A stretch of DNA of 64,000 bases from Gracilariopsis chorda (lineage: Eukaryota > Rhodophyta > Florideophyceae > Gracilariales > Gracilariaceae): NCBI GenBank assembly GCA_003194525.1, contig NBIV01000191.1, forward strand, positions 62,001-126,000, in the 5' to 3' direction. Every line of letters begins with the position of its first letter. Position 1 is the first letter of the stretch. The notes under the pieces are model-generated. The model was not told the DNA's origin, did no database searches, and saw only the letters and a program-made list of their open reading frames with translations. A program made the translations under genes and the position numbers. Below, one piece after another: positions 1-64,000 of this stretch.

Positions 1-573
1 AATCATATCCGCAAAAACAATTGCGCCCTATGTGATGCTCCTAAGCAGCCTGCCAAGAAGCGCACCAAGCGCACACGGAGGCGTCTGACCTCAAGTCGAA
101 CTTATACGGACCCTCGATTGTATCATTCCAGACTGCCATCGACCAACCCTCCGCTGATGGGTTCGCACTCTCCCCATACGTATTCGCATTCGTCGGTAAC
201 ACCACCCCCGCTAGTGCATCATCCGCCACCTACTCAACCGCAAGGCTTTCAACAACAGCCGAGCCACCATCCGGCACCACTGCTACAAACACCGTATCAG
301 ACACAAACTTCATTTCAGCATCAGTCACTGATGTCGCAACACGGAATGCAACATATGCAACAGTCCCCACAGGCCCCACATCAACCTCAGCACGCCATGC
401 CCCTGCATTCGCTTCCATCTCATCATTCTCCATCTCCTTTACTGCAACACCTGCCGCATACAACCACACCTACTCTCACGACAACTCCTTCCGTCCCACA
501 ACAATATGATCCGGTCCCATCTGGTGCCGCACATCATGTACAACACTACCATCACTCAGATTCTGCTCCTTGA
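1..573 (+). CDS. C-terminal part of a Pro/His/Gln/Ser/Thr-rich protein
   Basis: The frame is open from base 1 to a TGA at 571-573, about 190 codons, so the start lies outside the window. The visible N-terminal part has a CALC pair of cysteines followed by a strongly basic run (KKRTKRTRRR), which looks like a nuclear localisation or DNA-binding patch. The remaining ~150 residues are low complexity: repeated H-P, Q-Q, T-T-P and S-H-H blocks. This is typical of the disordered activation tail of a eukaryotic transcriptional regulator or RNA-binding protein. No folded domain is visible, so the family is unknown. A GTATGT donor-like site lies two bases after the stop. There is no transposon homology and no frame break, so this is the best candidate for a living host gene here. 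Confidence 0.6.
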   Translation, partial: NHIRKNNCALCDAPKQPAKKRTKRTRRRLTSSRTYTDPRLYHSRLPSTNPPLMGSHSPHTYSHSSVTPPPLVHHPPPTQPQGFQQQPSHHPAPLLQTPYQTQTSFQHQSLMSQHGMQHMQQSPQAPHQPQHAMPLHSLPSHHSPSPLLQHLPHTTTPTLTTTPSVPQQYDPVPSGAAHHVQHYHHSDSAP

Positions 574-723
574 GGTATGTTACCAGCTATGGCTCTTTAC
601 CTGTAGTGGTTGTGTGTAGCCTAGTATTAAACTTTGATAAATACTGTTTCCAATGCGGTTTTACCACTGCAAACGTCCAATCATCCTCTGCCCGTCCTCA
701 GTTGATGTTATCCTGCTAGCTCA

Positions 724-999
724 TTGCAGAATCAGTCTCGATCTGATGTGTACAATCATGATGTGTTCACCATAACCCCAACGGAAGACGCAAACTCTTT
801 CTGTCCCTTTAATTATACCATATTTGGCTCATTCCGCAGTGCCGAGCAATCTGACCATTCTGGCCCGAAAGAAGAGCATCTGGCTCATATCGAATGTTCA
901 CTAAGTATCCCTCTTGTAGTTCAACAGTCCTGGGCTAAAACGCGGATCGATCTCGCTGCGCACTCACGTCCAGTTACGAGATTCTTATCCCTAATATGA
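724..999 (+). CDS. Possible exon, unidentified
   Basis: This frame is open for 91 codons and ends at TGA 997-999. A TTGCAG acceptor-like site sits at 724-729 and AG|GTATGG follows at about 1007-1013. It uses the same frame number as the upstream gene, but splicing 575-729 out would not preserve phase, and the upstream gene already has a stop. The translation is of ordinary composition with no recognised domain. It may be a 3' UTR exon, part of another gene, or chance. Confidence 0.25.
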   Translation: MQNQSRSDVYNHDVFTITPTEDANSFCPFNYTIFGSFRSAEQSDHSGPKEEHLAHIECSLSIPLVVQQSWAKTRIDLAAHSRPVTRFLSLI

Positions 1000-1131
1000 G
1001 CTTAGCAGGTATGGTTCTCTAGTATATATAGCTAGGTACGTTCTTAATACTCCACAGCTTGGATATCATGTAGAACGCTTCTCTTGTACTTATTGGACTA
1101 TAAGGGCGCCCAATAATCACTAAGGCAATAG

Positions 1132-1302
1132 AAGCTTACCCCAGCGATACCACTGACAGACCAAGAAAAGGCTCCGCTGGACTTCCTTGAAGCTCAACAG
1201 CGGCTTAAGCTCCATCTTGTTACTCAACCGCTAGTTCAAAATGTCCCTGAATTGCTCGGAGAACACTTCACTCTTAGGGCTGCGCAGACGGCTCTTTCAT
1301 AG
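1132..1302 (+). CDS. Possible terminal exon, unidentified
   Basis: The frame is open for about 56 codons, ending at TAG 1300-1302, behind a CCAG acceptor-like site at 1141-1144. The reading is rich in leucine, glutamine and charged residues (it includes DFLEAQQRLKLHLV), which suggests an amphipathic helix rather than noise. It could be the last exon of a gene that also uses 724-999, but I cannot fix the phase. From about 1,303 to 2,290 I see nothing supportable. Confidence 0.25.
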   Translation, partial: KLTPAIPLTDQEKAPLDFLEAQQRLKLHLVTQPLVQNVPELLGEHFTLRAAQTALS

Positions 1303-2295
1303 GTTTTTGTGGGACACACGCCAGGGTTACACCCTGTTTCTACGACCTGTTTTAGGGAAAGAGCTACTGCCCGCTAGAGCTAAGGTATAGAGTTGAAAAT
1401 ACCGTTGATCTCTTTGTCATGAGGTGTAGAAAACGCTCCCAGTCCAGATGAGACACTTTCCCGTCCTCACAAGAAAAACAAGGAGTTGGAGTATCAGCAA
1501 TAGTGAAGAAATGGCTGGAAAGGTTGTTGGAATTCTTGCGGAGAGTGGAATTCTTCAACAAGAGTTCCTACAACGCAGTGGCGTGCGCCCGTAAACATAC
1601 ATAGATACATATATACATAAACTGGGAGCATCTTCTCTAGGATAAACGATTCTCATATGCACTCCCACTCGAAGTACTCTGAAAAAGGACCGGTCACCCT
1701 GCAATACAGTCACCCAGTCACCCAGAGTGATCGTTACATTCATTATGGTTAAACCATTTGGCGAACTGTCATAGCATTATCCTTTTAGAGTTCCTCATGA
1801 AGTTACGAGTCAAGAGAGAAACTTGTGAGCGTATCCAATAAATTCAGAAGGGGAATGCACTACGTTCAAAGGTTTCCAAAAACTGTAGGAGCATCTGTTG
1901 CTACATTTGAATTGCGGTATGACTGCGCACCCCACATCATGCAACCGATTCTTCAGCCGAAAGACAAACACCGTACAGACAGACACTGCAACTGATGTGG
2001 AGATGCTACTTTGAGCGAGATGCAACGTGGTCATCGTAGAGCTACGCCACATGACCTTAAAATTCGTGACAAACTCGCAGTCATGCTGCCGAACATTCTT
2101 TCAATAATTGCTGTCTATTCCACGCAGATATCATGCAAGAAAAGATCTCCTGAAAGAAAGAAGAGATAACCACATCACTACTGCAACGCCGTCGACCACC
2201 TGTTCGCATCACGAAAACAGAGTCGCTTCTGCAACCGTGCACAATTCTGTCAATCACAATGTAAAAAAGTAACACCCGTTCAGTGCTACGTCCAT

Positions 2296-4330
2296 TTGAT
2301 GACTGAATTAGACGACCACTCAGTTAGTACAAGTAGAGAGTTCACTGTTAGAGTGAAGCTCTCGTTGGTTCCAGTCATCGACAGTGTGTCAGTCCTAGTT
2401 CTGAAAAACATGTTCAGTATCAGTCTACTCCAGCATTCACTATCTTGCATACAAGGCTTCGATCCATTCTTCCGCGCAATTGGATTGCAGAACGATAAGC
2501 AGTAACGGGTCTGTATTGTGCACAGAGTAACCGAACTCTGGTTTTCTGAGTGGATGGATGAAATGTATGTTAGCGGTGATCTGATGGAAGGCCTGACCCG
2601 GGAGGTCGTTAAACTCGTCCAGGCGATCGGCAGACTGATCGCCTCCACGGACCCGGGATGTCCGTAAAATCGCCCCGGCAGTCGGCGCACCGACAGCCCG
2701 AAGACCTGGGCGGTAGCGTCGGAAAAAGACCCCCGCTTATCTGTGCGAAACAGAAGGGACGAGGCACGTGCAACACTGCGGATCTTACCAACCTTTCCCT
2801 AAATTTTCCCAGAAGGATCATGGAGGTTACCACGGAAACTCTGGCGGGATCGCGATGGGTCTCCAACGGAGACCAGGGATTTTAGGAAGCGACAACACCG
2901 CCTGTACAAGGATCTGAATGGGTTTACAGGGTTTTTCTGGACTTACGCTGAGATCTACAGCACACACGGGCCCCAACCTGATCTTACCGCCCTTTATCGC
3001 CAAGGAAAAATAGAAAAGGGAGAGTAAGATGTCACCAGATCTTGTGGGTGGCGCGAACGTGGTACATGGAATCCGCCTTGTCGTGGTGTACCCCTTACCT
3101 GGCGTTCTCTCGAGTTGAGGAAGGATTAGCAGAGCAAAGTCTGGAAGAGGCGAAACGCGCCAGAACGGAATGGATTATACATTCGGGTCTCCCCGCAGAA
3201 GTTTTGTACCATTCTACTACGTCTTGGAATCTAGTTAGTGAGCGTAACACGGCTGCAGCAGGGTGGGAGCAAGCAACAGCCATCAACAATATTTTGAGTC
3301 GGGAGTTAAAGACTGGTGTAACGGGGTAGAGAGAACTTGTCATTCACGAGGAGTAGCTAGCGGTTAACCTTAGTTGTTGAGAGATTGAGAAGGAATTATG
3401 ATAAGCTCTACCACAGCGTCGCAATTAGACAATGTGCGCCCATAAAGAAGCAGAAGAAGAAAGAAAGATGGAAGGCCAAAGTCAATACCGTTGAGTCGAT
3501 GGTAGCCTACGAGAGAAGATTTCGTTTTAGAATGAGCAGTATAGATGTACATATAGATGGCGGAACAATTACCGAGGAAGCGCTAAGTGGCGTACTGGAG
3601 TATTGACATTCCTTTCGACGCGGATTCAGAGAAGGACGAAATGGATCTACAGGCAGGTTAACGAATAGTTCACTAAGCCCTTGGCATTCGGGAAAAGGAG
3701 GTGAATTGGAGCAACTACGTCTCCGGTGTCCTTCCTCTAAGCCATTTACGTCCTTGACATTCGGGGCTGGGCTGTAGATTATAGCGGTTACGCCGGAGGC
3801 GTTGTGACATACTGCCGGTTCAAGTACAAGGAAATGAAGCGAAAGAGCTCTACGACACCAGGACTCTAAATCCAAAACTTTCTCGGTGAAGTGGATATCG
3901 AGGCTCTCGGCCAGCTTCGGCCATTCAACCATTTCCGGGCTTGGTCCGCTAACTCGGAAGGAGTACTTCGATTGATAGGACACGTTCCTCAGGCGTCAGA
4001 AGAAGCAGAATCTTGTCACAGGTGATCCTAAGGAACCTAAACGTATTCGCTGTTCACGGCAAAGGAGCATTGGATCGAAGAATTTAAGTGCTGACGGCAA
4101 AGAAGAGATATAGATCTTCAGAGCCATCTGTGGCGGAAACCTTTTGCGCAAGCCGTAATCCGACACCCGTCGTCAGCGCGAATCTAGAGATAAGGTCTTG
4201 CATCTGTATCTACATCGAGGCTGGCCTTCGCAATACAAAGTTAGTCGCAGATTTGAAGTTCGACGCCGTCGCTAGCTGTGCAAGGGAGTCAGGAAAGAAA
4301 CCACATCATTTTGCTTTCAATTGAATGAGC
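2296..4330 (+). other. GC-richer coding-like patch, decayed and unidentified
   Basis: From about 2,540 the base composition becomes GC-richer than the flanks. Plus-strand frames read in a protein-like way but break every 50-100 codons: 2,548-2,666 (includes EGLTREVVKLVQAIGRL), 2,658-2,885, 3,042-3,329 (Glu/Ala-rich, helical) and 3,385-3,606 (basic). A perfect 7-bp hairpin, GGCGATC/GATCGCC, lies at 2,622-2,643. The pattern fits an old pseudogene, perhaps of a retroelement gag, but no domain is recognisable. From 4,331 to about 7,127 I see no supportable gene. Confidence 0.3.
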
Positions 4331-7127
4331 GCCTATTTGCTGTCGCATCGCGTGCTCACATTGATTGGAAAATATTGCCCTCTTGTTTTTTCGAGCAAAA
4401 GCAAACCCACGCGTATTATGCCATCAATCTCTTCCGTCTCGAAAGCTTTCAAACCTTTGATCCGGGGCTAAAGGGCTCGAAACCCTATAGATGAGGCGCG
4501 TTTCCAAATACTAGCACCGTACCTGTCTAAACATTTGTCATAAGTGCATCCGCGTACCTGGTACAAGAGCTCAGAAAAAGAGTAGAGGATACGTTCCAAT
4601 GGCCACACTTCCGTAATATTATAGGGCAAACCAACTGCTGTGGTGGGAATTCAACTTCACTACCATACTGCAACCGTCTGCCAGAGCTGAGAGCGCTTGC
4701 AGAAAAAAGGTTTACAATGCGCGAGCAAACGACCTCATCGATGGTTTATACGAATTTTTTTTAGGGTAACTGGGATAGTAGGCTGGCGAATACAGTCCCT
4801 TTGTAACTTTATACGCTTTACAGAGTGCATGCAAAAAAGCAGAGCGTGCCTTTTTTCAAAAAAGTCGGTCATTTGCTGTACACCTGATCAGCACACGTTA
4901 TATGCACGAGCTGAATACAGCACTTTGGCTACACAATTAAACACCCATACACGCTGTGGATTAATACTGTGAACCACCAAGACACTCCGATGAACTCAAA
5001 AACACCACCACAGGTCCGATAGATAATTCTTTAACCTTCCTCCTCTTGATCCAATCCAAGGCTGTCAAGTACGTGAGGCCCACTTCTGGAGAGTTAAACT
5101 TCGCATGGAATGCGAAGATGCGAGACTGTTCTCAATCCTGTGACTGAAAGAAGCCGTGAAGCAATGCAATTCCTTTTGCTGGACACAGATAGCGCAAGTT
5201 TGTGCAACAAAACCCACGAAGTCTTTCCACCACACCAAAATAGCACAGGAACTCTATCTTCCTAGATTGCAGAGCTAATCTCTTTCGTTACCTATTCCGC
5301 AACAGTAATTCTTGTATCCTTCACAACAAGGATTGTTGGATAGAATACTTGTTGATAGCTTTACCCGTTGAAAGTGCGCCGAACGGTATCCTTCTCGGCA
5401 AGGATAACCCCTAAGCACGGTAGTCTACATGCATGCAGGGAAGACAGGAAAGTACTGAGATCGTCGAACAGCAGTACTCCTTTGAGGTTTATGAATGATT
5501 GGGAGAAATGTAAGTCGATATTAGCCATCATATCGAAAGCTGGAAATCTGTTTCTAAAACCGCTCCCCGCTCTCAATTTGCGGTTTCAATATCGATTGCG
5601 AGTACCGTGCTGTAACTCAGAGTACAACATATCGAAAAAGTTCAATGGGTTATCCATCAATTGACACTTGCTGAAATGAAAATGATTGTACTTTTTTCAG
5701 ACAGGAAAGATGGGTTTGAGTTGAGACCTTCGAGAAAGCAAGTAAATGGCGGCACATTGGGTGCCATTGGAAGAAGGTTAACTGCTATTCTGTTCTGAAT
5801 GCGAGTTTCTCCACATTCTTCGTAGTCTTTGTAGCGAAGCCGGTTCGGGGATCGCCTTCTGACCCAAAAACCTTGATATGCTGATGTACTTTATGCGGAT
5901 GGTCCATCCAAACGCCATTTCTCCATATTCTCAAGTTAGTTGTTCGAGTTCTGTTTTCCCATTTTTTTATTAATTCTTTAGATATTCATCGTTTTAAGAT
6001 CACTGCTTGGAGTTGCCGTTTTGGCTTATTCATTTGGTTTCAGTGATGTGCGAAACTGAGGTAGAATTAGGCGAGATGGACAATTGATGGCCAAGCAGTT
6101 TGATTAAGAACCAAAAATAACTGAGCGACATGGCTTGGCTCTGAAAGTGCCATGCTCGAAACGAACCCGCCTTTCTCATCCCTGAGAAGATTAGGTATTC
6201 GTATCTTGGAAGAGTTTGAGTTCCATAATAACCCTAACTTCCACTGACAAAACTTTAAGCCCTCCCTTGTAAGAGAAATATCAGTACACGTATTAGCTCA
6301 GATGAACAGAAAATATTTCGATTGTTAGATACCTCAAACTTTAATTCTTTAACATCTTGCGCTGAGGTAGGTCCTGAGCTATTATGATGCTTCACGACAA
6401 GAAAAAAGCGTCATAACAAGCTGTTTAGAGTGCTTCATACGAGTCTTCATATTGTGCGGGTTCTAGTTGTGCTGTTTTCTATGTCCTTCAGTGGTGACAT
6501 ATTTGAATGACCTGGAGGATGTCGTGATGCCTCGCTATGTGATTTGGAAGACGCGTTTCTTCCCATCAGCATCAGTTCCCTTGCCATTTTTACAAGCAGG
6601 AGCATGCCCTGCCAACGGATGCCTGTTCTCAATAATAAAAGCAGAAGACCTCAAACCCTAGTCATCAAACAGATCACCACAAAAGAGAAGAATAGGTCGC
6701 CGACAATAAAAGCAGAGAGTCTCGAGTCAGCTGACCCCAGTAAGCCGCCAATTGAAGTGCTCACGTGTAATACGCACATTTGCTTTTGGTACTACAGGTG
6801 GTCAGTTTTCGCTATTAACTCCAAGATTTAGGGCCGTTCTATGACTTTATTTACGCGGAAACAGTGAATGCGAAGTCTGAAGACGTCCAATAAAACGACA
6901 GCACGTTGCAAAACATGCTTACCAAGTTTCGTTTCCGTCTGCAGCCCACAAGTTTTCGCAGTCATGTGAACAACACCTTAACCCATCTGCATACCCTTGC
7001 TTGTTGAGTGGCCCCCTTTCAATCAACGTTTACAAGAAGATGGACTACGAACTTCTTTCCTGAGAATTGCAACAGGTCGTGTGCATCTGATAAAATGCAT
7101 CTTTACATTATGATGTAGAATATCCAA

Positions 7128-7154
7128 GATCATCCCGCATGATGCGGGATGATC
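7128..7154. repeat. Perfect 13-bp palindrome with one-base centre
   Basis: GATCATCCCGCAT is followed by one G and then its exact reverse complement. Imperfect pairing continues outward (AATATCCAA against the complement of CTGAATATT), giving a potential stem of about 22 bp. Confidence 0.85.
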
Positions 7155-7391
7155 CTGAATATTTTACACATTTTGGTGGAAACAGGAACTGAAAATCAGA
7201 TTCCATGCAAAGCATCATGGCTGTCGTACAGAGAGCATTGTGATATTGAAAGAGCCAAACATGAATAAATGTTCTTCGCAGGCTGACGAACAGTGAGGCC
7301 ATAGATTTCGCCACGGTATTGATCCCGAGAAACCATATATACGCCGATTAGGCAGCTTCAGCATTGCCATTGCCATAGGAACCGACCTGCT

Positions 7392-7664
7392 TTGTGCCCC
7401 CCATACCATGCCGCAGGAGGTATAATAGAAGCCGCCCGGTTGTCCATGCGAGGCTGCGTACAAGAACCGGAGCATACTCACGATATAATATTCACATCCG
7501 GTACAACAGCTTCTTTTGAATCCATAGGAAACCTTTTACCATGGACTTCAGAGAGTACCTTTGTATGCCATGCGCATGTGCACAACTTGCTTCTTGGATT
7601 TTGTGGTGTCGTGCTCGAAAAGGGTGTTACGTGCTACTCTTTTTGCGCTGATGAGTTCAAGTAG
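7392..7664 (+). pseudogene. Fragment of a molybdenum cofactor sulfurase-like protein
   Basis: The frame contains IIFTSGTTAS, then LLPWTSESTFV, then HNLLLGFCGVVLEKG. In order and spacing this matches the class-V aminotransferase (PLP) domain of MOCOS/ABA3, whose family pattern is roughly (L/I)FTSGATAAL...FPW...HNSVLG(I/M)R...A...GA. That enzyme adds the terminal sulfur to the molybdenum cofactor of xanthine dehydrogenase and aldehyde oxidase. Only about 70 residues of a domain of ~450 are visible. I find neither the N-terminal part nor the PLP-lysine region nor the C-terminal MOSC domain, so this is a fragment. The direction is opposite to the neighbouring FIST and lipase fragments. Confidence 0.6.
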
Positions 7665-7739
7665 CTTCTAGAAGATAAGATGGGATACTTCCGTAAGAAT
7701 TCATTCGTATTATTTGCTTACTCTGCAGAATGCAACCTA

Positions 7740-8530
7740 ATGGGATCATAATACCCACTATAATGGGCAGCTCTGGTTAAGAAGTTTGGAATACTTGGAT
7801 ACCCTCCCTTCTTTGTGATAATTCTGTTTGATACGGCAAGGCTATTGGCCTTTGCTCCTTTTTCAATCGACCAGCACCCGGGTATCGATGGCTTTGTATT
7901 CTCTCTTTACAAACTTTCATAAATGAAACGGCCCTCGCATTTCGTGATTTTTGCCAACTGATCCCTTTTCTCGTACGGTGGAAGCAAGCAAGATCCGAAA
8001 GAAACATCAGCTTTCAAGCCTACCGCTGACAAGATCGCTGAAAACACGCCATCTTCTGAAAGCAAGCTCCACTCTCCTGCATCAGTGTTGTCTGCAGCCG
8101 ACCCACCAAATATTCTTTCATTTGGTAGAATTGCTGAGAAACAGTCGAGAACCTCCTCCTCTATTCCAGGTAACGTGGCAAGGAGAATGTTTGAAATGTC
8201 TCCAATCTGCTCTCTCAGCCTCACGGCTACTCGATTGGTCGCCTCCTTTGCATCACAGCTTTCCAGATTGCTCGATGCAGCCGCCATGTCTTATTGTTGA
8301 TCAAGCGAGTCCCGACATCATTTGGTATTGCTCTTGTGTTTGAAAAACGTGCACCACAGGTGGTGGCCCCATGGATTTGCACATCTGGCAGTCGCTTGCG
8401 AATAATTCCATGCACATCTGCTGCATTGCGGTCAACTTTGTGAGTCACAACTGCCAGCGTTGGGGAGGGGGTTAAAGGTATTGCTTCATTCAGCGCTGTG
8501 TCAACTGCTTATTGAGTGGATATGAGGTCA
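7740..8530 (-). pseudogene. FIST-domain protein, frame-broken
   Basis: Read on the minus strand from about 8,520, the first frame gives a segment with AVDTALNEAIP and then VQIHGATTCG, like the FIST_N core (helix, strand, then a G-x-S/T-T-x-G turn). After a frame change, a 126-codon frame (8,287-7,907) carries IFGGSAADN and FGSCLLPPYEK followed by ITKCEGRFIYE, matching the FIST_N/FIST_C junction (GGSA.D ... LGSS ... RVT...G..VYE). After a stop, another frame continues to about 7,740. FIST domains are small-ligand sensor modules, found with F-boxes or alone in eukaryotes. At least two frame breaks without clear splice sites argue for a pseudogene, although undetected introns are possible. Confidence 0.65.
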
Positions 8531-8569
8531 GACGAGCCAAGGGATACTGAAAGCCTACGGACCATTCTT

Positions 8570-9275
8570 ACCAGTTCTTGAACGCACTGCATATGACTTT
8601 CTCGCTTTCTCATCCATCTTTTTATCATCCTTCGCCAGGTTTGCTGGGATTTTGAGGAAGACTTCTTCTGAGAACAAATCTTCAAGTGTATTCAATGCGA
8701 GCTCTCTTTCCGTTAATGTGTCTGGCTCTGGCCCTTACTCTAATACGTCATTCTCGGTAGGTCGAACATGGGTCGCCATTCCTTGTAGCATTTTCATCAT
8801 CTCCAGGACAGCAAATGTAGCACCTTCAATTGATGCTATAATCAGTTCATGCTTGCCAGTATTCTTCAAAGTTTCGAATGATTCTACAAGGACCCTAAAT
8901 GCAAGCTTAAAAGTGTGCCGTGGTCAGTATCTTCGGGGTTTCTCGTTTCGTCTGTTCCTTTGTCTCCGCGATACACTTCCTCAGTTCTCTAACGAAGTTG
9001 GAAAAACTAGCTTCGATGAATTAAATAGTCACTTGGACCAATGCCTTTAGACCATCGTCCTGCAAGTACTTCCGAATTTGTACTACAGCTTTCGTAGCGG
9101 TATTTCTTGCGAGCAAAAAACGACCTTCGACCGTATACAAGCACAGGAACTGCGAGATGACAAGGACTGCCTCTTCGAACGGGCGTTTGGGGTTGAAGGA
9201 AAACTTGGACTGGGCAAATGCCCTAGCAGATATGATCCGTTTCGCATTGAAGTTACGGGGGAATGCGACTTGAAC
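8570..9275 (-). pseudogene. Unidentified helical protein remnant
   Basis: On the minus strand, protein-like reading runs from about 9,274 (VAFPRNFNAKR, RPFEEAVLVISQF, LQDDGLKALVQV), hits a TAA near 9,023, and resumes in shifted frames (ELRKCIAETKEQ; HELIIASIEGATFAVLEMM). It passes another stop near 8,740 and ends at a TAG near 8,575 after LEDLFSEEVFLKIPANLAKD. It lies between the lipase-like and FIST-like remnants in the same direction. It may be the C-terminal part of the lipase gene, the N-terminal part of the FIST gene, or a separate gene. No family is recognised. Confidence 0.4.
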
Positions 9276-9743
9276 AATCCTTAACCTGGAGGAGCAACTG
9301 CTTGCCCGTGTTGAACAAAAGGCCGTGTGCTATGGGAATCATACTCTGGAGAAACCAGTACACACCAAACTGACGCACACCCAAATAGCGACTGGGTACC
9401 ATCAGTATCTTATCAGCGGTCAGACCGGCTATCTTACCGGTTTGCTTGTCGTACAGGTGTGCAGCGGCGTAATGGACGTACATCCAACCCAGCGAAAAGC
9501 AACGAGAGATATGGAATGTAAGGAGCTGTGCTTGGTGACAGTGTGCCGGATGTCCTCCGCCAGCCTCAACCCTCCAACTTCAATTCCGTCGTGCGTCTTG
9601 TCGGTGTTGAGTCTACTAGCATACACCATTATACTGCCAGAGGAAACCTCATCCGTACTGTCCAACGTCTACAGCAGGTACGAAAAGTCCTCGACGGTGC
9701 CCTGAAAGCCGTGCGACAGCACGAGAATGGATGTCGGCGGCTG
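9253..9743 (-). pseudogene. ROG1/DUF676-type serine lipase-like remnant
   Basis: The minus strand shows the lipase plan in order: ILVLSHGFQGTVEDFSYL (the His-Gly oxyanion loop of alpha/beta hydrolases), then THDGIEVGGLRLAEDI, then the nucleophile-elbow region, YVHYAAAHLYD, and a segment ending YLGVRQFGVYW. These match the conserved blocks of DUF676/ROG1 putative lipases, which act on membrane glycerolipids. The elbow should read GHSLGG but here reads CFSLGW, so the serine survives while the glycines and histidine around it are gone. There is also an in-frame TAG after the HG loop and at least one frameshift before the elbow. The gene is very probably dead. Sequence 9,744-10,600 holds no supportable gene, only a short hairpin (GAGTGC/GCACTC, 10,121-10,135). 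Confidence 0.62.
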
Positions 9744-10599
9744 TTGTTAGTGCTCGGAGAAGGATTGAGTCGAGTCATGATATGGAATTGGAGGGATGAA
9801 TACTCTTCCACATGTAATGGAAATGTCCTTCCAGCTTTGTCCTCTTTGTCATTGAGACAACAGAAATGGACAGAAATCGAAAGTTTTTTAATTCAGAGTT
9901 AACCGTTCACAGATTAAGAAAGTCATAGAACGGCCCTTATACGTGACCCTAAAAGTGAAGGCGGCCTTCGGCTGCAAGCGGCGGTAAACCCGGGTGATTT
10001 CGGCAAATATGGAGGCCTTTTCTGCTCTCTATTGCTCGCAAATGACCTGCAGACAAATAATGGCCGCGGCGCCAAGAGTGACTGTAGAATAGAGTTTATA
10101 ATCAGCAGCGGCACTTTGGTGAGTGCTTAGCACTCCAGTCTTTTTTGGACTGCTTTGAATTTCAGTTGGCTGACATTGCAAAACTAAAGCAGTGCCAGCT
10201 ACTGTGCGGCAGATTGAGTGACACTTTTGTACAGTGGAGCGCAGTCACAGTTGAACAGGTGTCCTCAACAGTTTTACAGTAAAGTATTGCTAATAACAGA
10301 CATTTATGAAAGAAATGGGACATGAAAGGCCACAAATGTACTCAAGGCTATATAAAACTCAAACAGTATCCATCAACGTAGTGTTCTTGAATTCTTGAGT
10401 AGTTGTGGCTGTCCTTCCTCAATTTGTATAGAGCAGATTAACTGCAACCCACTGTTTGAATTGAACCCCGATATGAAGCCACAAGCAGAAACAAGAAAGC
10501 CATCCTATATTCCAAACGACCAGTTCTTTAAACTCGGTTGATTTGCGCATTTTTTTTGTACTTCACGAATGCGCTTAAAACTTCTACAAAATCGTCAAA

Positions 10600-12286
10600 T
10601 TGTTCCTACTCAACGACCTTAATGTTGTATGTCCTTCTGTTGCTCTTTCAATGACGGTCCAGATATGCATAAAACTATGCCGGCGTCGTGATGAGTCTAC
10701 TCGCAATATATTGTTCTGGAACTCATCCATCTTCCGTCAGGCAGATAGGCGCAGGCTTATAGACATATGCTATCTAATCCGCAAAGGGTGGTCAATACGA
10801 AACGCAGCAATCAAACTCTACATGGTTCCTTCCACTCTACATTAAAATTACAAGCACAATTTTGAATCAAAGCATCAAAACAATAAATCAACAGCTCTAA
10901 AAAGTGAAAAAGAAAAACGATGTGGTTAAAGTTCTCCGCCATTACATCCAAAAAGAACGACCGCCCAAGCGACAAGATTTGATCGATATAGTTCCAATGC
11001 TTGTCTCTCGCATGCCTCCGGACCGTCACAAGAATCTGCCATTTCGTAAAGAACGACCAGAACTAGCATTTTGCAGAGCATTCGAAGCCCGGCATAGTGA
11101 CATTATCGCATTCCAAACAGCTTGGAAAGAAGATGCAGCAAGATACCGCGCTACGAACGCGACCGTTCTATCCAAGCACTTTTCCAAACTAGAAGCTCTC
11201 ATCACCGGACACAACGCTGATGCAAAGCGGATCAGTAATGCTGACGAAACCGGAATTTCAGCATGGAAACCTGTTGGGCGAGGAGGGCGAAAAGGGTATA
11301 CTACCAGATCTCATAAGCCTCTGACGTGTGCAGCTTCGTTTCAATATGTCAATCGCATAACAATGTTCGCCGCATTGCATGGAAATGGAGACAAGTGTAG
11401 ACCACTCTTTGTGTTTCAGGGCAAAAAATATCGCATACGACGCTATCACCATTGCTCTGACCCGATTCATCAGTATCTTGAGTCAATTTCTGACTTTCTT
11501 CCTCGCGGAGCTTAGGTGACAGCAAAGAAAGAGGTCGCTGCAGTGGATTCGAGCAACTTTCGTTAATGGGCTTCTGCATTCATCGATGATACAAAAGATC
11601 TACGGGCAAATGAAGGAAAGCTTCTGTTTGTCTACCATGGGTACCGGTCACATCTCTCGATCACTGTTCTCGAAATTTTCCGAGCAGCTGGCATCATCGC
11701 TTACGCACTCCCTTCCCATACCAGCGGTAGGACCGAACCGCTTGATTTTTCTGTCTTCTCTCCTTTCAAAACCAGGTTTGGAATGTTGATAGAGCAGTGC
11801 ACCAAAGCACGTCCAGAACATGATGTTTACGATGAATCTGACGTTTATCGCGTTGTCACACGTGTGTTTGAAGAATCCTTCACAGATATGAATATTAAGG
11901 CGGGGTTTTGGAAAACAGGAGTCATTCCGCTGGACTAGTATTCGCTGTTCGCGCAAGCCAGACTATACAGTCACAACGAGCCGACAAAACTGGCATCCGT
12001 AGATGAAATGATTTAAATGTTAGACGGTAAACGGAGAAAGACCACAAAAGACATTTTGGGAGACGTTATGATTCACTCGCAATGATTTTTGGACACAACG
12101 TATGGTGCGGTTGTCACGAGTGACGCCACAATGGGTTTGTTGCGGCTCCATCATGCAGCAAAGTAGCCCGCAAAAGAACAGCAGGAAAAGAAAGACGTGG
12201 AGGCATGTGCAAAGTTGAAGCGTAGATACAGAAAAACCGTGCTCCTCGTCAGGGCTTTGAAATACACCGGGCTGATGTTCGATTGA
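10600..12286 (+). pseudogene. pogo-like DDE transposase, inactivated
   Basis: An N-terminal helix-turn-helix-like piece (DICYLIRKGWSIRNAAIKLY) lies in one frame at 10,740-10,845. The catalytic body is in a second frame from 10,904 to 12,286. It has the basic PPKRQDLIDIV region, then NADETG with the first catalytic Asp (about 11,240), and the PLDFSVFSPFK block with the third acidic site (about 11,740). Between them, the usual V-Y-D-G-Y-R-S-H motif reads VYHGYRSH: the second catalytic Asp is His (CAT, 11,636-11,638). In-frame stops occur at 11,513 and 11,936 and at about five other points, including near 11,564, 12,014 and 12,083. A Lys/Glu/Arg-rich tail ends the reading frame, as in other pogo/Tigger proteins. 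I could not find terminal inverted repeats. Confidence 0.8.
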
Positions 12287-15200
12287 AAAGGTATTGTGAA
12301 CCAGTTATTGCTATACGGTCACTTTGAGACCGCAGTGTGCGAGCAAAACGCCGCTGTGAAGGTGAGCACTTATCCCGCGCGGTGCGGTTGAGTCTGATTG
12401 ATAATGGAAATGTCTGATCAAGCTGCATGGAAGGATTGCGGGTCTTGGTGTACTACAGCGCGCATTTAAGAGTTATTTGTATTTTTTATGCCTTACGTAC
12501 GCAATGACTGGGCAAAACGTGTCCAATATTTGACCACCCGTTTTCCCAACTTCGTTTTGTGTGATTGAATTCAGTAAGTGAACGCCCTGCTTTTATAATA
12601 CTGGGTCATCCTTTATAGCGCTTCGTGAAGTTCGACAGATAGTGAAGCGGATTTTAACGAGGTGCTAACCACTCGAAACGGCCTACAAAAAACCCCATTG
12701 CCTTCGACAGGAAAGTCAAACTGTCCACCTTTGAGTATACCACGCTGTAATGCCACCCACCCAACAGCAACAGCAGTCAGAATTCATGAGCTACCAGTGA
12801 GCCTAGATCTTTTTGCTGCTGTTACTGCTCCTGCTAGTTACTTTTGTAATTGAGAAGGAGAAATCATCCCAAAAGAGATTTCTGCACTTGGTGGAGGAAA
12901 AAAATCTGAGCGGCAAGAAACCTCTCTTTCATCAACATGTACCTTCTCATACTTTCCCAAATTAATATATTGTAAATAAATAATACACCCTCAGATCCAT
13001 CTTTTGTTTCGCACAGCAAAGAAAAAAAATATTGTGCCTGCTGTGTCAAATTCAAACTGTAGTTCATAGATCCAAAGAAAGAGTAAAAGCAAAATTTTAA
13101 AATTCACCTATTTTTGTCTGACGCCTCGCAATCTAAGTGCATTCACTTACAATTGGCTGGCAGTGTAGTCAAAAACTGTAATGGCAGCACCTAAGCACCA
13201 CGTACACTCAACATCAAGCAGCAGCCGAGCACAAAATGATGTTTGAGCTTTGTTGCAGATTCTGCTGATGCTAATCCTGCTGTATTGGCTGCATGCAGAA
13301 ACTTTCGGATAACTAGAAGACCAAATTTGAGCCAATAAAGAAATGCCAACCAGCTTGACCTGAGGCGGCGTCTATGGCAAATATCGCATTCAGAATCGGA
13401 CTTCTGAGGTCCTATTCACCCCACGACACTGTTTTCCTCCTTCTTTCTAAGAGCTAAAATCTGCAATATTCACCGTTGCCTGATGAAAACTGCTCTGGCG
13501 GCTTCTAATGCAGCTTATTCTACATTTTTGTGTGTTGCACTCACGATCTGCAAGTCTCGTTTGGGTTTGTGTCACACGATTGTTGTATAGGTGATGGTTG
13601 CATTCCAGTCAATGCGTTGGACTGGGATAAGGTTGGAACAGAAAATGATAGCACCAAAACGGCGTTAAACGGATCGGTAGACTCAAAGGCTATGATTGAA
13701 GCTAACGACTGGTACAGCGAACTAAATGTCATGCATGCAGCCATCTATTTCACGGTTCATGCTTTTTCTGGGACTTGGTACGTGCTTGGAACGTTACGAT
13801 ATGCTAATGGTTTTTGCGCTAATACTTGTTGCAATGGAACAGAGTGGTACTTTTGATTAGTTTTTCTGCGCACTTAGTATTTGATGACCTGGCAATCTGG
13901 CAATTTCTGCATGCACCCATTTTGAAAATGGCGGAGAGGCCTTTCGCCAAAGTAGAAATTGCATGCACCCACGGGGGCAGGTAAGGAAAAGTTTTTTTCG
14001 CCGCATTTACTGGCCAGTACCAAAAAACCCTGATTTTCATGTAAATCATTGTGGTAATGAGGCTTGCCATACTCTCCAAAGAACCAACCACAAGAATAAA
14101 CTCCGATTTTATATAAGTAATAGTATCGTGGAGCTATGTTGGATGTCCTGGAGCTTAGGAAAACGAATATTAAAAAGAATGAAATGAAATGGACTATCTA
14201 AGCGTCTTTGGAAATACTGAGAAACGGTTCCACATTCTTGACATACATGATATTGATTTTGTAGATTCATTGCAATTTAACAACATTATAAAGCGCAGAA
14301 GGGACACAACTATCTATAGAAAAATACAAATTCCTTGTCCATTTAACTTTCAAAATCTCTTACATTTCCGAACATAGTTTGCAAGTTTTTATATAATGGA
14401 AAACCCAGCACATTCACATTCGTAGAAAACAAAAATCTTGATAATACAAGTAGTAATGTTGTACTACACTCATGTTTTACTTTTGTTTTACAGTTGTCCA
14501 TTTGCAACGTATATTAACGAAGCGCACTTTGTGTTTTTTATTACATCATAATGCACTCGACTAATTATTCGTAGAGCTTGATAATTCTTTTCCATACAAT
14601 GTTCTGCAGAATATTATTGCATTTTTGAAAGTTGAGGTTCAGGGCAAGCTAAAAGCCTTTAGACTACCAAACTTTTTGTAACTGTTTTTTCATGAGGCAT
14701 TTGAGTAGTTTATTATCGTCTTTAACATCCAGTTTTGCGTTTTAGCGTAAAGTGAAGTTATGTGCAAAATATCTGAAGGAGTTAGAAAAGAAAAACTCGC
14801 TCAAGAAAATGCTTGACACAAAGAAAAACATATTGCAGAGATGCCAGTAGCTTTTGAAGTGCACTCAAAATGAGGTACAAGTATCGTGCCTCCTATTAGA
14901 GAATATACGACGCAACACCCAAGTGGGACAAAGGGGCACACAACGAACTATAACAACGGGCCGTGCGATAGTCACGGAATCACCAGCAGCGGCGTAGGCT
15001 GACCCTGTAGGGATTGACTAGAATAGTGACACCAAAGAGTGGCACAAGACTCTAGTGGGTGCTTGCGTTTACGAAGGTCGGGGCTCCACCAGGCGGGATG
15101 TGCATAAGTGCACCTCCGTGGGCAGAGCACACGTGTCAAAAAATGGGTATTGTTTTACATACCAGAGGACCCTGCAGGGTATGCACACGGGTCGCGCAGA

Positions 15201-16934
15201 GGCTCTACACGTGGTCCACCTGGAGAGCACCATGTGCCTATAACTACTGCTAATTTTCTATCAACCATACCCATTAGTGGATAGCTCCATTGCACTACAG
15301 CTTTCTTCTTAAATCGTGTAATCACTTGTACAACGATTTTCATGAACTTGTATGGCGAGTTCAATTTTTAGACCAAGGGCATCTTCCATGCATTTCCAAC
15401 AACTTTGAGTGCAGTACTGGGATATTGTTAAATGCAGTAAGCGTTTTACGATGCCTGAGCTGAGAGAAGGATCCATACAAGTAAGAACTGCAAACGTGAG
15501 GTAGTAGGTGATGGATTTCTATACAATGGTAATATTGAGGTGTAGTGAAATGCTTCAACGAGGGTTTTCTACCAATTTTCTTGGTTTTACAAACATGTCG
15601 TTGGTACACACACAAAATAGTGCGTATGTTAATTTTGATCGACGGCAGTACATGTTAAAGAATTTAGAAACCGTCAAACTCAGCTGTCAGTTGTCCAAAG
15701 TATTGAGCGTAAATCACGGAATAGGTACTAAATATCATTATTATTGTTCTTTTAACTTTTCATCTTTTGATATTTAATACTTACTGCGTCTGCGCATTTA
15801 CCTTAGCATCTGTAAATGTTTTCCAAACAAAGTTTTTGACTTTAATCTTCGTTACCTACTCCATTCATCTACCCCTCCAAGGAGAAATACTTCAGCGGGT
15901 AACTTTCTCTTACCTCTATGCTTATCTGAACATGCTCTGTACTGGAAGTGTGTCATAAATGTGGTGGCCATGGCTTTTCTATATGGTTAACTTCGTCTGC
16001 GCGGTTTCATTCAGTCACTCTCGTGACTCTCTACTTGTTCTCTTCTTTCCTCTTTTCCAAGCAGCCTTCCGCTATCCACTGTTTGTGCTCACTGGTGCTC
16101 CCAAGTGCCACTTACGTGAAGCTTGCATCTTTTCGAGAGGATACACACACCTCTCCCGGCGGTCATGGTTTTTTGTCTCACCTTTCCACGCATGCCGTGA
16201 ATGGCTGATCATGGTCTTACACACCACGGAATAGTTAGGTCCTCTGAAAGAATTTTGTCACTGGATCCACCTCATCGGATGGAGATCCCAACCGTCTTCG
16301 TGGTTTTTTCTCGTCCACAGAGCATTACATTATAGAATCCGATTATCGCTTAACGCCTTCTTCATTTTAGTACGGTGAATCTTGCAATCAAAAAGAGGCC
16401 AGAGGCCCGTCTCTTGCAGTGCAGAGCACAGGATTTAGAGTGTTGTGCCCTGGAGTTCTTTGTTGTTGGCTGAAATGCCGCCGTGCAATAGGCCCCGGTT
16501 CTGAGTGTTGTGTCCGCTTCTGACACTTTCCTTTAGCCAAATTCAACACTCCGGCACGCGTATACTTGTACATTTCTGTGTCTTACTGAGTAAAGTAGAT
16601 TAACTATAGGAGACCTGTCACAGCGGCTGGCCATAAAATTATATAAACCTGGTGCTACAGCTTCTCAATGAAGTCCGCTTAACTATTAGTAGCTTTGTAA
16701 CTTTATTTCTGGTATTGCATCACAAGTCTTTTTGGAGTTACTCCCAAGTCTTCTCTGACAATACAGGCTCTAGGTTGCGTAACCGTAGCCGATTTTACCT
16801 CGTGTCCTACAATCATCGGTTATAAACCGGCCCGTCCTCGCTAGTGCTGGCCGTATGCCTCTAATAGTGCGCACTGCGCTGTCAATCCGCCTATGACGCC
16901 TTTTAATATCGTTCCATGTGAGTACAGAGCCAAC
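12287..16934. other. AT-rich intergenic DNA with one GC-rich island
   Basis: No convincing gene is seen. Open frames such as 13,530-13,856 and 15,948-16,234 lack ATG starts in good context, domains and neighbours. The exception in composition is 14,880-15,245, a GC-richer island containing several short perfect inverted repeats, including ACCCTGCAGGGT (15,169-15,180) and GTGCA-TAAG-TGCAC (15,100-15,113). Confidence 0.5.
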
Positions 16935-17731
16935 TGCAGTGCAATGCCCAGAAGCGGGAGTGCACCGAAAGATGTTCGGGATCTTTCCTCGTTAGAGGTG
17001 AGCCCAGTTGGGTAGAGCCCTCCCAGAAGTGGCACCACTATGTCGGGTTGTAAGGCAAAGGCCACCCGTCACGACTTGCGCAGGGAGGTTGAGGCAAGAG
17101 TCGAGTATCTGCAGGAGCGGTGTGTGGAGGTGGTTCTCCTCTAGAGAAGTGAGGTTTCTACGTTAGTGGCACGCGCGAATACGAGCTGTGGGTAGCTGGA
17201 GAGCCACCCTGTAAAGGGAAAAAAGAAGGGCAGGCTGAGTTATGAGTGTCGTGACGAAGACTAACGGCAGTGCCGGTATATAAACCTTATACAAGGCAAA
17301 CACCAAGACACTTGGAATCATAATCCGAATACTCGGGTCCTGTAGATAGGCAAGCAGTTTAGACTTTCCGTATGCTACGGTCCTTCCCTCCAAGGAGGAG
17401 TAGAGAACACACAAAGGCGGTGAGGTCTAGAGCCCATTCCTCAGGTTGGGGTCCCTTGTTGGGGAAGGTTTACCGGTGCGACGGCAACACGCCGGCGCTA
17501 TAAGTACTAACCATCCCAGAAATGGGTGTGAAAATAATAAATAAAATTAACTAAATAAATCCACTTTGGTGGCTTATGCCCACTACTGTGGCCAACCACC
17601 AATTGACTCTTCCGTGTCCCACGTGTCGAATTCATTATTAGTGGTCATAGGTCATACATTGACTACATTACCGAAACGTTCGGGAAATAAACCAAGTACC
17701 AAGAATCCCTCCCTGAGGGCATTGTACTTCA
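16935..17731 (-). repeat. E1 3' LTR (family G2)
   Basis: On the plus strand the LTR begins TGCAGTGCAATGCC and ends CTTCA, that is, TG...CA. It aligns along its length with 38,306-39,101 and 61,409-62,251; the three copies share the blocks CCCAGTTGGGTA, CTCCAAGGAGGA and CCCAGAAATGGGTGT. Alignment with the other copies stops at the TG on the left and at CA on the right. Confidence 0.85.
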
Positions 17732-17748
17732 TATTCCCCTCCTCAGTC
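17732..17748 (-). promoter_or_regulatory. E1 polypurine tract
   Basis: On the minus strand this reads GACTGAGGAGGGGAATA and abuts the LTR start TGAAG, the expected place for the plus-strand DNA primer of reverse transcription. Confidence 0.75.
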
Positions 17749-17787
17749 GGCAAAGCAACCGCAAACGCAGGTGAATCCCAGCTAAAA

Positions 17788-18386
17788 ATGAGTGATAAAA
17801 GTGCTCGCTGGGTGCCCAGGTCAGACCTCTCCCTAAGAGAAACTACTTTCTGGAAAAGCAGCGAACCAGATTTCCACAAGTGCAAGCTCTTCTTCATCCT
17901 ACTCAAATCAGTCAGATCATGCCCTTTCGAAGTGGAATATGAACAACAACAACAACCAACCTCCAAGTCCGACTCGATTTGGGAGCTTCACAACCGGTTT
18001 CTGGTCGGTACCCCTTTCACAAGGGAGGCGAACTCCGGCACAGCCGCCAAACAATGTCGGAGCGTCCCAGCATCGGTTTCAACTTCTACCAGCGGTGGCT
18101 CCTTTCGTAGTGATCCCGGCGGCGACTTGGTCTTCTCAAAATGCCTTCGTAGGGTTAAATACGAGGAATTGGAGTCACGCCTCTCGGCTCCAGCTTGCGC
18201 CGTGGTTCCATCCCATTGCTGCTCTCAACGAGGATTTGGTTTCGACCTACGCGGATGTTTCCGATAACCTGCCTGGGGATCTATCCAGCCTCTTCACCTC
18301 GATGTGGGACTGGCGGTATCGAATCACCATCCCAGTGCACCATATCCGAAGAAACTCGGGAGCATCCGTGACTGCGGCTCATGCGG
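17788..18386 (+). pseudogene. Antisense accessory gene of E1, N-terminal part
   Basis: This gene lies opposite to gag-pol, just inside the 3' LTR. The ATG at 17,788 starts MSDKSA, matching MGDKSA of the E6 copy, and lies 56 bp from the LTR. A frameshift between about 17,800 and 17,940 moves the reading to a second frame. That frame carries an Asn/Gln/Pro-rich linker, TTGFWSVPL, NWSHASRLQL, APWFHP (about 18,199-18,213), DNLPGDL and WDWRYRI, all shared with E6. Reading ends abruptly in the LTR of E2, which is inserted at a TGCGG target site. The gene resumes at 28,002. The protein family is unknown; no transmembrane segment, signal peptide or enzyme motif is seen. Confidence 0.8.
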
Positions 18387-18900
18387 CGTAGTAGAATACT
18401 ACGTCCGGTGTCCAACCGGAATAGTAGTGTACCAAGGTGCAGTAGCGACAGGGAGCGAGCCATTGGGGTGACAATCCACTGGGTCTACTGGTGACGCATG
18501 CAACAACTGGCGGCGATGTGCAATGGGCGGGTGCTATGTCAAGTCCCTACAGGTTGGGAGAACGGTAGCGATGGCTTAGAGGCCTTTGGTGGTATACTAG
18601 CGGAGTGTGTAGGCAAGAAGACTGCCATGGTGCTTGCCGTTACTCATCGGAGATCGGCTGCTCTCAAGCCATCCTATAGGGTTGACGAGGCGCTCTGACC
18701 TCAGCGCACTATCCTAAAAAATTAACTAAAGTTATCTACCTAATAAAACCTGAGGCCACAGTGCTTTGGCAACTGCACTATCCCTTGATGTCTCCCAGCT
18801 TGACCACGTGGTATATTTCGCCCAGCAGTGCTCTGACCTCTGCCAGCCACACCCCATGGTCACTTCATAATTCCACGTAGCCAATGGTGATTCTCTTACA
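18387..18900 (-). repeat. E2 3' LTR (family G1)
   Basis: It starts CGTAGTAGAATACTACG (the initial TG is mutated to CG) and ends CTCTTACA. It aligns with 27,487-27,996, 32,921-33,439 and 57,929-58,454. The first 34 bases form two adjacent perfect hairpins: CGTAGTA/TACTACG and TCCGGT/ACCGGA. Confidence 0.88.
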
Positions 18901-18911
18901 GACCTCCCTCC
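18901..18911 (-). promoter_or_regulatory. E2 polypurine tract
   Basis: On the minus strand this reads GGAGGGAGGTC and directly abuts the LTR start TGTAAGAG. Confidence 0.75.
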
Positions 18912-19661
18912 TTAAGATCCGACGTCCCGTTGGTGCCTTCGGACTTCAGGGTCTTACATTTTCCTCCAGCCGGCGTCTTCTCTCTCTAATGGGGGAATTT
19001 GTTGCCGCGTTTCCTTCACAGAGTAGGTCATTGGTCCTTTGGTTGAGATGCCCAACCGGAGCTCTTGCGTTGGGCACGACGAAGGTACCGTTTTGCGTCC
19101 ACTTGGCCACTCTTTCAGCAAGTGGCACGTGGGCTCTACCATGCCATTGGTCGCATGCCACGGCGTCCCCTTCCATAATGAACATTCACCTCGGGCCCCT
19201 CCCCGTGCTCTTATATTCCCCCGACCTTTTATACTGTTGCCTGCACCTCCCTTCGGATTCCTTAGTCCTTTTGGCATCTCCCTTTTCCGCGTTCCGCCGT
19301 GGTGCATTCACCATCTCCGCCCCTTTGGTAGAACTGGGGCATATTTTTGGCCTTCCAGGTTCCGGACTTTTGGCTCCCCTGGGTGTCGTATCCGCTGTGT
19401 CGGCTTATCTATCGCGTCCATGCCATTTCCTCGGGGCATATAAGGGCTTCCATGGCTATCTGTTGGACTATGATGGCTTCAGCCGGATCCCACGGGTGGC
19501 CATCACGATAGGTTCGACCAACACGGCCCCGAATTCTAGCAGCGCTCATGCCCATCCCGGGGACAAATACGGCATAACACTGGGTCAGAATCCTATGTAC
19601 GTGAGGATTATCCCATCTGCCCAGCTCGTTCGCCGAGTTTGTGCGATATACCGACCGATAA

Positions 19662-20914
19662 TTGGACAGGCGTAGATTTGTCGCAGTCCCCAACTATGCC
19701 CGCAAGAAGAAGAATTCCCAAGAGGACTCCTGGTACAACCACTGGCTCCATCTTCCGGCCGATGCCCGTTTGCTCGATCTTTGCCGCAATCTGGCCACAC
19801 CAAACATGCCGTTCATACTCTGCAGTGAGGAGTTCGACTACCAATGGAGGATGAACAAGCGTCTAGAGAACTTGTATTCGATGCATGGCGACCCTAAGGC
19901 CCCCTTTCTGCCTCCCCGTCATAACCTTCTCAGATTGGTCTGCGTTAAGCCCCCATACGACCACTTGTACTGTTTATCCAACTAGACCTATTGGAATGAT
20001 ATGATCTAACCTGATGTCTGCATTCGGACAAACTTGAAGTACTTCTTCTGTTGGCACCAAGTACAATTCCATGATATGCCTCCCTCCTGTAGCTCTTCCT
20101 TACATCCCCCTTTACCTTTGCTTGGTTCTGGCCCTGGGCCGCGATATGGCACGTTTCTAATCTCCTTATGCTCCCCACTCCATCCATCTTGGCCTTTCAC
20201 ACTTAACAGCTCCAGGGATTCTTCACTAAGCGTCTACTCTGGTTGACCTGGCAGATTCTTTTCGCCCAATGGACCGTCTTTTGCTGCATGGCCTTCCTGG
20301 ATACTGCTGGCTATGGGCTCCAGGCTAATATCCGGGAGGCCGACCACCGTATCTGGAATGATCGGACGCTCCCTAGCCCTGAAGATCGACTCGTGCCCTT
20401 GCCGTGGCACTTAAACCGGCCCATTCGCGAGTTGGGGGTGCAGAACATCGTCTGGGGTACGGAGTATAAAATGGAAGAAGCCGAGGCCTTATTGGATTAT
20501 GTACTTCGCTTAGAGCCCTCCATTCAACTCTCTTGTTCATCTTTGGTCTCTTTGGTGTCTGTGAGTGCGTCCTACCCATCGTGTTCTACTGGTCGTTACG
20601 CGGAATTCGGGAACCTGCAGGTCTATTCTGAAACACGTCCCTGGGATTTCCTTGCACTTGCTCTATAGGTCAGGCCCCGAGCTTTATTCCCGAAGTTTCC
20701 AGACTCAATGCCCAAGGGAAGTCTGATTTATGTGAACTCCAAGTCGTACATCGTTGCCGTAAACCTTAGGAAGAACCAACATGGACCAAGCGAGTGGGGT
20801 TGCGCCATAGTCGGTTCCGTGAGCGCCGTGGCCAAGAACATTGTTCCTATTGAGTGGAGACGGATTAGGCTCGTGCAAGCGCAAATTTGTGGCCAGGGAC
20901 ATCCCTCTTTTTAA
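19662..20914 (+). pseudogene. Antisense accessory gene of E2 (diverged homologue)
   Basis: This lies in the same position and orientation as the antisense gene of E1, E5 and E6. One frame, 19,662-19,985, contains a W-x-N-H-W-L-H-L-P segment, EEFDYQWRMNKRL and LPPRHNLLRLV, ending at TAG. A second, 20,243-20,668, contains VFCCMAFLDTAGYGL, RPIRELG, EEAEALLDYVLR and YSETRPWDF, ending at TAG. Possible reading continues to 20,914. The order matches E6: RYERRWRSRF, APPHRLGRYVAL, AAIRNLDL, NEEVLQLLEYI, YFEPWEF. The N-terminal half (18,912-19,661) should be present, but I can only see mixed open frames there (18,884-19,675 is the longest). Two stops and a frameshift make it non-functional as read. Confidence 0.65.
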
Positions 20915-22441
20915 GGTCACGCTCCGTGTAGCCTGTTCTAGACCAATAGCGGGCCACGAAATTACTTGGTATTTCTGACATCGGGAGCCACGTATCGTCT
21001 TTTGGCTCGTAGCCATACCAGCAGACTTTGTAACACACTTCGATGTCGTCGGTCAGCCCAGCGGAGACGATGCAGTCAATAACATAGTCTGGTTGGTGGT
21101 CCAATTCGGTGTTCTCAGGTAAGTCCATTTGTTTCAAATGACCGTATCCATCAGGGTTAGAAAGAGCAGCATCACAGGTTCGCGTAGCGATGTCCGTAGG
21201 GTCTGGTACTTCTTCGGGAAGTACCATTTCGTCCAGGGGAGTGTAGCAATTCGAAAAAGAGCCATCAGGATTTGTGGAGACCGGTGGGGCTGCGGGAACG
21301 GTAAGGTCATTGGGTGATGGGTCCATCGGGATTGAGGGCGGGGGTTGGTATGAAGAGGGGAGAGCGGGCACGTCCAATGGTGCAATGTGAGAAGTTGAAG
21401 GGTGGCGCGGCGCAAGAGAGACTCGGTCAATTGTGACTTTTTACTGGAGGCCATCTCAATCGATAGTAACCGTATGCCCAAGGGCTTTGAGTACCTTGAA
21501 TATTACAGTGGATTTTGGCAACAGTTTCTGCGTATTATCCTCGGCCTCGTCCTTTCCTGCGGGGGTCTGTCCAAATGGACGTAATCTCCTACAGCCACTT
21601 GTAATGTAAACCAAATTGACCGATTGAAGTAGGCCTTGTAGCGCGCCTGCGCCTTGTTCAGTGTGGTCTGCCTCGCCTTGAGGATGGAACCAATTCGCTT
21701 ACGAGAATACCGTTTGGTCTGGGCTGGATTCATTTCCTCCGTTATGTACTGAAGGGCTCTCAAGTTCAGTAGGTCGACCATGTACGGCGCGGGGGCCCGT
21801 ACGAGAGTGAGATCAAACGGAGTTGTACCAATGGACTTATGCACTTGATTATCGTATGCATAAACCAGTGGTTGGACATAATCGTCCCAGTCCAATTGGT
21901 ATTCGCAGACGTAGTGAATTAACCTCGTTTTTGAACCTTTCAGCTTGTCTATTGGTCTATAGGTGGTACGCGGTGGTGGGGAGATGTTTCAGACCTAGGG
22001 CTGAGCATACATGGTCAACGAACTCAGAGATAACCTATGAGCCATTGTCCATGAGACGGCAGAAAGGTATTCTGTACGTATAGATCCAGTAGACAAGAAC
22101 TTCCATGGCAACTTCTGTAGCGGTTATTGATTTGAGGGGTATTGCTCGGGTCAAATTGGTGAACCGATCGGTAATCATAAATATAAATCAGTTACCATGA
22201 GTCTACTTCGGGAATGGCCCTAGGATATCCATCGCAATGAACGCCAATGGCCCAGCCGCTGGGAATAACTTCAGATTCCCTTCTTGTAACGCTCTCGTTC
22301 GTCGGATTTTCGCGATTAAGTCAAACGTCCTCGTGGTCTCCATTACATAATTGGCCATCAGGGGCCAGTAAAAATATCTCCTTGGGGTCTGATACATCGG
22401 TGTACCTCCACGATGGCCCGCTAACTTTGCTTAGTGCGTAA
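20865..22441 (-). pseudogene. E2 integrase and chromodomain region
   Basis: On the minus strand the integrase starts with the zinc-binding region (LAGHRGGTPMYQTPRRYFYWPLMANYV), where the expected Cys-x-x-Cys is not visible. The core follows with FIAMDILGPF (first catalytic Asp), a degraded S-D-N-G region near 22,050, and DDYVQPLVYAYDNQVHKSIG. The C-terminal domain has a Lys/Arg-rich helix and VGDYVHLDRPPQERT (about 21,560). A chromodomain-like segment follows at about 21,080-20,900 (VCYKVCWYGYEPKDDTWLP). Such tails direct chromovirus insertion to marked chromatin. Stops and frameshifts break the core. Confidence 0.75.
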
Positions 22442-22744
22442 GATATAGCAGGCGTGCCCGCAATGTCTTGGGGACTACAAGCTGTATCGCCCTATCCAAT
22501 GGTGACCTGCGACATAATGTGCCTCGGCAGTCATAATCAAACAGCGACCCAGGGGTCCTTACCTTCTCCCCTACCTGGACGCAGTATTTGTCCTTTTTTC
22601 AGCCTGAAGGAATTCCTCGAGAGGTATTTGCGTAAGATCTACGCTTCCCGCCTTGGCCATATGGACATCCAGCGGTGGATCGTTCCACTTTGCGGATCAT
22701 AAGATCGCTGTGCCGTGTCCGTCAGTTTCTTCGGCCATTTTGAC

Positions 22745-24344
22745 CTACGCTATTCGCAGTTCCTCTACCTCGTCGTCAGTGTCCTGTGGGCCATCCCAAA
22801 TGGTGCAAATCTCATTTTCCAGCGTACGTTGGTCCGTATGATTGGTCATAAGGCGTGACAGCGCATCTGCGGCCTGATGTTTCAACCCCGGCCTATAGGT
22901 CACTTCATAATCAAATTCGGCCAGCTGCAATCTCCACCGGGCCAGAGGGGAGGATGTGTGCGTCATCTTCATTAGCCTAAAGAGTGAATGGTGATCTTAC
23001 CTAATGGTAAAGCCAGTCCCTTCGAAAAAAGTCGAAGGTGGAGCACCGACCACACAATGGCCGAACACCCCTTTTCTGTAGTGCTATAGTTCCTTTGAAC
23101 CTTGGCCAGGAACCTAGGCCAGTAAATAACTGGGCGATAATCCCTAGACAAATTCTGCTCATGTAGAATAGCACAGCCCACTTGGGTCGCTGATGCGCCC
23201 CTACCTAGTACATAGAGCTTATTGGCCCTGGGTAACGCCAAGACTGGCAGATTGACCAAATGGTCCATGAGGTTCTGGTGCGCCTCATACTGCTCGTCCG
23301 TGAGGTCGTCAATTTCCAAAGGGATCCCATTCTTCAGCGTCTCATTGAGAGATTCTGCGATTTTCGCGAACCCCAGTACAAACCTCCGGTAAACATTACA
23401 CATGCCAAGGAAGGAGCGCAGTTGCTTATGGGTCCTAGGGTGTCGGGCTTTCCCTATAGCCTTAGTTGTAGCTTTTTCCCCTAAAAACCACATGGCCAAC
23501 ATAGCCCACCGAGGGCGGAAAGAAGAAACACTTTTTCAGCTTCAACGTTACGTTTGCCTGTAGGATTAGCCTAAGGACTGCCTTCACGTGTGTGAAGTGT
23601 TTTCTAATGGCCCTGGAAAAGATGATCACATCATCTAAGTAGACCAAGGCGAACTTCCATTTGACCCTGGACAGGATGATGTCTATTGCCCGCTGGAAAG
23701 TAGCTGGCACATTCATGAGACCGAGCACCATCCGTTTAAATCGGAATAAACCCTCGTGGGTCGTAAAGGTGTTTAGTGACTTCGCCTTTTCATCCATGGG
23801 GACTTGCCAGTAGCCACAATTGGCATCCAAGATGGTGAACATTTGCGCGTCCCCAAGGGAATCTAGGCAGTCGTCCATACGGGGGATGGGATACGTATCC
23901 CTTATGTTCACCGCATTTAGTTTGCGGTAGTCAGTACCAAACCCGTACGGCCCCGTCCTTCTTGGCCACTGGGACAAAGTGGCTGGCATATTTGGCCTCC
24001 GTGGATGGTGCACGCTCAATGACACCTGAGGACTTCATCTTCTCCACCCTCTTTGCCACCACCTTTCGTAATTTTACGCCATTGCGATATAGGTGTTGAT
24101 ATTGGGGCGTGGCCCCGTCCTTAAGGTCAGTTTGATGCCTCGTGGCATCGATCTCGCCCAACTTTCCACTCCACATGCCAGCGAAGTCCTTGAGGAGATA
24201 AATGACTTGTTCCCTATAGGGTTCAAAGTCCTCGCCAAGGCTGACGTTGCTTTCCAAGTTGGCCGGGGGGTCGCCCCCGGGAACGAACTTTTCCGCATCA
24301 ATTTCCATACTGGTCCCAGGATCAGGCATAAATATTCCCACCAC
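22745..24344 (-). pseudogene. E2 reverse transcriptase and RNase H
   Basis: Reading leftward, a pre-RT segment (24,344-23,931) includes the RT entry GVIERAPSTEAKYASHFVPV. The RT frame (24,025-23,462) has DYRKLNAVN, FTILDANCGYWQVP (first catalytic Asp), FRFKRMVLGLMNVPATFQRA and the YLDD box in LVYLDDVIIFS (about 23,630). The connection and RNase H follow (23,502-22,972; LGMCNVYRRFV, then YRPVIYWPRFL, NYSTTEKGCSAIVW), ending ADALSR at about 22,840. The YLDD catalytic pair is intact and this is the best-preserved RT in the window. Frame changes separate the blocks, so no single full-length polyprotein remains. Confidence 0.85.
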
Positions 24345-24350
24345 TGCACC

Positions 24351-24960
24351 CTAGTGTAACCTTGTAGGCTTGTCACAAAACTTGCTCGTGGTGACCGCAA
24401 AGGGTTGGTTGGGTACCAAATTCATTACTCCATTGGCCATGAGGGAAAGGTGTTTCGTTACCAACCTGGGATGGTTTTGCAACAAAACCAGACCTGAGGA
24501 CTCGCATACCACGGCAGTGGACACTAGGGTCATTGGCGGTATAACTATCGCCCTGGCCAGTCCGACCCTGGTAGATACGGTCCATATAGGAAATTTGGCC
24601 TTCGCAGGGGCAGCCTCGGGTCCAGGGTTCGAGCCAATAATCGCCAATGATGGTCCTCGATAGAACACAACCCTCTTCCGGCCAGGATAGATTGCTTTTA
24701 GATATCTATCAACAAAGCTCGTCCCTAGAATTCTTCTTGCCCCCAGGTTCAGACATACAAGAAACCAAATCTTAGCATTCAGGTAACCCAATTGGACGTA
24801 AAGCGGAAGTATTCCGCGAATGTCTATCGGCGGGCGTGATGCATCTATTACCTCCCGTGAATTCTTTTCCCGTATCATCCTTTCCCAGCCCAATGGTAAG
24901 ACCTTCGAGTGTACCAGAATGCGGCCTGTTCCAGTATCCAACACGACCGTAAACGACTTT
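24351..24960 (-). pseudogene. E2 retropepsin-like protease
   Basis: The active-site triplet is present in VVLDTGTGRILVHSKVLPLGW, and the flap-distal block ILGTSFVDRYLKAIYPG matches the usual I-L-G-x-x-F-(I/L) motif of Ty3/gypsy proteases. The domain spans about 100 codons and is followed by a linker toward RT. The protease would cut the Gag-Pol polyprotein in the virus-like particle. The frame is open from 24,944 to 24,351, so it may still be intact, although its neighbours are frame-shifted. Confidence 0.75.
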
Positions 24961-25175
24961 TGGTAGCGGCCTGCAGTCCTAAGGTTCCATGCACTCTGTA
25001 ATTATCTTTCCTCAGGACACAAAAGAAGCGTCCTCCAGGTCCTTCCATTTGTCCACAGCGTACAGCTGACTCGAGACTCTTCTCATTTCGTACTCTGGTT
25101 TCTTTGTTTCTTCAGGTCCTGCGGTCCGCGAGTTTGGTGGTGTGAGGCAGCAGTTCTGAGAGAGACGACACGCCT

Positions 25176-27272
25176 CTATTCGTCTCTCTGGTCGTTTGGG
25201 TGGGTTGTGGGCACCACAAGATCGCCTTCTCCGTCCAGGGATTCGAAGCTATACCTCAGCTCTTCGACCATGTTGACCAGAGGTTGTTTCACCAGTGTGG
25301 TGAGGGGAGTCATAAACTTGGAGCGACCCGGCTTCCCAATGGTCCTCTGGGAAAAAGTCCTCCAGAAGTAACCCTCGGATCGGTGCACCTGGTAGTTCTC
25401 TTCCCTCCGTGCCATAATTCCTTTGCAGATGTCCTCAGGCGTATACTTCATACATTAGCACGACCAAGCCGTGGAAAGGCACATGTAACAGTCCTCATTG
25501 GACTTCGTAAGAAGGTCCTGCATCGGGGCAATCGGAGAATAATGGGGTGTCTCCGGGGCCGATGTGGTGATTGTTCCTAACAAAAAGGTCGATGGCGCTC
25601 CTGACGGAGCTGAAGAGAAGCTCACCTCAAAAGCATCTGCGGTGTCTGAATGTCCCGAAGCCAAGTCCAACTCCGATGCGGAATGTACCATGTGAGCCTT
25701 CACTCCTGCGGCTAGGGATATTGCAAGAACCCTGTTATCTGCCTCACCCGGCCGGCGGGAATTCCTATAGGTCTGGCCTTATCCATCAGCATACGTCACC
25801 AATTGACGTAGTGTGAAGTCCGGATGGGCAGTGTGGTGGTTTCGGACGTGAGTCTGTTTCGCCAGGAGTAGTACCGCGATACAGTGTCGCTTACGCCAGC
25901 CGTCGGAAAACACATTCCCACATCTGCGGGCTCTAGTCCACAGCTGGTCAGGATAATTAATTTCGGACATGTTAGAACTCTGGTGGTCTCCAATTAAGTC
26001 CTGATATGCATCCATTATGTGTTCGTCAATTGCATACTTTTAAAAAGATAATGAACGACCTCCAGATAGATTCTTACGAGCTCCCGATCTGGGGTATCAA
26101 TGGGGTTGGCTGATTTGGACATCTTCACATCGACTTGGTCTTTCGCTTGTGCACTGACGGAAAACTGGAAACAATGAATTGCAGTTCCCTCATGGACTTC
26201 ATCCTGGTCACAGGCCACTTTAAACGAGCTCAATAACCTAAAGACTGTAATGGGATCCTTCCCAAAAAAGTTGTCCGGAACGGTCAGTTGCATTCTCTTA
26301 ACCCACCTGGCAATCTTCTTGGCGACCGAAGAGGTGTACCGCGTAGACCAATCCATCAACCTGTACGTGTTCACGTTTAAGACCTTCTGGAAAAACTCAT
26401 TAGTTGTGACCAATGGTATGGAGGTGCCGAACATCCGCCTCATCCGTATTGGTGTCAGAAGAGTCCGACGGGTACGAATGGTCATCGCTTGAGTCCGAGT
26501 GATGCCTCTTCCAATGGTTAGTCCTCTGCTTACGCCTTCGGGTTCGTCTCTAATTTTTACGGGTCTTGGTATTTACGAAGTCGTTTTAGGTGAGCTCTTC
26601 ATCATCCTTGAGGTGCTCGTCGGCGTACCGAACGCAGTGCTGTCCATTGGCTTTATCTCCTGCGCGGCCTCTTTGCCTCTAGATTCTCTCTTCTCTAGAC
26701 CATTTTTAACCCAATGGGCCTTCTTGTGCTGTACTTCTGGGAGGGGCTACTTCTGTAGCTGCTTCCTGAAGTCCGGTGTATGCTGACCGATGGACACCCA
26801 ATGGTCCACTTTGAGAAACACCGCGAGGGCTGTGAAATTTGCATGCCTGGTGGGTGATTTCCCCTTTAATGGTCGTGGCAATAGACTACACGAGTACGTC
26901 TGATTGAAAACCCTGCAGAATCAGTTATTCTGTCAGAGAGGAGAGGGGCTCCCATAATACTCTATCCACGTGGTCCCTGAGGAATTGCTCCACTTGGGTC
27001 TCGCACCAAGAGCAGAGTTGCGGCCTTAGGAGAGCGGCAACATCGTCCACAACACGGGGAGTGTAGGCCATAGCAGCAAGGTCGCCAGGGTGTTCTGTAT
27101 CTTTCCTTGGGACTTGCCGAAGATTGAGCTTATCCATCCTCTCGTAGAGCCGAGCGACCAATTTTGGATTTCTGGTTATCCTTTCAGGATTCTCCACAGG
27201 GTCTATGACCCGTCCACCAGAGCGGCTGCGGGTACTTCTACAGTCGCTATTATTGTCCGTTTGGGCGGCCAA
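25176..27272 (-). pseudogene. E2 gag
   Basis: Three separate minus-strand frames make up gag. The N-terminal piece (27,272-26,925) has SRTRSGGR-like basic and serine-rich sequence followed by LRQVPRKDTEH. The capsid piece (26,485-26,015) has MQLTVPDNFFGKDPITVFRLLSSFKVAC. A C-terminal part (25,703-25,176) has a short Cys cluster C-Y-M-C-L-S-T-A-W-S-C in place of a standard zinc knuckle, then the spacer leading to the protease. The same three blocks recur in E4. Gag would form the particle and bind genomic RNA. Stops between the pieces show that the copy is dead. Confidence 0.7.
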
Positions 27273-27468
27273 TGGGGTAACGGCGACTGGAGGAGGTGTG
27301 GCTGCACCTGGGGTTCCTTGTCGGTTTTCATTTCTGGGGTTGGGTTATTGGTTATCCCTACGGTCGGTGTTGCGTTCGACCCAGTTGCGTCGACTAATAG
27401 TCCAATGGTAGAATTCCTTTGCGTAAAAGCCTTCCCTTGGGGTCCAAAATGGCTGTTCCTATAGGCTT

Positions 27469-27484
27469 ATAGGTCGTAAGACCA
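27469..27484 (-). promoter_or_regulatory. E2 primer-binding site
   Basis: On the minus strand this reads TGGTCTTACGACCTAT, two bases (AG) after the 5' LTR. The TGG start pairs with the CCA end of a tRNA. It resembles the sites of E1, E4 and E5. Confidence 0.7.
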
Positions 27485-27486
27485 CT

Positions 27487-27996
27487 TTTATTAGAATAAA
27501 AAGTCCGGTGGCGAGCTAGAAGAGTAGTCTACCAAGGGGCAGTAGCGGCAGAGAGCCAGCCACTGGGGTGGCACTCCACTTAGTCTAACACTGAAGTGGG
27601 GACCACCTGGCGGGTAGGCGCAATGGGTGAGCGATATCTCAAAACGTTACAGGTCAGGAGAATGGTAGCGATGGGTTGGAGGCCTTTGGTGGTCTACTAG
27701 CCGGGTGTGTCGGCAAGAAGATGTCGATGGTGCTTGCATTTACTCTTCGAAGATTGGCTCCACTCGATTAAACTTATATGGTTGACGAGGCGCCCTGATC
27801 TCCAGGGACTACCCTAGAAAATTAAACAAAAATTTCTACCTAGTAAAACCTGAGGCCAAAGTACCTTGGCAACTGCACTATCCCTTGGTGTCTCCCTGAC
27901 CACGTTGTATATTTTGCCCAGCAATGTTCTGACCACTGCCAGTCTCACCCCATGCCCATTTTATAATTCCACCTAGCTAACAGTCACTCTCTTATA
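27487..27996 (-). repeat. E2 5' LTR (family G1)
   Basis: It is 510 bp against 514 bp for its partner. The ends are mutated (TTTATTAG at left, CTCTTATA at right), but alignment and the TGCGG duplication on the right fix the borders. Confidence 0.85.
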
Positions 27997-28001
27997 TGCG
28001 G

Positions 28002-29642
28002 GGCTGGTGCAAGTGGCGTACCAACGGCAGAGCCGGGCGCCTTTCGAATTCCCAGTGCCTAACTGCTTTGGCTTCGACATTAGCCTATTCCACACACGCG
28101 GTGAAATCGGTTACGGCAAACGCCTAGCCAGCCTCGAAACCCTCGCGTGGAGGACGTTTCCGGCTGCGGGGCAACAAACCCTGTGTTGGGTTTGTGGGTG
28201 TGGTACAGCCAGTTGTGAGCACAACGTCCGTAAAATAGGACTTTTAGATTTGGTCTAACAGATGGGTTCCAATAGGCAGTGGTCTCGCTAATGTAGGAGA
28301 GGCGACCCAGAGAATCCTGAAAGGAGATCTGCGAGCACCAAGCAGAGAGCGGGTTCACTGGGCGGACGATAATTTTACAGGTGCTGGTATGGGACGCGCT
28401 GGGTATCCGTGGCTTAGAACCCACACCTAGAGGATGACGTAATAGTGTACCTGAAGGTGAGTATCACGAGTGTGAACCAGACGAACTAGAATAGGGGTCG
28501 AGGGTGCTTCCTTTACTTCTCCGAAGGTGGAGCTCCAGCAGCGCACTTTTTACAGTGCCGCGAGCTGACCTCGACAGAACCTATGTACTGTAACCTATAA
28601 AAGTCTAAGGTAGGTTATTGTACGTAATCGATTTACAGTCCGCTGGAACTATTCCTCTGGAGTGGTGTGCTACGTGGCAATAGCTAGAAAATACAGATAC
28701 TGTACTACGAATCTTCCGCAACAGCCCATCCTTAGGAGCATATATAGTACCCTCTGTACTACATTGGGAACGACCGATATTTCGGGCTGAATTCCGGTAC
28801 CTTCCCCGGCAGTCCCAGTTCAACTACCTCCAAAACTTCATCCATTATGGACGGCACTGGCGATCCCGACTCGTGTACTTTGCCCCGTACCAAAAAGTGG
28901 ATATTGAGCGGCTTGCTCCGCCTCACAGACAGAGTCAGTACGTTGCACTCAACGAGTGGTGGAGGTTTCAAGAATCCTGCCAGGTTTGCTACCTTGAGCT
29001 CTCGCTGGCAGTCACGTACCTCGGTTCTTTCCTGATTCCAAATCCCCGGCCAGGACTTTGATCGATAATTGTAACCGAGTGGGCTGCATCGAACCACGTG
29101 TGCGGGTCGCTATTCGCAACCTGGACCTGAGTGTCCCCCTTGGTGGTATTGCCCACAATGACCAAGTACTCCAATTACTTTGCCTTATTGACAGTATTGA
29201 CTATAGCGAGGTCTCGCTGGAACAGATCAGTCGACGTGACGGCGGCGGTGACGGTACCAGTGGTCTGGGTCTTGGTAGAGACACCGCACTTGCGAGGGGT
29301 TTCATCTACTTCGATCTCTGGGAGTTCCAGGAGATTTCCTCGGAAGAGGAACGGGAACTCTGCTACGCCCCGCGGCACGTGCCGGAATACCAATCTATTG
29401 GGTACGTCGAATCGGACGATTACTACTGCGCGTATAGCAGAGATAACCCGATGGTCGATAGCGAACCCGAAGAGCTGCGGGATATGGAACTATATGCTTC
29501 CGACATGGTCGTAGACGAATCCCCGAGGGGCTGCCTCCGGTTCCCAGTACTCCGACGGCGAGTCTCTGGCCTTCACTCTCCAGTGCGGGTACGTTCAATG
29601 AAAACGATTTCATTGATCGCTTCCTACAGGGAGCGGGTTTAA
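28002..29642 (+). pseudogene. Antisense accessory gene of E1, C-terminal part
   Basis: Sequence resumes exactly after E2 and one copy of its TGCGG target: the codons bridging the gap read A-H-A-G-L-V-Q-V-A-Y-Q-R-Q against A-Q-T-A-L-T-R-M-A-Y-Q-R-Q in E6. It continues with RAPFEFPVP, TRGEIGYGK and SLETLAWRTFPAA, breaks at the G4 solo LTR (28,191-28,763), and resumes with EFRYLPRQ, LAPPHRQSQYVAL and LGSFLIPNPRPGL. A TGA follows at 29,059-29,061 where E6 has TGG (Trp). A deletion of about 64 bp then removes some 20 codons and shifts frame. The last frame (IRNLDLSVPLGG, VLQLLCLID, FIYFDLWEF, YVESDDYY) ends at TAA, 29,640-29,642. Function unknown. Confidence 0.82.
28191..28763. mobile_element. Solo LTR of an unassigned family (G4)
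   Basis: A 573-bp insertion interrupts the antisense gene of E1. It is flanked by a 5-bp duplication TTGGG (28,186-28,190 and 28,764-28,768). It ends CTACA and begins TTTGTGG (probably a mutated TGTGTGG), fitting LTR ends. It has no coding capacity and does not resemble the G1, G2 or G3 LTRs by eye. Removing it with one TTGGG restores the codons L-C-W-E-R-P found uninterrupted in E6. Confidence 0.78.
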
Positions 29643-29931
29643 GCGCTACCGAGTTTCGGGTGACGTCACTGCGATGGGGGATGTCTTGGCTTACAGGCTT
29701 GCGGATGGTCACGCTCCGGACGATGGGGAGGAGTCGAACCTGTAATCCAGTATCCTGGTCTCTTTCCCAGGCTTAGACAGTAATATAGCTCAGCATAACA
29801 CAGGATCGCGAGGCTCCTGAGAAAATGTTCCTGTTTAAAACGGCATTCTATCCTTCATTCTCGTCCGTGACGGAGTCCATGCGAAAGGGGGTGTACTACG
29901 TTTTCTTACCTCCCCTGAATTCGCGGCGTTT

Positions 29932-30126
29932 TTATCCAACTTGGGCGTTGCAAAGCGTAGCTGGGTTTGCGGTACCCGGGCTGCGATGATATTCGAATAC
30001 CTTCGAACGGTGGAGGTGTTCGATGGGTTCCATGGTGTCCCCGCCTGGGTCATATACGGACCAATGGAAGTGGTATCTTAGAATACCTTCCTGATCCCAG
30101 GTGTGCTCGATGATTCGGTCAGTCAC
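29932..30126 (-). pseudogene. E1 chromodomain
   Basis: The frame reads RIIEHTWDQEGILRYHFHWSVYDPGGDTMEPIEHL, which is the chromodomain pattern: R-I-(L/I), strand, then W-x-x-Y/W...T-x-E-P-x-x-x-L. One aromatic-cage position is altered and some acidic residues are changed. It lies at the end of the pol region, just before the 3' end of the antisense gene, so the two genes converge. Between it and the integrase (30,130-31,850) the minus strand is broken and Pro/Lys-rich, with nothing else identified. Confidence 0.8.
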
Positions 30127-31853
30127 AGACTCTTTTCTGTATACTTGCCTGCTTGCCGTGTTATGGTGACCTTGCTTGTCAGGGGTTGCCCATGAGACAA
30201 GATATTTTCCCTTGAGGGTGCGTCAGGGTGGTACGTGCCGGCTCCGCTCGGAATAAGTGGCGTAGAGTGCGGAATAATATCAGTCAAGGGGTGGCTTCTT
30301 GGAACGGTTGCCGCGTACCGCGTTTATTATGTTTACCGCTAGTTTGCGGGGTTCCTCGGTCCCTGGTTGACGGTAGTCCGGTCGAACTGTGAGCTGGCGG
30401 GCATCTTGCCACTTTGGCGGGGTTTTGGAGGCCATTTCCTCGTAGGGATTTCCGCATGGTGCGGTGATTGGTGCTGGGCGCACAATCTCCGTACGTTAAC
30501 ATGGCTCCCAGGACCTGTGGTTCTGAACCGCCTTCTTGCGTTCCGCCTCCCTTGGCGTGGGCCTTACACTGTCCGCTTGCGCCATGCACTGCTGTGCTGG
30601 CACCCGGTATCCGGCGGTTACTTCCGGTTCTTTGATGTGTTGCATCAAACTCCCTGACGGGGCGTGTACAGCTGGCGCCGTGTACACCCTGTCTGGGGAC
30701 TTTGGCGGTAATTGAGTTGTAATGTCTTCCTCACGAGGTGCATCATCCAGGACGACCAGTTTAACGCTGGCGACGACGGCGGATTTTCCGAGACGATCCG
30801 TATATGAGTGCGAATGCGCAGAGACTTCAGCGTTTAGATTTCCGAAGTTGGGACCACATTCTCGTTATGAAAGGTTCTCTAGTCTGGGGCTGTAGAGCCA
30901 AGGACTTGAGTTGAAATATGTGCATTCCTGCCTTCCTCCCTCGACAGGGTCTTTTCGTTTTCCAGAGTTGCTGGTTTTCCCACGCGTGCGTTGCCCACTA
31001 CCAGCGGTGTGAATGGTGCTCATGAATCCGTTTTTGTGGGATATTCCATCGACGACGGTTCTGCGATTACACCCTAGTGAGTGGTCTGCGAAACGATACC
31101 ACTACCCGGATTCAGGGAATTGCCCTGGTTCAGCCGTAGAGACTGCGATGTCGGTCCACTCTCCCGTACTATACGGTGTAACTGCGTCGTTCCCGAACCC
31201 TTTGTGGGCGATTGCGATGCATCATCGACTTCCCGTGTTCCACGGCTCAAATCCTGTTTCGACCGTAATAAATTTCCATTGTAGCGATAAGTCCCCTCCC
31301 CCTACTTAAACGGAGCAAGAGGAGTAGAAGTAGTATATCCCGCATGGCGGGTGTAAATGCGCGCCAAAGGGGCGGTAGTTTTTTCGAAGTAGAGAAAGGT
31401 CCGTTTGTACCTGAACGATCCGGCACAGCTGGAGGTTCCGACAAAGCTGTTTATTCTGAAATGCCCAGAGTATGCTGTCGTAGAGCAGTCAGTCTATTTA
31501 GTCTGCGGGTTTCTGGTGTTGCTGAGTCCGTCGAGACAGGTTTTTTGTATCCAGGACGAACTCAGACGAGGGAAGAGGGGCAGGTACAGCACGACCGTGG
31601 GGAAGTCTGCTCGTATACCTCGCCAATTTCCACTACGACAGTGCCATAGTTAACGGATAGCCTTTTAAAATGTTCATCTGCCACAGGCGAGAGCTTTTAA
31701 AGCTTCTTAGGTTTTGGGTTATAATATTACTTACGTATAAAGACATTGGCCTTGGCTCTTATGCATGGAGCATTATCTCGTAAACTAGTTTCAAAATCAC
31801 GCTTGTCCACGGCTTGGGCGCCGTCCATAGACTCTCGCGCTGCGGGGACCAGT

Positions 31854-32920
31854 TCAGGAAGCCATTACTCCCATTTCTGGTGGTAACGACCCACAGATGA
31901 GAAATTGTTCAAGGTGGCTTGTAATTCTAACGCCACAGGCGGGTGTGACCGATATAGAACCAATTCGAACTGTGATAATCCGGTAGTGCGGTGAAAGTGC
32001 GTATTGTACGCAAAATTTAAAGCATCTGCATACAACGCCCAAGTCATTGTGTGATCAGCAACATAAGAACAGGGAGAGGCCAATAACGTCCAGTTGAACC
32101 CTTCGACTTGTCCATTTCATTGGGGATGGTAAGTATTCGTGAAGAAGTTCTTCACGTTCAGGATTGGAAAAACATCCTGGAACAACTTGGACGCGAGCTG
32201 CCGTCCGTTATCGGAGAGCACCTCCGCAGGAGGACCAAAAAAATTTTCCAGTGCGTTATTAGAGCCTGGGCCACCGTGAAAACGGTTATCCTCCGAAGAG
32301 ATACAGTCCGAACAAGCTCTGCAAAGCGATGGGTGATCACAACTAAGAGCTTGTTGCCTCTCTTTGTAGTGAGCAGAGGTCCGAGAATATCGATTGCGAT
32401 AAATTCGAGTGGCGCCCTAGCAGAGAATATCTTCATTTTCTTCGCGTTACTGTTGAGCTTCACCCGGTTCTTCGAGCATTCGGTACAAAACTGCAGAGTT
32501 GCATAGCAATCAAACGCCATGGCGGGCCAGTAAAAGCCATTGGCAGGATGAGGTAGAGCTTTCTCCCACCTACAAGACAACTAAGCTTCGCATAGTGCGA
32601 GAGATGTAACAACCGTGACTGCAGAGAATGGGGTACCACAATCTGTGGAAGAGCTTCGAGCAACCGAACAAGGCAGCTTTTATGGTTCACCTCGAACGGG
32701 AGGTCTTCACCAGCGTGTAAACGGGCACAAATCCTCATACAGAAGGGGTCACCGAATAGTTCTAAGACCAATTCCTCCAGTGAAACCTGTACAAAAATAT
32801 CTGGTAAGGGTTTCAGAGGGGTCTTGTGGGATGCAAGTAAGTTATGAAAGTCACCACCTTTATCCCAGTCTTCTAGCCATTCCTCGAACTTCCACTCCAG
32901 TTCATCTGGTTCTTCAGCCA
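31854..32920 (-). pseudogene. E1 integrase
   Basis: On the minus strand: an acidic N-terminal segment (AEEPDELEWKFEEWLEDWD), the zinc-binding region (HSLQSRLLHLSHYAKL, then FCTECSKNR, which keeps the Cys-x-x-Cys), and the core with FIAIDILGPL (first catalytic Asp), LVVITHRFAELVRTVSL and a degraded S-D-N-G block (ITDGSSRP). After 32,150 the frame changes and ends with WALYADALNFAYNTHFHRTTGLSQFELVLYRS (about 32,050-31,930). The glutamate region lies in the frame-shifted part. Upstream, the G1 solo LTR separates it from RNase H. Non-functional. Confidence 0.78.
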
Positions 32921-33439
32921 TGTCGTAGAACACTACGTTCTTAGGCCAACTGGGGTAGTGGTCTACTAGGAGGTAGTAGCGGCAGAGAGCCAGCCACTGG
33001 GATGACAATCCACTGAGGCGACTAGTGATGCGGGCATCAACTGGCAGCGAGGCGCAATGGGCGGGCGCTATCTCAAGTCTTTACAGGTCGGGAGAACGGT
33101 GGCGATGGCTTGGAGGCCTTAAAGTCCTACTGGCTGCATATGGCTGCATAAAGACGGTGAGGGTGCTTGCCATTATTCTTCGGAGATTGGTGGCACTCGA
33201 GCCAACGTATATAGCTGACGAGGCGCTCTGACCTCCTGAAACTATGTTAACAATTATATAAAATTAGCTGCATAATAAAACCAATGGCCACAGTGCCTTG
33301 GCACTTGCACTATCCTCTCGTATCTCCTGCATAGGCTCCCAGGTTGGCCACGTGGAATATCTCGTCCAGCAATGTTCTGACCTCTGTCAACCTAGCCCCA
33401 TGGTTACCACTTCACTTGCCTGATGGTCATTCTCCTACA
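32921..33439 (-). mobile_element. Solo LTR of family G1 inserted in E1
   Basis: It has clean LTR ends, TGTCGTAGAACACTACG at left and TCTCCTACA at right. It is flanked by a perfect 5-bp duplication AGCCA (32,916-32,920 and 33,440-33,444). It aligns along its 519 bp with the E2 and E4 LTRs. No internal G1 sequence remains, so it is the product of LTR-LTR recombination. It lies between the RNase H and integrase parts of E1 pol. Confidence 0.9.
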
Positions 33440-34823
33440 AGCCATAAAGAATGAACTGTCATCATTTTCTGTTGTAAGTGCTTCCTTGTTTCTTGGAAAG
33501 TTGCGACAGAGCGTGTATTTGGGTGTTGAGCGCACCCTTTTAATTTATGACTTGGAATTCATAATCTGCAAGGCAGAGTCTCCAGCGCATAAGGCGGCCC
33601 GTGGGAGCAGATATGTTCATTACCCACCTCAACGAAGAATGATCTATATATACGGTAAAATGAACTCCCAAAAGGTAGGGGCGTAGGGTGGAAAGCACCC
33701 AGACGAAGGCAAGACACTCTTTCTCAGGTACGGATTAATTCTGCTTGTGTACATTCAGCGAGGATGACGAGTAACCAACTGGCCTTCGGTCCCCGTTTGG
33801 GGTGGCTTGGGGAACAGCAAACCAACTTGGTAGTCGCTCTAGTCCGTGTTCATGGAGTACGGGAGTCTCAGTTTCGGTAAGGATAAGATAGATGCTGATG
33901 TGAAAGCCTTCTTTAAAGAGTTAACGGCTTCCGATTGTTCAGGCCTGAATCTTCCCAAATTATGGCGATTTCTTTTGCATAAAAACGCTTTCCAGAATGC
34001 TGCGATATCCGAAAAGTTCAGGATGAACCGTCAATAGACGTTAAATAGACCCAAGAAGGAGCAGGTTTTCGTTTCAATGCGGGGACCCTTGGTATCAACA
34101 AGGTGTTTGACTCGAGCCTTCTCCATCATTAACCGTTCCGGGCGGATGATATGTCCCAATTACTTAACTTTATCGGTGAAAAACTAGCACTTCCTCAACT
34201 TGAGGGTTATGCCCGCATCGCGGAGCAAGGTCAAAACGTCCCTGAAATGAGTGAGATGGTCGTCCAAATTATTAGGGAAGATGATATTATCATCCAGGTA
34301 GACCAGGCAGCTCCGCCCCTTGAAGCGGTTGAGTAGAATATCTATTGAACGCTGAAAGATAGCGGCAGCGTTGGTCAAAACAAACGGCATCCACTCGAAG
34401 CGGTACAACCCTGCTTTGCAGGTGAATACGGTCTTTTCGCGATCCTTCTGTCTACCAGGGACCTGCAAATAAACCCAATTGGCGCCCAAAGCCGTAAGTA
34501 GGGTAGCCTCTCCAAGGGAGTCGATTCAATCGTCCATACGAGAGATGGGATATGTTTCCCTAACGTTTACTGCATTTGGCTGCCGGTAGCCGACACAGAA
34601 CGTCCAGGTTTTGTCGGCCTTTAACGCCAGTACAAGTAGGTATGCCCAGGGTGATTGAGCGGGCTCTATCAGACCAGCGTGGAGCATTCGGTCCACATGT
34701 GTCTGCTCCTATTTTCGAGCTTTGGGTGCTGGCCTGTAAGTGGATACTGCTATCGGACGTGCACTCGGTAACAGATCTATCCGGTGCTCCATAGGAATAA
34801 TCTCGCAGAGTAGGCCATCCCAA
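33440..34823 (-). pseudogene. E1 reverse transcriptase and RNase H
   Basis: The RT frame (34,489-34,184) has LYRFEWMPFVLTNAAAIFQRSIDILL and the catalytic box in LVYLDDNIIFP (about 34,290), then DHLTHFRDVLTLLRDAGITLKLRKC. Upstream blocks lie in other frames at 34,500-34,823. RNase H remnants follow leftward (33,990-33,445), including a D-A-S-D-Y-Q-V-G-L-like segment and a degraded end near the G1 solo LTR. The YLDD pair is intact, but multiple frame changes and stops make the copy dead. Confidence 0.78.
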
Positions 34824-35500
34824 ATTGTGGTAAGTTTCCGTAGCATTGTACAGAGCTTGTCGCGGTGTGACTCCTACATATAGCCGAGGTGTATATCGTC
34901 GAGTGCTTTTATGAGGTGCCCTCGGTTAGAACTTGCTGTCAAATTGTCCTGTGATACAGGGTTTGCCGTCGGGTCCGAGTCATTCGGGGTGTTCGACGTT
35001 AAAACAACAGTTTCCTCCCCCTCCTTTGACGATAGTTCGTTGGTGATGGGGGTGGCCTCCTCAGAAGAGGCGGCGATTCCAAGAACGTCGGCGGTCATTA
35101 TCTTCGTCGGGAGCATCCCAAGGGGGTGTGGAGAGATGCTTCCAAATACTGGGTTCTTTACTAGATACTGGGAGTGTTGGCCAAGATTTGGCAACTTCTA
35201 TCCAAAAAAGGAGCATCCGGGGTAACGTGAACAAGTACATTCGTCAGCGCGAGCTGGTTTTCTTCATATCACGAGGATAGGGGTTGAATAACCCGAAGAC
35301 CGTGTTGACAGCAATTTACTCGCACCCAGATTCCGGACTTAGGCGGTATAGAAACCGAGGCTGCGACTCGAAGTCTGATGGACTCGCACCCCGCGGGCGG
35401 TGGTCTCTGTGCAGCAAGTAGTTGGACTTGCTTCAGCGAAGCACGCTTCAGCGGAGGACGGACGATCAGGACTAACGATCCATAGTCGAGTTCTTCACGC

Positions 35501-35842
35501 CTAGGGCGGGGGCCTGATTGCGTCGACAAATCTGTGGCAGTGATCACATCCCAGTATGACTGGAGCGGTCAAAGACCGACAAAGAATGAAGTCGAGCTTC
35601 ACCACGGAGGCGACCACCCGCACGACTAATTCGACGGTACCCACCGTTTTAAATGAATTGTTGTTCGCACCTGCGACATCGAGAGCCGTCTTGGAACCGA
35701 TACGTGACCGCACTTGCAGGGGTGCTAATGATTCCAAGATGAAGTTAGAGCCTGAAACTGTGTCCAGGACTGTTGGAAATCCCACCATAAAATTGGTTTC
35801 AAGGCCAAGGTCTGGGTAAATCTTGTAGTTGCCCTTGGCCAT
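35501..35842 (-). pseudogene. E1 retropepsin-like protease
   Basis: The frame has FPTVLDTVSGSNFI where the family has LLDTGAxxNxI: the active-site Asp-Thr is present but the Gly is displaced by Val-Ser-Gly, which should damage catalysis. The second conserved block, VILGCDHCHRFVDAIRP, is present and matches VILGFDFCDCFVDAMR of E5, supporting the assignment. Between 34,824 and 35,500 the minus strand is a broken linker toward RT. Confidence 0.7.
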
Positions 35843-36243
35843 GACGAAGACTCTATCTGGGATCCGGGGGTTTCACTCCGTATTCATGGGCGACGTAGCA
35901 CAGAATTCTGTCCAGAGTTCGCGTCTGCAGTTTCTTTCCTCTAAACGAGTTTCACGGGGGAGGAAGGCGGTGGCGATTCGGGCGTCACGAGCCTCCTCTC
36001 CAAGGACGTCTATCCGAAAGGGGAGACTCCCTCAGCTAGTTTTACTGAGAGATTCCCACCACAGGCGGCAGTCCAGGATCCTCGACCACCAGAGCTTCAC
36101 TCTGGGGCCTAGTTTCTTATCCGCATAACCGGTGGTTGCGTCAGATGTTTTTGCGACTTCCCGATTCGGGCTCATTGAAGCTAGCTGCACAGGCGAGGTA
36201 TGTGGCAAGGCATGCTTGAAGGTTTTAGCACGGAGATACGAAA

Positions 36244-37885
36244 CTATTGGGATGGTAAGTTCTCCTCTGGATTGAGGTCTTTATAATTTGCCACCACTTT
36301 GGCCATATACGTCAGTGAGCAAACACACTGAGAGGATTTATGGCCGTGGTTGTAGCACGGGTGGCAAATCAGAGCCAACATGGTGACGCGCCGGTTAATA
36401 TGGCGAGCATCGGAGAAGCGTACCGCAAGGATGGTGTTATTCCACCCAGGCCGTTGATCGAGGGATTGAATGTTCATAAACGCGACTCATGGTCGCTGAA
36501 GGCCATTGTTCCCAACGTAAAATACGGGGTTGTCTTGCACCGTTTCGAAAGTGTCCTGACTTTTTGACGGTAAGTACGTGGTTGGTATATACACACCATC
36601 TCTCTGTGCTAAATGCATGGTATCATATCCCTGGTGGGGTTTTCTATCCGCTAAAAGCGAGGGCGATGAGGAATCACTCTCCAGCACAAACGCCTTGACG
36701 GGCTTAGACCGATGATTCGGAGTTCTTGCACGAAGGGCTTCCTCTTCCGCTCAAGCGTGTTGAAAAAGCTCGAGGGAGGTGATTATCCCCTTTTACTTGC
36801 TGTAAAAAGTGACTAAACTCCGGATTAACGGGTCAAGGGCATTGATGAACATCTTGCAAGGGTCCCCTGCGGGGTATGAATTCCCACAATGATAGATGAC
36901 CTTGTTAAGGCGCAACGAGTACGGTTTCAGTCTCACCTGAAGCCTGAGAAGTATTTTGCAAAGCGAGGATTGCTCTCTGAATGGCGATATTGGTGACATA
37001 ATAGCGCAATAAATATTGAACAGCCTTTGCCAAGCAGATTAATCCTCCCTCTGAGGCACTAGATGATCATCTGACAGAGGTGTACTGGACCTCTGCCACT
37101 CCCCTTATGAAATACGGTAATGTCAAATAGGCTTGTTCCTCATTCATTCCGAGAATATCTGCTTCCGATACAAAGCAAGAAAGAAAGTCCAACACAATAA
37201 TTGGTTCTTCTCCAATAAAACACTGGTTCCGCACTGAGATGTGCATACGTTTTATACACTCGTTCAACTTCCCCGTGCCACGGGGTGTACTTCTTAAAGA
37301 GGAATCTTCGAGCAGAGAGTACCAGTTTGAAATTAATTCCAGATTCAACGGGTTTGTCGGTTTCAATGTCCTTGGGCCAGGGTGTCTTCTCCCCTTGCTG
37401 CGGGTCCGAATCACACCTTGGATGGCAGATGACCGCTTCCGGCGTAAAGAACGGCCTCCTTTCTCGTCCTCCGAATTGGAGTCCGAGGAACCAGAAACAT
37501 TTGACCCGTTTCGGGATGCATCCGATGATGTCGTAGAATCAAAATCCAAGTGATCTCGTTTGTGTTTCCGCTTACAGTGGCGCTTCTTTTTTCCAGCATG
37601 GTGGTCGTCGTGTGAAGCAGCTAGTGCCGCATCATCCGGGGACGGTTTATCCATGAGGAGGAACTGCTCTGACGTCTGCAGACAGGCATGAACTCGATCG
37701 AATCGAGAGTCAACTCCTTCTATGAAGGTGGTGAGTTGCCCCAAACTCTCTAACATACATCTGACATCAGACCGTAAGATACAGAGATCCTCTGCGACCA
37801 CCTTTGTAGAGGTGTCCATCACTACCTCACGGAGGGTTTGTAAGTCCCCCACAAGGGTGTCGTCTGCGGTCCACAAAGCGTGCAA
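36244..37885 (-). pseudogene. E1 gag with zinc knuckle
   Basis: A 272-codon frame (37,885-37,067) starts with a leucine-rich, probably coiled-coil region (VVAEDLCILRSDVRCMLESLG), continues with a Lys/His/Ser-rich linker, and ends with the capsid block EEPIIVLDFLSCFVSEADILGM. More capsid follows in another frame (36,999-36,793, MFINALDPLIRSL). A CCHC zinc knuckle, C-H-P-C-Y-N-H-G-H-K-S-S-Q-C, lies in the frame at 36,477-36,244. The same order occurs in E5. Gag forms the particle and the knuckle binds the RNA. Confidence 0.8.
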
Positions 37886-38286
37886 ATGAGGTTACATGCA
37901 ATTTCGTGGAGGGTATCATCACCCGTCAGACGGGGGTCAGGTGCGGCGGCGGCCACAGCCGGAGCTATATAACCACTACCCACAGCTTTCGATAACGCGG
38001 TCGAGGTGGAGTTCTGGGGTTCCTGGGGTGGTTTGGAAGTCCTAGACCAGCCACCCACAGCATGGCTGGATTTAGTCCGAGTCGGGATCCGAGAAACGAA
38101 CCGAACTTCGGGACTATCTCCACCATTGTAAGAACGGCTGCCTGTAATCGCAGGATCCGCCTAGGGGAGCTTCTTTGAAATGAGGGTGAGCCGTTACGAC
38201 GGGAAACAACGGAACTTCGGGTAAAACGAACAAAGGTAACAGAAACTTGTAAAAAGGAACCAAACACCAAACCGATTCTAGGTCTT

Positions 38287-38302
38287 CTAGGTCGGGAAAA
38301 CA
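38287..38302 (-). promoter_or_regulatory. E1 primer-binding site
   Basis: On the minus strand this reads TGTTTTCCCGACCTAG, three bases after the LTR. It matches the E5 and E4 sites at most positions. Confidence 0.6.
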
Positions 38303-38305
38303 CTT

Positions 38306-39101
38306 TGTAGTCCTATGCCTGGAAGCGGGAGTGCACAGAAAGATGTTTGGAATCTTTCCTCGTTAGAGATGAGCCCAGTTGGGTAAAGCTCTCCCGATAG
38401 TGGCACGACTATGTCAGGTTGTAAGGCCAAGGCCACCCCTCGCGACTTGCACAAGGAGATTGAGGCAAGAATCAGGTACCCGCAGGAGAGGTGTCGGGGG
38501 GTGGTGGTCCTCTAGAGAGGTGATGGGTCCACGTTAGTGGCACACGCGAAAACGAGCCTTGGATAGCGAGAAAGCACCCCTGTAAGAGAAAAGACAAAGG
38601 GGGAGTTGAGTCACTAGTCTCGTGACAAAGACTAATGGCGGTGCCAGTAAATAACACTTATAAAAGGCAAACACCAAGACAGTTGGAATAACAATCCGAA
38701 TACTCGGGTCCTTTAGATAGGAAAGGGTGTTAGACTTTCCGTATGCTACGGTCCTTCCCCCCAAGGAGGAGTAGAGAACACACGAAAGCGGTGAGGTCTA
38801 GAGCTGATTTCCCAGGTTGGGGTCCCTTGTTGAGGAACGTTTACTGGTGCGATTGCAACTCACCGGTGCACTAAGTACTAACTATCCCAGAAATGGGTGT
38901 AAAAATAATAAATAATGCTAAGCAAGTCACTCCACTTTAGTGATTCATTCCCACTACCGTGGCCAACCGCCAATTGACTCTTCCGTGCCCCACGTGTCAA
39001 ATCCACTATTAGTGGTCGTAGTTCATGCAATGACTACATTACCGAAACGTTCGGTAAATTAACCAAGTACTAAGAACCCCTCCCTGATGGCATTGCGCTT
39101 C
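38306..39101 (-). repeat. E1 5' LTR (family G2)
   Basis: It is 796 bp, beginning TGTAGTCCTATGCC and ending GCGCTTCA on the plus strand, and aligns end to end with 16,935-17,731. After CTTCA the similarity to the other G2 copies stops, as expected at the outer edge. Confidence 0.85.
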
Positions 39102-39242
39102 AAAGCTATTCCGAACAGTGCCACTCCAGCTGGTTTCAGCCACGGTACTCGCAAAGAAATTTATCAACGAATCAGCTCACATGAACTTTCTGCCCGTTAA
39201 ACTTCGTATGAAGTAATAAAGAGCAATTTGTTTCGAAGATAG

Positions 39243-39946
39243 TTGAGAGTTTATACCGCATTCTCTGTGTGTGACACCTACAACTCACACACAAGTGGAC
39301 AGGTTCAGAGCTTTAATCGCATATTTCACACCGCTCTTCGGCACGTTTTCAAAAAACACCCTAAGTATTGGAATCTCAGCCAAAATCAACTGCACTACTT
39401 TCATAACAAGAAGGGACGTTCTATCACGAATATGGTTTCATTTCTGCAATTTCTACCTATACAGCTGCCAGGGATACCATTGAGGCTGGAACAAAACGCC
39501 AAACTAGATTCGCCTACAGCGGATCTGTCCCACCCCAAAAGAAAGAAAGATTTAAATCGAGGTGCTGAGTACGTCACAAGAGAATCATAAAGGTCCAGTA
39601 TCACAGCAAATTGAGCCATATATATAACAGAAACCCAATAGTTCCGGTTGGTGGCAGGGTCCACGGGTGTCTAAGACGACCATACAGGACGAAGCGTGAG
39701 TACATTAGAGAGGTTTGAAGAACACAAAAGGTATCTTTAGTGATATCTGGACCATTGGAGATTATCGATCTTGTGGTTCAAACAGTGGTAGTCCGTGGAG
39801 ACTATAATATGTATCGAATATTATGCGGTCAAGCAACGGCAGATCCCGATCACGCTCGAGATGGGTCACGGTACACGGTACACGCCACTGCTCCGAGGTC
39901 AGGGGATCTTGGCAGTGCAGTCAATGAAGTGAATGTAGCGTCATGA
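39243..39946 (+). pseudogene. Integrase C-terminal fragment of another Ty3/gypsy family (D)
   Basis: The plus strand reads HTSGQVQSFNRIFHTALRHVF..HPKYW, the end of an integrase core (S-G-Q-x-E-R-x-N-R motif with Glu replaced by Gln-Ser), in a frame open to 39,590. After stops, a second frame (39,740-39,946) has GPLEIIDLVVQTVVVRGDYNMYRI, like the SH3-like C-terminal domain (G-P-Y-x-V-L...T-x-x-I...). No RT, gag or LTR of this family is found here. It lies between the E1 5' LTR and the broken end of E4 and runs opposite to both. Sequence 39,947-40,130 is unassigned. Confidence 0.6.
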
Positions 39947-40130
39947 ACCATCAGAAGTCCAGAAGTAGCGAATATTCCAACTCCCGACTGAGGCAGTGAC
40001 CAACTCCCCCTGGCTTTCAATGTAAACACAGCGACTACAACCACATCAGCACTAGGTAGCCACGGAGAGAAATGTTTGCAAACTGGGTCAGTTGTCAGTG
40101 CCATGGAACGTGCTGTGTCACCAGGAAGCC

Positions 40131-40539
40131 AAATGGAAATTTTAGATATAAATTTAGTATGAAGTGGATAAGTTATGGCAGAACTGATGAAGCTCAGATA
40201 TACATCAGATATCATTTTCATATATTATTGAATCAAACACTTCATGGATGCGACTCTAACGGAAGACGTGGATATATATTCGATATATGTCTGAAGTAAT
40301 CTGCAGCAGTTACTGACACCACCAATTTCAAAATATATTGGACCTATATCAGAAGCATTCCTAATCCCCTCGATCCACTATCAATGACATTCCATACACA
40401 AATCTAGTGAATACTCAATAACAACCAAATTTTCTTACTACGAAATCTTTCCCATATCAAACCGTTGTACAACTTTTCAAATGCTCATATCCTTATGAGC
40501 TATCACTTTTATATCCGTAGCATATCATGGATTTCCACT
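40131..40539. repeat. Inverted-repeat element copy 1 (MITE-like)
   Basis: This ~410-bp AT-rich segment is repeated at 56,212-56,622. It begins near AATGGAAATTTTAG and ends ATTTCCACT. The first and last ~70 bases are imperfect inverted repeats when the two copies are compared (GTGGAAAT..ATGATATG at each end). It has no coding capacity. The left end is less clear than the right, and no target-site duplication is evident. Confidence 0.6.
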
Positions 40540-40619
40540 AAGCTGGAGGAAGGTCATTTTCTGCGTTATGTTCTAAGGTGATCCGCATTTATTTAAGTCA
40601 ACCATTTACGGCGCAGGAG

Positions 40620-42411
40620 CACGTACGAAGGTTTGGTCAACGAACCTTTTATCAGTGAATGTATGCTCTTGATTACGCTATGAATAGACCAGTGGTTGAA
40701 CATCGTCATCCCAGTCCAGTTTCTGCTCTGAAACGTAGTGAATTAAACTCCTGACGAAAGTTCTGTTAAAATGCCTGTCGCTGCCATTGGTTGGACGATC
40801 GTACGGTATGGTGAGGAGATATTGTCGAACTAAAGGCAAGTGGACATTCTCAAACCATTTAGAGATAACATGAGAGCCCATTTTTGTAAAAAAGAGTAGA
40901 GCAAAAGTTCATGGGGATAAATACAATGAACCAGGAAAGCCATAGCGGCTTCTTAAGCGGTTGTCAACTTGAGTTGCATTACTCGCGTAAACTTAGTAAA
41001 CCGGTCAGTAATAACCAATATAAATCAGTTACCATAAGTACACTTCGAGAATGGCCGTTGGGAGATCCATCTGTTTGAACTCCAAAGGCGCGGTTGCTGG
41101 GAACAACTCTTTAATTTCACTTGTTTTAATGCTCTTTTCCCTCGAATTTTCGCGCGTGCCGCTAGTTCTTGCTATTTTCGTTACTTTATTGGCCATCAGA
41201 GGCCAGTAAATATATCGCTTCAGGGTGTGATACGTTTTACTACCAAGATGGCCAGCTAATCTAGGGTACTGAGCGAGATCTGGCAGGAGTGCCTGCAAGC
41301 CTTTGAGAGCTACCCGCTTTTTCGCCACATGAAATGGTGGTCTTTGACATAATATGCCTCTGCAGTCACTATCATACAGTGACCCCGGTACCTACTTACT
41401 CTCCTACGTGGACGCAATATTAGTCCTTCTTCTGGGCCTAGAGAAATTCTTCAAGTGGTATCGGCGTAAGATCCAAGCTTTCCGAATAGGTCATATGAAC
41501 ACACAACGGTGGATCTTCCAGGTCTACAGTTCATACGATCGCTGCGCAATGTCCGTTGGTCCATTCAGCCACTCTCAATTCAGCCACTGGTGGTTCCTCC
41601 CCCGCATCTTGAATGTCCTGTAGTCCATCCCAGATAGTGTGAATCTCGTCATTTAGCGGGGTTTGGTCGGTAATTTTGGTTGGGATGCGGAAAGCGCATC
41701 TGTGGCCTTATATTTCAGCACTGGCATGAAGTTTACTTCGTAATGAAATTTGGAAAGGCGTGGTCTCCATCTGGAAAGGCAAGAAGACGAGACCTTCATT
41801 TTCATTAGCCGTAGGGGGGTGTGGTAGTATAATCTAATGGTAAACCCAGTTTGTTACAAATGTGTACGAAGGTCGAGCACTCACCGCAAAATGGGCAAAA
41901 CTTCTTCTCGGTTGTGCTATAGTTTCTTTCGGCCTTCGTTATGGACCTACTCCAGTAACCAATTGGGTAGTATTACTTGAGAAACTCCTGCTCTTGTAGA
42001 CGAGCACAGCTCAACTGGGTTGCAGATGAGGCTGTATCTGATATACACTGCTTATTGGCCTTGGACTGTAAGGCCAGGAGACTAACCAAATGGTCCTTGA
42101 TATTATGGTAGGCTTCGTACTGGTTGTCCATGAGGTCATCAAACTCCAATGGTGATACTTTCTTCAGCATCTCGCTCAAAGAAGCTGCTCTCCTCGCAAA
42201 TCCATGTCAAAACCTACGATAAACAATACAAATGCCAGACATATAGAGAAATTCCATATAAGTCGTAGGATTTTGCGCTCCCCGTATGACCTTACTTATA
42301 GCAAAAGAGTGCACGGAGGGCTGGGAAAGAAACACTTCTTCAATTTCAATTTGACCACCACCCGTTGAAATAACCTAAGGAATGCGCTCGCAGGTGTGAT
42401 TGGTTCTGTCA
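40620..42411 (-). pseudogene. E4 RT end, RNase H and integrase remnants
   Basis: Going leftward from the E5 junction: an RT/RNase H connection remnant (42,179-41,973, SPLEFDDLMDNQYEAYHNIKDHLV, matching PLEIDDLTDEQYEAHQNLMDHLV of E2). Then an RNase H end near 41,740, the integrase zinc-binding region (41,328-41,029, YPRLAGHLGSKTYHTLKRYIYWPLMANKV), and a core end (40,881-40,678, LDWDDDVQPLVYS, matching LDWDDYVQPLVYA of E2). Numerous stops and frame changes. Confidence 0.75.
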
Positions 42412-42416
42412 AAGAC

Positions 42417-43332
42417 TGTGGAGCAACGGGAATGCCAAATATCCGCGCTGATGCGACTCATAAGAGTATGAAATGGTCGACGCATCGGCTCTTCAGTTAT
42501 ATGAGTTGTACCCTAGTGGAGTGGTACCATTTGCATTGATATACTGTGTATGGATTCACCTAGAAAGGTATGAAGCTCGACCTGATGTGAAATTGGTTCG
42601 ACGCGTGTGCGAGTGTAATACAGCGCCATGCTGTGATGTCATATTCAGTTGTGGTTGACCGCTTGGGGTTCCTGACACTGGACTTGCCACGTGAGAGAAC
42701 CTCATGAGGTGTGCAATATTTTAGTTATTTTCTAAAATTTATTTCTGTAGTGTACCTACTTAAGTGACCGCAATCTCGTCTTCACGAGCGCTAAGTAAAG
42801 TCAACCCGAGTCTTCGGTTACACATAAGTGTTCAGTTTGACCTGAAAAATCCGGCTCTGGGTTTTATTGCCCTTTCAGCGTGTACAACTTCATCTGGAGG
42901 GTCACCGCAATCGGTTTGTACTATCTACCCGCTCGATACGACTACAGATATACTGTGTTCGCTAGTTATGGTGTGACTTCTATTTTCTCTGTGATACAGA
43001 TATAGAACCTGTATTGGGTACTTGTTTGTTCTTTCTTGTTGCTTTTGCACCCACCGTCGGGTCTGTTCCAGCTGTCCGTACAACCCGTCGGGTGGTTCCG
43101 TTCTGTCTTCGGATAGCCCCCTTTTCTTGGTTTACACTGGTCCACCGTACGCGGGGTTCCACCGTTTACCAGTTTTTACCGTTCCTCTTTATCTCCGTGG
43201 TATTTCAGAACTACCGTCGGTCTTACAACCGACAACTGGATAGACGGAGGGCTCAACCGCTGAGCTTACTTCGCAAGAAGGCAGGGACTCAGACATCTTT
43301 GAGTGTCACCCACTCCCTGGTTTTGCACTGCA
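42417..43332 (+). repeat. E5 5' LTR (family G3)
   Basis: It starts TGTGGAGCAACGGGAATG and ends TTTTGCACTGCA. It aligns throughout with 52,815-53,727, with long identical stretches (for example GGCTCTGGGTTTTATTGCC). Confidence 0.92.
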
Positions 43333-43334
43333 AG

Positions 43335-43350
43335 TGATCTCCCGACTTAG
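43335..43350 (+). promoter_or_regulatory. E5 primer-binding site
   Basis: TGATCTCCCGACTTAG lies two bases (AG) after the LTR, as in E2. The expected TGG is mutated to TGA. Confidence 0.65.
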
Positions 43351-43743
43351 AACGGTTCAACCTAGATTGGTTGTTTCTAGCTGATACCATTTCTGGTTTG
43401 TTTCCTGGGAGGAAGACTCAAGTGGAAAGTGAAGAACTGGTTATCAGCTAGACCATCGTATCGTGGTCAAGGGACCTTGGTTTAGGTTTGCTTTGTTTTT
43501 TGTTTGTATGTTCCACTCTGCAGATATCTCGTGATCGAGCACTCTTCTGTATCCTGAGTGGATTTGTGGGCTAATTGAAAAATGCCATAACACTCTAAGG
43601 GTTCTCACGCAGGTTCTTCATGCGGTGCTCCGCGTGCCGCACAGCGTTCGATTGGTTCTGCTGCAGAGAATTAACCAGCTGATGAGCTCGCTCGGGATAA
43701 TCAAGGAGCACCCTCTGTTGCTTCGGGTCCGCGAGAAGTCGCC

Positions 43744-45636
43744 GTGGTTAAGCAACCTGTGGTTGAGACACTGTTTCCGGTTGTTCAGGGTCGCAACGTT
43801 GCAACGGAATTAGCTCGGTTTGAGTTCCGTTTTGACATTGTCACTTCGGCGCGTGTGGAACGCTTGCGGAGTACTACCAAGCTACGTGGTAGGGTTGACG
43901 AAGCACGAGTTCGGGATGTCTCTTCCGATTTACGTCTATTGAGACAGGACGTGAATTCCAATTTGGAACATCTTGGTACACCCGAATCGGTTATGAAGGG
44001 TTATCAGGTATTTTACGAAGACGTTCGTGAAACAGTAACTAGAATACACTCTAGTTTGGATATTATCGAAGAAACAATCATTATGGATGAAGATGTAGAC
44101 GCACGTATTCCCGACGAGCATGCCTCGGTTGGTTCCATTCACCGTCCGGTTAAACGAAGTCATCGTAAGTCCAAGAAGTAATTTCGCATCCATTCGCATT
44201 CGTCAGGTTCTGATTCTGATAGCCGTTCGAGTGGTTCCTTGTCGGACTCATCGGTTTCCAATTTTAATTATGGACGATCTCGAGCGTCACGCTCAAAGGC
44301 TACATACCTTACTCAAATAATTATTCGCTCTCGAGGGAAAGGGTGCCACCTAGGATTCAAAGAGTTAAAACCTACGAACTCACTTTACAGGAAGCTGTTA
44401 TCGTATCGATATTATTGGCTTAACGATTCATAGAATGATCGATCATCACGGGGAACTGGAAAATTCAAGGACTGTATCAAAAGAATAAGTATCTCCTTAC
44501 AGAAGCAGTGCTCTGGCGAAGACCCAATCTTGGTTCTTGTCTTCCTTGCCAAGCTCGTTCAGGAGGCTGATATACTCGAAATGAGTGAAGCACAAGCGTA
44601 CGTTGCTTTCCCGTGCTTTCTAACCGGTATGGCTGAAGATCAGTTTACATCCTTACGTGGATCTTCCCGTGCCTCGGAGGTTAGGGTAACCTGTTGACCA
44701 AAAGCGGCTCAATACCTACTTAGGTCTTAAGAAACTGGTAATCCCATACACGACGCGATTCTCGGTTTGCGCAATACAAGCCAGAAGCCTGGAGAGACCG
44801 AAATGGTTTATTCAGAACGCTTGAATGAGGCGTTTCACCGTTTTGGGAACGTGTGCTCCGCTCAGGAACGCTGCAAAAAGTTTGTTGATGGTCTTGACGC
44901 TTCTACTAGAGCTCTGGTTGCTTGCCATCGCGAAGAGAAACGGGAAGGTACCTACCTTGAATTGGTTCATTATGCCCAAGCCGAGGGAGATACCCATCTT
45001 CCTCGACATCCGTCGAAAATTTGATCGTCAAGAGCTCTTTATGTTGAAGGATGATCGTCTTCATCGCTACTGCGTGATAGAACCGCAATCCGTGATAATC
45101 ATAACATCCATTTTGCAGGAAGTGACCCAGACTCGTTGGGAACTACGGATCTCCCGTTAACATCGAATCCGATCGTGGATGAAGACCCCACGTGTTACGG
45201 AAATGTTAGAGTTTCGCCAGCTCCTTTCGCATTTGCAAACAACGGTACAAGTCACACCCGTCCGGGTTGGAAGAACACTGCACCACGCCAGGTTCACAAT
45301 CGTTCATCCGATGCTTCAGCTCCGCCCATATGTCAAATTTGCTACCTTCACGGTCATATCGCAGCGAATTGCGATTTCCCCGCGAAGGATGGGTTGAAGA
45401 TAATCGCTCAGTACGAAGCCCTCACACCTGAGGAGAAAACTCGCGTTAGGAGTAATTCGTATGAACAACAGAAGTTTTTGCAAGCATACCTGCACCAGGT
45501 GTCAACAGAGAATGCTGTTCGTGGACCTAATCTTGCTAACCTGGTGGAGAGGGTTGTACAGACGATTGGGATTCGTCAAGAATCCATCGAAGTGGATGCT
45601 TCACCGAAGTCGATGCAATCCGTTTCGAAAAACTAG
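43744..45636 (+). pseudogene. E5 gag with zinc knuckle
   Basis: An N-terminal leucine-rich helical part (43,744-44,181, DVSSDLRLLRQDVNSNLEHLG) matches the E1 gag. A Ser/Lys/Arg-rich linker follows, then capsid blocks in changing frames: EADILEMSEAQAYVAFPCFLTG (about 44,570-44,640) and EMVYSERLNEAFHRFGNV..RCKKFVDGLD (44,767-45,024). A CCHC knuckle C-Q-I-C-Y-L-H-G-H-I-A-A-N-C lies in the last frame (45,136-45,636). Three or more frame changes disrupt the polyprotein. The order agrees with E1, so the two families share a gag type although their LTRs do not match. Confidence 0.8.
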
Positions 45637-45897
45637 TTTCGGGAGGTTCCTCTTCAGGAGCGGCGTCTTTGGAGCCTAAGCTGAAGATGCCCTAGGCGGA
45701 ACAGCTTCGCTCCCCAGCTTCTAAAATCCTTACACGGATGATGGCAGCCACAGACGCTGATTCAGACCAATTATTGTTTCTAGGTCAACCGTGGGTATGT
45801 TCCCTTATTTTCGTATCTTGGATACAGTTTTGGTTATGACCAAGAGAAAGTACAGCTTTTATGCCAACCTTAGCCTTCATAACCACATAACCAGTTC

Positions 45898-46260
45898 ATG
45901 GTTCGACAGTTCTCTGTTATTGACACCGGAGCTGTCCCCAATCAAATCCATACGGATTTGATACCACCGACACTTCACGGTAACATCCGCTTCAGACCCT
46001 CAAAGGATATCGCTGACGCGAACAATAAACCGTTGAAGACGTCTGCGTATATATCTCTTGTCGTGAGATTAGGAACCTGTTTGGTATAACTTGATTTCGT
46101 TGTATGCGAGAAGTTCGCTGCACCGGTAATCCTCGGGTTTGACTTTTGTGATTGCTTCGTCGATGCTATGCGCCTTTGGGCGAAATCAGTTGAAATTGAA
46201 GATGGATCGACAGTACCGACTACACGGAAAGCGTTGAAATGTGCTACGCGCAAGCGCGTT
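45898..46260 (+). pseudogene. E5 retropepsin-like protease
   Basis: The frame has FSVIDTGAVPNQIHTDLIPP with an intact Asp-Thr-Gly-Ala, and after a TAA near 46,088 continues in frame to VILGFDFCDCFVDAMR. The domain length and both motifs fit Ty3/gypsy proteases. The internal stop inactivates it as read. From 46,261 to 46,550 only a broken linker is seen. Confidence 0.72.
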
Positions 46261-46551
46261 TAGATACCTGCCACACATGAGGTTACCGATATGAATCCAG
46301 CTTCCACGAAGCTTTGTACTTGCAAGTCTATTGCAATAACGCCGGAGTCCTAAACCTGGGTGTCAGTTGTTACCAAACAACATTGTGTGCACGTGGTTCA
46401 ACCGTTATCATCACTTTAAGATGATCGTCAACTCACTTTAGCGAATAGTTTTGTCTCGTTTGAGCCCTACAAACCTTTTCAGGTCTTGGTTGCTAACTTT
46501 GGCAAAACCACGTAGTGGTTAGTCAATAACCAAGTACCGGATTCAGTTGTT

Positions 46552-48165
46552 TTGCATCTGGTAGCAATTGTTCTGACGAGAATACCTGGTGCTCAAGTTC
46601 TTGAAATCGAAGAACCCAAGAAGGGACAGGGCTGTGCTGAAGCCGAAATCGCACCTGCGAAGACCGAGCACTCGGAGTCAGCACGACTGGAACCCATGAA
46701 GGCTATTGCATTACCCCCTGATTATGAACACAAAGAACCTTTCGAAGAGTTGGAAAACTTGGATTTAAGTCATATCCCTGGGACACATCGCAAAAGATTG
46801 CGAGGAAGGCTACGTGAGTTCAAATCCATGTGGGATAGCACCCTCGGAAAAATAGGGATAACGGAACACCGTAATGATCTCCTTCCAGATAAAAAGCCAA
46901 TTGCTCAACACCCATATGAGACAGATCCGAAGGCTTGGGAAGAAGAGAAATCTGAAATCAAGAAAATGCTACGCGCTGGCGTTATAGAGCCCGCTCAGTC
47001 AGCAAGGGCTTCACCAGTCGTATTGATTCCGAAACCTGATAATTCGTGGAGGTTCTGTATTCATTACCGACTTCTCAATGCGGTTACAGTAAACGACGTC
47101 TATCCAATCCTTTGGATGGATGAATACGTCGACTCACTTGGAAGTGCTATGCGGTTCACGGCGTTGGACGCCAACTGGGACTACTGGCAAATTCCTATCC
47201 AAGAGGATGATAGTGATGAAACTGCATTTGTGTGACACCAAGGATTGTTTCGGTTTAAAAGTATGCCGTTCTGACTTACTAACGCACACATAACGTTTCA
47301 ACGCGCTATTGATATATTGTTAAGTAGAAAAACTGCTTGGTATACCTGGAAGATACTATCGTGTTTTTCGACAATGTGGATGATCACTTAACTCACTTAG
47401 GCGACGTTATGCGTGTACTGCCTGATGCAGGAATCACTCTTACGTTGAAGAAACGCAAGTCCTTTACATATTCTGTGAAATAACTTGGACATATCATTCG
47501 TTCAGGCCATCTCTCTGTCGATGAAACTCGAGTTCTATCGCTTAAACATGCAAAGCATCCGGTCGCACAGACGAAACTGAGATCCTTTCTTGGATTATGT
47601 AACGCATATTGACGTTTCGTACCCGGTTTTTCGGAAGCCGAAGGTCCCCTTAACAGGCTTTTTACCAAGGGAAAATCAGTGAACTTGGTAACTTTTGGTG
47701 AGGCAGAATGTACTGCTTTCTACACGCTATTGGATGCTGTTACATCACCACCAATCTTGGGTCTTCCCAAAGTTGGGTTTCCCGACGAATTAGACACTGA
47801 TGCCATTGATAACCAGGTTTGTTGTGCGTTTTTCTTGATCTCAGAAGAAAGTGAGAGGAATCACATCTGATATTGGTCACGAAGTCTTAACTTACAAGAA
47901 CGTAATTACTTGGATTCTGAGAAAAAGTGCCTTGCCATTGTATGGGCAATGACAACGCTCTGACCGTATCTTATGGGTACGCAATTTAGAGTGTACAAAG
48001 CTCATGCGTGCCTACCTTGGCTCTTGTAGATTACCAAAGCTTCTGGCCGCTTGATTCGTTGGCTTTTAAGCTTATCGGAGTTCGATTTTGATATCCTATA
48101 CAAGAAACGATGCTCCAGTTCTCACGCGGATGCGTTCCACCAATTGGGAACCAATGCAGAAGCAG
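46552..48165 (+). pseudogene. E5 reverse transcriptase and RNase H
   Basis: A 227-codon frame (46,552-47,235) holds the RT entry (VIEPAQSARASPVVLIPK), a degraded R-L-L-N-A-V block and FTALDANWDYWQIP (first catalytic Asp). It ends at a TGA in the Thr/Cys-x-x-G-L-F-R-F region. Reading continues through another TGA in M-P-F-x-L-T-N-A. The catalytic box reads LVYLEDTIVF (about 47,335-47,365): YLDD has become YLED, losing a metal-binding Asp. RNase H follows with DTDAIDNQVCCAFFL and NYLDSEKKCLAIVWAM, interrupted by stops, and ends near 48,160 (D-A-F-H-Q-L for the usual D-A-L-S-R-L). Confidence 0.82.
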
Positions 48166-49068
48166 AAGCTGCAGACCTGCAAATACCATGCTTTATGGTG
48201 GAAGACTTGTGCGGAAGTGCTGAAATCCTTTCCGATGATGTATGTGACGACATACTTGCCACCGAAATTTCAGAACCACTGGCTGGTTCATTTGCACCTA
48301 TTCCTCCAGAGGAGATGATCCGTGAACCACGATTGGAGTTGTTCTGTACACAGATTCGAGCACGCCTTAATGTCGGAGATCGCATACCATTTGTGGTGAA
48401 TACCTGGGTTAGATTGGTTGAATCCACACCACAGATCGTGTTATCGCACTCATTGCAACAGCGAGTCTTACATATTACTCACTATGTGAAGTTGGGAGGT
48501 CACCCTGGGGGTCGAACAGTTAACTTCTAACTTGTTCCAGGATGTATGTCGAATCATAAAGATTAAGAACGTGTTCATGACCACGTATCACATCCAAAGC
48601 AGTGGGAAAATAGAACGAATCAATCGTAAAATGCTTAACGCATTAAGATCCTATGTGGCGGATCACCCCAAAGAGTGAGATTTATACACCGATGCTATCA
48701 CGTATGCATACAACACCCAGGTTCATGGGGTTACTTCGTTATCACCTTTTGAACTCGTCTTGTCACTTATTCCACCCCCGGTGGCCATCGAAGCACAACC
48801 TACGCTCTCGAAGTACCCCTATATAGGTTTATACCATGAATCATGGAAACGGTGGCTAAAGAAGATAGTACCGATCGCTTGGGAAGCGAAGGCAAAAGCT
48901 CAAGACTCGTACAAGCTTAATTTCGATAGCAAGATTCGTACACCTCTTCCGAAGGTTGCTACAAATGATTATATATTAGTACGAAAGAAGTATTACAATC
49001 CTGAAAAGGAACGTCGCCATAAGCCTGTCTACAATTTTGAATGTACCCTATCGAGTGGTATCTACTGA
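48166..49068 (+). pseudogene. E5 integrase with the catalytic core deleted
   Basis: The frame 48,051-48,530 carries the acidic linker and the zinc-binding region HSLQQRVLHITHYVKLGGHPGG. It should be followed by a Cys-x-x-Cys and the core with two catalytic aspartates; these are present at least in part in E1. Instead the sequence jumps within about 30 bases to the core end HIQSSGKIERINRKMLNALRSYV, after about 48,590. That keeps the Glu-bearing S-G-x-x-E-R-x-N motif, then YAYNTQVHGVTSLSPFELVL and VATNDYILVRKKYY (C-terminal domain). About 130 codons are missing, so integration activity is lost. Confidence 0.78.
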
Positions 49069-50352
49069 TGAAAACACAGTTGTGTTGGACATTAATAATG
49101 AACATCAATGGGTATTACGCGATTGAGTCACCCACGCTCCTAATCCTGACATGGAAATGGTAATGGCACCTGGGACACTTTCAGGGTATCCCAATCGGAT
49201 GGACCGCAGATCACGGAGGCTACATCTTTCTGTCCTGCGATTCTTCCTACAACGGATCGCGATTTAGCCGATCCACCATCGCAATCAGATTCTCAACCCA
49301 CTAGGTCCTCTGGTACACAACTGAACCCTCCGCAAATACTCACTAGAGTAACACCCCCGCCTGGGATTCTCTGGGAACCCTCAGCGCCGGCTAAAGATAG
49401 GAAGAGTGGCACTGAAATCGCTGTCGATACACCGCCTTCACTGGGAAATCCGCTCTCTGGATGTCCCCGCAACGCTGCGTTAACTCTAGAGGGAGAAATG
49501 CCCATGAAGAACCCGAGCTAGAGAAGCTACGTCTTAACTCGAAGAGAGTAACGTCAGTAATGAACTGAAGTCCCCATTACGGGAAGATACTGCAAGTAAC
49601 ACTAGTACTGTGGTAAAACCGTCCGTTTCAAAATATAAGGATAATAGCTCTCGCGAAGTTGTGAAACGCACCAAGAAGACGGTTTCTGCAGACCCACATG
49701 GGTGCTCTTAGGGCTATTCCAACCTGGTTTGGTCAATCTCGTAGTCTTCAGAAGAACGAAGCTCCGTGAATTTAATGAAGTCAATTATGAAACTTTTGCG
49801 CACAGCAACGCAGTCACGGCGCACACAATTGTGTTCAATTCCACCATTGATGGTATGACTTGGCTGTGTGCATGTACGGAGAACCGGATTACAATGCCAC
49901 GATATGTTGACGCTTGTGCACCACGCCCTGTGGTGACCGTTCGTAAACGCAACCTTAGTTGGTGACACGCAGTAATCTTTTGGCTATCGTGGACTTGACT
50001 GAAACCAATCAGATTGTGGAAAATGCACTGCGTTCGGTGAACCGACGGCCTGGTGCAGTGAGTGCAGCTTTTGCGCTTTTCCGTCGCAACGGTACATCTG
50101 CATGCATAAGCAGAGCATGTCGAATCTCCGATGCTACCGTGGAGAGGGTATACGCGCGTGACAAACGTTCGCTAGGTTGTTGTACTCGTGAGAGTAAGTA
50201 AGTTCAACTGAGTTTTAAGTACCACCGTTTGGACGTCGTAGACTTGAGCTAGTGTATCGTCGTTGCGACGAGATACGAAGAAGTCGTGAAGCTTTCGTTG
50301 CTCATAAGAAGGCCTAGAACCGCCCCTGACGGCTCTCTGATCTTGATATTGA

Positions 50353-50661
50353 GTGTCTGAAGTAAACCAGCCCGCGGTACGCGTCATGGAGATAGATAAC
50401 ACTGGAGTGTATTCACTGGAGTTCGTTCTGGAACGCATGGTAAGTTATGAAACTCGTAAGGAATTACTGCGTTACCTCATAAAATGGGATGGATACCCAC
50501 CCAAAGAGGATACATTGGAACCCATAGGGCACCTCTTAAAGTCTAATATCATATCTTATCACCGTAGGAACGGGTCAGCTCTCGTATCCACTTTGGATAA
50601 CGCGCACGTTGGATGCCCCTCCACGGTGAGATCGCACGGAACGTGGATGGGACCGCAATGA
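50353..50661 (+). pseudogene. E5 chromodomain
   Basis: The frame reads EFVLERMVSYETRKELLRYLIKWDGYPPKEDTLEPIGHL, a well-preserved chromodomain: Y-L-I-K-W-x-G-Y is intact, while the usual T-W-E-P is T-L-E-P. It is the C-terminal end of the polyprotein. Upstream, 49,139-50,340 is a Pro/Ser-rich tether followed by an unassigned frame (49,702-49,965). Downstream the opposite-strand gene begins to converge. Confidence 0.85.
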
Positions 50662-50933
50662 AGATAGCGGAGGTACTCGAGGAGAGTAAGAAGTTGAGAA
50701 CTCTGATAGGGGTAAAGGTTCCAGGACCATTTCCTTTACTTACAGAACTAACAGTTTCACCAAATTGACGGTTTATGAAGACAAGCATCATGTATATGAA
50801 GTACACGAAGAAGAAGTGTGAAGAAGAATATCGAGAAGTTCGAGAAGCAAGAAAAAGAAGTATGAAGTTAACACAGGGTGTTTATTCTGTGTTCAGAAGA
50901 TCTATTACTAGGTGATTAGGTACTGCGAGGTTG

Positions 50934-52735
50934 TTACACTCTCGATGGGGGACCGGCACCACCCTGGCTTGACGCCCTTGGCGTATGTTGCGCAGCAAAA
51001 GCTAGCAGTTGACCCACGTCATTCGTACCAGGCGGATCTGGGATAACTAGGGTCAACAGGTTCGCTCGCAAAGCTGCCACTTCTGCAGATATCGCAAATG
51101 GCAGTGGAGAACTCTGCTGAGTTCCCAGATTCCAACTGGGAGGTGCTGTGTATCCTGTACCGGATGATTCGGCTACGCCACTAGCCGAGGGGTTCACATC
51201 TGCCATGGCGTCGGCGCCGCCACGGTCGTTTGCTTCATCATCCAACATCGGATCCTCTACGTCAACCAGAGCTTGTTAATCATCACTGAATACAAACCCT
51301 GTAGGGTGACCCTCGCTAATCACGCGAGGAGCATTGCTTATAAATAGCACTGGAGTGCGTGACGTCTTGCACCCTTCCCATGGGTCGTAATAGATGAAGT
51401 TACCCGCTTCTTGGTGACAAAGACCGAGTGAATGGTCATGTGGAGATTTCGTACCCTTCGCGCGATCACCTTATGGCAGGGTGTTCTGACTCGTCTGGTA
51501 CATCACATCCAGGATGTAGTACACTTCAGCAACGTTCTCTTCGGAACCAAGAACCGTGTGGAGACTCAGTGCTCTCATAACCTGTCGCAGGTATGGAGGG
51601 AGAAACGAAACTCTACAGTGGTCGTACGCCTCCCAGAGGTTGAATACCGGAACGCAGGCCGCTCATTCAGCGAGTATTAGGGACCAGTACCCGGACCTCG
51701 GATTCAGGAGCATCCGTGAAGCGATGTATGTTAAGCACGGAGGAAGTACCGGAAAACACCCGTTGGGTACTTTGACACGAGACCAACAACTTGGTAAGGG
51801 CACGAAGCGATCGTCAAAAGACTGTGGCAGATATCGCTCTGTTTTGATGTTCACGTAAAGAATCAGGTAATCATGACGGGATCGCACTTTCCTTTCGAAT
51901 CGGATGTAACTCATGAACCTGTCGAGTACCACGGCTTGCCGTATATACCTGAGCCCCGCACGCAGTAACGGTAGTGTCTAACACATCATATTGGCTTCGA
52001 TACGAAAGAGACTCCTGTTGAAATCTGCCGGATCGACCGTGGCGAGTCTGTCTCCGTAGGACATCTCACCGTACGTTCGGTACCTTGTAACATCGAACCC
52101 ATAGCGAGCGGGTACTGGTTTCGTGTTCCATGCATGGTTCAACCGTTCGTACGCAAGTATCTTCATCTTTTTGTGAGCCTTTTCAAGGGTTTCACCTCTG
52201 TGGTCATTAATCCGTTACAAATTTGGATCAATCGCAACGTGACATACACAATCGAGGGACTTGACGATTTAGATAAGCAGCCCACCGGGTAAAATACTGT
52301 GCGTAAGGTATGACCCAATCAACGCATGGTTTTGAACCGCTTCGGGGTGAAACCACGGTGCCCATGAAAAGAGGAAACGATCCCATAGAGGATGAAAAAC
52401 GCGGAGCATTTCCTTAGAGACCCAACCAGCAGCATTTGTAGTAGCCAGACGATGCTGAGATGCATTCCACGCAACTTCCAGTGGATCTAAGGTGGGACCC
52501 ATCGCGGATTGTGGCAGAGGTGCCGTAGAAAACCCACACAGTTGGGGTGCACTTGACGGAGGAGGTTAGGAACGACCAGCGGAGCTGGCAGAACCCCGAA
52601 GATGGTTGGATGCATAACCAGTGAGCATTGTTTGAGGAGTCGGAATGTGATACTCAAAAGTATTGCTAGACGCTTCAGACATCGAGTGTGAATCCCCTTG
52701 TTTGCGAGGAAGTGGAACATTGAAAGAACTCACTG
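50934..52735 (-). pseudogene. Antisense accessory gene of E5
   Basis: On the minus strand, starting near the 3' LTR: a Pro/Ser-rich N-terminal part broken across frames (52,720-52,490), then a frame (52,502-52,269) with DRFLFSWAPWFHPEAVQNH and ILPGGLL. After stops, the frame 52,166-51,978 has AYERLNHAWNTKPVP and YRTYGEMSYGDRLA. E6 has APWFHPVAVLNE, LPGDL, AYQRQSRAPFDVPVP and FPTRGEIGYGD in the same order. A middle region (51,970-51,250) is too decayed to follow. The C-terminal frame (51,248-50,934) opens with DDEAND and is Ala/Ser/Pro-rich, like the acidic then Ala/Pro-rich tail of E6. Dead copy; function unknown. Confidence 0.75.
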
Positions 52736-52801
52736 TGTGTAAATTATTTGAACATTTCGCCGCCTGGGGCTTCCGCTGAGTAGACGCGGAAACCCTTGGC
52801 T

Positions 52802-52814
52802 AAAGAGGGGGAGA
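52802..52814 (+). promoter_or_regulatory. E5 polypurine tract
   Basis: AAAGAGGGGGAGA directly abuts the 3' LTR. Confidence 0.85.
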
Positions 52815-53727
52815 TTTGGAGCAATGAGAATGCGTAATATCCGCGCGCATGGGACTCATAAGAGTACGAGGTGGTCACTGCATTGGCTCTACCGTTATAT
52901 TTTTGTACTCCGGAGGAGTGGTACAATTTGGATTGGTTTAATGTGTATGGATTAACCTAGAAAGATATACAACTTGACCTGATATGAACTTGGATGGAGG
53001 CGTATGCACGTTTACTACCCCACCATGCTGTGATGTCATATTTAGTTGTGGTTGACCCCTCGGGGTTCCTGACACTTGAGTAGCCACGTGTGTGGACCTC
53101 ATGAGGTTTGCACTATTTTAGTTATTTTCTACAATTTATTTCTGTAGTTTACATACTTAAGTGACCGCGATATCGCCTTCACAAGCGCTAAGGAAAGTCA
53201 ACCAGAGTCTTCGGTTACACATAAGTGTTCAGTTTGACCTGAAGAATCCGGCTCTGGGTTTTATTGCCTTTTCAGCGTGTACAACTCCATCTGGAGGGTC
53301 CTCGCAATCTGTTTGTACGATCTACCCCCTCGGTACGGCTACAGATATAGTGTGTTCACTAATTGTAGTGTGACTTCTATTTTCTCTGTGTTACGGATAT
53401 AGACCCTGTATTTGGTATTCTTTTGTTGTTTCTTGTTGCTTTTGCACCCACCGTCGGGTCTGTTCCGGCTGTCCGCACGACCCGTCGGGTGGTTCCGTTC
53501 TGTCTTTGGATAGCCCCCTTTTTTGGGTTGGTACTGGTCCACCGTACGCGTGTTACGACGTTTCCCGGGTTTACCGTTCCTCTCTATCTCCGTCGTATTT
53601 CCGAAATACTGTCGCTCTTACACCCGACACCTGGATAGACGGAGGGCTCAACCGCTAAGTTTACCTCGCAAGAGGGAAGGGACTCGGACATCTTTGAGTG
53701 TCACCCATTTCCAGGTTTTGAACTACA
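52815..53727 (+). repeat. E5 3' LTR (family G3)
   Basis: It starts TTTGGAGCAATGAG (TG mutated to TT) and ends TTTTGAACTACA, followed by AAGAC. Confidence 0.92.
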
Positions 53728-53732
53728 AAGAC

Positions 53733-55138
53733 CTTGAAAAGATGATCACACCATCTAAGGTAAACAAGGTCAGCTTTTACTTGACCCTAGACAAAATGAT
53801 ATCTATGGCCCACTAGAAAAGTAGATGGCGCATTCATGAGATCGAACCGCCTCTGTATATATCAGGAAAGCTCCTAGTGGGTCGTGAAAGTAGTCAGCAA
53901 CTTCGCCTTGTTGTTCATAGGTACTTGCCAATAGGCAAAATTGGCATCGAACGTGGTCAAAGTTTGGGCGTACCCAAGGGAGTCTAGAAATTCGTCCATA
54001 TGCATGATACGATAAATATACGTCTTCGTTGCCGCATCAGGCTAGCGGTAACCAGTACAAAAGCAAAAGGTACAATCTGTCCTAGCCAGAAGCACAAAAC
54101 GCTCGTCCGTTCGGTTTCCGTGGATTGTGCACGCTGAATGACACCTGCAGACTTCACGTTCTCAATCTTTTTGGGTACTGCTTCGCGTTGTTTTAACCCT
54201 TTATGATACAGAGGTGGTTATTGGGTGGTGGCCCCGCCTGTAAGGTCAATTCGATGCTTTGTGACATCAATATCGACCAGTTTCTCACTTCAAATGCCAG
54301 CAAACGCATTGAGGATGTCAATGAAGTGGTTACTATAGGACCCAAAATAATCGCCAAGATTATTGTCATCTTCCAGATTTGCCAGTGGTTGAACCCCAGG
54401 AAGGTGCTCTTCTGCACCAGTTTTCATAATAGCCACATAAGCAGGCATAGATATCACTACCACTACGCCCTTTTTTAACCTTGTAGGCTTGTCACGGAAG
54501 TTGCTCATCGGGACCGCAAATGGGCGATTGAGTACCGCAGTCATGCCTCCATTGGCCAGAGTGCATAAGTGTTTCGGCGACCTGGGTCATAAGCGGTATG
54601 ATTATCTCCTTTCCCACTCTAACCTTGTTCTACACGGTACTCGTGGGAATCGTGACCTTAACTGGGACATCATCAAGTCCCAGGTACCACCCGATAATCG
54701 CCAATAGTGCTCCTCGATGGTAGGTCACCCTCTTTTGGCCAGGATGGATTGCTTCTACATATTTATCTATAATGCTACTTAGCATTCCTTCTGCCCTAAC
54801 GTTTGGGCAAACAAGAAGCCAATTCCTAACCCTCAGGGGACCCAATTGCACATAGAGCAGAAGTATGCTGCGAATGTCCATTGACCAAGATGATGTGTAC
54901 GCTACCTTCGATAACTTCTGTTCCTGTGCCTTCCTTCCCAGAGCAATGGGAAGAACTTCGGATGTATCAGGTTGGGGCGTGCCCTCGTATCGAACATGGC
55001 AATAAATCTTCTTGTGTCGTTCGAATGCAGTCCTAATGTTCCGCGTACTTTATAATTGTTTTTTCTCAGAACACAAACAGCGTTCTCCAGATATTTCCAT
55101 TGATGCACAGCATACCCTAGACTCAAGACCTGTGTCAT
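53733..55138 (-). pseudogene. E4 protease and RT N-terminal remnants
   Basis: On the minus strand, 55,138-54,902 contains FIAMFDTRARPNLIHPKFFPL, the protease active-site block with Asp-Thr-Gly changed to Asp-Thr-Arg. The frame 54,881-54,630 has IIDKYVEAIHPGQKRVTYHRG, matching FVDRYLKAIYPGRKRVVFYRG of E2. RT remnants follow (54,180-53,740), including a region whose plus strand still aligns base by base with E2 (AAAAGATGATCACA, the LDD-box region). RT is cut at 53,732/42,412 by E5. Confidence 0.75.
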
Positions 55139-55494
55139 CTTGTCCTTTGGTTTCTTTTCTTTTGCCAGTTTTGCGGTTTCTTGGTTAGAAGCGGCAGTTC
55201 TGAAAGGAATGAAACTCCTCTATGTGCCCCTTTGGTCATTGTTCTGCGGCTTAGGCACCATATAATCACCTTGTCTCTCCAGAAATTGGACGTTGTCCTT
55301 TGGGTCGTTCACGATATTGACCTGTGTTAGCTTTGCCGTTGTGGTCAGGTGAATCATATACTTAGAGCTCTTTGACGTTCTAGTGGTGTTTGGAGAAAGG
55401 TTCTACGGAAGTAACCCTCGGCCTAGCGCACCTGATAATTCACCTCTCTTTGTGCCATAATTCCCTTGCGGATGTCCTCGGGCATATATTTTAT

Positions 55495-57800
55495 TCAGTC
55501 ACACAGCTGTGACGTAGAAAGGCAAATATAACAGCGCTGATTGGACTTCGTAATGACGTCCTTTCTAAGGGCAAGCAAAGAATAGCGTGGTGCCAATGGG
55601 GTCGTCTTTTGTGAGAAAAAGGCTGATGGTGCTTCTGACGAAGCTGAGCGGTAGCTCACGGTAAGAACGTCTGTGTTGTCTGAATTTCCAAAGGCCGAGT
55701 ACGACTCAAATAGAGATTTCAACACTTGGGCCTTAGCTCCTTCAATAAGAGGCCTTGCGCAACCCCTGGTATATGCATGACCCGTCTGAAAGGAAGTCCT
55801 ATAGGTAATGACATATCCTTTGCATACATCACCAGCGAGGCAGCGTCAGGTTCGGGTGGGCAGAGTGGTGATTTAAGACATGGGTACGTATCGCTCGGAG
55901 TAACTCTGCGATAAAATGCCGCTGAAGCCCTCACTCAGCGAAAACATTCCTGCACCGGCGGGCTCTATTCCTGAGTTGTTCGGCGTAATCCGTTTCGGAT
56001 ATGGTGGAACTCTGGTGATATCCAATACGTCCTGGTAGCATTCAGTAGGTAGTCGTCAGTCGCATACGTTTCTAACCGGTGATGAACAACCTTGGGTACA
56101 TCATTGGAAGCTGTAGATGCCAGGTATCGATGGAATTGGCCAAGCCAAAGGGCTTGGCGACCACTTGGTACTTCGTTCTCCCACTCAGAAAAGACTGAAA
56201 GCAGTAAAACCCAGTGGAAATATGATATATGAGTTGGATATGAATCTGATGAGTTTAACGTGGAACTGAAAAAGTTGAGATGTAAATCAGATATCTTCTG
56301 GGTATATTCTTGGGTAAAAAGCTATACTTTTGCGACTCTCACATAATATGTGGATATATATTTGATATACTCCAGAAGTAGGTTGCAAAAGTTCCCGATA
56401 CCGGGGACTTCAAAATACATCGGACATATATCAGAAGCTATCGTAATACCCTCTGTGCATAATCAATGAAATATCGTAAACAAATTCAGTTAATACCAAA
56501 AAAGAACCAAGTTTTCTTATTACGCTATCTTTACTGCATCAAACCTTTATATTTCTCTTACAAACTTTATGTCCTCATGAGATATCATTTCTACATCAAT
56601 AGCATATCGTCGATTTTCACTGAGAAGCACTGTTCCGCCATGGATTCCATTCTTTTCACGGACCACTTGGAATGAGCTCGAAAACCTTAGAGCTGTAATG
56701 GGATTCTTCCCAGAGAACTTGTCCGGAACGGTCAGTTGCATTCTCTTCGACCAAGGGGAAATCTTTTTGGCCACTGAAAAGGTGCACCGCGTGAAGTGGT
56801 CCATGACGCTGCAAGTTTTGAGGTCTAAGACTTTCTGGAAAAGCGCATTAGCGGTGAACAATGGTTTGAGGCGCCGAAAATTCCTCTTATTCGTATAGTT
56901 CTCGGACGAGACCGACGATTCTGAATTTTCATCGCTCCATTTTGCATGGTCCCTCTTTCAATGGTTTGTCTTAGCCTTACCCCTTTGGCTTCGTGTTTTC
57001 TTCCTAAGGGTCTCGATACATGCGGAATCGTTTTGAGCAAGCTCTTCATCGTCCTCGACGTACTCGTTGGCGTACCGAACGCCGTTCTGTCGCTTGATCT
57101 TATCTTACAGGCGCCCTATATACCTCTGAAGTCCTCTGCTCCTCGCAATATATAATAAAATGTGTATTCTGATGTACCCAGGCGCGGGGGTACCTCTGTA
57201 GCTGCTCCCTGAGGTTTAGTGTGTGGTGATTGAAGAACTTTCAATGGATAACTTTGAGAAACCGCCTGAGGGCTGTGAAATAATCCTGGTTGACAGGTGA
57301 TTTCTCCACAGATGGTCGTGGCATCTGACTCCAAGAGGGTATCTGATTGTAAAATCTGAGGAACGACTAGTTGGATTTCCAGAAAAGAGAAGCGCTTCCG
57401 TATAACTCATCCAGTTGGTCCGTGAAGAATTGCTCTACGTGTTTCTCGCACCAATAGCATAGTTGCGATCATAAGAGAGTGGCGACTTCTTTCGAAAAAC
57501 GTAGGGTGAGTGCGGTAGCAGTGAAGTCCTGTGACCGTTCTGCATCATTCCTCGGGCCGTGCAGAAGGTTGAGCTGATCCATAGTGTCGCAAGGTGAGCA
57601 ACCATTAAATCTCGAGATATCCTTCCAATCCTGTTCAAATGGTCTATGAAACGTCCACCAGAGCGGCTGCGGGTACTGTTACAGTCACTATTATTGTCCT
57701 TTTCGATGGCCACTAGGATAGCGGCGACTGCAGGAGGTGTGGCTGCACCCGGAGTTCTTTGTTCGTCTTCGTTCTTTAGGTTTGGTTGTTGTTTGTCCAT
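55495..57800 (-). pseudogene. E4 gag, interrupted by an inverted-repeat element
   Basis: N-terminal block 57,800-57,435 (CNSTRSRSGGRFIDHLNRIGRI) matches E2. Capsid block 56,861-56,640 (KRMQLTVPDKFSGKNPITALRFSSSFQVV) is cut at 56,622 by the inverted-repeat element; homology to E2 resumes on its other side near 56,200. The C-terminal Cys cluster (55,725-55,495, C-Y-I-C-L-S-T-S-Q-L-C) corresponds to that of E2. All parts are frame-broken. Confidence 0.72.
56212..56622. repeat. Inverted-repeat element copy 2 (MITE-like)
   Basis: It has clean ends, CAGTGGAAAT at left and ATTTTCACTG at right, inverted at 9 of 10 positions. It is homologous to 40,131-40,539 along its length and lies inside the E4 capsid region, which is continuous in E2. 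It does not code. Confidence 0.7.
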
Positions 57801-57910
57801 TTGATAAGCGTTGCTTTCGAGCCAGTTTTGTGGAAGAAAAGGACAATAGTAGAAACCCTATGCAGTATAAGTATTTCTTTAGCATCTAAAACCGCTGTTT
57901 TTTTAGGGTT

Positions 57911-57926
57911 CTAGGTTGGGAGACCA
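57911..57926 (-). promoter_or_regulatory. E4 primer-binding site
   Basis: On the minus strand this reads TGGTCTCCCAACCTAG, two bases after the 5' LTR; it is the best-preserved site of the four. Confidence 0.7.
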
Positions 57927-57928
57927 GT

Positions 57929-58454
57929 TGGGGCAGAATACCAGGTCCTTTGGCTAGGTAGGGTAGTAGTTTACTAGGCGCTAGCAGCGACTGAGAGCCA
58001 TCCTTTACGGTGACTACTTAATTTGTCTACTTGTGACGGGGGCACCAAATGGCAGCAAGACGCACTGGGGGTGCTATATGAAGTTCTTACAGTTCTGGAG
58101 GATAGTAACAATGGTGTCGAAGCCTTTGGGACTCTACTGGAAGCATATGGAGGCACAAAGACGGCGAAGGTGTTTGTCTTTACTGTTTCGAGTTCGGCGT
58201 CACTCCAGCCAAACCATATTGATTACAAGGCGCTCTGATCTCCGACAACTATCCTCAAAAAAATAAATGAAATTATCTACATAGTATTAACCTATGGCCA
58301 CAGTGCCATGGCACTCGCACTGTCCCCTGTTATCTTCTTCATCGGCATCCCGCTTGGAAACGTGTAGTACTTCGGTCAGCAATGCTCTACCCTCTGCCAG
58401 CCCAGACCCATGGTTACTTCACCACTGCAACTAACCATTGATCAATTTCCCACA
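57929..58454 (-). repeat. E4 5' LTR (family G1)
   Basis: A 526-bp copy begins TGGGGCAGAATACC and ends TTTCCCACA. It aligns with the E2 LTRs and the solo LTR (shared blocks GGCGCTCTGA, GGCCACAGTGCC). Its partner LTR is missing. Confidence 0.82.
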
Positions 58455-60639
58455 GAACGTTGTAGCGATATTAATTCAAAAAACGTTTACATGCAGCTTA
58501 TCTTAATAGTCTTTTTGTATCTACAGAAACATGAAGTAGGGGCTGCGCATTCCTCAATAATCAAATAATCGGCAATGATTTTGGTGTTAGAGTTCTGTAA
58601 TGCATGGAGTTTCTTTTACTGGCAGCTTTCATTTCGTGAGGCTACTTGTATTAAAGTTATCTGGAAGTGCATCTATGGGTAGAATGCGAACTTTGTTACA
58701 GCTTCCTTGAAAAATTATAGTTGATTTTCGATAACGTAGAACATGCATAACGAGTATTACTCATACCCTTTCTTGTAAGACAATTAAAGTGTGAAAGATT
58801 CTTTACTTCCATGCTTTGCAAGTCTATGGACTTTTAACCCCGTATGTTTGGTTCATATCGACAAATAATCCTTTAGTACTGTAATTAATACCGAATAATA
58901 GCCGTCATATGAAGCAAAGAGAAAGCAAACTAAGGAAAGGATGAAGATGTGCTCCCATGTATACGGCGCTTGCGGATGAGCTTCTGTATCACTTTATAAT
59001 AAGTTTCCTACGCACGAGCATATGCGAGCCTGACGCCAACGATGTTTTGCACGCATCGAAAGACGGGCCCTTGCACTTCGAGGTGCTCGTCGATATCAAA
59101 CCCGATCAGTCTCAGAAGAGATGCAAGGATCAACAGGTGAGAAGACCAAGAAGAAGGATACGGCGATGAAGACGGGGATGATGCAGATGAAGCGAATGAA
59201 GGTGACAGAGGATTAGTGGCAGAGACTGCTTTTGACACCGATTCGGAGAGCTCCATGGTTGAGGGCGTGGAAAAGCGAATTGAAAAGGGAGAGCATTTAC
59301 CTGACACTGCATTGAATGGCAGTAACAGCGAGCCAGAAATATGTCAGACGTACAAAACCTACTCTTCTACTGTAAACGGAAACAGGGAGCGTATGATTAT
59401 CATTGCCCACAGGGATATTGAAAACTGCGTCAGGAAAAGTATGCGGGGGGCGAAGGAACAGGAAAAGATGCGGCCTTGCTAAGCGATTACGTGCGGCTGA
59501 TCTGGTAGGAAGGAATGACTACCGATGCGTGTAAAAAGGCCCGTTCTTTGGGACCAGCAGGGCATTGGCACGTGCACCAAGCCACGTCAATGGTGGCAGC
59601 AGGTCCAAAAACACGTGTGGCCTGGTTAAACTCGGATTCCGGTTGATGGGAGTCAGTGAAAACCGTAAACGCGTTTGAATAGAACGTCATCTAGTCTTCA
59701 TCAGAGAATTCAGAACTCGTGGCTGAACGTTGAAAAGGAAATTAAATCGGCTTTCCATTTGGTTTAAGATAAACTAGGCCAGAACTTGCGTCTTGTATGT
59801 AGATAAATGCTATGTAAATTGAGTAATCGAAACCTCCTTCCAAGCGGGCAGGGTATACCATCCTACATCAATAGAGAGTATCTGCGCGATTTGGTGTCTA
59901 TAAAAGGCACTGGAATTTAACTTCTGCTTCAGCTACCGCCACCACACCCCTCAACATTCATTTAGGCCTGAATTTTGTTCACTCAAAGTCATTCGTAGAC
60001 TGTAGAGTTCGCCTGTCATGGTGTGGCTCTTTCAATTATAGAGAAATGCGAGTTTGCATGTCCTCTAACTGAGGTGAATTACAGATGATGACACACACAG
60101 AAGGAATCGGTTGATATCAGCAATGGGTGCCCCCTTGCCATTTTGAATGATATAAAGCATGAAAATTAGTAGGTGTTTTCGTAGCATTACAGGTGAAGTC
60201 TATGAAATCTAGAGAAGATGGAACTGCAGCAAGCATGCAAGCATTGATTCAGTGCCGGTATGAATCACACGAGTCGCTTCGAGTCGTAGTTGGTTGTGTC
60301 GCCAAGTGACATAAATATATGTATCACAAGCGTGGTGCACTACTCTAGTTATTAATCTTAGATAATTATGACCCAATAATACTTAAGAAAGTGGGAAGCG
60401 GCCATTTCTCCCTGACGTAATTGTAAGAAGTGACTCGGCGTCGCGTTTATCGCCTGCGCGAAGTGACTAACTCCTGCTATAGTCTCAACGCATTCCGTTT
60501 CCTTATCCTTACCCGCACAGTGTCTTTCAAGGCTCCTGATCTGTTGTACCCTGAGCGCTCGCGCAGTCACACATGTAATCATCGTTTTAGTTGTTTGTAT
60601 TATCTTGGGGACAGATAGCTGTTCTAGACAGTACTGAGC
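58455..60639 (+). other. Unassigned region with an acidic coding-like stretch
   Basis: 58,455-58,956 holds nothing I can support. At 58,957-59,169 a plus frame reads YTALADELLYHFIISFL, then LHFEVLVDIKPDQSQK, and meets CAACAG|GTGAGA, a good splice-donor match at 59,135. In the next frame a Glu/Asp/Gly-rich stretch runs into 59,216-59,482 (AETAFDTDSESSMVEGVEKR), ending TAA. This could be two exons or one frame-shifted gene for an acidic protein; no family is recognised. 59,483-60,639 shows nothing clear. Confidence 0.3.
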
Positions 60640-60993
60640 TCTGCCGTGCTTGCTGAAGAAGCATCACCCTCACAGTCTGGTCTCTTTTCGTCTTCCGCCC
60701 TACCCACCGGGTCGTTACCATTTTTTGTGGTGCTTTACCCTTTTTCTCTCTTCTATTTTGATTTATATTAACGCGGGAACACTGTTTACACGGAATTACT
60801 CCCCAAACCAACCCTCTGATTCACAGAGTTCTGGTTTCACCTCTGTAAGCATAACGCGTGACCATCGTGGTGTTACAACAGACGAACACCGTGTTATACA
60901 GAGGGCTTTATCGCTAAGCCTATCTCAACAGAGAACGAGACCACGAAAACCTTCAAAATTGTGTCATTTAAGAACTTTGGTCTATAGAAATCT
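60640..60993 (+). repeat. Worn LTR end resembling family G3, with a primer-site-like sequence
   Basis: 60,860-60,950 resembles the last part of the E5 LTR (GAGGGCTTTATCGCTAAGCCTATCTC against GAGGGCTCAACCGCTGAGCTTACTTC; CCGGGTCGTTACCATTTT against GTCGGGTGGTTCCGTTCT earlier). Just after, GAACTT is followed by TGGTCTATAGAAATC (60,978-60,992), where E5 has its primer-binding site. The 60,650-60,997 open frame overlaps this and is probably not a gene. Internal sequence, if any, would be cut off by E6 at 61,409. Confidence 0.4.
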
Positions 60994-61408
60994 CTAGTGA
61001 GGCGAGGCCCACGGTCTCAGCTGCTTTCTCTCCATTATTTGAACCTTTCTGTAAACTTCGAGTTCCGCCATGGTATTCGATGACATGATTCAGTTGTTCC
61101 TTTGCATTCGGGCTAAGGGCGATTAGGCAGAGGCTTGTTTGGTTTTGGTTGTTATTGAAATCGTTTTTCGGAGCTCAGAGTGAGCTCTATATCAGCTTCT
61201 GTGTATTCCCATTTACACGTTCATTTCAGGATGTAGACGACTACCACTGGTGTGAACTGTATTGCAAATGACTGATAAGATTCAGATTTCATTGGTTTAT
61301 TGCTGTTTCGAGTTGAAGCGAAGAAAGAGACTGGCTATCTCTATTGATAGCTTGCCGTTAGTTTATTCTACGTAGCTGGTGGCTTGAAGGCCAACGCTTG
61401 GATATTTG

Positions 61409-62251
61409 TGTGGTGCAATGCCCCAAAAGGGAAGAACACCGAAAGACGGTCGGGATCTTCCTCTCACGAGGTAAACCCAGTTGGGTAGAGCCCTCCCAGA
61501 GGTGTCACGGCGAAGCCGGTTTGTAAAACCAGGGACACCTGTCGCGACTTGCGCAGGGAGCTGAAGGCGAAGAATTGGTATCCACATGAGCGGGGTGTGG
61601 TCCTCAGTAGAGGTACGTTTCCACGTAAGTGGGGATGTGTGAGCAGGTGCACACAGAAGGGCCGCGGGTAGCGGGATGTACTACCCTGAAAGGGGGAAAG
61701 GAGGAGAGTGAAGGGAAAGGAGGAAGAGTGGGCGAGGGTGAGTCGCGAGAGCGAAGAACATATACGGCAATGCCGGTGGACAGGACTCCCTATACAGGTT
61801 GAAACACCAATGTGATTGGAACAAATATACTCCCAAGGATGGGTCTCTTTAGGTGTGCAAGGGGGTTAGAGGTCCCGTGGTTTACGGCGTTTCTCTCCAA
61901 GGAGGAGGTAGGAATGCGCGGAAGCGGCAACAACTAGAGCCAACTCTCCAGGTTCAGGGTCCCTTGTTGGGGAAGCTTTACTGGTGCAACGGCAGTGCGC
62001 CGTCGCACTAAGTACTAGCTTCCCAGAAATGGGTGTAAAAATAATAAAAACAATTAACTAAAATTATTGGAAATACTCCACATTTCGTGTTAACATCCAC
62101 TACTGTGGCCAACCGCCAGTTGGCCTAAAAACGTATCTCACGTGTCCATATCCACCATAGTGGGGCGTAATTCATATACACACTACACAACCGATAATAT
62201 CGGGAAAACGATCAAGTACCAAGAATCCCTCCCTGAGGGCGTTACACTTCA
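61409..62251 (-). repeat. E6 3' LTR (family G2)
   Basis: It begins TGTGGTGCAATGCC and ends ACACTTCA; at 843 bp it is about 46 bp longer than the E1 copies. It aligns with both E1 LTRs. Confidence 0.85.
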
Positions 62252-62270
62252 TATCCCCCCCTAAGACGGG
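62252..62270 (-). promoter_or_regulatory. E6 polypurine tract
   Basis: On the minus strand the tract ends TTAGGGGGGGATA immediately before the LTR start TGAAG. Confidence 0.75.
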
Positions 62271-62306
62271 AAAACGACCGCGGAAGCGGAGGATTCCCAA
62301 ACGAAA

Positions 62307-63950
62307 ATGGGTGATAAAAGCGCGTGCTCTGTCTCCGGTTCTCTGGTAAATCCCTCTGCACCAGAGTCATTGAGCACACAAACAACAACAACAGCCACCC
62401 TCGACAAGGGAGAAATGAACGACGACAATAACATAAACAACCACAGCCAACCTCCGAGGCCTCTCGGGCGATACACCACCGGTTTCTGGTCAGTTCCCCT
62501 GCCTCAGGGCGATCGACATCCGGTTCAACCGGGAAATATGGATGCTGCAGCCGACCATCCCTTCGCACTCCCACCTTCGGTGGTGTCCTCCGGAGCCACT
62601 CCGGTGTACAACTGGCCATCCTACAACACCCTGGTGGGGCTCAACCCAATGAATCGGAATCACGCGTCGCGCCTGCGCCTTGCTCCGTGGTTCCACCCGG
62701 TCGCTGTCCTCAATGAGGGATTGGTCACCGCTTATGCGGATGGCTCAGACACCCTTCCGGGGGATCTGCCCAGACCAGTCACCACATCGTGGGATTGGCG
62801 TCACCGGATTGCGATTCCGCGTCATTACCTCCGAAATAATTCGGGCGAGACCGTCGCTGCGGCGCAGACCGCGTTGACGCGCATGGCGTACCAACGGCAG
62901 AGCCGGGCTCCATTCGATGTACCGGTCCCACCGGAGTTTGGCTCCGACGTTAGCTACTTCCCCACTCGCGGGGAGATTGGGTACGGCGACAACCTGTTCC
63001 GCCTCGAGACCCTCACTTGAAGGAATTTCCCCGCAGCGCGGCAAGAAGCCCTCTGTTGGGAGCGACTGATTATTTGGGCAGAGTTCAGGTACCTTCCCCG
63101 GCAATACCGGTCCAACTTTCTCCAAAACGTCATCCGCTACGAGCGGCGTTGGCGATCCCGATTCGGGTATTTCATCCCTTATCAGAACGTGGGGATAGAG
63201 CGGATTGCGCCGCCTCACCGACTAGGTCGGTATGTAGCACTCCCCGAGTGCTGGCGCTTCCATGAAGCCTGCCGGGGGTGCTACATAGAACTCCCGCCGG
63301 TACTTACGTTCCTCGGTTCGCTGCTCATGCAGGATCCCCGGTCGGGGTTGTGGTCCGTAGTGGTTACGGAGTGGGCGGCCCGCACTGCGGCTTATATCCT
63401 CAACGAGGCGTACGATCAGTATCGTCTCTGGTTCCTTCAACCGCGTGTGCGGGCAGCGATCCGAAACCTGGATCTTCGCATCCCCCTTGGGGGCCAGGCC
63501 AACAATGAAGAGGTCCTCCAATTACTTGAATACATCGACAGCGTTAGCTGGAGTGAGGTCCCGCTGGAGCAAAGCGGTCGTCTGGATGGCGGCAGCGGTA
63601 ACACCGGTGGTCCGGGACTCGGTAAAAACACCGCCCTTGCGGGGGATTTTATCTACTTCGAGCCCTGGGAGTTCCGGGAAATTTCCTCCGAGGAGGCGCA
63701 CGAGCTTCGCGATGCGCCCCGGCATGTGCCGGAAGACCACCCAGTGGGGTACGTCGATTCTGACGACTACTACCACGCATATGGCGGGGATGACCCAATG
63801 GTCGATAACGAACCGGAAGAACCTGGGGAGATGGACGTAGAGAAAACCAGCGCTAGCGCGGAAGCTTTCCCAGAGGGGGTATCTCCGGCCGAGCCGGCTG
63901 CTGACCCTTCGGCGGCAAGTGCCGGACCTTCTATCCCCAGCGGGGTGTAG
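62307..63950 (+). pseudogene. Antisense accessory gene of E6, nearly intact (one in-frame TGA)
   Basis: This is the reference copy of the unknown family. The ATG is at 62,307, 55 bp from the LTR, and the frame runs 547 codons to TAG, with a single TGA at 63,018-63,020 where E1 has TGG (Trp). Layout by residue: 1-70 Ser/Thr/Asn-rich; 70-200 conserved core with TTGFWSVPL, NHASRLRLAPWFHP (about 62,660-62,698) and SWDWRHRIAIP; about 200-240 AYQRQSRAPFDVPVP and TRGEIGYGD; 240-420 WERLIIWAEFRYLPRQ, IRYERRWRSRFGYF, IAPPHRLGRYVALPE, VVVTEWAARTAAYIL and RAAIRNLDLRIPLGG; then NNEEVLQLLEYID, FIYFEPWEFREISSEEA and YVDSDDYYHAY; and an acidic, then Ala/Pro-rich tail. Trp, Arg and Pro are frequent. No zinc finger, signal peptide, transmembrane helix or catalytic motif is seen. 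It lies opposite to gag-pol, so it would need antisense transcription, probably from the LTR. Confidence 0.85.
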
Positions 63951-64000
63951 GCGATTGAAAACGAGATCATCGCACGTTTTCTCCGGGGTGCCGGTCTGAG

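What the first reader, a model, noticed from the sequence alone, without database searches (positions are those of the whole stretch)
62307..63950. A conserved gene on the antisense strand of Ty3/gypsy elements, between chromodomain and 3' LTR
Seen: all four elements with a preserved 3' region (E1 17,788-29,642 with insertions; E2 19,662-20,914; E5 52,735-50,934; E6 62,307-63,950) carry a protein-like frame opposite to gag-pol at the same place. The proteins share ordered motifs (APWFHP; RGE(I/M)xYGD; (L/A)PPxxxxxRxV; IRxL...(L/A)LL(E/D)Y(I/V); Y...PWxF) although E1/E6, E2 and E5 have unrelated LTRs. Known: antisense ORFs are reported for some plant Ty3/gypsy elements, and env-like ORFs also occur in this interval, but on the sense strand. 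Inference: this is an old accessory gene of a chromovirus lineage. It may control sense-strand expression, the particle or silencing. I do not recognise the family.
Basis: partly seen in the sequence, partly recalled or inferred. Interest (0 to 1): 0.88.

Follow-up and report, generated by a model that had tools for sequence, protein, structure and literature searches.

The report
Antisense gene in red-algal retrotransposons
Several families of jumping elements in a red-algal genome carry a third gene, written on the opposite strand from the usual ones, that encodes a protein unlike any described family found here and has been kept working by selection; its job is unknown but it is probably an accessory factor of the element.

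Summary
In Ty3/gypsy elements of a genome matching Gracilariopsis chorda, a frame antisense to gag-pol lies between chromodomain and 3' LTR. The window copies are broken (E6 by two stops), but 57 of the 74 best-scoring E6-type copies have no stop. The gene starts 54-57 bp inside the LTR and ends about 190-196 bp before the chromodomain end, in 29 of 29 copies examined. It is under protein-level selection: dN/dS 0.29 within the family, 0.25-0.30 between families A, B and C. E1 and E5 are clear homologues; E2 is a remote one (profile score 97.6, decoys at most 47.5). Other families carry it intact. No Pfam or PDB match; no transmembrane segment. Named relatives are Gracilariaceae only. Antisense genes at this place are known in plant Retand/Grande elements (TRP28) and fungal Boty, so the layout is known; the protein family and red-algal chromodomain setting appear new. 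Best mechanism: an accessory protein made from an antisense mRNA starting at the 3' LTR, acting on the element's expression or nuclear steps. The gene is shown; the function is inferred, without RNA or structure data.

The parts
62307..64000 (+). E6 antisense frame (aORF), family A; broken here by TGA 63018-63020 and TAG 63948-63950; continues past the window to about 64091 by comparison with other copies
61409..62252 (-). E6 3' LTR (5' LTR lies outside the window, window-coordinate 71990-72813; 89% identical over 824 aligned bases)
62252..62262 (-). E6 polypurine tract abutting the 3' LTR
   Evidence: read directly
17969..18370 (+). E1 antisense frame, first piece (residues 50-183 of the family A protein)
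27980..29733 (+). E1 antisense frame, later pieces, resumed after the nested E2 element; frameshifted
16935..17731 (-). E1 3' LTR (partner 38306-39102, 84%)
19662..20914 (+). E2 antisense frame, decayed; remote homologue of E6 by profile
18389..18898 (-). E2 3' LTR (partner 27489-27994, 78%); E2 is inserted in E1's antisense gene
20868..24034 (-). E2 pol pieces: Chromo (20868-21440, below Pfam cut-off), RNase H (22975-23535), RT (23465-24034)
50934..52735 (-). E5 antisense frame; 6 stops in the 1329-nt matched part
52817..53728 (+). E5 3' LTR (partner 42419-43333, 86%)

Best explanation
The frame is a true protein-coding accessory gene of a lineage of chromodomain-bearing Ty3/gypsy retrotransposons in gracilariacean red algae. 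The element has genes on both strands: gag-pol reads inward from the 5' LTR, and the antisense gene reads inward from the 3' LTR, tail to tail and without overlap. Shown: place, strand, coding selection, conservation across families, PPT and target-duplication orientation. Inferred: a promoter in or beside the 3' LTR makes an antisense mRNA that ends in the short gap before pol (family A has AATAAA there); the soluble protein of about 600-700 aa (Arg-rich conserved core of about 400 aa, variable linker, short C-terminal helix motif or coiled coil) acts in trans as a nuclear accessory factor on the element's expression, silencing or pre-integration complex. Because the antisense mRNA would not need the 5' LTR promoter, it could be made from silenced or 5'-truncated copies.
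For: Copies without stops: 57 of 74 scored family A rows; 10 of 11 E2-type rows at 48-49% identity; 49 of 59 rows at 42-46% identity and 6 of 6 rows at 97-99% identity to P0006. Layout: LTR 54-57 bp before the ATG and an antisense chromodomain about 190-196 bp after the stop in 29 of 29 copies; an opposite-strand chromodomain beside the gene in three further families, L060, L064 and L065. Selection: dN/dS 0.288 over 406 pairs; variants shared by 5 or more copies 8 nonsynonymous to 20 synonymous, by 2-4 copies 18 to 19, singletons 134 to 80; between families 0.25-0.30 for A, B and C and 0.27 for L060-L062; the core is more constrained than the ends. AATAAA at about +90 in 27 of 29 family A copies. 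No transmembrane stretch (hydropathy maximum below 1.6 in 13 of 13). NLS-like C-terminus in L060, L062 and P0005; Arg over-represented among conserved columns (11 of 53, one-sided p 0.011). Precedent: the Grande antisense protein is nuclear and its region is transcribed antisense (PMC7264820, passages read).
Against: No RNA, promoter or structure data. NLS-like motifs are absent from 10 of 13 proteins, family A included. AATAAA was not found in the stretches held for families B, C (208 nt only) and D, nor in L062 (180 nt only), L064 or the E6 copy. One pair within family B gives dN/dS 0.69; L045 of that pair ends out of frame, which raises it. E5-type and most E2-type copies are decayed: none of five E5-type loci read had a full frame (longest 348 aa), and only 22 of 91 rows have no stop. 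Family B has no clear chromodomain. Nothing in the sequence tells regulation from particle or integration roles. One search lists only the best-scoring 74 of 1939 candidates, so the intact share is biased upward.
Confidence: 0.55

Rival explanations
1. The protein is an anti-silencing factor: expressed from the antisense promoter, it counters small-RNA or chromatin silencing of the family, as some transposon-encoded anti-silencing proteins do (recalled).
For: Kept in several multicopy families. Expression from the 3' LTR would not depend on the silenced 5' LTR (inference). Lysine-poor: family A has 2 Lys where base composition predicts 13.4, which could slow ubiquitin-dependent turnover (speculation).
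Against: No similarity to a known silencing suppressor appeared in Pfam. The lysine shortage is weaker in B and C (4 against 9.5, 6 against 11.7) and absent from the E2-type protein (15 against 12.2).
Confidence: 0.2
2. The protein is a particle or replication component (packaging, integrase partner, movement), with antisense expression serving only to set its dose or timing.
For: It seems inherited with pol: RT and antisense-protein identities rank nearly alike in the few pairs compared. About 600-700 aa with a conserved core could be structural.
Against: An antisense mRNA is not the genomic RNA, so the usual gag-pol dosage link is absent; no capsid, protease or nucleic-acid enzyme domain was recognised.
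Confidence: 0.17
3. The antisense RNA itself is the functional product (dsRNA control of gag-pol) and the frame is incidental.
For: Antisense RNA roles are proposed for other elements (PMC7264820, passages read).
Against: dN/dS is 0.29 in this frame; four other frames give 1.2-1.7 and the one other low frame (0.375) has 18-21 stops and shares its third codon positions. The gene and, in family A, its AATAAA stop short of pol, so a terminated transcript would not cover gag-pol.
Confidence: 0.04
4. Captured host gene, or chance frame hitch-hiking in a young family.
For: Family A copies are still about 95% alike, so they spread recently.
Against: Homology runs between families at 21-62% protein identity with dS of 1 or more; the 29 family A copies examined lie in the same element layout; no named relative outside Gracilariaceae in three protein searches, each limited to 8000 candidates.
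Confidence: 0.04

Closest known systems
Antisense aORFs (aORF-3R) of plant Retand-lineage and related Ty3/gypsy elements: Grande gene23, RIRE2, Retand, TRP28 domain PF04195 (PMC11963269 abstract and passages; PMC7264820 passages)
   Same: A protein gene antisense to gag-pol, between pol and the 3' LTR, kept in most copies and across related families; function unknown, nuclear or regulatory role suspected.
   Different: Retand elements are non-chromovirus and TRP28 is described only from flowering plants. Here the elements bear a chromodomain, the host is a red alga, and none of the 14 proteins scanned matches PF04195.
Fungal Boty element with an antisense ORF (seen only as named in PMC7264820)
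   Same: Non-plant LTR element with an antisense ORF between pol and the 3' LTR.
   Different: Sequence relation to this family not tested.
HTLV-1 HBZ and related antisense retroviral proteins (PMC10186651, passages read)
   Same: Encoded antisense and expressed from a promoter in the 3' LTR. This is an analogy for how the red-algal gene may work.
   Different: No homology claimed; promoter and bZIP nature not shown here. Only the E2-type proteins end in a coiled-coil-like basic stretch (my reading).
Env-like ORFs of plant LTR elements (PMC7264820, passages)
   Same: Same interval between pol and the 3' LTR.
   Different: Env-like ORFs are sense-strand and some have transmembrane segments; this is antisense and shows none.

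Membership tests
Ty3/gypsy LTR retrotransposon | LTR pair with target-site duplication and PPT | tested here: met
   LTR pairs in three elements, TSDs in E6 and C10 (none seen for C163), PPT in all three
Ty3/gypsy LTR retrotransposon | pol order RT-RNaseH-integrase | tested here: inconclusive
   RT, RNase H, Chromo in order in E2; in E6 RT-like sequence lies before a weak, below-cut-off integrase match; fits, but no single element showed all domains above cut-off
Chromovirus (strict) | Chromodomain at the pol C-terminus | tested here: met
   PF00385 in E6 (3.5e-10), L060 (7.7e-11) and E2 (1e-4, below cut-off); similar domains in L064 and L065; family B unclear
Chromovirus (strict) | RT groups with chromoviruses in a tree | not tested
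   No reference RT set was used; chromodomain Gypsy elements outside chromoviruses exist in Ectocarpus (PMC12477816, passages read)
Retand-type antisense aORF (TRP28) | Antisense protein gene between pol and 3' LTR | tested here: met
Retand-type antisense aORF (TRP28) | TRP28 domain PF04195 | tested here: not met
   No PF04195 match in 14 distinct proteins at E up to 5 or 10 (HMMER filters drop most matches above 0.1); fold comparison was not possible
Env-like ORF | Sense strand and transmembrane segment | tested here: not met
   Antisense; hydropathy maximum below 1.6 in 13 of 13
HBZ-like antisense regulator | Transcript from the 3' LTR antisense promoter | not testable with these tools
   No RNA data

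The most novel reading that the evidence does not exclude
An undescribed protein family, old enough to have split into lineages of about 20-30% identity, is the third gene of two-strand (ambisense) red-algal Ty3/gypsy elements. It evolved independently of TRP28 in plants and HBZ in retroviruses as a trans-acting factor made from the 3' LTR, so antisense accessory genes would have arisen repeatedly at this same place in LTR elements.
Probability: 0.4. Interest if true: 0.72.

Novelty: new variant of a known kind. Interest (0 to 1): 0.58.

Why it matters
Antisense genes between pol and the 3' LTR are known mainly from flowering plants and have no assigned function. A second, apparently unrelated protein family at the same place in red-algal chromodomain elements, with many intact copies and clear codon-level selection, suggests that the position itself is favoured and gives an independent system in which the role of such genes can be tested.

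Tried and rejected
Pfam scans of single members and of an alignment gave nothing above threshold (best DUF6220 E 0.093). PDB by sequence and profile gave nothing convincing (best E 1.9 and 0.39). Viral-contig scans with P0005, P0006 and P0009 and a genome-contig scan (bacteria and archaea) with P0001 found no relatives; one search found no usable pattern. Chance frame, antisense-RNA-only function and env-like identity were considered and rejected on the grounds given. A SAP-like look of the C-terminal helix-GL-helix motif is a recalled resemblance that Pfam did not support. Pol 3' dN/dS (0.61 over the 148 of 406 pairs that had equal length and at least 85% identity) was not used as a contrast because frameshifted copies fall in or out of that set. 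A chromodomain for family B rests on a weak 13-residue match at the expected place and strand (E 0.006); the translation around it shows no clear domain. The stronger chromodomain hit in L048 (4084-4278) lies on the far side of the antisense gene and is taken to belong to another element (not checked further). Of the 30 loci L015-L044, L032 was dropped because its first codon no longer reads Met. Of 11 loci fetched, L056 and L057 gave no full frame and L049-L053 only broken ones.

Full report
What was checked. The reported frame (62307-63950, +) exists but is not open: it holds a TGA at 63018-63020, and 63950 is the end of a second stop. The same region occurs in many copies at 95-96% identity in the window's genome (40 scored of 634 candidates), and a typical copy has one open frame of 595 aa from its ATG. 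A protein search of the genome scored 74 of 1939 candidates; 57 of these 74 have no stop. They are the best-scoring ones, so this share is an upper estimate; E6 itself is not among them.

Host. The second protein-database hit, P0002, is named BWQ96_03215 of Gracilariopsis chorda, and residues 1-491 of its 617 match the window's genome at 100%. G. chorda is a florideophyte red alga. Named relatives are only Gracilariaceae (G. chorda P0002, P0006, P0007; Gracilaria domingensis P0003); five more have no name. Each search scored only the 8000 candidates sharing most words, so a wider spread is not excluded.

Anatomy. In the E6, C10 and C163 elements the LTR pairs, the PPT next to the LTR beside the frame and a PBS-like TGG stretch next to the other LTR (recognised from memory; no tRNA matched) put gag-pol on the opposite strand; E6 and C10 have target-site duplications, while none was seen for C163. 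LTR pairs are 96% (C10), 93% (C163) and 89% (E6) identical, gaps left out. A gag-type zinc knuckle lies in front of pol. In 29 of 29 family A copies the LTR ends 54-57 bp before the ATG and the antisense chromodomain ends about 190-196 bp after the stop. The two genes are therefore tail to tail and do not overlap. An AATAAA lies about 90 bases after the stop in 27 of 29 copies. It is present at +33 in the E2-type L060 and near the end of E5, and absent from the stretches held of families B, C and D, L062, L064 and the E6 copy. It is supportive for some families only.

Coding. Among 29 family A copies, dN/dS over 406 pairs is 0.288; variants shared by at least five copies are 8 nonsynonymous to 20 synonymous, those in 2-4 copies 18 to 19, while singletons, which include decay after insertion, are 134 to 80 plus 4 stops. 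Four of the other five frames give 1.2-1.7; the fifth gives 0.375 because its third positions face those of the gene, and it holds 18-21 stops per copy. Between families A, B and C dN/dS is 0.25-0.30 over five pairs, with dS of 1.0-1.4 and thus imprecise; L060-L062 gives 0.27. The one pair within family B gives 0.69, in part because L045 ends out of frame. Constraint is highest in the central part. Stops occur in 3 of 29 antisense frames and 10 of 29 pol 3' fragments.

Family. E1 and E5 are homologues by direct search. E2 was missed by direct search and weakly found with a first alignment (78%). With a better E2-type alignment (L060, L062, L059, L058, L061) the profile comparison gives 97.4% probability, E 1.3e-11, score 97.6 over 201 columns, against 15.7 and 17.7 for reversed profiles, at most 26.5 for 60 column shuffles and at most 47.5 for 60 block shuffles. 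The genome holds further families: B with six copies at 93-100%, an E2-type set with mostly 738-aa frames (10 of 11 rows at 48-49% identity without stops), the P0006 family (6 of 6 rows at 97-99% without stops) and a set at 42-46% identity to P0006 (49 of 59 rows without stops). Other E2-type copies are mostly broken (22 of all 91 rows have no stop), and so are the five E5-type loci read. An opposite-strand chromodomain next to the gene was seen in L060, L064 and L065, not clearly in family B. Where RT could be compared, family A to E5 is about 60%, A to E2 57%, A to the E2-type L063 61% (71 aa only), E2 to E5 about 48%, E2 to L063 70% and A to the E1-side copy at 34133-34609 75%. Antisense proteins rank much the same way (A to E1 45-66%, A to E5 35%, A to E2-type 21-32%, L060 to L062 45%). 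This fits inheritance with pol, but the pairs are few, short and partly decayed.

Protein. No Pfam family (14 proteins) and no solved structure matches. No transmembrane stretch was seen in 13 of 13 proteins; NLS-like motifs lie at the C-terminus of three (P0005, L060, L062) and are absent from ten. Arg makes 11 of 53 conserved columns (one-sided p 0.011). Layout read from the alignment: a variable N-terminus, a core of about 400 aa, an acidic or Pro-rich linker and a short C-terminal helix motif; E2-type proteins add a coiled-coil-like basic end (my reading, not computed). The structure tool was off.

How it may work. The ATG lies just inside the LTR, so an antisense transcript would start in or near the 3' LTR; this is the described arrangement of retroviral antisense genes (PMC10186651, passages). 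The antisense region of maize Grande is transcribed from a promoter upstream of it, and its protein is nuclear (PMC7264820, passages). From this I infer a nuclear accessory protein acting on the element's expression or nuclear steps. Anti-silencing and particle roles are the main rivals. None was tested.

Known or new. Antisense genes between pol and the 3' LTR are described for plant Retand elements, 97% of whose clusters carry TRP28 (PMC11963269, abstract and passages), and for fungal Boty (named in PMC7264820). Searches for this in red algae, in Gracilaria/Gracilariopsis or in chromoviruses listed no paper whose title or abstract start describes it (of the listed papers only passages of PMC12477816, PMC3605345 and PMC11963269 were read). 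The library holds open-licence papers only, so this is a limited negative. I rate it a new variant of a known kind: known layout, apparently new protein family and setting.

Noticed in passing
L016:1501-3285 and P0002: The antisense protein is almost free of lysine in family A and P0002 (2 of 595 and 1 of 617 residues) while pol pieces of a family A element have 2.6-5.9%; base composition predicts 13.4 in family A. The E2-type protein does not share this.
   Followed up: partly
window 18389-27994: E2 is inserted inside the antisense gene of E1: E1 residues 183 and 182 flank it.
   Followed up: partly
window 40126-42302 and 53732-58335: Another E2-type element appears to be split by the E5 insertion (42419-53728); its antisense-gene region was not looked for.
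   Followed up: no
window-coordinate 70573-72813 and 79757-82000 (L009, L010): A 2.2-kb inverted repeat (94%) follows E6: a second element end of the same family in the opposite orientation; the fetched stretch ends there.
   Followed up: no
G. chorda gene models BWQ96_03215 and BWQ96_10156 (P0002, P0006): Antisense genes of these elements are annotated as hypothetical proteins; both match genome copies in two blocks, so the models may contain predicted introns.
   Followed up: partly
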